In this document: positions 1 to 40,037 of the stretch, one piece after another | How positions within the stretch are numbered: the stretch's first letter is position 1 | How the letters are laid out: each line of letters opens with the position of its first letter | Assembly (NCBI GenBank): GCA_016874185.1 | Contig: VGUW01000002.1 | Location: 1-40,037, forward strand | DNA length: 40,037 bases | From: Gammaproteobacteria bacterium | Lineage (GTDB): Bacteria; Pseudomonadota; Gammaproteobacteria; Comchoanobacterales; Comchoanobacteraceae | Direction: 5' to 3' | Notes under the pieces: generated by a model | What the model was told of the DNA's origin: nothing | Databases searched by the model: none | What the model saw: only the letters and a program-made list of their open reading frames with translations | Program-made: the position numbers and the translations under genes

Positions 1-1
1 T

Positions 2-325
2 TACAAACGCGATTTCTGGGATACTCAGCTTTACAAAGATATCAAGGACAACAATCTTGCGACCAAAGTTTTCGATCTGGCGGTAAATATGGGATCAAGC
101 TGGGCGCACCGTCTTGTGCAAAGAGCCTTACGAGCCACAGGTCAAGATATTTTAGAAGACGGCATTTTAGGTCCTATGACACTTGCTGCTATCAATAAGG
201 CTGATCTTACTGATTTACTTGCAGCATTGAAATCTGAAGCCGCCGGATATTATCGAACACTCGCAGCCACAAAACCCAAACGAGCGAAGTTCCTTAAAGG
301 GTGGCTAAAACGAGCTTATGCATAA
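2..325 (+). CDS. GH108-type phage muramidase (endolysin), 5' end outside window
   Basis: The reading frame is open from base 2, so the start lies outside the window. The visible part has the look of a glycoside hydrolase family 108 endolysin with its C-terminal peptidoglycan-binding region: an FWD stretch, FDLAVNMGSSWA, a QRAL helix and DGILGPMTLAAI. Members cut peptidoglycan during phage lysis, usually with an N-terminal catalytic Glu, which would be off-window here. The stop is followed 20 bases later by the holin-like gene, as in a lysis cassette. An ATG at 89 is internal to the conserved FDLAVN block and is not the start. Fairly sure of the family, unsure whether the prophage is functional. 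Confidence 0.75.
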   Translation, partial: YKRDFWDTQLYKDIKDNNLATKVFDLAVNMGSSWAHRLVQRALRATGQDILEDGILGPMTLAAINKADLTDLLAALKSEAAGYYRTLAATKPKRAKFLKGWLKRAYA

Positions 326-345
326 ACTTAAACAGGAGACATAAT

Positions 346-537
346 ATGAAACCAGGCATTAAAACCACTGAATTTTGGGCAACGTTAATCGGTAGTATTG
401 CTGTTGCAGGTGCCTCAGAACTAGGGCTCAATCTCAACGAAGCTTCTGTTGCGAGCATTGCAGCCATGGTCATTACCTATGTTGTGGGTCGTGTGATGAA
501 TAAAAACACGCAGGCCAAAATTGATCAGAAGTCTTGA
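346..537 (+). CDS. small phage holin-like membrane protein
   Basis: A 63-residue protein. The start chosen is the ATG at 346 because AGGAG lies seven bases upstream; the in-frame GTG at 301 would overlap the endolysin gene and has no such site. It opens with GIKTTEFW, a motif common in small phage holin-like proteins, followed by one hydrophobic stretch (about residues 11-28), a polar turn and a second one (about 33-47), then a basic tail. Two membrane segments plus the position between an endolysin and small lysis-type ORFs suggest a holin or holin accessory protein. The function is inferred from context and motif, not from a diagnostic residue. Confidence 0.6.
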   Translation: MKPGIKTTEFWATLIGSIAVAGASELGLNLNEASVASIAAMVITYVVGRVMNKNTQAKIDQKS

Positions 538-540
538 AAC

Positions 541-771
541 GTGATGCCGCTTTGGATATCGACATTACTGCAAGCTTTGCGGGATCTAATGCAACCTTTT
601 TTAGCTTATACGCTGGGCAAAGAGCAGCTAAGACGCAAACAAGCAGAGGAAAACGTAGAGCTCCATGAAACCTATGAAAAACTGGATGAACAAAATAAAT
701 CTTATCGTGATCGGGGTAAGTCTGGTCTGCTTGAGCGGCTGCGCAAGCGTAGGGATGCAGAACCAAAGTAG
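541..771 (+). CDS. small charged phage protein, possible lysis-module partner
   Basis: Up to 76 residues; starts GTG ATG, and either codon could be used. The N-terminus (LWISTLLQALRDLMQPFLAY) is moderately hydrophobic but not a clear membrane helix. The rest is highly charged and probably coiled coil, ending in an RLRKRR basic tail. Its 3' end overlaps the start of the lipoprotein ORF in another frame, an arrangement that recalls Rz/Rz1 spanin pairs, in which the inner-membrane Rz contains or overlaps Rz1. The lack of a convincing membrane anchor makes a canonical Rz assignment doubtful. Confidence 0.45.
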   Translation: MMPLWISTLLQALRDLMQPFLAYTLGKEQLRRKQAEENVELHETYEKLDEQNKSYRDRGKSGLLERLRKRRDAEPK

Positions 772-931
772 CTGCCCAGCTTATCCCCGTTACACCCAAG
801 AAGAATGGCATAAAATTGAGCAGTCAGTTGCTGAATTACCAGAGCAAAGTCCTCTTATTCCAGTGTTGCAGGATTACATGGACCTGCTTGATAAACTGAA
901 AATTGCAAATCAACCCAACCGAGCCAATTGA
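665..931 (+). CDS. small lipoprotein, Rz1-like outer-membrane spanin candidate
   Basis: 88 residues if translated from 665 (ATGs at 674 and 686 are also possible). A hydrophobic signal followed by the lipobox L-S-G-C near residues 23-26 shows lipoprotein processing. The mature part is short, with a proline (CPAYPRY) and a predicted helix. The gene overlaps the upstream ORF in the +2 frame by about 100 bases. A small lipoprotein overlapping a charged lysis-module ORF downstream of holin and endolysin genes is how Rz1 o-spanins are found. The lipobox is seen directly; the spanin role is inferred. Confidence 0.5.
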   Translation: MKPMKNWMNKINLIVIGVSLVCLSGCASVGMQNQSSCPAYPRYTQEEWHKIEQSVAELPEQSPLIPVLQDYMDLLDKLKIANQPNRAN

Positions 932-956
932 ATTATATTTATAAAAAATATACAAT
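928..956 (+). promoter_or_regulatory. predicted sigma70 promoter for nhaA
   Basis: TTGAAT (928-933), 17-base spacer, TACAAT (951-956). The -35 overlaps the last codon of the upstream lipoprotein ORF. Transcription would begin about 45 bases before the nhaA start. An AT-rich word ATATGTGTATATA follows directly (see findings). Confidence 0.5.
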
Positions 957-1012
957 ATGTGTATATACTTTTGTGAAGGCAAAATTTATAGATCCCAAAA
1001 AGCAAGGTTCGT

Positions 1013-2182
1013 ATGGCTAAAATAAAACTCGCCCATCTCTATCATTCGGAACTCATATCGGGGATATTGCTGATGGTTAGTTTTGCGGCTGCTGTTTTAA
1101 TTGCCAATATTGAGCCTTGGCAACAAACTTATAAAGATTTTGTGTTTTTTCCAGTGACCTTAGGATCTGGAGAATTTATTTATAAAGGTCCGCTTATTCA
1201 AATCGTTAATGACGGGCTAATGACTTTATTTTTTCTGCTTATTGGCCTGGAGCTAAAATTCCATTTAGTTCGCGGAGAATTTCAAGATAGACAAACTCTT
1301 ATTTTGCCAGGAGCAGCAGCTGTAGGCGGTATTGTTGTTCCTGCTTTAATTTTCCTATGGTTTAATATCAATTCGCCAAAAACTTTAGAAGGTTGGGCTA
1401 TTCCAATTGCTACAGATACAGCTTTTATGCTCGGGATATTATCTTTCTTTGGTAGTTTCATATCAACAAAGCTGCATGCCTTCATCATTGGATTTTCATT
1501 GATGGATGATGCCATAGCCTTACTTATTCTTGCTGTTTTTTATAGCAAATCAGCAAGTCTCATTGCAGTTACTGCATCAATTGTTTTAACCGGATTATTG
1601 TTTGTTCTCAATCGCCTACAGGTAACGCGTAGCTTTTACTATCTGTTCATAGGAATATTTCTTTGGATTGCGGTGGTGGAATCTGGTATTCACGGCACGT
1701 TATGTGGTGTTGTTTTAGCGCTTGCCATTCCAGTTGGGCGAGGAGAGTATATCAATCCATCTTTCCATGGTTTAGAAAATGTTTTAAGGCCTATTGTTTA
1801 TTTTGTGATATTGCCGCTATTTGCTTTTGTTAATTCGGGAGTATTGCTCTCAACATTCTCTACAAGCCTTTTAACTAGCCCCCTTGCTTTAGGTATTATT
1901 TTAGGATTATTTGTTGGCAAACAGGTTGGAATCTTTGTGTTTTCCTATGCTGCAGTTAAACTTGGTTACTGCTCATTACCTCACAATGTCTGTTGGCCAA
2001 GGTTCTATGCTATCGGTATTCTTGGTGGCATTGGCTTTACCTTAAGTCTTTTTATTGGGGACCTTACGTTCGAAGCATCTGAGCCCAATTATATTATGCG
2101 CATTAGTGTTATTATAGGCTCATCACTTTCTGCAGTATTGGGTACCGGACTTTTAATTTTCTTAAAAAAGAGAGCGTCATAA
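1013..2182 (+). CDS. nhaA: Na+/H+ antiporter NhaA
   Basis: 389 residues, the usual length for NhaA, an inner-membrane electrogenic antiporter exchanging Na+ or Li+ for protons. About eleven to twelve hydrophobic segments are visible. Family hallmarks are present: FFLLIGLELK near residue 73, ATDTAF with Asp135 (the E. coli Asp133 equivalent), FSLMDDAIA with Asp165-Asp166 (the Asp163/Asp164 ion-binding pair), and GILGGIGFTLSLFI near the C-terminus. It sits alone between the phage lysis remnant and the first ABC-F gene, with its own promoter. Its link to the drug-modification genes is probably only positional. Confidence 0.95.
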   Translation: MAKIKLAHLYHSELISGILLMVSFAAAVLIANIEPWQQTYKDFVFFPVTLGSGEFIYKGPLIQIVNDGLMTLFFLLIGLELKFHLVRGEFQDRQTLILPGAAAVGGIVVPALIFLWFNINSPKTLEGWAIPIATDTAFMLGILSFFGSFISTKLHAFIIGFSLMDDAIALLILAVFYSKSASLIAVTASIVLTGLLFVLNRLQVTRSFYYLFIGIFLWIAVVESGIHGTLCGVVLALAIPVGRGEYINPSFHGLENVLRPIVYFVILPLFAFVNSGVLLSTFSTSLLTSPLALGIILGLFVGKQVGIFVFSYAAVKLGYCSLPHNVCWPRFYAIGILGGIGFTLSLFIGDLTFEASEPNYIMRISVIIGSSLSAVLGTGLLIFLKKRAS

Positions 2183-2204
2183 AAAACGTCAATAATAAAT
2201 AACA

Positions 2205-2233
2205 TTGACTCTTGAAAGAAAAACATATATTAT
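2205..2233 (+). promoter_or_regulatory. predicted sigma70 promoter for the first ABC-F gene
   Basis: TTGACT (2205-2210), 17-base spacer, TATTAT (2228-2233). It would start a leader transcript about 140 bases long before the ABC-F start codon. The match is close to consensus and lies in the gap after nhaA. Confidence 0.55.
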
Positions 2234-2268
2234 ATACACATATAGTTTACCAGAGGTTTTACGCAGAC

Positions 2269-2286
2269 ATGAAAATCATTCTCTAA
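2269..2286 (+). CDS. five-codon leader ORF (MKIIL) upstream of ABC-F
   Basis: ATG AAA ATC ATT CTC TAA, with a GAGG 12 bases upstream, which is a long spacing. Its paralogue at 32524-32541 encodes MKIIS, and the block from GAGGTTTT through the mini-ORF to TAAAAT/TAAAGT and GCCCT is conserved between the two ABC-F leaders. A tiny ORF 94 bases before a ribosome-protection ATPase fits ribosome-mediated attenuation, in which drug-stalled ribosomes on the leader peptide change RNA folding. Translation of the mini-ORF is inferred from conservation. Confidence 0.5.
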   Translation: MKIIL

Positions 2287-2380
2287 AATTGCCCTTTGTT
2301 TTAAGTCGCGCGAACAACAAAAGCTACTTGCGCATTGTTGTCACCATAGTCTTAAAAATGACCTTTTTTCAGAGTACATC
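2287..2380 (+). promoter_or_regulatory. structured leader of the first ABC-F gene (putative attenuator)
   Basis: By hand, GCCCTTTGTT (2291-2300) can pair with AACAAAAGC (2316-2324), while ACAACAA (2314-2320) can instead pair with TTGTTGT (2335-2341). TTTTAAG (2299-2305) can also pair with CTTAAAA (2351-2357). These pairings compete, as expected of a switch. Sequestration of the AGAG at 2371-2374 is less clear here than in the second leader. Confidence 0.4.
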
Positions 2381-3781
2381 ATGATGCATAAACCGATTCA
2401 AATTAAAGACCTCGATCTGTCTTTTCCTCACAAAACCTGTTTTGAGAATTTCAGTTGCCAAATCCCTTATGGCAGCCGTATTGCTATCATCGGCAGAAAC
2501 GGTAGCGGTAAGTCCATATTGCTAAAAATGATTGCCTCACTTTTCGGTGAAGACGCGGTTGTCGGTTACGTGCCTCAAGTAATTGTTGATCATACGGACA
2601 TGAGCGGCGGGCAGCGTTTAAATAAAGCGGTGACAGAAGCCCTAAGCCTTGAACCTAATGTGTTGCTGCTCGATGAGCCGACCAATCATCTGGACACCAG
2701 AAACCGCAAGAGCTTGATGCGTATGCTGCAAAACTACTCTGGCACGCTCATTATGGTTTCTCATGACAAAGAATTATTGCGTCAGTGCACCGATACTTTA
2801 TGGCATATCGATCACGGTAAGGTTCACATTTTCCCTGGTAATTACGATGATTATATGCATGAGATCAAACTGAAACGTGCATCAATTGAAGGGGAATTGG
2901 AGCTATTAAGCCGTCAAAAAAAGGATATGCACCATAAGCTGATGCAAGAACAACAACGTGCCGCCAAAAGCAAAAATAAGGGTCAAAAGAGTATTGATCA
3001 GCGCAAGTGGCCCACTGTGGTCAGTAACGCGAAGGCTGGCAGGGCTGAAGAAACGTCAGGTCGTAAAAAATCTGCTATCGATAAACGTAAATCTGATTTA
3101 ACTGAAAGCTTGAGCGATCTTCGTCTTCCAGAAATTATTATTCCTAAATTTTCACTTGAAAGTTCTGATGCTGGTAGAGGTATGGTTGTACAAATATCAG
3201 GTGCTTCTATGGGTTATTTTGAGAGGCAACCTATCTTATCAGGAATCAATCTCAGTCTCCAGAGCGGTGATCGTTTGGCTATCACAGGCGATAACGGCAG
3301 CGGCAAGTCAACCCTGATCAAAGCTATTCTTGGTGATGAAAGTATCTATAAAACCGGAGATTGGCATGTGATAAAACGAGAAGATGTTGGCTATCTCGAC
3401 CAGCATTATAGCACGCTCCATCCTAATAAAACCGTGCTTGAAACCATAGCAGACCTTGTACCCCACTTACCCCATACTGAAATAAGACGCCATCTTAATG
3501 ACTTTTTATTTCGTAAAAATGAAGAGGTCAATGCCCTTGTGAGCACGCTTTCCGGTGGAGAAAAAGCAAGGCTCAGCTTGGCACAAATCGCAGCTAAAAC
3601 GCCTAAACTTATGATACTCGATGAAATCACCAATAACCTTGATTTAGAGACGAAAGAGCATGTGGTGCAAGTCCTCAAAGCTTATCCAGGAGCGATGATT
3701 GTCATCTCCCATGAAGCGGATTTTCTGGAAGAGATTGGGATTACTGAGGTGGTTGATGTTCACAAGTTTAATGTGGGTTAA
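2381..3781 (+). CDS. ABC-F ATPase, antibiotic-resistance (ribosome protection) type
   Basis: 466 residues with two nucleotide-binding domains and no membrane segments, the ABC-F plan. NBD1: Walker A GRNGSGKS (about 38-45), a short signature region MSGGQR (about 83), Walker B LLLDEPTNHLD. The charged linker (about 165-255) has the HHKLMQEQQRAAKSK helix and KWPTVVSNAKAGRAEETSG typical of the interdomain linker of resistance ABC-Fs. NBD2: GDNGSGKST, LSGGEKARLSLAQI, LMILDEITNNLDLET. Such proteins bind the ribosomal E site and dislodge drugs from the peptidyl-transferase region. The Walker A to signature distance in NBD1 (about 40 residues) is very short. The start is ATGATG; the first codon aligns with the paralogue at 32628. 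Confidence 0.85.
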   Translation: MMHKPIQIKDLDLSFPHKTCFENFSCQIPYGSRIAIIGRNGSGKSILLKMIASLFGEDAVVGYVPQVIVDHTDMSGGQRLNKAVTEALSLEPNVLLLDEPTNHLDTRNRKSLMRMLQNYSGTLIMVSHDKELLRQCTDTLWHIDHGKVHIFPGNYDDYMHEIKLKRASIEGELELLSRQKKDMHHKLMQEQQRAAKSKNKGQKSIDQRKWPTVVSNAKAGRAEETSGRKKSAIDKRKSDLTESLSDLRLPEIIIPKFSLESSDAGRGMVVQISGASMGYFERQPILSGINLSLQSGDRLAITGDNGSGKSTLIKAILGDESIYKTGDWHVIKREDVGYLDQHYSTLHPNKTVLETIADLVPHLPHTEIRRHLNDFLFRKNEEVNALVSTLSGGEKARLSLAQIAAKTPKLMILDEITNNLDLETKEHVVQVLKAYPGAMIVISHEADFLEEIGITEVVDVHKFNVG

Positions 3782-4260
3782 TCCACAATCAAACTCTCAT
3801 CCTTATGAGATGAAAGCACGATCTGGGTTAGTGTTTTGGCAACATTAGACTGGCCTTTTAGAAAATCACTAATCAGGCTTTCCAGAGCTTTTGTATTAGA
3901 GCAGCGCACCTTCAGCAAGTAAGAATGCTCTCCTGTAACATGATGGCATTCTAAAATAGACTTATTGCCACCAACTGCCTTCAAGAAACCTTTATGATGT
4001 TCTGCTTTGTCTAAAGTGACAAAAATAAAAGCACATAGCGCCATATCCATAAATTCAGCCGATACGAGTGCTGTAATTTTTTTGACATAGCCATTTTGCT
4101 TTAATCGCCGCAACCTCTCATTTGCAGCAGAAGATGAGAGTCCGACTTTCTCACCTAACTGTGTGCTCGTAAGGGCTGCATCCTGCATGACACACCCTGC
4201 TATCATGCGGTCTAACTGATCATGCTCGCTATTTTGTATTGACATAAATATATTTCTCAT
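3778..4260 (-). CDS. Lrp/AsnC-family transcriptional regulator
   Basis: 160 residues. N-terminal helix-turn-helix (LDRMIAGCVMQDAALTSTQLGEKVGLSSS, then NERLRRLKQNGYVKK) followed by the ligand-binding RAM/AsnC domain (HHVTGEHSYLLKVRC). Such proteins sense amino acids. It is divergent from the LysE-family exporter with 42 bases between them, the classic regulator-exporter arrangement, so it probably controls that gene and itself. The start at 4260 is preferred over an internal ATG at 4245 because GGGAT lies seven bases upstream. The 3' end overlaps the convergent ABC-F stop by four bases. Confidence 0.88.
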   Translation of the reverse strand: MRNIFMSIQNSEHDQLDRMIAGCVMQDAALTSTQLGEKVGLSSSAANERLRRLKQNGYVKKITALVSAEFMDMALCAFIFVTLDKAEHHKGFLKAVGGNKSILECHHVTGEHSYLLKVRCSNTKALESLISDFLKGQSNVAKTLTQIVLSSHKDESLIVD

Positions 4261-4261
4261 T

Positions 4262-4285
4262 ATAATATCCCATATAAGATATAAT
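4262..4285. promoter_or_regulatory. palindromic operator between Lrp and LysE genes
   Basis: A 24-base imperfect palindrome, ATAATATC then CCATATAAG then ATATAAT, with nine of twelve symmetric pairs matching. It lies centrally in the 42-base divergent gap and contains a TATAAT (4280-4285) usable as the -10 box for the exporter. Position and symmetry fit binding by the adjacent Lrp-type regulator. Confidence 0.45.
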
Positions 4286-4302
4286 ACACAGGATAAAAAT
4301 TT

Positions 4303-4920
4303 ATGTCAATATTACTTTACCTCTTTAAAGCCTGGATGATAGGAATTGCTATTGCTGCACCTGTCGGCCCTATAGGCATGTTATGTATAAAGAAAACACT
4401 GGAGCTGGGCATTAAAGGTGCTTTACTTGTTGGATTAGGCGCAGCACTTGCTGATAGTGTTTATGGCCTTATTGCAGCTCTTGGGCTTACAGCTGTTTCT
4501 CATATTATGATCTCAGGTAGCGGAGCCCTTAAATTAATAGGAGGTATCTTTTTATTGTACCTTGCCTATAAAGAAGCAAAAAGTGGTGTAGCAAGTAATG
4601 AGGCGCATGTTAGTGAAAAAAGTCGTATCAAGCTTGTGAGTGAGGTATTTTTTCTCACATTAACAAACCCTATGACTATTTTAAGCTTTGTTGGAATTTT
4701 TGCGTCCATTGGTGCTGGATCTTCGGGGGTCTTAGAGTCAACTACGATGGTAGTTGGCATATTCCTTGGTTCGATGACATGGTGGTATGTGCTTGGAACC
4801 GTCATTACTAAAATCAAACACAAGTTACCAAAAATCTGGCTTGAACGGATAAAATGGATTTCATGTTTTATATTAGCAAGTTTTGGGTTAGTAGCTATTT
4901 TTAGCAGCTTGATGAATTAG
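4303..4920 (+). CDS. LysE-family amino-acid exporter
   Basis: 205 residues, about six hydrophobic segments. The family signature follows the N-terminus: IAIAAPVGPIGMLCIKKTLE, then GLGAALADSVYGLIAALGL, and FFLTLTNPMTILSFVGIFA in the middle. LysE/RhtB proteins export basic or small neutral amino acids and derivatives, and some exported metabolites. AGGA eight bases upstream supports the start. Its partner is the divergent Lrp regulator. This pair lies between an ABC-F gene and a VOC gene that are adjacent in the paralogous locus at 32628-34431, so it looks inserted. Confidence 0.88.
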   Translation: MSILLYLFKAWMIGIAIAAPVGPIGMLCIKKTLELGIKGALLVGLGAALADSVYGLIAALGLTAVSHIMISGSGALKLIGGIFLLYLAYKEAKSGVASNEAHVSEKSRIKLVSEVFFLTLTNPMTILSFVGIFASIGAGSSGVLESTTMVVGIFLGSMTWWYVLGTVITKIKHKLPKIWLERIKWISCFILASFGLVAIFSSLMN

Positions 4921-5245
4921 CAATTGGTGGTACTTTTGCTTTTTCAGAATAAACAGCTTCGATATTGTGACCATCTGGATCAATAACAAAAGCTGCGTAA
5001 TATCCATCTTCATATTGAGGCCTAAAGCCAGGTTCTCCGTTGCACTTCCCGCCACTCGCAAGTGCACTTTTATAGAAGGCATCGACATCTTCTTTGCAAA
5101 ACGCATTAAAAGCTAAATGAACACGCTCAGATAAAGGTGACTTTTCATCAAATTGGCGTATTTCAAACATATCGTGAACGCTTGTTCCGTAACCTACAAC
5201 AACACCTTCAATTTCAAGCACCATCTTGTATCCTAAAGCCGCCAT
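4901..5245 (-). CDS. VOC/glyoxalase-family protein, normal start codon lost
   Basis: The frame matches the 129-residue VOC protein at 34042-34431 over almost its entire length. Homology extends to 5317, where KLFNHVQIKVKDLGRSRKFY would follow an initiator, but the codon there is ATC instead of ATG and an in-frame TAA lies two codons upstream. The first ATG is at 5245 (MAALGY), which would remove the first strand and the metal-ligand His. The coding sequence otherwise looks intact (GYGTSVHDMFEIRQF, DPDGHNIEAVY). VOC proteins of this kind include bleomycin- and fosfomycin-resistance-like members. Either it starts at ATC, is truncated, or is decaying. Its 3' end overlaps the convergent LysE stop. 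Confidence 0.6.
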   Translation of the reverse strand: MAALGYKMVLEIEGVVVGYGTSVHDMFEIRQFDEKSPLSERVHLAFNAFCKEDVDAFYKSALASGGKCNGEPGFRPQYEDGYYAAFVIDPDGHNIEAVYSEKAKVPPIANSSSC

Positions 5246-5274
5246 AACATGGTCGTAGAACTTACGACTCCTTC

Positions 5275-5829
5275 CTAAATCTTTGACTTTAATTTGGACG
5301 TGGTTAAAAAGTTTGATTCGTTAACTATTCCTAATTTTAATTTTGCCTTATTAACTTCGGCTTGGTTTTGTTCCAAGTATTTTTCATGCTTTGTTCCACT
5401 ATAAACAAAACTGCTCCCTAAATACTCCATACCAAGATATTCGCATATTTGTTCAAAGGTATCTTCAAAGCCTTTTGGATAAGAATCCCCAAAACTTGCT
5501 ATAACAAATAATTTTTTACCCCTTAATTTACGACCTAAATCTTTCCTGATCTTAAGCAGGTCACTGAACCTATCAAAAAAGATTTTATGTTGCGTGCTCA
5601 TATTGTACCAATAAACTGGCGTTCCAACGATCCATGTATCATACGCTAGTAATTTCTCTATCAAAGGTATAAAGTCATCACTCTGATTACGATGTTCATA
5701 GTCAAAAGGGCTGATGTCAAAGTTATTAAGGTCAAACAACTCTATCCCCGCGGAGTCTAAAATATCATCTACAACCTTTCTGGTATTACCAAAACTTCGA
5801 GAAGATCCAAAAATAATTACCTGAGTCAT
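5275..5829 (-). CDS. NAD(P)H-dependent FMN reductase / flavodoxin-fold oxidoreductase
   Basis: 184 residues from the ATG at 5829. That start is chosen because the longer frame from 5859 runs back into the CsaA gene, and 5829 lies just 11 bases beyond the CsaA stop. The flavodoxin-like fold is shown by VIIFGSSRSFGNTRK (phosphate loop), GTPVYWYNMSTQHKIFFDR and a central FVIASFGDSY strand. Members reduce flavins, quinones or nitro groups. The last 15 codons (NESNFLTTSKLKSKI) are read out of frame from the 5' end of the neighbouring VOC gene, so the C-terminus was created or altered by a junction event. Confidence 0.8.
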   Translation of the reverse strand: MTQVIIFGSSRSFGNTRKVVDDILDSAGIELFDLNNFDISPFDYEHRNQSDDFIPLIEKLLAYDTWIVGTPVYWYNMSTQHKIFFDRFSDLLKIRKDLGRKLRGKKLFVIASFGDSYPKGFEDTFEQICEYLGMEYLGSSFVYSGTKHEKYLEQNQAEVNKAKLKLGIVNESNFLTTSKLKSKI

Positions 5830-5839
5830 TAAATTACCA

Positions 5840-6178
5840 TCAACACATTTTTTGTCCATTAGGAACCTTTGGATCAGCTGTTATCAAACATATAGCGCCG
5901 CTTTCATCGGCAAATCCCACAAGCAGAAACTGAGAGGTAAAGCCCGCTATATTCTTCTCTCCCAAATTAACGCATCCCACAATCGGACGCCCCAAAAGAG
6001 TCTCCTGCGTATAGTGCACAGTCACCTGAGCGGATGTTTGCAAAATGCCAATCTCAGGGCCAAAATCTGCCCACACTTTGAATGCCGGCTTTTTTGCTCT
6101 TGGAAATTCTTCTACTTTTACAATCGTGCCAGAACGCAAATTTACACGCTCAAACTCTTCGTATGTTATTGTTGTCAT
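5840..6178 (-). CDS. csaA: CsaA-type tRNA-binding-domain protein
   Basis: 112 residues, the CsaA length. It is a single OB-fold tRNA-binding domain: FERVNLRSGTIVKVEEFPRAKKPAFK at the start and PIVGCVNLGEKNIAGFTSQFLLVGF in the second half. CsaA has been described as a chaperone-like and tRNA-binding dimer. The ATG overlaps the stop of the upstream methyltransferase gene (ATGA), so the two are translationally coupled within the minus-strand operon. Its presence among drug-modifying enzymes is unusual but the family assignment is clear. Confidence 0.88.
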   Translation of the reverse strand: MTTITYEEFERVNLRSGTIVKVEEFPRAKKPAFKVWADFGPEIGILQTSAQVTVHYTQETLLGRPIVGCVNLGEKNIAGFTSQFLLVGFADESGAICLITADPKVPNGQKMC

Positions 6179-6813
6179 TCTTTATTCTCCTGTTTCTTAA
6201 AATGTGAAGTGTAAGCAAGTTTGTTTCCTATGAATTTATCCTCCGCAAAACCAATCTCATTCATAATAGAAGATACATACTTGCGACTTTGGAAATGCGG
6301 ATCAAAAATTGTTTCGGTGATTGATATAATGCCATCAGGTTGCAAATATCTTGCTATTTTTTGGATTACTGATTTTCGATCATTTTTCGGAATCTCTCCT
6401 AAAACGCAAATTATTAAAATAATATCGTACGGTTCATCGATCTTTGCTTCGTCTATACTAGAATTTATAAATTCAACATTTGTAATGCCAAGACCATTAG
6501 CTTTGAATTTTGTCTTTTCTATCATGTCAGCTTGAATATCTAAGCCCGTTACATGGCCTCCTTTATCTTGTATATTCTTTGCTAAGGGTAATAAAACCCT
6601 TCCAGGGCCGCAGCCTATATCTAGAATTCTAATCCCATTTTGCAGTGGCAACATTTGTATAATTTCATTTGCCTTATGAGCTTTTGCAAATGGATTATCC
6701 AGCTCTACCATCCAGGATAGCCAAGCAGGACAAGGTAAATTGTGACGATTTGAACAAAGTCTCCACCCGATCCAGACTGTGATGACCAATGCTATTAATA
6801 CTAATATATTCAT
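6175..6813 (-). CDS. membrane-anchored class I SAM-dependent methyltransferase
   Basis: 212 residues. A hydrophobic N-terminal segment (residues 1-20) would anchor the enzyme in the membrane. The Rossmann methyltransferase follows: motif I ILDIGCGPG (63-71), acidic ribose contact VTGLDIQADMI, and a post-I LIICVLGEIP strand. The substrate cannot be read from the sequence. The start ATG overlaps the stop of the GrpB-GNAT gene, whose last codons supply the AAGGTG ribosome-binding site. Coupled at its 3' end to csaA by another ATGA. Confidence 0.85.
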   Translation of the reverse strand: MNILVLIALVITVWIGWRLCSNRHNLPCPAWLSWMVELDNPFAKAHKANEIIQMLPLQNGIRILDIGCGPGRVLLPLAKNIQDKGGHVTGLDIQADMIEKTKFKANGLGITNVEFINSSIDEAKIDEPYDIILIICVLGEIPKNDRKSVIQKIARYLQPDGIISITETIFDPHFQSRKYVSSIMNEIGFAEDKFIGNKLAYTSHFKKQENKE

Positions 6814-7757
6814 AACACCTTACCCACCGGAACATCATTTGGATCAGATTCATGGTTTTCGGGATCATTAAACGGCACTTCTGTATAGCCGTTTTTGAGA
6901 TAAAATCTTAAACTGCTTTGTCTGGATTCAGCATGAATGCTTTTAACCCCTAAATTTTTTAACCACTTCTCTATAAGCGTTAAAAACCTGCTTCCGAAGC
7001 TTTGATTTCGCTTATTCTCATCAGTGGCAATAATACGAATTGCCGCTCTTTTATCAGGCCAGAACTGAATATGGGCGTAAGCGACGATCTCTGTACCTTG
7101 ATATAAAACAAGATGAGCATGCTCTTCATGACTAAAAGTCCATGTGTAGGGATCCTCTATGCCATGAGGGCCAAAGAAATAGGTATTGCGGAAATGTCTA
7201 GCTGCATTCCATTCTGTATTGTCGTTACATTTCAGCATGCGAATTCTGTTAAATCCGGTTTCTCTTAAAACCTCCCTAATAAAATCCCCTTTACGGAGTG
7301 TGTAATTCGTAAAAGGTGAATTTTCTTTGGCAAATGATGATTCATCTTGAATGAGCTCTTCTTTGAGCCTTGCATATTCATCTCGTTTGTTTATGTGATT
7401 TCGCAGGTAATCCCGGAAACACAGGTTTAATTCGATTTCTGGATGAGCTTCCTCATATACATGGAGGTTAAGATCGATATCTCCTCGTTTGCTAAAGCCA
7501 TAGTGCAATGGAATATTGTATTCACCACGATACTGAATTCCTATTTTTTCCAATTGATCTTGAGCTAACAAGGGATCTTGCACCACCGCGATCATGTCAA
7601 TTTTAGGCTTAGCAGCAAGCCCCGGCACTGATGTTGAGCCAATATGGTGAATTTCTAAACAATTAACACCCAAGGCTTGCCCGATAAGCGCCGCCTCTTT
7701 TTCATAAATATGGGGCCAATTTGGGTCATAGGGAACGACTTCAATAATTTTCTTCAT
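6810..7757 (-). CDS. GrpB (UPF0157)-GNAT acetyltransferase fusion
   Basis: 315 residues in two parts. Residues 1-170 are a GrpB/UPF0157 domain of the nucleotidyltransferase fold (VVPYDPNWPHIYEKEAALI, HHIGSTSVPGLAAKPKIDM, the GS...DxD-like signature). Residues about 175-315 are a GNAT acetyltransferase, with acetyl-CoA loop RNQSFGSRF and the FYLKNGY terminal strand. The paralogue at 38261 carries an additional N-terminal APH domain. The 3' ends of the two copies are nearly identical right up to the stop, after which different genes follow. Linked by ATGA overlaps to both neighbours. The substrate is unknown; a nucleotidyl plus acetyl transfer activity on small molecules is plausible. Confidence 0.85.
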   Translation of the reverse strand: MKKIIEVVPYDPNWPHIYEKEAALIGQALGVNCLEIHHIGSTSVPGLAAKPKIDMIAVVQDPLLAQDQLEKIGIQYRGEYNIPLHYGFSKRGDIDLNLHVYEEAHPEIELNLCFRDYLRNHINKRDEYARLKEELIQDESSFAKENSPFTNYTLRKGDFIREVLRETGFNRIRMLKCNDNTEWNAARHFRNTYFFGPHGIEDPYTWTFSHEEHAHLVLYQGTEIVAYAHIQFWPDKRAAIRIIATDENKRNQSFGSRFLTLIEKWLKNLGVKSIHAESRQSSLRFYLKNGYTEVPFNDPENHESDPNDVPVGKVL

Positions 7758-8161
7758 AACTCTTTCCTCATAAAATGGCAGCTAGAATTTTGTGTATACC
7801 CCGGCCTTTCAAAATCACTTACGTATCCTAACTTTTCATAAAATGATTTAGCTCCCTGAAAGCTCATCGTGGCAACGGTTGCGATCCGGCATCCTGACCT
7901 GCGGCCGTAAGTCTCAACAGCTTCCATTAGTTGATGTCCTAAACCATTCTTACGATGATTGGGATGTACCCACAATTGATCTGTATAAATGCTGCCGAAA
8001 ATCACACTACCGTTGCAGCCTGCAATAATTTGGTTCCTCTCATCTCGAATAAAGAAGGCGAAAGGATGGGCTTCGCCAAATGAGAGTGTCTCTTGATTGA
8101 TTTTCTGGGTTAGAAAATCGATATCTTCGCTTGCGGGAGTTGATGTGAATTCTATGTTCAT
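7754..8161 (-). CDS. GNAT N-acetyltransferase
   Basis: 135 residues, a single minimal GNAT domain. The substrate-side strands carry IIAGCNGSVIFGSIYTDQLWV, the acetyl-CoA loop is NHRKNGLGHQL, and the C-terminal FYEKLGY motif is present. Such small enzymes transfer acetyl from acetyl-CoA to amines on antibiotics, amino acids or proteins. ATGA overlaps on both sides place it inside the minus-strand operon between another GNAT and the GrpB-GNAT fusion. Confidence 0.88.
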   Translation of the reverse strand: MNIEFTSTPASEDIDFLTQKINQETLSFGEAHPFAFFIRDERNQIIAGCNGSVIFGSIYTDQLWVHPNHRKNGLGHQLMEAVETYGRRSGCRIATVATMSFQGAKSFYEKLGYVSDFERPGYTQNSSCHFMRKEL

Positions 8162-8928
8162 GTAGAGTCCCCTTTGTACTCAAAGCATTCAAATTCTCCT
8201 AGTTTAGAAAAACCAAGGCGTTCGTAAATGCGATAACCGGAATCGCTTGAAGCCGATAAAGTTATAGAATGGCAGCCATAATCTTTTGCAATCTTCATAA
8301 GAAAAACCATCATATCGGTGCCGTAACCTTTTCCTTGAAAATCTTCACTTGTAACAAGGCTGAAGATTCCAGCGCTATCTACGGAAACAAATAAAATCCC
8401 TATGCTTACCGGTTTACCATATGCATATCCAACAACAAGTTTTTCATTCGCATGCAATAATTCATCATCCATGAGCCCATAAAAAGTGGATATATGGGGA
8501 TCGTAAGGCTCCAAAACACTGATAAAATCTGCAAGCATTAATTTGCTTGTCACCTGCGTAATCAGCAAATCTGTTTTTTGTTCAAAGCTCTCAACATTGT
8601 TCAGATCGCAAAACATAGCGTGCTCTATTGTTTCAATAATAAAGCCGTTTTCGGCTAAAACTTTTGTCGTATTGGGGTTATGCGCGCTTGGAGGTATCCA
8701 CCATGCAAAAGGTTGACCTTTATAGCTTCTCTTTATTTGATCAATGCCAGAAGCAGTATCGTTAGGCGCTCCATACACAATATTAAACATACTTGTTTTT
8801 AAGCCGCAATTAATGATGGTCACGCCGTTCATTTCATGCACATCAAAACCAAGATTTTTTGGGAGATATGCAAAATGCCCCAAGTGGTTTTGCTCTATTG
8901 TTTGGAGTTGCGTATTACTTAAATTCAT
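8158..8928 (-). CDS. GNAT N-acetyltransferase, two-part
   Basis: 256 residues, about twice a single GNAT. The C-terminal half (about 130-256) is a complete GNAT domain with [16 protein letters not shown], the acetyl-CoA loop FQGKGYGTD and IYERLGF. The N-terminal half ([37 protein letters not shown]) resembles the non-catalytic N-terminal GNAT-like half found in some acetyltransferases of this size. The WWIPP motif is typical of that half. ATGA overlaps link it to the hexapeptide acyltransferase upstream and the next GNAT downstream. Confidence 0.82.
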
Positions 8929-9572
8929 TTAATTTCCTCATAAATTCGTTTCAATTCATCTATCTTGCCACTGGTTATAGCCTCAAGATTGTCCGTGATT
9001 TTTTGCACATCCCAGCCCCACCATTTTACGGCTAGTAACAATCGGATCGTTTCCTCATCAAACCTTTTGCGAATTTCCTTTGCGGGGTTTCCGCCAACAA
9101 TCGTGTAGGGCTCAACATCTTTGGTTACTAAGCTGTTTGTGCCGATAATAGCACCATCGCCAACTTTTACTCCCTGCATAATGGTTGCACCATTTCCGAT
9201 CCAAACGTCATTACCAATAACTGTATCTCCCTTGCTTACAACCTGCATTGGGTCTTTTGATGACCACTCTCCACCAAACACCTTAAATGGATAAGTGGAG
9301 AAGCCACTCATTGCATGGTTTGATCCATTCATTATGAAACGTACGCCTGTGGCGATTTGGCAGAACTTGCCGATGATGAGCTTATCCCCCATAAAGTCAA
9401 AGAGATAAAGAACATTTTTCTCAAAGTTGTAGACGTCTTCAGGATCATCATAATAGGTATAGTCGCCAACAATGATTTGCGGATTTGTGATGATATTTTT
9501 TAAGTATATAGTTCTTGTGACGCCCTCTATGGGATAAAGGGTGTTGGGATTTGGGTAGTTTTGTTTATTCAT
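8925..9572 (-). CDS. Vat/CatB-type xenobiotic acetyltransferase (hexapeptide repeat)
   Basis: 215 residues, the XAT family length. A left-handed beta helix is visible from the repeated I-G-x-x hexads ([44 protein letters not shown]). The extended loop with the catalytic His is [10 protein letters not shown] (His86), followed by STYPF. This arrangement is that of virginiamycin/streptogramin A acetyltransferases (Vat) and CatB chloramphenicol acetyltransferases. The YDDP element near residue 41 is also typical. It functions as a trimer in the cytoplasm. ATGA-coupled to the ABC exporter gene. Confidence 0.88.
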
Positions 9573-11359
9573 ACTTCATCCTCCGTTTTTCTTGTGCCGC
9601 CGAAGCTCGTTTCGAGCGAAGGAGCATCATCACCCAAAAAGCCACCAACTTGGGCATCCCACAAGTGTTTATAAAGCCCTGCTTTTGCAAGAAGTTCACT
9701 GTGGGTGCCATCTTCTACGATCTTGCCTTTGTCAAAAACCAGGATGCGATCCATATGAAGTAAGGTCGATAAACGGTGAGCAATGACGATCGTGGTTTTA
9801 TTTTGCATCAACTCCCATAAGGATTCTTGGATCAAGCTTTCCGTTACAGAATCAAGTTGGCTCGTTGCTTCATCAAGGATAAGGATTGGTGCATTTTTGA
9901 GAATCGCTCTCGCTATGGCTATGCGTTGGCGCTGGCCACCGGAAAGTTTGACGCCTCGTTCACCAACAAGTGAGTCATAACCTTGGGGCAATGCGGAGAT
10001 AAATTCATGAGCGTGGGCTTTTTTAGCAGCTTCGATCACTTCTTCATCAGTGCTATCTGCTCGGCCGTAACGAATATTTTCCATCAAGCTTCTGTGAAAC
10101 AATGATGGATCTTGCGGAATCATAGCGATATTTTCCCTCAAGGAATCTTGAGTTACATCCCTAATATCCTGACCATCGATTAAAATAGCGCCATCTGTTA
10201 CATCATAAAGCCTTAGGATCAAATTGACGAAAGTAGACTTGCCGCCTCCTGAATAACCAACAAGGCCAACTTTTTGACCGGCTGTAATTTCGATAGATTT
10301 ATTCTGGAAAAGGGCTTGCGTGCCTTTGTAATGGAATTTGATTTGATCAAAGGTTATTTTTCCTTGTATGCAATTCAAAGTGCTAGCGTTTGGTTTATCT
10401 GAATGCGTAATTTCGCTTGTTTCTAGCAAAGCTATCGCTTGATCCACTGCTCCCCAATTCGCTATAAAATCCCTGAGCATATGAGAAAGTTGATAGAGAG
10501 TATTAATGATGTTGAAGTTGGTCATAATAACCAGCGCAAAATCACCCGGACTAACAACCCCTTTTTGATAACCGAATATCAGTGCACTTAGGAAAGCAAG
10601 CGCATAAAGCGACGTGAGAATCCCAAGAAGACCATACAACCAGGTGTGATAAAAACCGCCTTTTTCAGCTATATCAACAAAAGGTTTTTGCAGTTTGAAA
10701 AATCGCCCTTGTTCAAAAGTTCTGGCGGCAAAAAGTTTCACGCTCATCATATTGCCAAGATAGTCTGCAGCCAGGCCAATTATTTTAGACTTTTCCTCAG
10801 CATACTCCTTATTAAGCCGCATGCTTTTTTTCATCGAAACCATGGTAATCACAAAAAATAATAGAACCCAAGCTCCCATACTTAGGGCAAAAATAGGTGC
10901 AACTGAGGCAAGCAGCCCTAATGAGATCAGTATTAACAGTATGAAATACATAAACGGGTTAATGATCGTGAAGATCAGATGCGGCAAGTGTTGAAATGCA
11001 TCATTTATTTTCGATGTCAAAGAACCAGAAAGCTGATTTTGAAAAAAGCTGTACGGATATTCATATAGCTTTGTCATAAAGTGTTCCGCTACATTTAATC
11101 GAAACTTAGCTGTATATTTTGTGATGCAATAGTCGCTCATCGTCCAACTACTTACCAACATAAATTGAAGTAAGGCATAGAATGTGAATACAACCCATAG
11201 ATTTCCTTGCTCAGCTCCCGAGACAATATCAATAAATAGCTTAACTAAAAGCGGCTTTAAGGTATTATCCACGGTGATCAAGCACATGGCTAAAAAGATG
11301 CCAAACACATACTTTTTATAGGGCCCTATATTTGCGATGATGAATTTAAGTACGCGCAT
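9569..11359 (-). CDS. ABC exporter, fused membrane and ATPase domains (MsbA/MDR-like)
   Basis: 596 residues from the ATG at 11359. That start is eight bases after the SDR stop; the frame continues upstream into the SDR gene. Six transmembrane helices span about residues 15-310, followed by one NBD with Walker [11 protein letters not shown]-loop MIPQDPSLF, signature [16 protein letters not shown] and Walker [13 protein letters not shown]. This half-transporter would act as a homodimer exporting lipids or drugs. Its position within an operon of antibiotic-modifying enzymes favours a drug exporter. The substrate is not readable. Confidence 0.9.
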
Positions 11360-11366
11360 GAAATTA

Positions 11367-12143
11367 TTATGACCCCCAGGATGTTCCAAAAGATTTGCCA
11401 CCATCAATAGTAATGCATGCTCCCGTTATATAAGACGAATGCGCATTTGATGCGAGCAACAACAAAGCGCCATCCAAATCTTTTGGTGTTGCAACAAAAC
11501 CCATAGGAATCTGCTCAGCAAACTCTTGTCGTTGTTGATCTGTACCCAATTTGTGATCTGTCATAGGTGTATGAAAAAGACCGGGGGCTATAGAATTGAT
11601 TCTGATTTTATGCCTTGATAACTCAGTCACCAAAGATTTTGCCATATGAATCACAGCCGCCTTAGAGGTTGCATAAGCCGTTGCTTCTTTATAAGGGAAG
11701 GCATCTCCGTTTATGCTGGCAATATTAATAATTGATCCATGAATGCCATGGTTTTTCATGTGGTTTGCCACTGCCTTAGTGACGTACCACACGCCCATCA
11801 GGTTCGTTTCAACAATGGACTCAAAATTATCGTTATCATCTTCTTCAAAAATAGGAGTAAGCGCTGCAATCCCGGCATTATTTACACAGATATCAATCTT
11901 CTCTCCAGCTTGCTCTAACTCAGCAAAACAACTTTTTACGGATTGTTTATCTGATACATCCATCTGGATGGCCCTAGCGTTATTAAGCTCAGCAGCTAAG
12001 TCGTTCAACTTATCAATCCTGCGAGCAGCCAATAAAACACGTGCGCCTGCACCAGATAGGCAACGGGCAAATTGTTCCCCAAGGCCACTGGAAGCACCCG
12101 TGATGATTGCTGTTTTCCCATGTAAATCAAAAAGTTTCGTCAT
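11367..12143 (-). CDS. short-chain dehydrogenase/reductase (SDR)
   Basis: 258 residues from the ATG at 12143. The longer frame starting at a TTG at 12218 would begin inside the predicted promoter, so the internal ATG, which also aligns with the SDR start, is chosen. Classical SDR: TGASSGLGEQ cofactor loop near residue 15, NNAGI around 90, catalytic Ser in INIASING and YxxxK as YATSK, then PG motif IAPGLFHTPM. Cofactor preference looks like NADP(H) from the AARR after strand 2. First gene of the minus-strand operon, with a predicted promoter at 12218-12246. The substrate is unknown. Confidence 0.9.
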   Translation of the reverse strand: MTKLFDLHGKTAIITGASSGLGEQFARCLSGAGARVLLAARRIDKLNDLAAELNNARAIQMDVSDKQSVKSCFAELEQAGEKIDICVNNAGIAALTPIFEEDDNDNFESIVETNLMGVWYVTKAVANHMKNHGIHGSIINIASINGDAFPYKEATAYATSKAAVIHMAKSLVTELSRHKIRINSIAPGLFHTPMTDHKLGTDQQRQEFAEQIPMGFVATPKDLDGALLLLASNAHSSYITGACITIDGGKSFGTSWGS

Positions 12144-12217
12144 TTTATTCAAATCCAAAATTATTTTCTTGCCCCCTTGTGGCAGCTTTATCTTGACATA
12201 CTTTGCTGCTTTATGCA

Positions 12218-12246
12218 AATATATTATGTGAGTATACAGTATGTAA
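12218..12246 (-). promoter_or_regulatory. predicted promoter of the SDR/exporter operon
   Basis: Minus strand TTACAT (12241-12246), 17-base spacer, TATATT (12218-12223). The transcript would have a leader of about 68 bases before the SDR start at 12143, which is why the upstream TTG at 12218 is rejected as a start. Confidence 0.5.
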
Positions 12247-12280
12247 CGCGTAAAATAATTTTTTAAAGGAGCTAGTTTAT

Positions 12281-12331
12281 ATGTATCAGCACAGAGTCAC
12301 TATCAACCCACAATATGTACCAAGCAATTAA
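12281..12331 (+). CDS. 16-codon leader ORF upstream of marR-type gene
   Basis: ATG at 12281 is preceded by AAAGGAG at about nine bases, a stronger ribosome-binding site than most genes here have. It encodes MYQHRVTINPQYVPSN and stops at TAA 12329-12331, 15 bases before the MarR start. A well-initiated short ORF ahead of a drug-responsive operon suggests a leader peptide sensing translation inhibitors. The ORF and its ribosome-binding site are seen; the role is inferred. Confidence 0.5.
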   Translation: MYQHRVTINPQYVPSN

Positions 12332-12346
12332 TCGGAGATTATTCAT

Positions 12347-12814
12347 ATGAAAAAGTCATCAAAAACTAACTGGATCAACATGAATGAAGTGTCAGGGTTC
12401 TTGCTCTATTCTGCTTATTTTGCCTGGAAGCGCAAGATTGAAAGCACTCTTTTGCCTCATGATCTCACTCATGTTCAGTTTATGCTTTTGATGACATTAG
12501 GGTTTTTGAAGAAAGATGGGGCAGATGTATCGCAAAATGACCTCGCCAAGTTTTTGAGCTTTGATGTAACCATGACGTCTCAGGTGTTGCGTGCTTTAGA
12601 AAAGAGAGGATTACTCAAGCGCTCCCAAAAAGAAGGCGATGAGCGCTCTAAATTTTCAGAATTAACAGATGCAGGTAGAGCTAAAATCCAAGGCGCAGCA
12701 AAGGATTTACTCAAGGCCGAAGAATCCTTTTTTGTAAGTTTAGGAGAAAATAAGCAAGGGTTCGATGAGCATTTACGCGGCATTTTACAGCAACAAATCG
12801 CGGACGCAGCATGA
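12347..12814 (+). CDS. MarR-family transcriptional regulator
   Basis: 155 residues. Winged helix-turn-helix: SQNDLAKFLSFDVTMTSQVLRALEKRGLLKR, then the wing with EGDERSKFSELTDAGR, the MarR signature. It has CGGAGA upstream. MarR proteins are dimers that repress drug-response genes and are released by phenolic or antibiotic ligands. It is the first gene of the plus-strand operon and faces the SDR/exporter operon, so it probably controls both and itself. Its stop overlaps the next gene by ATGA. Confidence 0.9.
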   Translation: MKKSSKTNWINMNEVSGFLLYSAYFAWKRKIESTLLPHDLTHVQFMLLMTLGFLKKDGADVSQNDLAKFLSFDVTMTSQVLRALEKRGLLKRSQKEGDERSKFSELTDAGRAKIQGAAKDLLKAEESFFVSLGENKQGFDEHLRGILQQQIADAA

Positions 12815-13404
12815 GTAAAATTATTTTCTTAAACGGATGTGGTTCTAGCGGAAAGACTTCCATCGCAAAGGCTATTCAACATGAAAGCCCAGAGCTTTGG
12901 TTAAGTTTCGGCGTTGATACATTCATTGATATGATTCCCTTCGGAAGACAAGAGCCATACTTAAAATTTATTCCAGGGCAAAATGAGCGCGGCCCTACAA
13001 TGCATGTCGAATCAGGGGCAGAAGGCGGGAAGCTATTTAGCGTTATGCCGCAATTTGCTGAAATGCTAGCTACATGCGGAAACAACCTCATTATCGACGA
13101 AGTGCTATTTGATGAAGAGGCTTTAAAAGCGTATGTCCAGCATTTAAAGGCTCACGCGGTTTATTACATCGGCGTTTTTTGTGATCTAGCAGTTATGCAA
13201 GAACGCGAAGTTTTAAGACGCGATCGCTGCATTGGTCTATCAAATGATCAGATTGATAGAGTGCATCAAGGCGTTTTAAATTCATATGATTTTAAGGTGG
13301 ATACAACTGCCACATCTCCTTTTGAAGCTGCCCGCCTGATACTAAAGTTCGTAGATGACAACCCTGTACCGGGAGCATTCCAGACACTCGCAAAGCAGGA
13401 GTAG
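12811..13404 (+). CDS. chloramphenicol phosphotransferase-like kinase
   Basis: 197 residues. P-loop NGCGSSGKTSIAKAI (residues 8-22) followed by FGVDTFIDMIP with Asp36 at the position of the Asp37 proposed as catalytic base in the Streptomyces venezuelae chloramphenicol 3-O-phosphotransferase, whose family (CPT-like) this matches. The later GVFCDLAVMQERE and RRDRCIGLS arginines fit the lid. Such enzymes phosphorylate and inactivate chloramphenicol or act on related hydroxyl substrates. It is coupled to MarR by ATGA and followed after four bases by the GNAT-cupin-GNAT gene. Confidence 0.85.
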   Translation: MSKIIFLNGCGSSGKTSIAKAIQHESPELWLSFGVDTFIDMIPFGRQEPYLKFIPGQNERGPTMHVESGAEGGKLFSVMPQFAEMLATCGNNLIIDEVLFDEEALKAYVQHLKAHAVYYIGVFCDLAVMQEREVLRRDRCIGLSNDQIDRVHQGVLNSYDFKVDTTATSPFEAARLILKFVDDNPVPGAFQTLAKQE

Positions 13405-13407
13405 ATC

Positions 13408-14703
13408 ATGACCATCACATTTGAACCACTGCATGAATCACATTTTCCACTACTGCTAAAGTGGCTAGAGGCGTCTCACGTCAAAAAATGGTGGGATCAG
13501 GATGTGACGTATACAATGGATTTGGTGCGTGAAAAATATAGCTCATACGTCAAAGGATATAAGCTCGTGGATGGGCAGCAGAAACCTATTCAAGGTTTCA
13601 TTATACACAATAATCAAAATCCTATTGGATACATCCAGATTTATAACGCATATGATTTTCCTAGAAGCAAGACACTCTCAGGCCTTTCAGCAAACTTAGG
13701 GGCATTCGACCTTTTTATTGGCGAAGAATCGGCCTTGCAACAAGGGTTGGGATCAAAAGCAATTGTAGAGTTCCTTAAATTACACGGCAATCCGTACACC
13801 CACATTTTTGCAGATCCAGATATTAATAATCTTTCTGCCATTAAATGCTACGCAAAAGCGGGATTCAAAAGGGTTTCAGAACAGCAAGATACTGGAGAGG
13901 TGTGGATGCTGTTTTTAAAAAACAAAGTCGTTTCAGTCAATAATGTGGAACATTTCGTATGGGGAAATCTCTGTGATGGTTGGTGGCTTAAAAAAGGTGG
14001 TAATTTTACCGTCATCGAAGAAATGATGCCGCCTGGCGGATTAGAGGTTAAACATTTTCACAATCTAACAGAACAGTTTTTTTATGTTTTAAATGGAACG
14101 CTTTACATTGAGATAGATGATCATGAATATAAACTAGACAATAATCAGGGAATTGAAATTCCAGCCGGGGCCGTTCATCAGGTATTGAACAAATCCAAAG
14201 ACTCTGTTCGTTTTCTTGTCATTTCATGCCCTGATTCTCATAGTGACCGAATAAATGTGGAAGATTCAAAGCCTGCCTCTAATCTAGATAATGAACCTAT
14301 CTTCAGTTATATATCAGACCCGATTTTTGACAATAAAATCGACAAAGCTTTGCGCCATGAATGCGAAAAATTAACCGGCATTAACACCAATTTTGAGAGA
14401 GTTAATGTTTATTTAAAACATGAACAAACCAATGTTGCCGCGGCAATTTGTTATATTCACGGCAAAATACTATGGTGCGATTCAATTTATGTTGAAGAAG
14501 TTTTTCAAAAAAAAGGTTTTGGTCGTCAACTTATAGGCAAGCTGTTGGAGACAGCTTTAACTAGAAACCTCCGAGAAATCCAGTTAAACACCTACTTTCC
14601 GGAAGCTTTAGCATTTTTCAAAAAATGTGGATTTGAAGAAGTGGCTGTTATCCCTGATTGGAAATATGACCTAACATGTTATTTGATGAGGAAAATTATA
14701 TGA
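13408..14703 (+). CDS. GNAT-cupin-GNAT three-domain fusion
   Basis: 431 residues. Residues 1-170 are an AAC(6')-type GNAT (LLLKWLEASHVKKWWDQ start, acetyl-CoA loop ESALQQGLGSKAI, NLSAIKCYAKAGF). Residues about 180-275 form a cupin with both consensus motifs: HFHNLTEQFFYVLNG (two His and Glu metal ligands) and PAGAVHQVLN (third His). Residues about 300-431 are a second GNAT with loop EEVFQKKGFGRQL and FFKKCGF. AAC(6') enzymes modify aminoglycosides; the cupin may bind a metal and a small molecule. AGGAG upstream supports the start. ATGA couples it to the next gene. Confidence 0.87.
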   Translation: MTITFEPLHESHFPLLLKWLEASHVKKWWDQDVTYTMDLVREKYSSYVKGYKLVDGQQKPIQGFIIHNNQNPIGYIQIYNAYDFPRSKTLSGLSANLGAFDLFIGEESALQQGLGSKAIVEFLKLHGNPYTHIFADPDINNLSAIKCYAKAGFKRVSEQQDTGEVWMLFLKNKVVSVNNVEHFVWGNLCDGWWLKKGGNFTVIEEMMPPGGLEVKHFHNLTEQFFYVLNGTLYIEIDDHEYKLDNNQGIEIPAGAVHQVLNKSKDSVRFLVISCPDSHSDRINVEDSKPASNLDNEPIFSYISDPIFDNKIDKALRHECEKLTGINTNFERVNVYLKHEQTNVAAAICYIHGKILWCDSIYVEEVFQKKGFGRQLIGKLLETALTRNLREIQLNTYFPEALAFFKKCGFEEVAVIPDWKYDLTCYLMRKII

Positions 14704-15809
14704 GACATGACCCGTTACCAACCATCCAAAAGCTTATTAAAGAACGCTATCCTGATGCTAAAGCCATATTCTGGGCAGGATCAGTTGCGGCGAATCAGGG
14801 AACAAGTGCATCTGATTTGGATCTTATTATTATTTTTGAAGAAGTAGCCAACGCTTATCGAGAAGCCTTTATTTACGACGGTTGGCCAATTGATGCATTT
14901 ATTCATGATCTTGATACCTTGCGGTATTTCTGCGGCAAGCTTGAGGCAAGTGATGGTAAACCGGCTCTCATTAATATGATCCTGCATGGCCAGGAAATAT
15001 TAGCGCAAAACTCTGTGAGCATGGAAGCTAAGGTAATCGCAGCTGACGCTTTGGCAAATGGACCAGATGCATGGAATCAGGCTCAAATCGATAAAGAGCG
15101 TTTTCTCATCACAGATATCCTGGATGATATTAAATCTCCTAAAAACAAAGAAGAGCAGATAATCTCTGCCGTTCATTTGTTTGAACCACTGCTACAGTTT
15201 TATTTTAGAGCCGCGACCAAATGGACCGCTAGCGGCAAATCGTTGATACGTGTTTTTAAAAAAGAAAATCCAGAGCTTGCAGAAGAATGGACTACGGCTT
15301 TTGAAATCCTGATACAAACAGGTGATGCTTCCGGCATTGAAAGTGCGGTTACAAAGATATTGGCACCACATGGTGGATACTTGTGGGATGGCTTTAGGTC
15401 TGATGCGCCTGCGGAGTGGAAAGAATTCGATGAAGGCAAAATCCTTGATGACCTTAAATCAAGGGAACCGATTTTTCATCATCCTGAAAAGTTTGGAAAA
15501 ACAAAACAAGATATTGAAAGACAAATGTGTGATGAATTTTGGGAAGTCGGTGCATCAGGTAATGTCTACACCAAACAAGACGTCATAGAAACGCTACTCG
15601 AGCGGTATAACGACCCGGATTATCAAGATATTTGGGAGGCAAAAGACTTTGAACTCACAAAAATATCATCGGATAATTATTTACTGACATACATCCTTAT
15701 CCAAGACAAAACAAGAGTGACAAGAAGATCAACACTTTGGCGCAGAGTCAATGGTGATTGGAAGATACTCTATCATCAAGGAACTTTGATTGAGGGAGGT
15801 AGCGTATGA
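14700..15809 (+). CDS. nucleotidyltransferase fused to DUF4440 (NTF2-like) domain
   Basis: 369 residues from the ATG at 14700, which overlaps the previous stop (ATGA); the frame is open back to 14676 but that would lie inside the upstream gene. The N-terminal half has the polymerase-beta nucleotidyltransferase signature WAGSVAANQGTSASDLDL (GS then DxD) and a third acidic residue in WPIDAFIHD, as in aminoglycoside/lincosamide nucleotidyltransferases. A helical region follows. The last about 100 residues (CDEFWEVGASGNVYTKQD, RRSTLWRRVNGDWKILYHQG) form a DUF4440/NTF2-like cone fold. The fusion suggests a substrate-capturing pocket behind a nucleotidylating domain. Confidence 0.82.
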   Translation: MRHDPLPTIQKLIKERYPDAKAIFWAGSVAANQGTSASDLDLIIIFEEVANAYREAFIYDGWPIDAFIHDLDTLRYFCGKLEASDGKPALINMILHGQEILAQNSVSMEAKVIAADALANGPDAWNQAQIDKERFLITDILDDIKSPKNKEEQIISAVHLFEPLLQFYFRAATKWTASGKSLIRVFKKENPELAEEWTTAFEILIQTGDASGIESAVTKILAPHGGYLWDGFRSDAPAEWKEFDEGKILDDLKSREPIFHHPEKFGKTKQDIERQMCDEFWEVGASGNVYTKQDVIETLLERYNDPDYQDIWEAKDFELTKISSDNYLLTYILIQDKTRVTRRSTLWRRVNGDWKILYHQGTLIEGGSV

Positions 15810-16366
15810 CACAACCAACAACAATCATCTATTTAACCGGCAAGCCTGGGGTCGGCAAATACACCATCGCTAAGGCATTAGCTGCAAAGTATGGTTTTAT
15901 CGTGTGCGATAATCAGCTGATCAATAATCCTATTTTTGAGCTATTGCAATATGACGGATATGCCAAGATACCTGATTTTGCTTGGGATACTATCGCTCGC
16001 ATAAGGGCTGAAGTTTTCGATTTCCTGGTCCATCACACCAAAAATAGTTATGTGCTTACAAACTGCTTGGCAGATACCAATGAAGATCGGAAGCTTTACG
16101 AGCAATTGAAACAAATGGCTGAGGCGCGAGGGTCATTGTTTATTCCAGTACAAATTCAAATTAGTAAAGAAGAGCATCTAAAGCGCCTGACGCGACCAGA
16201 AAGAAGGCAAAGGTGGAAATCTATTGATCCATCTGAAGCCGAAGATAATGGGTCACTTATCTCCATTACTCACCCTAATTTGTTTGCGCTAAATGTTAGC
16301 AATTTAAGCCAGGAAGATGTAGCAGAAGCGATTATGAATCATATAAAAATGCTAAGTCAGAGGTGA
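15806..16366 (+). CDS. small P-loop kinase (AAA_33/shikimate-kinase-like)
   Basis: 186 residues. Walker A TGKPGVGKYT (11-20), switch-like DNQLINNPIF in the position where small-molecule kinases bind substrate, and a lid with LKRLTRPERRQRWK. The fold is that of P-loop small-molecule kinases related to chloramphenicol phosphotransferase and gluconate/shikimate kinases. Together with the gene at 12811 this operon carries two such kinases. ATGA overlap with the nucleotidyltransferase gene. The substrate is unknown. Confidence 0.8.
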   Translation: MTQPTTIIYLTGKPGVGKYTIAKALAAKYGFIVCDNQLINNPIFELLQYDGYAKIPDFAWDTIARIRAEVFDFLVHHTKNSYVLTNCLADTNEDRKLYEQLKQMAEARGSLFIPVQIQISKEEHLKRLTRPERRQRWKSIDPSEAEDNGSLISITHPNLFALNVSNLSQEDVAEAIMNHIKMLSQR

Positions 16367-16368
16367 AT

Positions 16369-17151
16369 ATGAAAATACTTAAACATACAACAGCAAAAGC
16401 CTCTTATTACAACACAAGGGCTGAGTGTTATGATGAATTTAATGAAAATAATTCGAAGGCCATCAATGCGCTTTTAGAGAAAATATTAAAAGAGAATCAG
16501 GTTGCTACCGTTTTTGATCTTACTTGCGGTACCGGTTCTCAAGTCTTTTGGCTCGTCGAGGCAGGCTTTGAAGTTGTAGGCAGCGACATTAGCCAGAGCA
16601 TGCTCAAAATTGCTAAACAAAAAGCGAAATTAAAGCAGTTGAAAATTAAATTCTTGCAAGGAGATTGCCGCACTGTTCATGCAGGGCAGTTCGATGCTGC
16701 GATTACAATCTTTAATGCAATTGGCCATTTGACTCGCGAAGACTTCAAACTCACCATCCAAAATATAAACCGTAATTTGAATCCGGGTGGCTTGTATATT
16801 TTCGACATATTTAACTTAGATTACCTGAAAGCCGGTAATAACATCACAAAATTAACCGGAGATTGGATGGCTGCTACCGATGGTCAGAAATTCAGAGAAA
16901 TCCAATTTAGCACCATCTCTGATGACGGCATTTTAGCATCCTATAGTACCTATGTTTATCAAGATGGAAATGAGAGCCCAACAAAAGTATCAAAAGGTTA
17001 TGAAAACACCCTACAGGTTTACGGTAGCGATGAGTTGCAAGGTCTATTAAAAGAAAATGGGTTTGTTGTATTAGCTCAAACCGACATAAATGGCGAAGCG
17101 TTTTCAAAAGAGGATTCTGAGCGGATATTAACAGTTGCCAAGAAGGTGTAA
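16369..17151 (+). CDS. class I SAM-dependent methyltransferase
   Basis: 260 residues. The ATG at 16369 is chosen over an in-frame GTG at 16363 because GAGGTG sits at the right spacing and the GTG overlaps the previous stop. Rossmann fold: motif I VFDLTCGTGSQ near residue 50, acidic loop VVGSDISQSML, then FDAAITIFNAIGHL and NPGGLYIFDIF. Similar enzymes methylate small molecules, and the N-terminal SYYNTRAECYDEF resembles UbiE-like methyltransferases. It would act in the cytosol. Confidence 0.85.
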   Translation: MKILKHTTAKASYYNTRAECYDEFNENNSKAINALLEKILKENQVATVFDLTCGTGSQVFWLVEAGFEVVGSDISQSMLKIAKQKAKLKQLKIKFLQGDCRTVHAGQFDAAITIFNAIGHLTREDFKLTIQNINRNLNPGGLYIFDIFNLDYLKAGNNITKLTGDWMAATDGQKFREIQFSTISDDGILASYSTYVYQDGNESPTKVSKGYENTLQVYGSDELQGLLKENGFVVLAQTDINGEAFSKEDSERILTVAKKV

Positions 17152-17155
17152 TGCT

Positions 17156-17683
17156 ATGAATAAAATAATCCTCTACATTGCAACTTCGCTTGATGGCTTT
17201 ATCGCAGATATTAACGGCGGCGTTGATTGGCTTCCGCATCCAAAAGATGATGCCGAACTAGAAGCCGTTGGCTATAAAGACCTAATGGAACGCATCGATA
17301 TAATTCTAATGGGAAGCCGAAGCTACAAACAAATTTTAAGCTTTGGTGATTGGGGCTGGCCGGATAAACACACTTATGTTTTCACCTCTAAACAACTTGA
17401 AATTGACAAACCCTATATCAGTATTACGCACGATAGTCCACTTGAATTTATGACCAAATTGAAAGACCGAAAATCAGATAAAGACATCTGGTTACTAGGC
17501 GGCGCTCAATTGGCCCAAAGCTTTGCACAAGAAGGCTTGATTGATGAAATCATTCTTACAATTGTGCCTCAAACTTTAGGAACCGGCATACCTCTAGGTT
17601 TAAGTTTTGAAAAGTTTGATTTAATAACTGAAAAATCCCTGACAGATGGGATGGTTCAACAAATTTATTTGAGGAAGGAATGA
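17156..17683 (+). CDS. dihydrofolate reductase/RibD C-terminal family protein
   Basis: 175 residues from the ATG at 17156, four bases after the methyltransferase stop. The DHFR-like fold is shown by ATSLDGFIADINGGVDWLP at the N-terminus, IILMGSRSYKQIL for NADPH binding, DIWLLGGAQLAQSF and IDEIILTIVPQTLGTGIPL. This is the YyaP/YwjB-RibD C-terminal group, not folate-metabolism FolA. Such enzymes may reduce pterin- or flavin-like substrates, and horizontally carried DHFR relatives can affect antifolate sensitivity; that link is speculative. ATGA with the next gene. Confidence 0.86.
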   Translation: MNKIILYIATSLDGFIADINGGVDWLPHPKDDAELEAVGYKDLMERIDIILMGSRSYKQILSFGDWGWPDKHTYVFTSKQLEIDKPYISITHDSPLEFMTKLKDRKSDKDIWLLGGAQLAQSFAQEGLIDEIILTIVPQTLGTGIPLGLSFEKFDLITEKSLTDGMVQQIYLRKE

Positions 17684-18141
17684 ACAATCTCACTCACAGA
17701 AAAGCAAGAATTGCTGATTTACCAAGTCTTATAGAGCTACTCTTAGAAGATGAGCTTGGGGCTAGCAGAGAATCAAAATCAGCTGCGGTGCACGAAAACT
17801 ACATCAAAGCATTTCACAAAATCGATAGCGATCCAAACCAATATTTAATGGTTGTAGAAAATGGTGACGAGATTATCGGCACTTGCCACCTTACGATTAT
17901 GCCATCACTCACTTTTATCGGCAGTACCCGTATGCAAATAGAAGCTGTCAGGGTAGCCGGGAAATATAGAAGGCAGAAAATAGGATCTTGGATGTTTGAC
18001 CAAGCGATTTCTTATGCCAAAGAACATGACGTTTCCATTATCCAACTCACAACTAACAAAAAGCGGCCAAAAGCAAAACATTTTTATGAAAAACTTGGCT
18101 TCGAGCCCAACCATGAAGGCATGAAATTATATTTGGAATAA
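17680..18141 (+). CDS. GNAT N-acetyltransferase
   Basis: 153 residues with one GNAT domain: N-terminal RKARIADLPSLIELL, central IIGTCHLTIMPSLTF and QIEAVRVAGKYRRQKIGSWM carrying the acetyl-CoA loop, and HFYEKLGFEP at the end. This pattern matches the common small-substrate acetyltransferases. ATGA overlap with the reductase gene; five bases separate it from the triple GNAT gene. Confidence 0.88.
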   Translation: MNNLTHRKARIADLPSLIELLLEDELGASRESKSAAVHENYIKAFHKIDSDPNQYLMVVENGDEIIGTCHLTIMPSLTFIGSTRMQIEAVRVAGKYRRQKIGSWMFDQAISYAKEHDVSIIQLTTNKKRPKAKHFYEKLGFEPNHEGMKLYLE

Positions 18142-18146
18142 GATCT

Positions 18147-19721
18147 ATGAAAATGAAATTTGAAAAAGTAACAGGAGCTCATTTAGACACTATCTTTAGC
18201 TGGCTTACTGAACCTCACGTTATGGAATTTTGGGATAATACCCAAGCGCATAAAGATGACATTGTCAATTTTGCTGAAGGGCGAAAAACACCATCGTGTT
18301 ATGCTGGCGGCGAGTACGTTTATTGGATCGCATATCTTGAAGATGAGCCTTTTGCGATGCTGATGACTATCCAAGAAACGCATAAGGAAGCTATAGGCGA
18401 AGAAAAACTTAAAAGACTTTCAAAAACAGGTCATACCTATGGCCTTGATTACATGATCGGCAATTCTAAATTTTTTGGTAAGGGTTACGGATCTCAAACA
18501 TTATCTGACTTTATCGGTTATTTCCGCGAATGTTTTGACCCCAAAGCAGATACTTTTTTAATTGATCCCGCGAGTGATAACGTACGCGCAAAGCATGTTT
18601 ATATGAAGGCGGGCTTCAAACATGTGTGTGATTTCATTATGGAAGGTGATGTAAGTGGTGCGGGCAAAGTGCATCATCTACTTCTCAAAAAATTTGAACC
18701 AAAGATTTCAATTATCAATGCAACGCTGGATGATTATCCCTGCATTCAAAATATGGCACGTTTCTATGTTTATGACATATCACGAGAATGTGGATCAATT
18801 TCATCTGATTGGGCTATTCCGGAAGATGGCCTTTACAAGTGCTTTGATTTTAAAAGCTATTTTGAAGAACCGTCCAGAAAAGCTTATTTTGTTAAGGTTT
18901 ATGATGAGATAGCCGGCTTTGTTCTGCTGAATCAAGAAACGGAAAACTCTGAAAATAATTGGAACATGGGTGAGTTTTTCATTATCGCTAAATTCCAAGG
19001 TCAAGGTATTGCTTCTCGTGTAGCAAAAGAAATCTGGAATATGCATCCGGGTAAGTGGGAAGTGTCCGTTATCCCTAATAATAAGTCAGCCTTAAAGTTT
19101 TGGGAAAAAGCAATTAGTGAATTTACCTCTGGTACTTTTAATAAGCAAATCAAAGAAGTTGCATATGATGAGCATTGCCCCCGTCGCGTCATCTTTGAAT
19201 TTGATACACAAAGTAGCATCAATCAAAATACAGTTCCCCAGCTTGTTGTACGCACGTCACAACTTTCTGATATCGATGCCATGGTTTTACTGTCAAAAGC
19301 CAAGAGGTTAGCTTATGAGAAAGCACAACCACAATTTTGGCGATATGCTGGAGACGAAGGAGATAAGGCACAAAGACAGTGGTTTACAGAACTTTTGGAA
19401 GACAAGAATTATGTGATGTTCAGTGCGGAAAGCGATGCCAAAGAAATCCTTGGATTTGTGATTGGTAAGCTCATGCCTGCTCCAGAAGTTTATAACCCAG
19501 GTGGATTGACCTTGATGATAGATGATTTCTGCGTGCAATCCGAAAACCTTTGGCAATCTGTTGGTACAAGGTTAATTGCAACAGTCAAAGCTGCAGCCAA
19601 GGATAAAGGTGCCACACAAACCCTTGTGGTATGCGGCGCTCATGATCATCCAAAACGGAAGTTTTTGAGCGAACAAAATCTATCTATTGCATCTGAGTGG
19701 TTTGTAGGAGGGATTGTATGA
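18147..19721 (+). CDS. triple GNAT acetyltransferase fusion
   Basis: 524 residues comprising three consecutive GNAT domains. Residues 1-190: AAC(6')-type, starting FSWLTEPHVMEFWDN, acetyl-CoA loop KFFGKGYGSQTL, VYMKAGF. Residues about 192-360: IAKFQGQGIASRV and a FWEKA terminal motif. Residues about 368-524: LVVRTSQLSDIDAMVLL start and a weaker loop SENLWQSVGTRL. The first domain has the same type as the first domain of the gene at 13408. The third loop lacks the usual basic-Gly-Gly pattern and may bind acetyl-CoA poorly. The stop overlaps the SAP gene by ATGA. Confidence 0.85.
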   Translation: MKMKFEKVTGAHLDTIFSWLTEPHVMEFWDNTQAHKDDIVNFAEGRKTPSCYAGGEYVYWIAYLEDEPFAMLMTIQETHKEAIGEEKLKRLSKTGHTYGLDYMIGNSKFFGKGYGSQTLSDFIGYFRECFDPKADTFLIDPASDNVRAKHVYMKAGFKHVCDFIMEGDVSGAGKVHHLLLKKFEPKISIINATLDDYPCIQNMARFYVYDISRECGSISSDWAIPEDGLYKCFDFKSYFEEPSRKAYFVKVYDEIAGFVLLNQETENSENNWNMGEFFIIAKFQGQGIASRVAKEIWNMHPGKWEVSVIPNNKSALKFWEKAISEFTSGTFNKQIKEVAYDEHCPRRVIFEFDTQSSINQNTVPQLVVRTSQLSDIDAMVLLSKAKRLAYEKAQPQFWRYAGDEGDKAQRQWFTELLEDKNYVMFSAESDAKEILGFVIGKLMPAPEVYNPGGLTLMIDDFCVQSENLWQSVGTRLIATVKAAAKDKGATQTLVVCGAHDHPKRKFLSEQNLSIASEWFVGGIV

Positions 19722-20302
19722 GTCTTCGTAACATAGATCATGATCAGTTACGCGCTAGCTTACATTATTTGCATGTGAGCGAGCTAAAGATTTGCTGCGA
19801 GAAACTTAACCTTTCTGTGAAAGGCAAGAAAATAGATTTTATCAATAGAATTATACATTTCCTTAAGACTGGTGAAAAAATTAACTTGAGCGGATATCCT
19901 GCGATATCAGTATCAAAAGATCGAAACAATGGCGTTCTAAGCCCTGATGCATTAATGCTTAAGGGGACCTATAAAAACGATCTAAAAACTAGGCTTTTCT
20001 TTAAAGAAATTATAGGCCAACACTTCCACTTTACAGCTTTTGGTATTGATTGGTTAGAGAGCCGCTGGATGCAACGCAATCCACCTACATACCAAGAATT
20101 TGCTGATATGTGGAGCAAAGAATATGAGTTTAGAAAAAAATATGGAAGCGCACCGAAAGCGGAATGGGCTTATATTAATTTTGTAAAAATGTACTTAAAT
20201 GCAAATCCCAATGCGTCCCGCGATGAAATCTTAAGTAGTTGGGAAACAGAACGCGCAAAACATAAGGAATTAGTAGATAAATTTTTTAAAGGATACTTAT
20301 GA
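19718..20302 (+). CDS. SAP-domain protein with DUF6434 C-terminus
   Basis: 194 residues from the ATG at 19718, which overlaps the previous stop. A SAP motif, normally a DNA- or nucleic-acid-binding helix-turn-helix, spans about residues 20-50 (LKICCEKLNLSVKGKKIDFI then FLKTGEKI). The C-terminal part (FFKEIIGQHFHFTAFGIDWL, then PPTYQEFADMW) matches the DUF6434 pattern that often accompanies SAP in bacterial proteins. Function unknown; a regulatory or nucleic-acid role would be unusual in an operon of enzymes. ATGA-coupled to the APH gene. Confidence 0.72.
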   Translation: MSLRNIDHDQLRASLHYLHVSELKICCEKLNLSVKGKKIDFINRIIHFLKTGEKINLSGYPAISVSKDRNNGVLSPDALMLKGTYKNDLKTRLFFKEIIGQHFHFTAFGIDWLESRWMQRNPPTYQEFADMWSKEYEFRKKYGSAPKAEWAYINFVKMYLNANPNASRDEILSSWETERAKHKELVDKFFKGYL

Positions 20303-21183
20303 CTACTACATTTATGCCAACTCTTGATCTTGCGCGCAAACTCATAGCCGAGCAATTTCCTGAGTATGCTCGTTTACCTATCGTTGATGTTGAAAAACAG
20401 GGGCATGACAACCGCACCTATAGGCTCGGCGAGCAAATGCTCATTCGTATACCAACAGCCGCAGATTACGCTTTAAAGGTGCCTAAAGAACAAGAACTAC
20501 TGCCGAAACTCGCAAAACCTTTAAGCGTTAACATTCCGGCTCCGATTAAAATGGGAAAGCCATCGACAGATTATCCTTATCCATTTTCTATATACAAATG
20601 GTTGTCTGGAAAAAGTATCAATTTGCTGACGTTGACCGATCAAGAAAAAGAACAACTTGCTTCCGATCTCGCCAAGTTTTTAAAAGAACTACAAGCGATT
20701 ATCGATATTGAAGGTCCTGAGCCAGGTCAGCATAACTGGTGGCGTGGCGACCACGTCAGCGTTTACGATAAAGGCGCCAGAGAACAAATTGCAGAGCTGA
20801 CTGAAATCATAGATGCTGGGCAAGCGCTTAGCTTATGGGATAAGGCAAGTGCTACGAGATGGAACAAACAACCAATCTGGATTCATGGAGATTTTGCGAT
20901 TGGCAATATACTCATGGATAGCGGCAAACTCTCCGCAGTCATTGACTTTGGTGGTGCCGCCGTCGGTGATCCTGCCTGCGATCTTGTCATTGCATGGACG
21001 TATTTGAGCGGTAAAGCTCGTGAAATTTTTATATCAAAAATGGATATGGATGAAGATACATGGCTCCGAGCCCGTGCCTGGGCACTTTGGAAAGCGACGT
21101 TTGAGCTATGCCAAATAGAAGATAAAAATAGCCCTGAGGCTAGTTTACAAAAACGAATTATTGATGAGGTTATGAATGCCTAA
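20299..21183 (+). CDS. aminoglycoside phosphotransferase-family kinase
   Basis: 294 residues of APH/choline-kinase fold. Nucleotide-lobe strands appear in GHDNRTYRLGEQMLIRIPTA, the catalytic loop is WIHGDFAIGNIL (HGD then Asn) and the metal motif VIDFGGAAVGDPACDL. All the catalytic residues are present, so it should be an active small-molecule kinase. The family includes aminoglycoside and macrolide phosphotransferases as well as sugar kinases. It overlaps both neighbours (4 and 8 bases). Confidence 0.87.
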   Translation: MTTTFMPTLDLARKLIAEQFPEYARLPIVDVEKQGHDNRTYRLGEQMLIRIPTAADYALKVPKEQELLPKLAKPLSVNIPAPIKMGKPSTDYPYPFSIYKWLSGKSINLLTLTDQEKEQLASDLAKFLKELQAIIDIEGPEPGQHNWWRGDHVSVYDKGAREQIAELTEIIDAGQALSLWDKASATRWNKQPIWIHGDFAIGNILMDSGKLSAVIDFGGAAVGDPACDLVIAWTYLSGKAREIFISKMDMDEDTWLRARAWALWKATFELCQIEDKNSPEASLQKRIIDEVMNA

Positions 21184-22600
21184 GAAAAAATCAGAAAATA
21201 GTGAATTAACATTAAGAGAGCTGTTAATAGCTACAAATCACGAAAAGCTTGTCGATATATTATTATCATTACATGAGAGCAATCATGATGTAGGTAAGCA
21301 GCTCGATATCATTTTTGCAGGTCTAGATGATGATCCTAAAAAAATAGTCAGCATGATTAAAAAGGAAATCGCATCTCTTAAAAGATCTTCAAAATTTGTC
21401 GACTATTACGAATCTGATTCTTTGGCAGATCGTTTAAATGACTTGCGTTTGAGGATTGCGGGCGATTTGAATGCTAAGTCTCCTAAGATCGCTTTTGAAA
21501 TGATGCTTGATTTTCTAGATCTGCATAAAAATACCCTCGAGCGGGTTGATGATAGTAATGGCACGGTCAGCGGGGTATTTTTTACCGCTTGCGATGACCT
21601 CGGTTTGCTTGCTGGGCACATTAACCACCTAAATAATCAAGAAATCGTAGAAATAGTTTTCGCTCGGTTCATGAATAATAATTACAGCATTTACGACGGT
21701 ATTATTCAAAGTTTTAAGGACATTTTAAAAGATCAAGGCTTTGATTTACTTAAAGAAAAACTGGAGCATGTAGTAAATGATAAAAATGCTTTTACTATAA
21801 AACATGGCCTCAAGTCTATTGCGGATTGTAAAAATGACGTTGACGAATATATTGCTGCCTGTGCATTTAAAGACGGTATTTGTGCCCATGATCATTTGGA
21901 TATAGCTAAAAGACTTATCAAACATTGGCGTCCAAAAGAAGCGCTCAAGTGGTTAGATGATATGGAAATACCTATCAATCATTCTTGGCAACAAGATAAA
22001 AAAGACTTAAAAATACAAGCCTTAGAATTAGATGGAAATTATGAACAAGCTCAAAAAGAGCGTCTATTATGGTTTTCTGAAACCTTGAGCCCCAAAATTT
22101 ATGGGGAAATTTTAAAAGCTGCAAAACCAGATTTTAAAGAAACCTTTCAATCAGATGCTATAAAAAAAACATTTCAATTCCCAGAACCACATGGGGCCTT
22201 GAGTTTTTTAGTCCAGATACAGGAATTTGAAGAGGTAGCAAAATTCGTACATGCTAGGTTTGATGAATTAAATGGAAGGCAATATTACACGTTAAGGCCT
22301 GCTGCAGATTTGCTGCAAAATACCGATCCTATTGCAGCTACGCTCCTTTATAGAAAAATGATCGAACCAGTTTTAGATGAAACAAAATCGAAATATTATA
22401 ATTATGCAGCAAAAGATCTTGTAACATGTGGTGTTTTAAATTTTAAAATAGCAAACTGGGGCACGCTACAAAATCATGAGGAATATTTAAAAGCCATCGA
22501 AATAAAGCATAAAAGAAAAGTAAGTTTTTGGGCTGAATATAAGTCTGCTTTGCAAAAACAAGCTGCCAAAGAAGCAAAAATGGTGAGAAGCAGTGTATGA
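21176..22600 (+). CDS. DUF6880-like helical-repeat protein
   Basis: 474 residues, mostly alpha helical, without membrane segments or catalytic motif that I recognise. The N-terminal pattern (LRELLIATNHEKLVDILLSLHES, LADRLNDLRLRIAGDL) and the later TPR-like helices (CAFKDGICAHDHLDIAKRLI, RPKEALKWLDDMEIP, YEQAQKERLLWF) resemble DUF6880 proteins, which are of unknown function. Superhelical repeats suggest a scaffold or protein-binding role. It overlaps the APH gene by eight bases and TspO by four, so it belongs to the operon. Confidence 0.65.
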   Translation: MPKKKSENSELTLRELLIATNHEKLVDILLSLHESNHDVGKQLDIIFAGLDDDPKKIVSMIKKEIASLKRSSKFVDYYESDSLADRLNDLRLRIAGDLNAKSPKIAFEMMLDFLDLHKNTLERVDDSNGTVSGVFFTACDDLGLLAGHINHLNNQEIVEIVFARFMNNNYSIYDGIIQSFKDILKDQGFDLLKEKLEHVVNDKNAFTIKHGLKSIADCKNDVDEYIAACAFKDGICAHDHLDIAKRLIKHWRPKEALKWLDDMEIPINHSWQQDKKDLKIQALELDGNYEQAQKERLLWFSETLSPKIYGEILKAAKPDFKETFQSDAIKKTFQFPEPHGALSFLVQIQEFEEVAKFVHARFDELNGRQYYTLRPAADLLQNTDPIAATLLYRKMIEPVLDETKSKYYNYAAKDLVTCGVLNFKIANWGTLQNHEEYLKAIEIKHKRKVSFWAEYKSALQKQAAKEAKMVRSSV

Positions 22601-23082
22601 ATCAAAGCATTAAAAACCAACTCTCTTTAATCATCTGGGTCGTGGCGATTATCGCAATTGGAGGAGTCATTGGGTCTTTAACGAAGCCGGAGATTAGTGC
22701 TTGGTATAGCACCTTACATCGCTCCCCCGTGACACCGCCAAATTATATATTTCCAATAGCTTGGACTATTTTATACGGCATTATTGGTGCCTGCGGCTGG
22801 CTTATTTGGCGCCATCAAGCCTTTTCTAAGCTCAGTGTTATCAAAACATTATACATGACCCAGCTCATCTTAAACTGGAGCTGGACACCTTTGTTTTTTC
22901 ATTACCACTTAACCGGACTTTCCCTTGTAGTTTTAGTTGCTATGGATATTCTGGTCTGTGCGCTCATTTGGCTAGCTTATAAAAAAATGAGAGCAGTATC
23001 GCTGCTGATGATTCCTTATCTGTCATGGATTCTATTTGCAACTTACTTAAACTTTTACATATGGTGTGATATCACATATTGA
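22597..23082 (+). CDS. tspO: TspO/MBR-family tryptophan-rich sensory protein
   Basis: 161 residues with five hydrophobic segments, the TspO plan. Diagnostic motifs: GSLTKPEISAWY then LHRSPVTPPNYIFPIAWTILY, LNWSWTPLFFHYHL, and YLSWILFATYLNFYIW at the end. TspO binds porphyrins and other aromatic ligands in the membrane. It is the last gene of the MarR operon, ATGA-coupled to DUF6880, and its 3' end overlaps the convergent pdxY gene by 11 bases. Confidence 0.92.
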   Translation: MNQSIKNQLSLIIWVVAIIAIGGVIGSLTKPEISAWYSTLHRSPVTPPNYIFPIAWTILYGIIGACGWLIWRHQAFSKLSVIKTLYMTQLILNWSWTPLFFHYHLTGLSLVVLVAMDILVCALIWLAYKKMRAVSLLMIPYLSWILFATYLNFYIWCDITY

Positions 23083-23911
23083 TTATTTTCGGCAGTAATC
23101 TTTGCTCTACATTTTTATATTCCACAGCCAACACTTGTAACTCCCTTTCGCCAGCTTCAATCGTTTTCTCAATGGCAGATTGCAAATAAAATGTTGCGTA
23201 TTGTAGCGCTAACCCAATATCATTATATTGTAGATATGCACCTAAGAATGTGCTTGAGAATAAATCCCCTGTTCCGCTAATTGGAATATTAAAATGATAT
23301 TCTGGACTAGTTACTATATAGCTTTGTTGTCCATCAGATGCAAAAATATCCAAATTTACATCATCCCCTAACTTCACACCAGTTATCACAACAATCTTAA
23401 TTTTCAACTTATGAAAGTAATGAGCAACTGCTATGAGATCTTGTCTGGTATTAATATTAATACCAGATAAAACTTCAGCCTCATATTGATTAGGCGTAAT
23501 GATATCTGCACTTAATTCATTCTTAAAAAAATCCAACACTTCAGGTTTTACATAACAGCTGTTATTTCCTATTACAGGATCACATAAATATATCAGGTTA
23601 TGATTAATTGCTTTAAATTTCAATACAATCTCTTTTACAGCTTCGCATATTGCTCTACTTCCCATATATCCACTTAATATTGCAGTACATTTATGAGCTT
23701 GTCCGATATCGAATATGCCATCAACCAAACTTATAATATGCTCTTTAGAGAAAATTTCTCCTTGCCATTTCCCATAACCAGTATGGTTAGAAAACTGCAC
23801 GGTATTAATAGGCCAAACATCAAAGCCTATAGTTTGCAATGGGTAAACAGCCGCTTTGTTTCCTACGTAACCGTACGTCACATGTGATTGAATAGAGAGA
23901 ATACTTTTCAT
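23072..23911 (-). CDS. pdxY: pyridoxal kinase PdxY
   Basis: 279 residues from the ATG at 23911, which overlaps the stop of the upstream gene as TAATG. It is a ribokinase-fold vitamin B6 kinase: SIQSHVTYGYVGNKAAVYPLQ at the start, NTVQFSNHTGYGKWQG, YLCDPVIGN, DIITPNQYEAEVLSG, and the anion-hole motif PISGTGDLFSSTFLG with the catalytic Asp. It phosphorylates pyridoxal to PLP. The adjacent DUF2608 HAD gene is translationally coupled. Confidence 0.93.
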   Translation of the reverse strand: MKSILSIQSHVTYGYVGNKAAVYPLQTIGFDVWPINTVQFSNHTGYGKWQGEIFSKEHIISLVDGIFDIGQAHKCTAILSGYMGSRAICEAVKEIVLKFKAINHNLIYLCDPVIGNNSCYVKPEVLDFFKNELSADIITPNQYEAEVLSGININTRQDLIAVAHYFHKLKIKIVVITGVKLGDDVNLDIFASDGQQSYIVTSPEYHFNIPISGTGDLFSSTFLGAYLQYNDIGLALQYATFYLQSAIEKTIEAGERELQVLAVEYKNVEQRLLPKIINM

Positions 23912-24648
23912 TAGTTGCTCCAATCGTAGCAGATATTAGCCAAGGCCTCATTATTTGACGGAATGCTATCATGAGATAACGCATACTGCCATTGATAATC
24001 TGCAATAACATCTAATTCTTTCTGATTGTAATCGCAAAACAATTTTGCTTTAGCCTCTGTAAAATGCACTCCATAAAATTGGATATTAGATGGCACAGCA
24101 TCTCCAACTTCTTGCAAATTTTTTAATGTATCATCTACGAATAAAATAGAAGTTATATTTTTAAATTGCTCTGTTTCAAGCAAGTTATTTAAAAATTCGC
24201 CTTTGTTATTTGATTTGGCAGTATCTTTATTATATCCAACATATATTATTCCATCATTTATATTTTGATGAAAGCTGTGATCAAGCTTCGAAAACTTCAT
24301 ATTACTGCTTTTTATCGCAGTGTTTGTTTCCGAAGCAAAAGAAATAATCCTAGCTGTAAAACCAAGCACTGGTTTTATTTTCGCTAAATACGACATATCA
24401 TCAATCAAATTCGCATTCACTGCTTCATAATCAGTTTTGTTCATGCAAGAATAAAAGTCTTTAATAAGGTTATGAGGAGTGAGCACGTATTTTTTCACAG
24501 TATGATACCTACCATACCAAGAGCTACTGCATAAATACTGTTTTGGGGTTATTATGACATCATCTATATCTAGCAAAACTAAATCAACGTTTTTTGTAAT
24601 ATTTATGATCCATTGCTTATTGTATAGCGCCATAGTTTGTATAGACAT
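23911..24648 (-). CDS. DUF2608 HAD-like protein
   Basis: 245 residues. LVLLDIDDVIITPK (about 23-36) gives the HAD DxD motif, GFTARIIS supplies the second motif region, and SILFVDDTLKNL the acidic fourth motif. The overall pattern matches DUF2608, which occurs mainly in Legionella, Chlamydiae-type and Rickettsiales-type intracellular bacteria. There is no clear signal peptide in this copy. A phosphatase activity is likely; the substrate is unknown, although overlap with pdxY hints at B6-phosphate metabolism. Confidence 0.72.
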   Translation of the reverse strand: MSIQTMALYNKQWIINITKNVDLVLLDIDDVIITPKQYLCSSSWYGRYHTVKKYVLTPHNLIKDFYSCMNKTDYEAVNANLIDDMSYLAKIKPVLGFTARIISFASETNTAIKSSNMKFSKLDHSFHQNINDGIIYVGYNKDTAKSNNKGEFLNNLLETEQFKNITSILFVDDTLKNLQEVGDAVPSNIQFYGVHFTEAKAKLFCDYNQKELDVIADYQWQYALSHDSIPSNNEALANICYDWSN

Positions 24649-24678
24649 AAATTTTTACCAAACATTTTAGAATGACTT

Positions 24679-25590
24679 TTATTTGCTCTTATATATTATG
24701 TTTAATTGCTTGTCAAATTGGAACGTCGTCACTTCAAGGATTCTGATTAGCTCTTCAAAATAGCCTGCATCACTACCATCCTCTATTACCCACACCCAGC
24801 TAAGCACAGCTTGCACAAAACACCAATCAAGGATTCGCTGCGATGGTAATTCAAGGAGCTCAGCAAATCGAGTGACGCGATTATGAATAATATTTGGCGC
24901 ATCAGCATGGGTTAGTAATTCTGGCCTTGGATTTCGAATAAAATCAGCCACTTCATAAGCTGGTTCGCCAACCACACCTTTGGGATCAATCACCACCCAA
25001 TCATCACCATTTTGCAAAATATTATCATGGCGGAGATCGCCGTGGAGTAGAACATCCAGCTTAGAAGTTTGTAACAGCTCATCTCGGAGCTTTTTTGCTT
25101 TTTGCAGATAATGATTTGGAATATTCCAATCCTTATCCAATGCCGTAAGCCAATCTTTAATATGAGGGAATGTGTGATCTTCAGGAATATTTGCTTGATG
25201 CAGCTTTTTCATAACCCCGCAGGCAATTTCGATGGATTCCTGTTCTTTATCCGGAAAGTAGCTTTTAACGAATGCGCCGGGTACTGCTCTTTCGAAAAGC
25301 AACATTCCATTAGCTTCGACAAGCACCTTCACTGCGCCACAGCCTACAAAGCACTTGAGCGCAAATGCTTCTCGAGCTAGTGCCTCATTATCAAGTCCCA
25401 GTTTTAAAATGATAGGATTACCGGCCTGCAATCCTGACAGCACATAGTTGTATGTAAGATTTGTGACTTCTTTTAAATCACGTAAATTCAGCTTTGAAGA
25501 TATTGCCGTAACAATCCCCGGCAGTTCATCTAGCCACGCTTTGCCTTTTTCTCCGTAAATGTTGATGAGGTTGGAATGGAAGGGGTTCAT
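24679..25590 (-). CDS. APH(6)/streptomycin 6-kinase-like phosphotransferase
   Basis: 303 residues. The C-lobe holds LLHGDLRHDNILQNGDDWVVIDPKG with GEPAYEVADFIRNPRPEL, the hallmark of the aminoglycoside/hydroxyurea resistance kinase family (APH(6), streptomycin 6-phosphotransferase). All catalytic residues are present (HGD, Asn, IDPKG). These enzymes phosphorylate streptomycin. It is ATGA-coupled to the upstream GNAT gene and forms, with AbiE, the third minus-strand gene set. Confidence 0.85.
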   Translation of the reverse strand: MNPFHSNLINIYGEKGKAWLDELPGIVTAISSKLNLRDLKEVTNLTYNYVLSGLQAGNPIILKLGLDNEALAREAFALKCFVGCGAVKVLVEANGMLLFERAVPGAFVKSYFPDKEQESIEIACGVMKKLHQANIPEDHTFPHIKDWLTALDKDWNIPNHYLQKAKKLRDELLQTSKLDVLLHGDLRHDNILQNGDDWVVIDPKGVVGEPAYEVADFIRNPRPELLTHADAPNIIHNRVTRFAELLELPSQRILDWCFVQAVLSWVWVIEDGSDAGYFEELIRILEVTTFQFDKQLNIIYKSK

Positions 25591-26138
25591 TTGGCATACT
25601 CATCAGCACTTAATCTATACATAAAATGATGAGACAGTTTATGATCAGCCGCAAGTTTTGGATGAGCAAAATCACCGTTTAAATCTCGTTTTAAGCCTAT
25701 CTTTTCCATGATTCTTAAAGACCTAACATTTGCAGGCACCGTAAAAGAAACGATTGCTTTAAGGCAACATTTCTTAAATCCGTATTTCAAGGAAGCTTCG
25801 GCGCCTTCTGTGGCATAGCCTTTGCCCCAATACTGAGAGCCAAGTCTCCAGCCCACCTCGACTGCTGGGGTAAAATTGGATTCCCAATCAGTGTAATTGA
25901 GACCGATAAAGCCCATCAATTCCTCAGTTTCCTTTAGGCAAGCAGCCCATAACGTATAACCATGTTTATCTTGATGACTATTAACAGCAGGTATGAAATC
26001 ATTCACTTGCTCCATAATTAGCGCCTTAGGTAAAAATTCTATCACTTTTAGATCTTGGTTGATTTGGAAATAGGGATCTGCGTCCTCTTTTCTCCAAGTT
26101 CTTAAAATAAGCCTTTCTGTTTCAATAATGGTGGTCAT
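25587..26138 (-). CDS. RimJ/RimL-type GNAT acetyltransferase
   Basis: 183 residues. ETERLILRTWRKEDADPYF at the start is characteristic of the RimJ/RimL subgroup. The acetyl-CoA loop is GSQYWGKGYATEGAEA and NVRSLRIMEKIGL is the terminal motif. It begins 32 bases after the AbiEii stop and is coupled to the APH(6)-like gene, which suggests a drug-modification pair carried with the toxin-antitoxin module. Confidence 0.88.
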   Translation of the reverse strand: MTTIIETERLILRTWRKEDADPYFQINQDLKVIEFLPKALIMEQVNDFIPAVNSHQDKHGYTLWAACLKETEELMGFIGLNYTDWESNFTPAVEVGWRLGSQYWGKGYATEGAEASLKYGFKKCCLKAIVSFTVPANVRSLRIMEKIGLKRDLNGDFAHPKLAADHKLSHHFMYRLSADEYAK

Positions 26139-26170
26139 ATAGCCTCGTTATATTCATGTTAATTTTTTAC

Positions 26171-26956
26171 CTAAAGCATTTTGCTAATCACTTTATCCAC
26201 AACAAAAGTGTAGGCTTCATCGAAATCCCAATGCAATTTAGATGGTAACAAAACACTCATGTCCATGTTAAAGTCCCGGTGACTTTTTTTAAGTTCAAGA
26301 TTCTTTAAGAATTCTTCGCGCATGATCTTCACATTGTTATAACGGCAATACTGATAAAAAATATCAAAAACCTGCTCTAGGTTGATTAAGTTGTGATCTG
26401 CTACATACCATATATCAAATAAATCTCTTCCTTTACGTCGCTGATAAAGAGCGCGCAATTTAGTTGCCATTAGTTCATCAAGTTCATAAGTAATTATATC
26501 TGTAGCACCTGTGAACCAAGGCGAATCCATAGAGAAAGCTACTGTTTTTAAAGGTAATACATGCAAGTGCTCTGTTGTATTGATCTCAATTTTTAGCTTT
26601 GCTGGAATTTTATTCATAGATTCGTATTTGTAGATCAGCTTGGCGCTACGCTGGGTAATCTTCCAGCTAGGATCGCCTAACCATGGTTTTAATACGGCTC
26701 TGATAGCATCAATCGTCTGCCCAATTGGATCAGCATTTTTTTGCACAAAATCCAGATCTTCACTATACCTCGCCGGAGGATTGATGAATAATTTGTTTAG
26801 TGCTGTACCGCCACGAAAAACAAGAGCTTCCTTGATATTTGGTTCATTGTACAAATCAATCAAAGCGCGGCTGATCATTAAATCTTGTTGTATTTGTTCG
26901 CTCATTTGCCATGGAACGATTTTGCGCCAATTTTCAATAAAAACTTCTGGAATCAT
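26171..26956 (-). CDS. abiEii: AbiEii-type nucleotidyltransferase toxin
   Basis: 261 residues. Nucleotidyltransferase fold with FRGGTALNKLF (G-G-T motif) and RYSEDLDFVQK (the acidic DxD), followed by LKIEINTTEH and ATKLRALYQRRKGRDLFDIWYV, the four conserved AbiEii motifs. AbiEii is the toxin of a type IV toxin-antitoxin phage-abortive system. ATGA overlap with the antitoxin gene upstream. All motif residues are intact, so it looks functional. Confidence 0.92.
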   Translation of the reverse strand: MIPEVFIENWRKIVPWQMSEQIQQDLMISRALIDLYNEPNIKEALVFRGGTALNKLFINPPARYSEDLDFVQKNADPIGQTIDAIRAVLKPWLGDPSWKITQRSAKLIYKYESMNKIPAKLKIEINTTEHLHVLPLKTVAFSMDSPWFTGATDIITYELDELMATKLRALYQRRKGRDLFDIWYVADHNLINLEQVFDIFYQYCRYNNVKIMREEFLKNLELKKSHRDFNMDMSVLLPSKLHWDFDEAYTFVVDKVISKML

Positions 26957-27759
26957 AAATCACTCTCAATTTCTGAATTTTCAATAATTCTCCATTTTTT
27001 ACACCATGGATACCCTGTTTTTGAGATTTCGGATGCAAGAGGCAGATAGTTTGGTTTATTTTCCTGGACATACTGAGCAAGAGCATCAATTATTATTTTG
27101 GAACTATCTTCATCCATAATATCAATGTGCTCTATGATGTAACCAATACGCTGTAACTGACATTCTGTGTGGGTATCTTTCGCAAGATTGATTAGCTTTA
27201 TGGGGTCTAGTGCTGGGGCAAGCTCAGAAAAAACAGTTGCGATGTGATTTAAGCCACCTGCATGATTAGGGTACTGAAGTAAATCAAGAGCAACCAATTC
27301 AGGGGTTGCCACCTTAAGGTAACCGGTGCTCATAGTAAAATCTTGAGTGGGCAATTCAAGCACGGATTTTTTATAAATATAATCAATTTCCACATCGCCA
27401 AAAGCTGATGGATGTTTAATGCGTTTGTCTGATATCACCTGGAATCTAGCAGGCTTCTGATGAGTCGCCCCATGAAACAACCCCGCAGTTAGAAGTGCGA
27501 CATAATAATTGGCGCCCAAATACTGCATGACCAAAGGCACCAATTCTTGGGGAGGGATAGAGCCATGCGGTTGATGTTCTGGTGGGACAATAACATATAA
27601 ACCTCTCGCCGGTGAGATCAGATCTCCTGTTTTAAGTAACCTATGTAAGGCTACTCTCGCATGACCATTTGAAACATGAAATTGCCCCGTAATATCTAGG
27701 GTGGTAAAGTAGCGTTTACCATCCTTTCGTATATTTTTTATGTATGATTGCAAATTCAT
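26953..27759 (-). CDS. abiEi: AbiEi-type antitoxin and autoregulator
   Basis: 268 residues. N-terminal winged-helix DNA-binding region (FTTLDITGQFHVSNGHARVALHRLLKTGDL then GLYVIVPPE) followed by the AbiEi antitoxin domain (PQELVPLVMQYLGANYYVALLTAGLFHG and VIEHIDIMDEDSSKI). In known AbiE systems the winged helix binds inverted repeats in the promoter and represses the operon, while the C-terminal part counters the toxin. The operator repeats upstream agree with this. Confidence 0.92.
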   Translation of the reverse strand: MNLQSYIKNIRKDGKRYFTTLDITGQFHVSNGHARVALHRLLKTGDLISPARGLYVIVPPEHQPHGSIPPQELVPLVMQYLGANYYVALLTAGLFHGATHQKPARFQVISDKRIKHPSAFGDVEIDYIYKKSVLELPTQDFTMSTGYLKVATPELVALDLLQYPNHAGGLNHIATVFSELAPALDPIKLINLAKDTHTECQLQRIGYIIEHIDIMDEDSSKIIIDALAQYVQENKPNYLPLASEISKTGYPWCKKWRIIENSEIESDL

Positions 27760-27768
27760 AAGATTACC

Positions 27769-27807
27769 ATGTCCTCAAAGTTACTGATATTGTAACTATA
27801 AGGACAT
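27769..27807. promoter_or_regulatory. AbiE operator, proximal inverted repeat
   Basis: Two 16-base half-sites (27769-27784, 27792-27807) of the type ATGTCCTNAAAGTTAC in inverted orientation with a seven-base spacer. The right half overlaps the first two bases of the predicted -10 box, so binding would block transcription. Confidence 0.7.
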
Positions 27808-27834
27808 AATAATTGTTTTTCACTTACAAGTCAA
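27806..27834 (-). promoter_or_regulatory. predicted promoter of abiEi operon
   Basis: On the minus strand TTGACT (27829-27834), a 17-base spacer and TATTAT (27806-27811). It lies between the two operator repeats, directed towards abiEi. Confidence 0.65.
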
Positions 27835-27861
27835 GCTCAAAACAAGATTTATAAGATCGTC

Positions 27862-27900
27862 ATGTCCGTAAGGTTACATGTAGCCTAACTTTAAGGACAT
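27862..27900. promoter_or_regulatory. AbiE operator, distal inverted repeat
   Basis: A second pair of 16-base half-sites (27862-27877, 27885-27900), again inverted with a seven-base spacer and the same 39-base span as the proximal repeat. It lies upstream of the predicted -35. Confidence 0.65.
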
Positions 27901-28440
27901 GCCGATTGTGCTTCATGCTCTTCTCCAGAGAATCCAAAATCGTTCATTTGAGACTCTCCAAGTACGCCTCTATAATCGCCACAGAGACTGAAAACATCAC
28001 TATACCACCCCAGTTTGGAGTTGGTTAGGTTACGGTAAACTGATCTCCGCCATTACATTTTTTAAACCCTCTCTTGGGCGAGCACTCAACCGATGCGGTG
28101 GAAGCCATGAGGAATCTTGCGGTTTTCAGCGCAAAGCTCTGAACAACAGAGCCGCGCAGGTTGTTCACGTCATGCGCTAAAAATACAGAATCTATGACGA
28201 CTGGCGGGAGTTTTAAAGTTTTTCACTTACACAACACCCCAAAGAAACCGCCGAAAAAGCAACTTCAGAGCCAAAGAGAGCAGAGAGAATGCAAGCTCTG
28301 AACCAATCCGCCCTCTAGTTCTGAATCTGTAGATGAGTTTTAAGGTGAGATTGCATGGGCTTGTGGGATTCGAACCCATTCAATCGGTTGACTTTTAGGC
28401 CTAAGAAGGCCACATTTTATTGATAAAATAGGACGTTGCT
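27901..28440. other. 540-base non-coding stretch with local hairpins
   Basis: No ORF over 60 codons that resembles a gene. It holds a perfect hairpin GCTCTG-AACAA-CAGAGC near 28134, a wider CGTCAT/ATGACG stem (about 28165-28200), a direct repeat AGCTCTGAAC, and the tRNA-like fragment described separately. Base composition looks less AT-rich than the neighbours. No matching known RNA family was recognised. Confidence 0.4.
28356..28405 (-). tRNA. 3' fragment of a class II (Leu-type) tRNA, possible attachment site
   Basis: On the minus strand a T-arm TGGG-TTCGAAT-CCCA is followed by an acceptor-like AAGCCCA, and preceded by TCAA-CCGA-TTGA, which folds as a type II variable arm. CTTAGGC before that resembles an anticodon loop (UAG). 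No D-arm or matching 5' acceptor strand exists on the right, so it is a fragment, not a working tRNA. Such fragments often mark att sites of integrated elements. Confidence 0.4.
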
Positions 28441-29154
28441 ATGGATTTATTATTTCCCACACTATTCTCTAAAACTTTTTTTGTACTTAGCCTGCAGCTT
28501 TTAATCACGTGGATAAGCGCGCATGTAACGCTGATAAAATTTAGACAATTACATGATAAGAAAGTGCACTGGATCACCTCTACCAATAATGAGCATGGCC
28601 AGCTTGATATCCATGTAAACTGGGAGCATGTAAAAGGATATTTTTATGGGCTTCTCATAGCCGACATCGCGGTATTTTTGGTACTGTTATTTTGGGGACA
28701 GCATCAACCCTTAGGTATTGGACTTTCCATATTTGGCATTTGGTCTATTTTGGTAGGCATCGGGATGGCTTTGTGCCTTTTGTCAGTCGATGAGAATCTT
28801 GGCTCTAAGGTCCTTGCGATTACTACAACGATTGTATTTGGAACTTTTGTTGTTGGTGTTTACTCCCAAATAGATTTTGGGTTTTTAGGACTAGCTTTAT
28901 TTATTGCTTTAATTTGCCTTATTCTTTTTAATTTAGCCCGTCTATTTATTGCCATTCCTCGAGCTGCACAGCGTTGGGTGGCAGGCATTGGTGCCGTGAT
29001 CTTCACTCTCTACCTTGTTTATGACTTCAATCGCTTAGCGAAAATGGAAGCTGCTGGGATAAATAATTGGAATGCTGCTATAAACATATCCATCTCCATA
29101 TATCTTGATATCATCAATCTATTTCTGGAAATATTGGACGCCATGAGCCAGTAA
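28441..29154 (+). CDS. Bax inhibitor-1-like membrane protein
   Basis: 237 residues with about seven hydrophobic segments. The C-terminal part, LVYDFNRLAK then NNWNAAINISISIYLDIINL and FLEILDAMS, carries the BI-1/YccA/TMBIM signature (Asp in the YD motif, then lYlDiinlF). The N-terminal cytosolic loop is longer than in typical members. BI-1 proteins form pH-sensitive calcium leak channels. AGGACG precedes the ATG. Sequence divergence is high, so the assignment rests on the C-terminus. Confidence 0.6.
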   Translation: MDLLFPTLFSKTFFVLSLQLLITWISAHVTLIKFRQLHDKKVHWITSTNNEHGQLDIHVNWEHVKGYFYGLLIADIAVFLVLLFWGQHQPLGIGLSIFGIWSILVGIGMALCLLSVDENLGSKVLAITTTIVFGTFVVGVYSQIDFGFLGLALFIALICLILFNLARLFIAIPRAAQRWVAGIGAVIFTLYLVYDFNRLAKMEAAGINNWNAAINISISIYLDIINLFLEILDAMSQ

Positions 29155-29628
29155 TGAGAAAAACTCAACCCAAGCGTGATTATAGTTTCTGGAGCCAAGG
29201 AAAATAAGCAGCAGAGGGGTTTTGTTATCCCAAGAAGGCACCGCCAGTTTATAAGCACCGAACTTTTTGGGCGTCATTTTTTGAATTCCAAAACCACCCT
29301 ACGAACCCCAGTATTCATAGGCTTTAGCACCTTTTAGTCGCCAAGCACATGCGTACTTAGAGAATCACAAAATCACCGATTTTACCCCAAAATCTCCCTT
29401 TTTGTTCTCCGTTTCTCCGTTAGATGCGAACGTCGGTCGTCAAGGTACGCATGTCCAGAACCCTCGATTTTACTAGGTTTTCTGAAAACTGGTCTTGAGG
29501 TTCGTTATTGGGGCGGAGAATAAGCGCATATACCCGCAAAGCGAGATTTTGATAAAAGCTTTACTTACTGTTTAGTTTTTTATGTTACTATGTTACACTG
29601 TGGTTCTATTTAACGAACCTATTTATGT
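29155..29628. other. 474-base intergenic stretch with a long inverted repeat
   Basis: No convincing gene. Contains a perfect 10-base inverted repeat ACATGCGTAC (29347-29356) and GTACGCATGT (29445-29454) and a GTTTT-CTG-AAAAC hairpin near 29480. A possible 54-codon minus-strand ORF at its left end was considered and rejected. The promoter of the next gene is presumably in the AT-rich 29540-29620. Confidence 0.35.
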
Positions 29629-31359
29629 ATGATGCATTACAAAATTTCACGGCGGCCTGATGATAATAATATCGTCGTATTAAATGGAAAAATGTATAAT
29701 TTAAACTATACATCAAGTTTCGTTAGATTAGCACATGATATTTATTTAAATAATTACACCGTTCAAATTGGCGACTCATTTTTTCCAAAAAAACGTTCTT
29801 TATTTTCATTTTTCTCGTCTTTAGCTCAGGAATACCGAGAGTTTTTTAAAGCATGCATTGCCAATTTCAATATTGCCATACCTCAGAGGCATCGCTATAT
29901 AAGGGAAGAACAATTGAAGCCTCAGGCGCTTGTAGCCGAACGTAGAATAAAGCATCCAGGAACTAAGGCTATTGAACCAGATATTAATAACCTAAGATGG
30001 GATCCACAGAATTTGTATTTAGATGAACTTGAAAGTCAGCTAGAAAATGCACTGTATGAGACAAAATATGAGTGGCCAAATGGCTTATGGAGCATCCCTA
30101 TCTTAGGGCAATGCTTGCAGGTTATATCATATATAACCTCTAGTGTAACCAAATTGATTGATAACACCGATGAGCTATTAGCTAATATAACAAATTCCGA
30201 TTATGAATTACGCATCAGAAGAATTACAGCATCTGTCGTAGTACATTTTTGTATTGTTATGTTTTGGATACACTATAGCTATGGTGCTTTACCTATTTTT
30301 TTGACGGTATGTGCTTTAAATTTATTATCGAATAATATAAATCGTATTAGTAGCGGTGAGCGATATAACGAAAAACCGTTGCTGGCACAAATAGCAGAAC
30401 ATTTATTAGATTGTCTTCCAAGATGGATATATAGAAACAAACAATATCAGGGCCCTATGAGATTATATATAGATACAAAAACATGTGAATACGAAGGCAA
30501 TGATCGAGCCTGTGGTTTAATGATTGTGACAGCTGAAAATCGCTCGGTTGGAATTTCACATTTTATCTATCATCTTTTGCAACTCTTTTTTTTTGGCATC
30601 GCAGAATATATTATTCCTGGAGTGGCTAATATGCCCGATCATAATAAGCGATTCAAATTCTGTCCTGATGACCCCAGGCGCGGTAATATTAAAAAGGAAT
30701 GCATAAGAATGTGTAGAACTGCCTTATCAGATCATGCAGGGCTTATGCAAATAGATAGTACCAGATACAATATTAGAAATAAAAAAGATTTTACAAATCT
30801 AGTAAATCAGCTATATGGGCGCTTCACTATAGAAAATCATGTTGATGCTGTTCGCTTTATAGAGGAGCTCCCAAATTATTTTGAGGCTGTACCGGAGCAT
30901 TATCGTGCTAAAAGTTGCAAGATAGTAGAGTTTCAGCCTGAATTTGACGGAGACAACAGGCACAATGTAACAAAAGATAATCAACTTGTTGTGGTAACTT
31001 CAATGAAGGATGATACTTGCAAAGGTTATGCCATCGCTTTGCGCAATAGGATTCTAGCCTTTTCAGGGGGGTACAGCTCATCATTTACTTTACCTCCTGT
31101 GATGGCATCATTTTCTTTTAAAAACAATGAAAGTATTCATAATGTTAATGCTCATTCTTTTTTTACAAACAGAATACTACGCCAAAATGCTGGTATAGTG
31201 AAAATTGACAAGGAGCGTTATAATATATCAAGTCCTGAAGGATTTAATGCTTTTATCGAAAAAGTTGTTAAAAAAGCTTCACTTAATAGTAGAAAAATAG
31301 AAACATCTGAGCTAGAACTAAATACTTATGAGCATGCTGTACCAATCCGCTATAGATAA
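29629..31359 (+). CDS. orphan membrane protein with internal repeats
   Basis: 576 residues that I do not recognise. A roughly 25-residue motif, hydrophobic-x-x-[IL]-[DN]-x-x-x-Y-N-[IL] then Phe six residues on, occurs three times (about 15-39, 372-396, 522-546). The last two lie in longer copies of about 115 residues (279-397 and 430-548). Hydrophobic segments at about 199-233 and 311-331 could cross the membrane. No signal peptide or catalytic motif is apparent. Large orphan proteins with this architecture in intracellular bacteria are often secreted or surface effectors; that is speculation here. No clear ribosome-binding site precedes the ATGATG. Its end overlaps the APH-like gene. Confidence 0.7.
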   Translation: MMHYKISRRPDDNNIVVLNGKMYNLNYTSSFVRLAHDIYLNNYTVQIGDSFFPKKRSLFSFFSSLAQEYREFFKACIANFNIAIPQRHRYIREEQLKPQALVAERRIKHPGTKAIEPDINNLRWDPQNLYLDELESQLENALYETKYEWPNGLWSIPILGQCLQVISYITSSVTKLIDNTDELLANITNSDYELRIRRITASVVVHFCIVMFWIHYSYGALPIFLTVCALNLLSNNINRISSGERYNEKPLLAQIAEHLLDCLPRWIYRNKQYQGPMRLYIDTKTCEYEGNDRACGLMIVTAENRSVGISHFIYHLLQLFFFGIAEYIIPGVANMPDHNKRFKFCPDDPRRGNIKKECIRMCRTALSDHAGLMQIDSTRYNIRNKKDFTNLVNQLYGRFTIENHVDAVRFIEELPNYFEAVPEHYRAKSCKIVEFQPEFDGDNRHNVTKDNQLVVVTSMKDDTCKGYAIALRNRILAFSGGYSSSFTLPPVMASFSFKNNESIHNVNAHSFFTNRILRQNAGIVKIDKERYNISSPEGFNAFIEKVVKKASLNSRKIETSELELNTYEHAVPIRYR

Positions 31360-32308
31360 ATTAAATGACGCCCTTGAATGGGCCATGACTGCTCTACAAC
31401 AAACTAAAATTAATACAGAGATCGTTGTGCAAACGCTTTGGTCGAGCGTGGTAAGAATCAACACGGGGGATGAACTTTTTTATCTTAAAACTACCCCAGC
31501 GCTTATTGCGTTAGAGGCTGGTATTATCAAAATATTGCAAGACCAATTTCGTGCACCGGTGCCTACTGTTATTGCGCATAATGCTGAGTTACATTGCTTT
31601 TTAATGAAAGATGCTGGCACATCTTTGCGTAGCATTTTGAAAAAGAAATTTGATACCGATTTGCTTTGCAAAGCAATTCAACAATTTACATCACTTCAAA
31701 TAACAGTTGCAGATCATGTCGATGCTTTTATTAATATCGGTGTTCCCGATTGGCGCTTAAACAAGATGCCTGATTTATACAGCCAAGTGATTTTACAAAA
31801 AGATCTGCTGATGGCTGATGGGTTGTCTGAATTGGAGGTGAGCGAATTAGAAAAGCTGCATCCAAAGATAACTGGTTTATGCCAAAAATTATCTGGCTAT
31901 GCCATTAAGCAAACCATCGTCCAACCTGATTTTAATGACAACAACACGCTGATAAGCGGTAACTCGCAAAATATCACCATTATTGATCTCGGTGAAATCT
32001 CCATCTCGCACCCATTTTTTTCTCTGCTGAATTGTTTATACCAAGTCAGGAAACATTATGCGCTCACAGAAGATGATCACGACTATCTTCAGATCAAGCA
32101 TGCCTGCCTCAAAAATTACATGAAGTATGAATCGGAAAAAAATGTGGTCGATGCTTTAGAGATAGCCAATGTATTGTGGCTTGTTTACGGGCTATTAGCC
32201 CACGACAGATTGATTCATGCATGTGGGAGAGAGCAATTAATGTCATTTCAGCATGGGAAACTCAGTGAGTTGTTGAAAGAATTGATAGCCGTATGCAAAA
32301 CATATTGA
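31334..32308 (+). CDS. APH-fold phosphotransferase-like protein with altered catalytic loop
   Basis: 324 residues from the ATG at 31334 (31328 is also possible). An APH-type N-lobe is visible (WSSVVRINTGDELFYLKTTP, ALEAGIIKILQ, PVPTVIAHN) and FLMKDAGTSLRSIL in the hinge. The catalytic loop reads VQPDFNDNNTL: the Asp and Asn remain, but the usual HG is QP. IIDLGE follows as the metal motif. Catalysis may therefore be altered. The 5' end overlaps the orphan gene by 26 bases, so the two are translationally coupled. Confidence 0.72.
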   Translation: MLYQSAIDKLNDALEWAMTALQQTKINTEIVVQTLWSSVVRINTGDELFYLKTTPALIALEAGIIKILQDQFRAPVPTVIAHNAELHCFLMKDAGTSLRSILKKKFDTDLLCKAIQQFTSLQITVADHVDAFINIGVPDWRLNKMPDLYSQVILQKDLLMADGLSELEVSELEKLHPKITGLCQKLSGYAIKQTIVQPDFNDNNTLISGNSQNITIIDLGEISISHPFFSLLNCLYQVRKHYALTEDDHDYLQIKHACLKNYMKYESEKNVVDALEIANVLWLVYGLLAHDRLIHACGREQLMSFQHGKLSELLKELIAVCKTY

Positions 32309-32311
32309 GTA

Positions 32312-32452
32312 TTAAATGTTTAACCACTTTATCAGCTCAGCATCAAAATTCTCAGAATCTTCAAATTGAGGTGTATGACTGCTTTTTTCAAAAATGCGGA
32401 CGGTGAGATTTGCTGGATAAGTTAGAAGCTTGCCAAAAATATTGAGATTGAA
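32312..32452 (-). pseudogene. C-terminal remnant of an alpha/beta hydrolase gene
   Basis: A 46-codon open frame on the minus strand ends in a normal stop and reads TVRIFEKSSHTPQFEDSENF and then LIKWLNI. This is the characteristic C-terminus of proline iminopeptidase-like alpha/beta hydrolases, including the catalytic His (SSHTPQFE). The frame is closed by TAA at 32453-32455 and the rest of the gene is absent; the promoter of the second ABC-F gene now occupies that place. It marks a deletion or replacement breakpoint. Confidence 0.65.
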
Positions 32453-32476
32453 TTATTTTCTAAAATAGAGTACTAT
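32448..32476 (+). promoter_or_regulatory. predicted promoter of the second ABC-F gene
   Basis: TTGAAT (32448-32453), 17-base spacer, TACTAT (32471-32476). Same spacing as the promoters at 928 and 2205. The leader would be about 145 bases. Confidence 0.5.
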
Positions 32477-32487
32477 GTGAACATAGT
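32472..32487. promoter_or_regulatory. operator-like palindrome over the ABC-F promoter
   Basis: ACTATGT-GA-ACATAGT, perfect seven-base arms, overlapping the -10 box. A repressor bound here would block RNA polymerase. No similarly perfect site was seen elsewhere in the window. Confidence 0.5.
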
Positions 32488-32523
32488 GTGTCAAAAAAAT
32501 CAATTTGAGGTTTTGTCCGTATC

Positions 32524-32541
32524 ATGAAAATTATCTCTTAA
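32524..32541 (+). CDS. five-codon leader ORF (MKIIS) upstream of second ABC-F
   Basis: ATG AAA ATT ATC TCT TAA. Preceded by GAGG at 13 bases and aligned with the MKIIL ORF at 2269. A ribosome stalled late on it would cover the first arm of the leader stem (GCCCT at 32546). Confidence 0.5.
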   Translation: MKIIS

Positions 32542-32627
32542 AGTAGCCCTACAAAGGGCATAAGACCAAAGCTCTTTAAGCTTACGTCTCAATTCGTTAT
32601 AGCCCTAAATACTTTAAAGAGATTCAT
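32542..32627 (+). promoter_or_regulatory. attenuator-like leader with sequestered ribosome-binding site
   Basis: Arm 1 GCCCT (32546-32550) pairs with AGGGC (32555-32559). CTCTTTAA (32572-32579) pairs perfectly with TTAAAGAG (32614-32621), hiding the AAAGAG ribosome-binding site. Alternatively AGGGCATAA (32555-32563) pairs with TTAT-A-GCCCT (32597-32606). That helix crosses the ribosome-binding-site stem, so the two exclude each other. This is the logic of erm-type translational attenuation. Confidence 0.6.
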
Positions 32628-34049
32628 ATGATACATAAACCGATTCAGATCAAAAATCTTCAGCTGTCCTTCCCGCATAAAACCTGTTTTGACGATTTTA
32701 GTGTGCAAATCCCTTATGGTAGCCGTATTGCCATTATTGGTCGTAACGGGTGTGGAAAAACGACGCTACTCAAAATATTGAATGGCATGGTGGAACCTAC
32801 AAGTGGTGATGTCTTAAGTGCAGCTGATGTGATTATTGGCTTTGTTCCTCAAATTGTTGAAGAATTTGATTCGTTAAGTGGTGGGCAGCGCTTAAATGCG
32901 GCAGTGTCGCAAGCATTGAGCCTTAAACCCAATATTTTGCTGCTCGATGAGCCCACCAACCATTTAGACAGACATAATCGTAAAAGCCTGATGCGAATGT
33001 TGCAATCTTATCCTGGCACACTCATTGTGGTGTCTCATGATACCGAGTTACTGCGTCATTGCATTGATACCCTATGGCATATCGATAATGGGCAAATCCG
33101 TGTATTTTCCGGCAAATACGATGATTATATTCGCGAAATACGCAAAGCTAGATCCTCCTTAGAGCAAGAAATAACACGCCTCGATCGGCAAAAAAAAGAT
33201 ATGCATCATGCTTTAATGAAAGAGCAAAAACGAGCTGCTAAAAGCAAAGCCAAGGGTGAAAAAAGCATTCACCAAAGAAAATGGCCCACGATTGTAAGCA
33301 CAGCCAAAGCCGGTAGAGCTGAAGAAACCTCTGGCCGCAAAAAATCTGCCATCGATCATAAAAAACAGGATTTAACCGATCAACTTTCCAATCTGCGCCT
33401 ACCTGAAATTATTGTGCCAAAATTTTCGCTAAATAGTGCAGATATTGGCGATCGAACGATTGTATCGATTAGTGACGGCAGTGTTGCCTATGCGGAGCAA
33501 GAGCCTCTACTTCAACAAATCAGTCTATCAATAAGCTCTAGAGATCGTATCGCCATACAAGGTGATAATGCCAGCGGAAAATCAACCTTGATTAAGGCAA
33601 TTATGGATGATGCTTGTGTTATAAAATCGGGCAACTGGTATGCGCCTAAGATCAGTGATATTGGGTATTTGGATCAGCATTACGGTACCTTGTCTGCGGA
33701 AAAGACTGTATTAGAGACCATTGCTGAATTGGTGCCAAATTTGTCCCATATTGAAGTACGTCGTCACTTGAATGATTTTTTATTTCGTAAAAATGAAGAG
33801 GTCAATGCCCTTGTGAGCACGCTTTCCGGTGGTGAAAAAGCAAGGCTCAGTTTGGCACAAATTGCAGCCAAAACACCCAAACTTCTGATCCTCGATGAAA
33901 TCACCAACAACCTTGATTTAGAGACGAAAGACCACATTATACAGGTTTTGAAATCTTATCCCGGTGCGATGATCGTCATATCGCATGATGCTGATTTTCT
34001 GGAAGAGATAGGAATTAATGAGGCGGTGAATGTTGGGAAATTTAAGTGA
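32628..34049 (+). CDS. ABC-F ATPase, antibiotic-resistance type (second copy)
   Basis: 473 residues, paralogue of the gene at 2381. NBD1 has Walker A GRNGCGKTT, signature LSGGQRLNAAV and Walker B LLLDEPTNHLD. The linker contains HHALMKEQKRAAKSKAKGEK and KWPTIVSTAKAGRAEETSG. NBD2 has GDNASGKST, LSGGEKARLSLAQI and LLILDEITNNLDLET. This copy has a more complete NBD1 than the first (it keeps NGMVEPTSGDVLSAADV after Walker A). The expected role is displacing ribosome-targeting drugs. A stretch of 56 bases is identical to the first copy, see findings. The 3' end overlaps the convergent VOC gene by eight bases. Confidence 0.86.
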   Translation: MIHKPIQIKNLQLSFPHKTCFDDFSVQIPYGSRIAIIGRNGCGKTTLLKILNGMVEPTSGDVLSAADVIIGFVPQIVEEFDSLSGGQRLNAAVSQALSLKPNILLLDEPTNHLDRHNRKSLMRMLQSYPGTLIVVSHDTELLRHCIDTLWHIDNGQIRVFSGKYDDYIREIRKARSSLEQEITRLDRQKKDMHHALMKEQKRAAKSKAKGEKSIHQRKWPTIVSTAKAGRAEETSGRKKSAIDHKKQDLTDQLSNLRLPEIIVPKFSLNSADIGDRTIVSISDGSVAYAEQEPLLQQISLSISSRDRIAIQGDNASGKSTLIKAIMDDACVIKSGNWYAPKISDIGYLDQHYGTLSAEKTVLETIAELVPNLSHIEVRRHLNDFLFRKNEEVNALVSTLSGGEKARLSLAQIAAKTPKLLILDEITNNLDLETKDHIIQVLKSYPGAMIVISHDADFLEEIGINEAVNVGKFK

Positions 34050-34431
34050 TGGAATTTTTAGAATAAACAGCTTCGATATTATGGCCATTGGGATCAATCA
34101 CAAAAGCTGCATAGTAGCCCTCTTCATACTCTGGCCTAAAACCAGGTTTACCATTACATTTTCCACCACCATCAAGGGCGTTGTTATAAAATGCATCCAC
34201 ATTTTCTTTGCAAGAAGCATTAAAGGCAATATGAACGTGCTGCGATAAAGGTGACTTTTCATCAAATTGACGTATTTCAAACATATCATGAACGCTTGTT
34301 CCATACCCTATGACAACATCATTTATTTCCAGAACAACTTGGTATCCTAAAGCGGCCATAACAGGGTCGTAGAATTTTCGGCTTCTGTCTAAATCTTTGA
34401 CTTTAATTTGGACGTGGTTAAAAAGTTTCAT
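34042..34431 (-). CDS. VOC/glyoxalase-family protein (full-length)
   Basis: 129 residues, complete counterpart of the start-less gene at 4901. KLFNHVQIKVKDLDRSRKFY at the N-terminus supplies a probable metal-ligand His6; GYGTSVHDMFEIRQF, HVHIAFNASCKENVDAFY and DPNGHNIEAVY follow. A single VOC module pair makes up the protein, as in small glyoxalase/bleomycin-resistance-type dimers. ATGA-coupled to the P-loop kinase upstream; convergent with ABC-F. The role, probably detoxification, is inferred from the neighbours. Confidence 0.85.
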   Translation of the reverse strand: MKLFNHVQIKVKDLDRSRKFYDPVMAALGYQVVLEINDVVIGYGTSVHDMFEIRQFDEKSPLSQHVHIAFNASCKENVDAFYNNALDGGGKCNGKPGFRPEYEEGYYAAFVIDPNGHNIEAVYSKNSIT

Positions 34432-34994
34432 TGCACTTTCTCTAAAATAAATTCACATCTCTGTATAACCGTCAGCTCTTTGGGTACCATCATGATGTCA
34501 AAGCCAAACTCTTTATACACATCCAGATGAATCTGCTCAAAAATCAAAGCATCTTCATAAGAAATTTTTCTGGCGTCAGTATGTTCGATAAACCCTAGAT
34601 TTTCAAAAAAGAATATCTGGTTCTGGTAAACGCCGTTTTTTAGGCAACGATCAATTTCATCAAGCAATACAGGCGAAGGCTTAAATTCTAGGCCTTTCCA
34701 ATGGGCCAAATATTTACCAAGAGCATAGGTGCAAAAAGGTGACCGGTCGTAAAACTGGATATTTCCGGTAGAATGCATCTGGCGCTCTTTTTGCATAAGT
34801 GTAATTTTATCGACAAACTCAGGCTCTTCCCATGGCTTTTCTATGCCCTTAGCTTGCTCTGTGCTGATTACGTCCGTTGCGGCTTCATAAATAACAGCAT
34901 AGCCTGATTTTTCTAGCTTTTTTAGACAAGAGGTTTTTCCACTACCTGGAGTGCCGGTGAAGATGAAGCGTTTTATCTGTGCTGGATTATTCAT
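34428..34994 (-). CDS. P-loop AAA/NadR-like kinase
   Basis: 188 residues. Walker A FTGTPGSGKTSCL (12-24), then YAVIYEAATDVISTEQAKG with the substrate-binding region, and FYDRSPFCTYALGKYLA for the DRS-type switch. This is the AAA_28 family of small ATPases/kinases related to the NadR kinase domain. The ligand is unknown. ATGA overlaps join it to the OXA gene upstream and to VOC downstream. Confidence 0.8.
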   Translation of the reverse strand: MNNPAQIKRFIFTGTPGSGKTSCLKKLEKSGYAVIYEAATDVISTEQAKGIEKPWEEPEFVDKITLMQKERQMHSTGNIQFYDRSPFCTYALGKYLAHWKGLEFKPSPVLLDEIDRCLKNGVYQNQIFFFENLGFIEHTDARKISYEDALIFEQIHLDVYKEFGFDIMMVPKELTVIQRCEFILEKVQ

Positions 34995-35788
34995 TTTTCA
35001 AGCTCGTTAATGAGATACCAAAGCTTATTTAAAGCTTCATTTCTAGCTCTAAATGATGCAAAAATATTTTGTTTTTCATCATCTGTGATGTGACTCGCAA
35101 ATACAATTTTTCGATTGCCTTTTTCGATATAGCCAACAAACCACCCATGCTGCAAATCTGTTTTATTGTCATCTTTATCTCTTAATAACCCATTTCCGGT
35201 TTTGCCATAAAGCTTCCAACCGCCTGACAGCTCTTGTATAAACATGATTTTTTTAGTTTTGTCATAGCTCGCTTTGCTGACTGGGAGTTTGTGATCTACC
35301 AATTTTTGTAAAAATATAGTTTGTTCTTCAGGTGATATCTTGAGTGAGCTAGATAATATCCAAGCATGTGTCAGACCATTGTTTTGACCTTTGTCTCCTG
35401 AAACGTCCATATTGCCATAAGCAAATTTTGTTACATAATCCTGGAACTTTTCTGACCCTAGCTTAGTAGTTAAAATCCGTGAATACCATAAGCAACTATC
35501 TCGCAGCCAAGTTTTGGGATTGTGGTCGCCTTTACAAACACTGATATAATGATCTGTTCCGGTTGGCAAAGACCACGATGGGTGCGTTTCGTCTTTTAAG
35601 ATTCCAGAATCAAACCCTATTAAACTCAAAGCAATTTTAAATGTAGATTCAGGCGTATAAGGAACAGTACAATCACCTTCACTTTGTAAAATCTTACTGT
35701 TTTCCTTTGCTATAAAACATTGCTCCTTCGCCCATGCAGAACCAGCGCATAGAACGATGAAGCACAAAAATAAAACAACTTTCTTCAT
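34991..35788 (-). CDS. OXA-type class D beta-lactamase, variant (second of tandem)
   Basis: 265 residues with a signal peptide (about residues 1-20, ending AWA). Motifs: S48-T-F-K51 nucleophile and carbamylated Lys, YGN 124-126, KTG 196-198, and the OXA-1-like GDKGQNNGLT. The second motif reads S98-C-L, not the usual S-x-V. One residue is inserted after the conserved Trp (AWILSSSL versus AWLSSSL). Either change could affect the active site. Periplasmic, hydrolyses beta-lactams if active. Starts four bases after the first OXA gene. Confidence 0.85.
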   Translation of the reverse strand: MKKVVLFLCFIVLCAGSAWAKEQCFIAKENSKILQSEGDCTVPYTPESTFKIALSLIGFDSGILKDETHPSWSLPTGTDHYISVCKGDHNPKTWLRDSCLWYSRILTTKLGSEKFQDYVTKFAYGNMDVSGDKGQNNGLTHAWILSSSLKISPEEQTIFLQKLVDHKLPVSKASYDKTKKIMFIQELSGGWKLYGKTGNGLLRDKDDNKTDLQHGWFVGYIEKGNRKIVFASHITDDEKQNIFASFRARNEALNKLWYLINELEK

Positions 35789-35791
35789 AAC

Positions 35792-36601
35792 TTAACCTTT
35801 ATTTGAATTTTCAATTTGTTCAATAAGCGGTAGCAATTTCTCTTTGACCTGTTCTTTAGCTCGAGGACCGGCATGCTTTTCTTCTTTTTTATCGTCCACT
35901 ATATGATTAACAAAGATGATTTTCTTATCGCCTTTTGCAATCCAGCCAATAAACCAACCATGCTTTATTTCAAACTTTTGCGTTCTGTCCGCGTTTAATA
36001 GGTAACCACTTCCTGTTTTGCCATATAACTTCCAGCCGTGAGGAAGGTCTTCAACATAAACAATATTTCTTGTCATATTTTGGGCATGCCTGCTGACTGG
36101 TAATTTATTTGCAAGCAATTTTTCCAAAAAGACGACCTGTTCCTCTGGTGATATTTCCAAAGAACTAGAAAGCCATGCATTTGTAAGTCCATTATTTTGG
36201 CCTTTATCACCAGAGATATCTTGATTGCCATAATTAAATTCTTTCACATAATCTTGAAATTTCTTCATGCCAAGCTGCGGAGTTAAAACCTGCGAATACC
36301 ATACACAGCTATTTTTCATCCAACTCGTTGGATTCTGATGATCTTTCCAAGATTCTAGGAATGCTTCATACTCAGGTTTAAACGGCCACTCGGGATGCAT
36401 TTCATCTTTTAAAATACCAGCATCATACCCCATGAGAGCTAAAGCTATTTTAAAAGTTGAACAAGGAGAGTAACGTATATTGCAATCGCCTTCTCGTTTA
36501 ATAACAACACTGTTGTCCTTGGCTATAAAACAGCTTCCAGCAGCAAAAGGTGTGTTTACGGAGAAGATCATTGAACATAACAATAAAACAACTTTTTTCA
36601 T
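35792..36601 (-). CDS. OXA-1-like class D beta-lactamase (first of tandem)
   Basis: 269 residues with a cleavable signal (residues 1-20, PFA-A). All class D motifs are canonical: S48-T-F-K, S98-C-V, Y124-G-N, W143, K195-T-G. The GDKGQNNGLTNAWLSSSLEI segment closely follows OXA-1/OXA-29-type enzymes. Periplasmic penicillinase/cephalosporinase activity is expected. It lies within the minus-strand operon and is followed by a tandem paralogue. Confidence 0.92.
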   Translation of the reverse strand: MKKVVLLLCSMIFSVNTPFAAGSCFIAKDNSVVIKREGDCNIRYSPCSTFKIALALMGYDAGILKDEMHPEWPFKPEYEAFLESWKDHQNPTSWMKNSCVWYSQVLTPQLGMKKFQDYVKEFNYGNQDISGDKGQNNGLTNAWLSSSLEISPEEQVVFLEKLLANKLPVSRHAQNMTRNIVYVEDLPHGWKLYGKTGSGYLLNADRTQKFEIKHGWFIGWIAKGDKKIIFVNHIVDDKKEEKHAGPRAKEQVKEKLLPLIEQIENSNKG

Positions 36602-36608
36602 AATTTAC

Positions 36609-37295
36609 CTATTTTTTAATTAATCCAACGAGTCTTACTGGTGCTTCTGTGCCATCTTTAATTTTAATGGGCATGACCATAACAAAGCTTCCGGTCGGTG
36701 GTATACTACCCAGATTTGCTACATTTTCTATGATTATCTTATCCGCACCTAAAAAGGCTTTATGAACGTTAAAGCCATCTTCGGGGCGATCGGGTGAAAG
36801 TGTATCAATACCAATGGCGCTTACGCCTCGTTCAACCAAAAGCTCTGCAGCCTCAGAGGATACGGATGGGAACACATGGTTGTTATGATATTTCGAAGGT
36901 GTATGCCAAAACTTGCTCCAACCGGTTTTAACCATCACGCATGAGCCAGCTGCGATCTTGCCATACTTGCTTTCAAAATCCCCTACATCTTGCACGCTCA
37001 AGGAATAACGCTCAAAGCATTTACCGGATACATCAATCACCACGCACGGCATTATCAAATCATTGACATCAAAATCATGGATGAATCTCCCGCCAGGAAT
37101 GCAGTGGCTTGGCACATCCATATGCGTGCCGATTCCCGCGTGCATTGCCACTTTCATGACACGGAATTTATATTCACCTTCACAATCAGAATAATCGATA
37201 TGCACGTCATGATTAAACCCGCACCCACCATTCCAGGTAGGGATAGTGCTATCAAGTGCGTGGGTTAAGTCGATAAGTTTATAGGGGAAAGTCAT
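36609..37295 (-). CDS. cyclase family protein (kynurenine formamidase-like)
   Basis: 228 residues. The metal-binding motif HAGIGTHMDVPSH (HxGTHxDxPxH) lies near residue 52, with LIDLTHALDSTIPTW at the start, GWSKFW and GIDTLSPDRPEDGFNVHKAFL later. Family members (PF04199) hydrolyse formamides or cyclise polyketide-like substrates. It overlaps the VOC gene upstream by ATGA. The operon context suggests modification of small compounds. Confidence 0.85.
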   Translation of the reverse strand: MTFPYKLIDLTHALDSTIPTWNGGCGFNHDVHIDYSDCEGEYKFRVMKVAMHAGIGTHMDVPSHCIPGGRFIHDFDVNDLIMPCVVIDVSGKCFERYSLSVQDVGDFESKYGKIAAGSCVMVKTGWSKFWHTPSKYHNNHVFPSVSSEAAELLVERGVSAIGIDTLSPDRPEDGFNVHKAFLGADKIIIENVANLGSIPPTGSFVMVMPIKIKDGTEAPVRLVGLIKK

Positions 37296-37729
37296 CGGGC
37301 ACTCTCTTCTAGATGACCATTGTCATCTTTCGGTCCCGGCCAGAAAAAGGGGTTGTGGGCAACCTCCCATAAATGTCCGTCAAGGTCAGTAAAATATCCA
37401 GAAAATCCACCCCATTCAGTTTTCTGAGCTTGCTTTACAATATGAGCACCGGCACTTTTAGCTTGCTCCAAGATATCTGTAACCTGATTTTCGTTTTCAA
37501 CATTATGCGCTAGCGTGATCCCTCTAAAACCAGAGGAAGCAACATCTGTTTGCGCATCTTGAGCTAATAATTCCCATGGATAAAGCGATAACCAGCTGCC
37601 GTTAAGCATGAAAAAGCTGATATTGCCTTCAAAATCCATTTTCGTAAATCCAAGCCCTTCTTTATAGAATCTTGTAGCTTTAGTTAAGTCTTTTGTTCCT
37701 AAAGTAATAATATTAATTCTTGGCTTCAT
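37292..37729 (-). CDS. VOC-family protein (glyoxalase-like)
   Basis: 145 residues. Typical VOC pattern: INIITLGTKDLTKATRFYKEGLG at the N-terminus, ISFFMLNGSWLSLYPW in the middle, and GGFSGYFTDLDGHLWEVAHNPFF with the second metal-type site at the C-terminus. Members include glyoxalase I and bleomycin-resistance proteins. It is not closely related to the other two VOC genes here. Coupled to cyclase by ATGA. Confidence 0.86.
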   Translation of the reverse strand: MKPRINIITLGTKDLTKATRFYKEGLGFTKMDFEGNISFFMLNGSWLSLYPWELLAQDAQTDVASSGFRGITLAHNVENENQVTDILEQAKSAGAHIVKQAQKTEWGGFSGYFTDLDGHLWEVAHNPFFWPGPKDDNGHLEESAR

Positions 37730-37739
37730 TTTTTAACTC

Positions 37740-38264
37740 CTATCTTAATTTCTTCGTAAACCACAGCACCAGGTCATCATCAAGCGGATAGCTGTTACCT
37801 GGAATCGTGGGTTCATAATTATAAGTAACGCCTTTTCCGTCAGGGATATAGCCACGTTTGATATAAAGTCTTTGAGCAGCTCCATAGCCTCCATCTTCTC
37901 CTGCATAGAGACCAACACCAATGCCAATAATTTGGCTTTTCGTTGCAGCTTCTTTTTCAGCACGATCAAGCAGTAAGGAGCCAATACCCATTTTTCGCAT
38001 ACAAGGTAATACCTTTAAATCCATAATCTCCGGGATGCTTTGTGCTTTAAATGACGGATATTGTGATTGCCATTTTAAGGTCACATAACCGGCAAATTCG
38101 CCCTTGAAGTGAGCCACCCAAACAAGTCGCTCTCCTGATTCTTGTTCCTTTAAATATGCTTCGAAAAGCGATGGCGGTTTATTCCAGCCGATTTGGTTAA
38201 AAGCTTCAGATATAGCTGCAATATCTTCTCTTATAAGGGGACGAATTTGAATCTGATTCTTCAT
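37740..38264 (-). CDS. GNAT N-acetyltransferase
   Basis: 174 residues. IQIRPLIREDIAAISEAFNQ start, FAGYVTLKWQSQYP, acetyl-CoA loop LPCMRKMGIGSLLLDRA and the AQRLYIKRGYIPD terminal motif are all present. ATGA overlap with the APH-GrpB-GNAT gene, whose last codons supply the AAGGTG ribosome-binding site, the same joint used by the GrpB-GNAT copy at 6810. Confidence 0.88.
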   Translation of the reverse strand: MKNQIQIRPLIREDIAAISEAFNQIGWNKPPSLFEAYLKEQESGERLVWVAHFKGEFAGYVTLKWQSQYPSFKAQSIPEIMDLKVLPCMRKMGIGSLLLDRAEKEAATKSQIIGIGVGLYAGEDGGYGAAQRLYIKRGYIPDGKGVTYNYEPTIPGNSYPLDDDLVLWFTKKLR

Positions 38265-40006
38265 AACACCTTACCCACCGGAACATCATTTGGATCAGAT
38301 TCATGGTTTTCGGGATCATTAAAAGGCATTTCTGTATAGCCGTTTTTGAGATAGAACCTTAGACTGCTTTGCCTAGATTCAGCATGAATGCTTTTAATAC
38401 CTAAACTTCTCAGCCATTTCTCTATAAGCGTCAAAAATACGCTAGCAGAATTTTGATTTCGCTTATTCTCATCAGTAGCAATAATACGAATTGCCGCTCT
38501 TTGATCTGGCCAAAACTGAATATGAGCGTAAGCGACGATCTCTGTGACTTGATATAAAACAAGATGAGCATGCTCTTCATGGTTAAATGTCCATGTATAA
38601 GGATCTTCTATGCCATTGGGGCCAAAGAAATAGGTGTCGCGGAAATGTTTAGCCACAGTCCATTCAGAGTGATGTGTACATAGCACAAATCGGCGCTTAT
38701 TAAAGCCAGACTTTTTTAAGATATTTTGGATAAAGTCATGCTTACCCAAAGTATATCCTCTGTAAATAGAGTTGTTTTTCTCATGGGAAGATTCTTCTGC
38801 AATCAGTTTATATTTAAGCAGCGCATATTCATCTCTAGCGCTAGGGGTCTCGCGCAAATGATCCCTAAACAAAATATTTAATTCAATTTCAGGATCGTTT
38901 TCTTCAAAAACGTGAAGATTAATATTTCTATCAGCTGTTCTTATTGTGAAGCTTCTTCGGAGAGGAATATTAAAACCACCCTTATATTTATATCCTATAG
39001 CCTCTAATTGTGATTTATCAAAAACCAAATTTCGTACAACTGCGATAATGTCTATCTTAGGCTTAGCCGCCAAACCTGGCACCGAAGTCGAACCGACATG
39101 ATGAATAGCAACGCAGTTATCAGCTAATGCTTTTTTAATGAGAGCCGCCTCAGCTTCAAATATATTTGGCCAATTGGCGTCATAGGGTTTAATTTCAACA
39201 CGATCTATTTTTTGCATGTTATTTAACTCTGATAAGATATGATCTATAAGTTCGTGAATATCAGCGCATCTGCTCGGGTGACGTTGAGGGTCCGATCGTT
39301 TAAGAAGGTCAAGCAACGATGATAAATTTAATAAATGTGCAGTTGTGCGCCAATCGGGGGGCAATTTGATAGCATTTCTTTGCAAGGCATCTATAAATGA
39401 GTTCTGGAATTCAGGCGGCATTTTATGGGCGTATCTGAGCATGTTAGCCACATCCCAAAGGTAAGACCCAGAAAAAGCAAATTCCCAGTCCAAAATGCCG
39501 GTGACAACCCAAGAGTCGTTAATTTTATCTACCAAAATATTGGCGGGATCAAAGTCACCATGAACGAGGTGCTTTTCATCGTCAGTGGAAAATAAATATG
39601 CATATTGCTTTATAGCTTTTTTGATTTCATCAATCATCTCAGGCGATAGCACAGATACTACAGTTCTGTTATTCAAGCAATCCTGTGCAAACTTTATGAC
39701 ATCAGAGGATTCGTATGGGACCACCTCCAAATCTTTGTTCAAAAAGTCAGATTTTGAAAATTCATATGCTGTGATTTTTGAGAGAATCATACCCACCTCA
39801 GTCATGATTGCCCTCAGATCATGCGGGACATCGCCCAGTAAAAAATCTCGAAGAGATATGCCAGGCATAAATTCTGTAATCGCAAAGTGATGCCCTTCAA
39901 GTTCGCCGATATAATGCGTTAGCGGTATAGGTGCAGTTTCTTTGATTAATGCGGCTAATTTTTGTTCTCTGTAAGCAGCATCTTTATCGCGCAAATAAAT
40001 ACGCAA
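38261..40006 (-). CDS. APH-GrpB-GNAT three-domain fusion, 5' end disturbed at window edge
   Basis: 581 residues from a TTG at 40006. Residues 1-265: APH kinase (FAITEFMPGISLRDFLLG hinge, HLVHGDFDPANILV catalytic loop, GILDWEFAFSG). Residues about 273-430: GrpB/UPF0157 (IKPYDANWPNIFEAEAALI, HHVGSTSVPGLAAKPKID). Residues about 440-581: GNAT. The last two domains parallel the gene at 6810, but the acetyl-CoA loop is RNQNSASVF in place of RNQSFGSRF. Upstream of the TTG the frame stays open to a TAA at 40028-40030, and the bases beyond read on in another frame, so an upstream frameshift or true TTG start is possible. Confidence 0.8.
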   Translation of the reverse strand: MRIYLRDKDAAYREQKLAALIKETAPIPLTHYIGELEGHHFAITEFMPGISLRDFLLGDVPHDLRAIMTEVGMILSKITAYEFSKSDFLNKDLEVVPYESSDVIKFAQDCLNNRTVVSVLSPEMIDEIKKAIKQYAYLFSTDDEKHLVHGDFDPANILVDKINDSWVVTGILDWEFAFSGSYLWDVANMLRYAHKMPPEFQNSFIDALQRNAIKLPPDWRTTAHLLNLSSLLDLLKRSDPQRHPSRCADIHELIDHILSELNNMQKIDRVEIKPYDANWPNIFEAEAALIKKALADNCVAIHHVGSTSVPGLAAKPKIDIIAVVRNLVFDKSQLEAIGYKYKGGFNIPLRRSFTIRTADRNINLHVFEENDPEIELNILFRDHLRETPSARDEYALLKYKLIAEESSHEKNNSIYRGYTLGKHDFIQNILKKSGFNKRRFVLCTHHSEWTVAKHFRDTYFFGPNGIEDPYTWTFNHEEHAHLVLYQVTEIVAYAHIQFWPDQRAAIRIIATDENKRNQNSASVFLTLIEKWLRSLGIKSIHAESRQSSLRFYLKNGYTEMPFNDPENHESDPNDVPVGKVL

Positions 40007-40037
40007 AATCAGCGGATGGTTTTGATTTTACAGCTGA

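Follow-up and report, generated by a model that had tools for sequence, protein, structure and literature searches.

How the production of a predicted ribosome-protection protein could be governed by an open reading frame (ORF) of only five codons is the question raised by a leader found in a stretch of DNA of 40,037 nucleotides, the whole of which is referred to below as the window. In the first instance, this leader was viewed in the first-pass annotation as an ermC-type translational switch, where an 8-base stem hides the ribosome-binding site (RBS) of an ABC-F gene until a ribosome stalled on the mini-ORF allows an alternative helix to form. Inducible control of ribosome-protection ABC-F genes by upstream ORFs (uORFs) has already been described in Gram-positive bacteria; a literature search, with subscription papers and preprints outside its reach, returned no report of such uORF control for Legionella or other intracellular Gram-negative bacteria.

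Elements of the leader and the gene they precede

The mini-ORF (ATG AAA ATT ATC TCT TAA, encoding MKIIS) occupies positions 32524-32541 of the forward strand, on which all the leader elements described below also lie, and is located 86 nt 5' of the ABC-F gene, the start codon of which is at 32628. It is preceded by a GAGG Shine-Dalgarno (SD) sequence (32507-32510) spaced 13 nt from the ATG, and GAGG, AGGT or AGGC likewise precedes most mini-ORFs in homologous leaders. This spacing (32507-32523 in the window, and 11-13 nt at many loci) is longer than usual, but GAGGTTT is nonetheless well conserved. Further upstream, the candidate promoter TTGAAT-17-TACTAT (32448-32476), with a -10 element 47 nt before the mini-ORF, is weak, with 8 of 12 consensus matches, and does not figure among the matches of a consensus promoter scan with a threshold of 9/12. 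In the leaders of relatives, the top promoter score is 9.9 vs 8.5 in shuffles, and the -10 element lies at a median of 42.5 nt before the mini-ORF.

From the mini-ORF to the ABC-F gene, several complementary segments can be discriminated, namely (i) the anti-RBS arm A, ATCTCTTAAAGTA (32533-32545), made of mini-ORF codons 4 and 5, the stop codon and 4 nt beyond, (ii) the hairpin B-C (32546-32559) directly 3' of the mini-ORF, with GCCCT (32546-32550) facing AGGGC (32555-32559), (iii) arm D, CTCTTTAA (32572-32579), an exact 8-base complement of TTAAAGAG at 32614-32621, (iv) B', TTATaGCCCT (32597-32606), which can pair with C, AGGGCATAA (32555-32563), and (v) A', TACTTTAAAGAGAT (32610-32623), i.e., the RBS region of the ABC-F gene, whose SD, AAGAG, is weak. 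All the parts listed in the first-pass annotation, i.e., the mini-ORF, the GCCCT/AGGGC hairpin, the 8-base match and the segments of the alternative helix, are thus present within 32524-32627. An SD, a mini-ORF and 8 bp of Watson-Crick complementarity with the pre-start region occurred together in 3 of 3000 dinucleotide-resampled leaders and in none of the 38 sequences preceding the other genes in the window. A search of the leader against Rfam brought nothing relevant, the single weak match being a TrxA thermometer on the opposite strand, far below the cut-off.

The gene itself (32628-34049, forward strand) encodes a protein of 473 aa which, judging from its sequence relatives and predicted fold, is an ABC-F of the ARE type with a predicted role in resistance, and the earlier gene call is thereby borne out. 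The NCBIfam model for ribosomal protection-like ABC-F proteins is matched with 363.8 bits, just under the curated cut-off of 380, the solved structures nearest by sequence are VgaA-LC and VgaL, and the top of a fold search is held by VmlR2, VgaL, PoxtA and VgaA-LC with modest TM-scores (0.58-0.61). The structure predicted from 22 homologues (mean pLDDT 82.6, pTM 0.60) comprises two ATPase domains and a long helical hairpin, where the interdomain helical linker (164-215/225-254) carries a tip, RKWPTIV, that is well conserved in the family. A second ABC-F gene (2381-3781, forward strand, 466 aa), a paralogue 71% identical to the first, has a mini-ORF of its own, MKIIL (2269-2286, forward strand), within a match to the leader covariance model R1 (2251-2392, E 7e-6). 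The window further harbours, in a genome of 1.15 Mb, a dense cluster of resistance-type genes (12347-27759 and 34042-40006), including a chloramphenicol phosphotransferase-like gene, GNAT acetyltransferases, two APH kinases, two class D beta-lactamases, two Fos-like glyoxalases and an AbiEi antitoxin domain.

Conservation and covariation of the pairing with the RBS

Relatives were gathered from Holospora, an Odyssella MAG, Legionellaceae and other MAGs as well as conjugative Legionella plasmids. The short ORF first noticed in the window is a recurrent feature, since 103 of the 107 ABC-F upstream regions, mainly from Legionellales together with Holospora-type and other gamma- and alphaproteobacterial genomes, possess a mini-ORF of 5 or 6 codons, placed 53-120 nt before the ABC-F gene at the loci listed; among these 107 regions, it is absent from Burkholderia glumae (L012), L046 and L111. 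Relatives also come from 10/369 genomes of the window's class and from 75/143 genomes of the order of a Legionellaceae MAG, and the leader covariance model finds matches in 64/143 genomes of the latter order, 10/339 of the window's class and 7/385 of the Holospora class. The initial guess of a Gram-negative host holds by inference, with one genome of the window's class (G194) and one of the Legionellaceae MAG's order (G475) reporting a match at the identical place; the genome of the window would accordingly belong to the class of Legionellaceae. When set against positions 32440-32640 of the window, Holospora obtusa (L006), a member of another class, shows an almost identical leader and gene, suggesting that the whole leader-gene module moved recently between intracellular bacteria. 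The ABC-F copies of L006, of the Odyssella MAG (L007) and of the SKS3 MAG (L009) contain in-frame stops, and their mini-ORFs are intact.

Regarding RNA folding, the region 32480-32650 reaches -38.9 kcal/mol vs -22.9 ± 3.65 kcal/mol for dinucleotide shuffles (z -4.4, 0/200). In the minimum-energy fold, arm A pairs with A' with one bulged A, which leaves the RBS region predicted to be almost fully paired with the mini-ORF, and the 8-base stem D-A' is not used in this resting structure. Over 60 non-redundant loci, the duplex between a mini-ORF and its own RBS has a mean energy of -13.15 kcal/mol, compared with -9.52 ± 0.35 kcal/mol for permuted partners (0/10,000), and swaps restricted to one length class attained the observed energy in 0/5000 cases for 5 codons and 1/5000 for 6 codons, these counts overstating independence as the loci are phylogenetically related, and the choice of the best helix favouring pairing.

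In an alignment of 32 sequences, the covariation score amounts to 0.184 vs 0.117 ± 0.011 (0/500), versions slid out of register giving 0.04-0.08; counted by cells, the double changes are above shuffles, but counted by pairs they are not. Coupled changes of arm and RBS can be followed from class to class, e.g., TCTTAA/TTAAGA, TCTCAA/TTGAGA and ACTCAA/TTGAGT, as well as in the double change ATTTCTTA/TAAGAAAT of L009, and on an ABC-F tree of 64 proteins, several positions require a minimum of 2-6 switches of pair type. The case for a covarying pairing between arm and RBS is made by the agreement of several tests, although relatedness and best-helix selection inflate each of them. In the covariation check across homologues, which the first-pass annotation had proposed, it is arm A that covaries with the RBS; as read from the alignments, the mini-ORF thus provides, with its own 3' end, the conserved partner to which the RBS is paired.

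Proposed ribosome occupancy of the mini-ORF and competing explanations

The consequences of a ribosome sitting on the leader were approached with a 30-nt mask slid along the sequence, in thermodynamic folds that ignore kinetics. The unpaired probability of the SD zone increases from 0.20 to 0.41 as the 3' edge of the mask shifts from +12 to +15, which is approximately how far a ribosome positioned at the AUG would extend; for vmlR, a distance of 16 nt separates the toeprint from the A of the start codon (PMC9226507). Averaged over the 60 loci, SD accessibility is 0.07 in the free leader, 0.12 with a control mask, 0.44 with the ribosome at the AUG and 0.52 with the ribosome at codon 5. In the window, the SD zone has an unpaired probability of 0.00 when free, and masking opens the RBS only partly (0.28 and 0.38). 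As such, the suggestion that a ribosome on MKIIS opens the RBS is supported in silico, any ribosome on the mini-ORF having this effect in the model, and an occupancy switch is favoured over one depending on a ribosome at the stop codon.

The conserved mini-ORF, its covarying pairing with the RBS, the AUG-to-arm distance, the ARE type of the ABC-F protein and the joining of leaders to exporters, all read from the sequences, are the material on which a mechanism can be proposed. The leader is predicted, with a good degree of confidence, to be a cis-acting translational attenuator based on ribosome occupancy, where a drug-held ribosome on the mini-ORF frees the RBS of the ABC-F gene. In the mRNA at rest, the mini-ORF would pair with the RBS through its final codons and its stop, keeping ABC-F translation low, and the small GCCC/GGGC hairpin would sit inside the loop of this arm-RBS helix. 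Ribosomes completing the five codons would open the helix only briefly. We infer that a drug holds the ribosome at the start or early codons and that induction ensues: the arm would then be covered, the binding site of the ABC-F gene would stay open and the ribosome-protection protein would be made. Should the ribosome also cover GCCC, GGGC could pair with the second GCCC beside the binding site, and in the window this would stop the back-up hairpin from closing that site. By analogy with cplR and vmlR, where the cognate drugs hold ribosomes at start codons, the first candidates and most likely inducers are inhibitors of initiation or of the first codons, namely lincosamides, pleuromutilins and streptogramin A.

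With regard to selection on the bases or on the residues, the mini-ORF has 5 codons at 45 of the 60 non-redundant loci and 6 at the other 15, and the helix spans mini-ORF nt 14-16 in 58/60, regardless of whether the stop follows 5 or 6 codons; with a third size variant of 3 codons (L080, MNN*, with a 10-bp arm ATTAATCTCA / TGAGATTAAT at nearly the same AUG distance), the position of the stop codon moves and the AUG-to-arm distance remains about constant. At codon 5, Ser is always TCT (41/41), Ala always GCT (10/10) and Thr always ACT (3/3), as expected if bases rather than residues are held. An alternative, which we regard as unlikely, is a peptide sensor resembling MsrDL and the erythromycin-resistance pentapeptides, where nascent MKIIS would sense a macrolide in the tunnel and block termination at UAA, the stalled ribosome then opening the RBS. 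MsrDL is itself a six-codon uORF (MYLIFM) ending in UAA before an ARE-ABCF gene, with stalling at this UAA for which L3 and I4 are required, and Leu or Ile at position 3 is critical in the erythromycin-resistance pentapeptides (PMC10314930). The length of 5-6 codons, a UAA stop in nearly all of the 60 mini-ORFs, Ile3 in 47/60, encoded synonymously by ATT, ATA and ATC, and Ile4 in 34/60 would fit such a sensor, and the Ile3 preference hints at a selection at the peptide level for which a pure occupancy switch has no need. Against it, residues vary widely (K/N/R/D/E at position 2, I/T/N at 3, I/T/N/L at 4 and S/A/L/T/P/H/F at 5), the stop codon shifts between classes while the arm stays in place, and the ABC-F protein scores nearer to Vga than to Msr. 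MsrDL acts in transcription attenuation by macrolide-blocked termination and differs in its other residues.

Since in the model the RBS is opened by whichever ribosome occupies the mini-ORF, it could also be kept open constitutively by ordinary translation of this ORF, without drug sensing. Such constitutive coupling is given a small probability, as a conserved and strongly covarying repressive helix combined with a very short ORF would be a costly arrangement for constant expression, and the resting RBS is predicted to be almost fully closed.

With respect to the ermC-type switch of the first-pass annotation, where the D stem hides the RBS and is displaced once GGGC pairs with the second GCCC, every segment exists in the window and masking codon 5 does let C-B' form and exclude D-A'. 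However, the 8-bp D-A' match is found in the window only, being reduced to 5 bp in L006 and missing from L007, the two closest relatives, and the D stem was consequently rejected as a conserved repressor; in folds of the window, it forms only when the mask covers arm A but not B. The topology argument was thus right for the sequence of the window, since D forms with arm A masked and the GGGC-GCCC pairing displaces it, and the folding check with masking did open the RBS, albeit partly, but the unmasked fold uses arm A in place of the 8-base stem. Among relatives, the B-C hairpin has 84.9% of cells paired, with an outer pair covarying between U-A and A-U (9 / 9), the GCCC..GGGC..GCCC triad is common and many leaders show GCCC, GTCC or CCC at the position of B'. 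For the C-B' helix, a low value is obtained when the p-values from shuffles are combined, but these stem from related loci and significance is not reached in the swap test; this helix, with such modest support, was set aside as the main switch and kept as a secondary element. The ermC attenuator shares a leader ORF, mutually exclusive hairpins and a hidden RBS with the present leader; it differs (see also PMC12121999) by a specific arrest motif, a separate downstream RBS hairpin and an rRNA methyltransferase as output. Here, no ErmCL-type arrest motif is visible in the mini-ORF, the residues vary widely, the output is an ABC-F protein or an exporter and the RBS partner is the mini-ORF. A ribosome on the mini-ORF would then open the RBS directly with no need for an ermC-type relay, and the ermC-type reading of the locus is regarded as very improbable.

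The least probable explanation, transcription attenuation as the main level of control, where a stalled ribosome would bypass an intrinsic leader terminator as in vmlR and msrD, can draw on U-rich terminator-like hairpins in the Legionella plasmid clade and in 8/10 exporter-joined leaders, but no intrinsic terminator was found in the leader of the window and only 10/60 ABC-F leaders have such a hairpin. In L010 and L167, from the plasmid and exporter clades respectively, the hairpin sits between GGGC and the second GCCC, and in these clades it is possibly a second, transcriptional layer, which in the Legionella plasmids could be an addition comparable to that of cplR. The leader terminator would be a common but not required feature, because drug control of cplR survives without the U-tract (PMC10201436).

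Exporter-joined leaders and comparison with known systems

Besides the ABC-F loci, about 20 matches to the covariance model lie away from intact ABC-F genes, nearly all of them in the order of the Legionellaceae MAG. At ten Legionellales loci among those retrieved (L161, L162, L164-L171), the ABC-F gene has been lost and an ABC exporter directly follows the leader, most of the ten retaining the first ABC-F codons; the exporter is 69-87% identical to the one that, on Legionella plasmids, overlaps the ABC-F gene at its end. Three further loci (L157, L159, L163) have a decayed ABC-F remnant between leader and exporter. Mini-ORF and pairing are preserved in 10/10 exporter-joined leaders, which indicates, at the level of sequence conservation, that the leader is maintained independently of the ABC-F gene. 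Outside ABC-F loci, the model matches pointed to no output gene other than the ABC exporter, the rest leading to ABC-F remnants, either decayed or partial; L184, a weak alphaproteobacterial match, has neither exporter nor ABC-F. On the Legionella plasmids (L010:2501-6416), the ABC-F gene is followed by the overlapping ABC exporter and then by an aminoglycoside nucleotidyltransferase-like gene. The window has an ABC exporter as well (9569-11407, reverse strand), 47% identical to the plasmid exporter, and the search with the leader model found no element ahead of it.

A broader reading, to which we would give slightly less than an even chance, is that the leader constitutes a portable, peptide-independent sensor of ribosome occupancy, where the AUG-to-arm distance would be tuned to the 15-16 nt that a ribosome held on the start codon can reach and any inhibitor of initiation or of the first codons could switch it on. 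Deletion of the ABC-F gene would have been the evolutionary route by which the leader passed from the control of target protection (ABC-F) to that of efflux (ABC exporter), across gamma- and alphaproteobacteria including intracellular lineages.

Considering the systems already described, the closest in logic is toiL, the uORF of topAI-yjhQP in the Gram-negative Escherichia coli, which likewise hides the RBS of the following gene, topAI, by base pairing with its own sequence and releases it when a ribosome is held at any place on the uORF (PMC12121999); compared by its logic only, toiL differs in having eight codons and a start 139 nt upstream, and in controlling a toxin-antitoxin operon instead of an ABC-F or exporter gene. 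Regarding the target, the leaders of cplR, vmlR, vmlR2, lsaA and vga(A) likewise place a very short uORF before an ARE-ABCF gene with a hidden main SD, and these Gram-positive uORFs tolerate residue changes, e.g., MIN, MDN, MDK, MR[I/M] and MK[L/Q]; those reported are, however, of 3-4 codons, and transcription termination is an additional feature of the vmlR and cplR leaders (PMC10201436, PMC9226507). In contrast, the mini-ORFs of the present family have 5-6 codons and themselves provide the anti-RBS arm, and the search for a terminator in the leader of the window found none. The best reading of the locus, predicted from sequence, is then a toiL-like logic applied to a vmlR/cplR-like target in Gram-negative bacteria.

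If this holds true, many bacteria in the order of the Legionellaceae MAG, where 64/143 genomes match the leader model, would carry a silent and possibly drug-triggered layer of resistance that annotation misses. The family would also provide a small natural system in which the respective parts of ribosome stall position and peptide in drug sensing can be tested, and the exporter fusions would represent a natural experiment where a regulatory switch was moved from one resistance mechanism to another.
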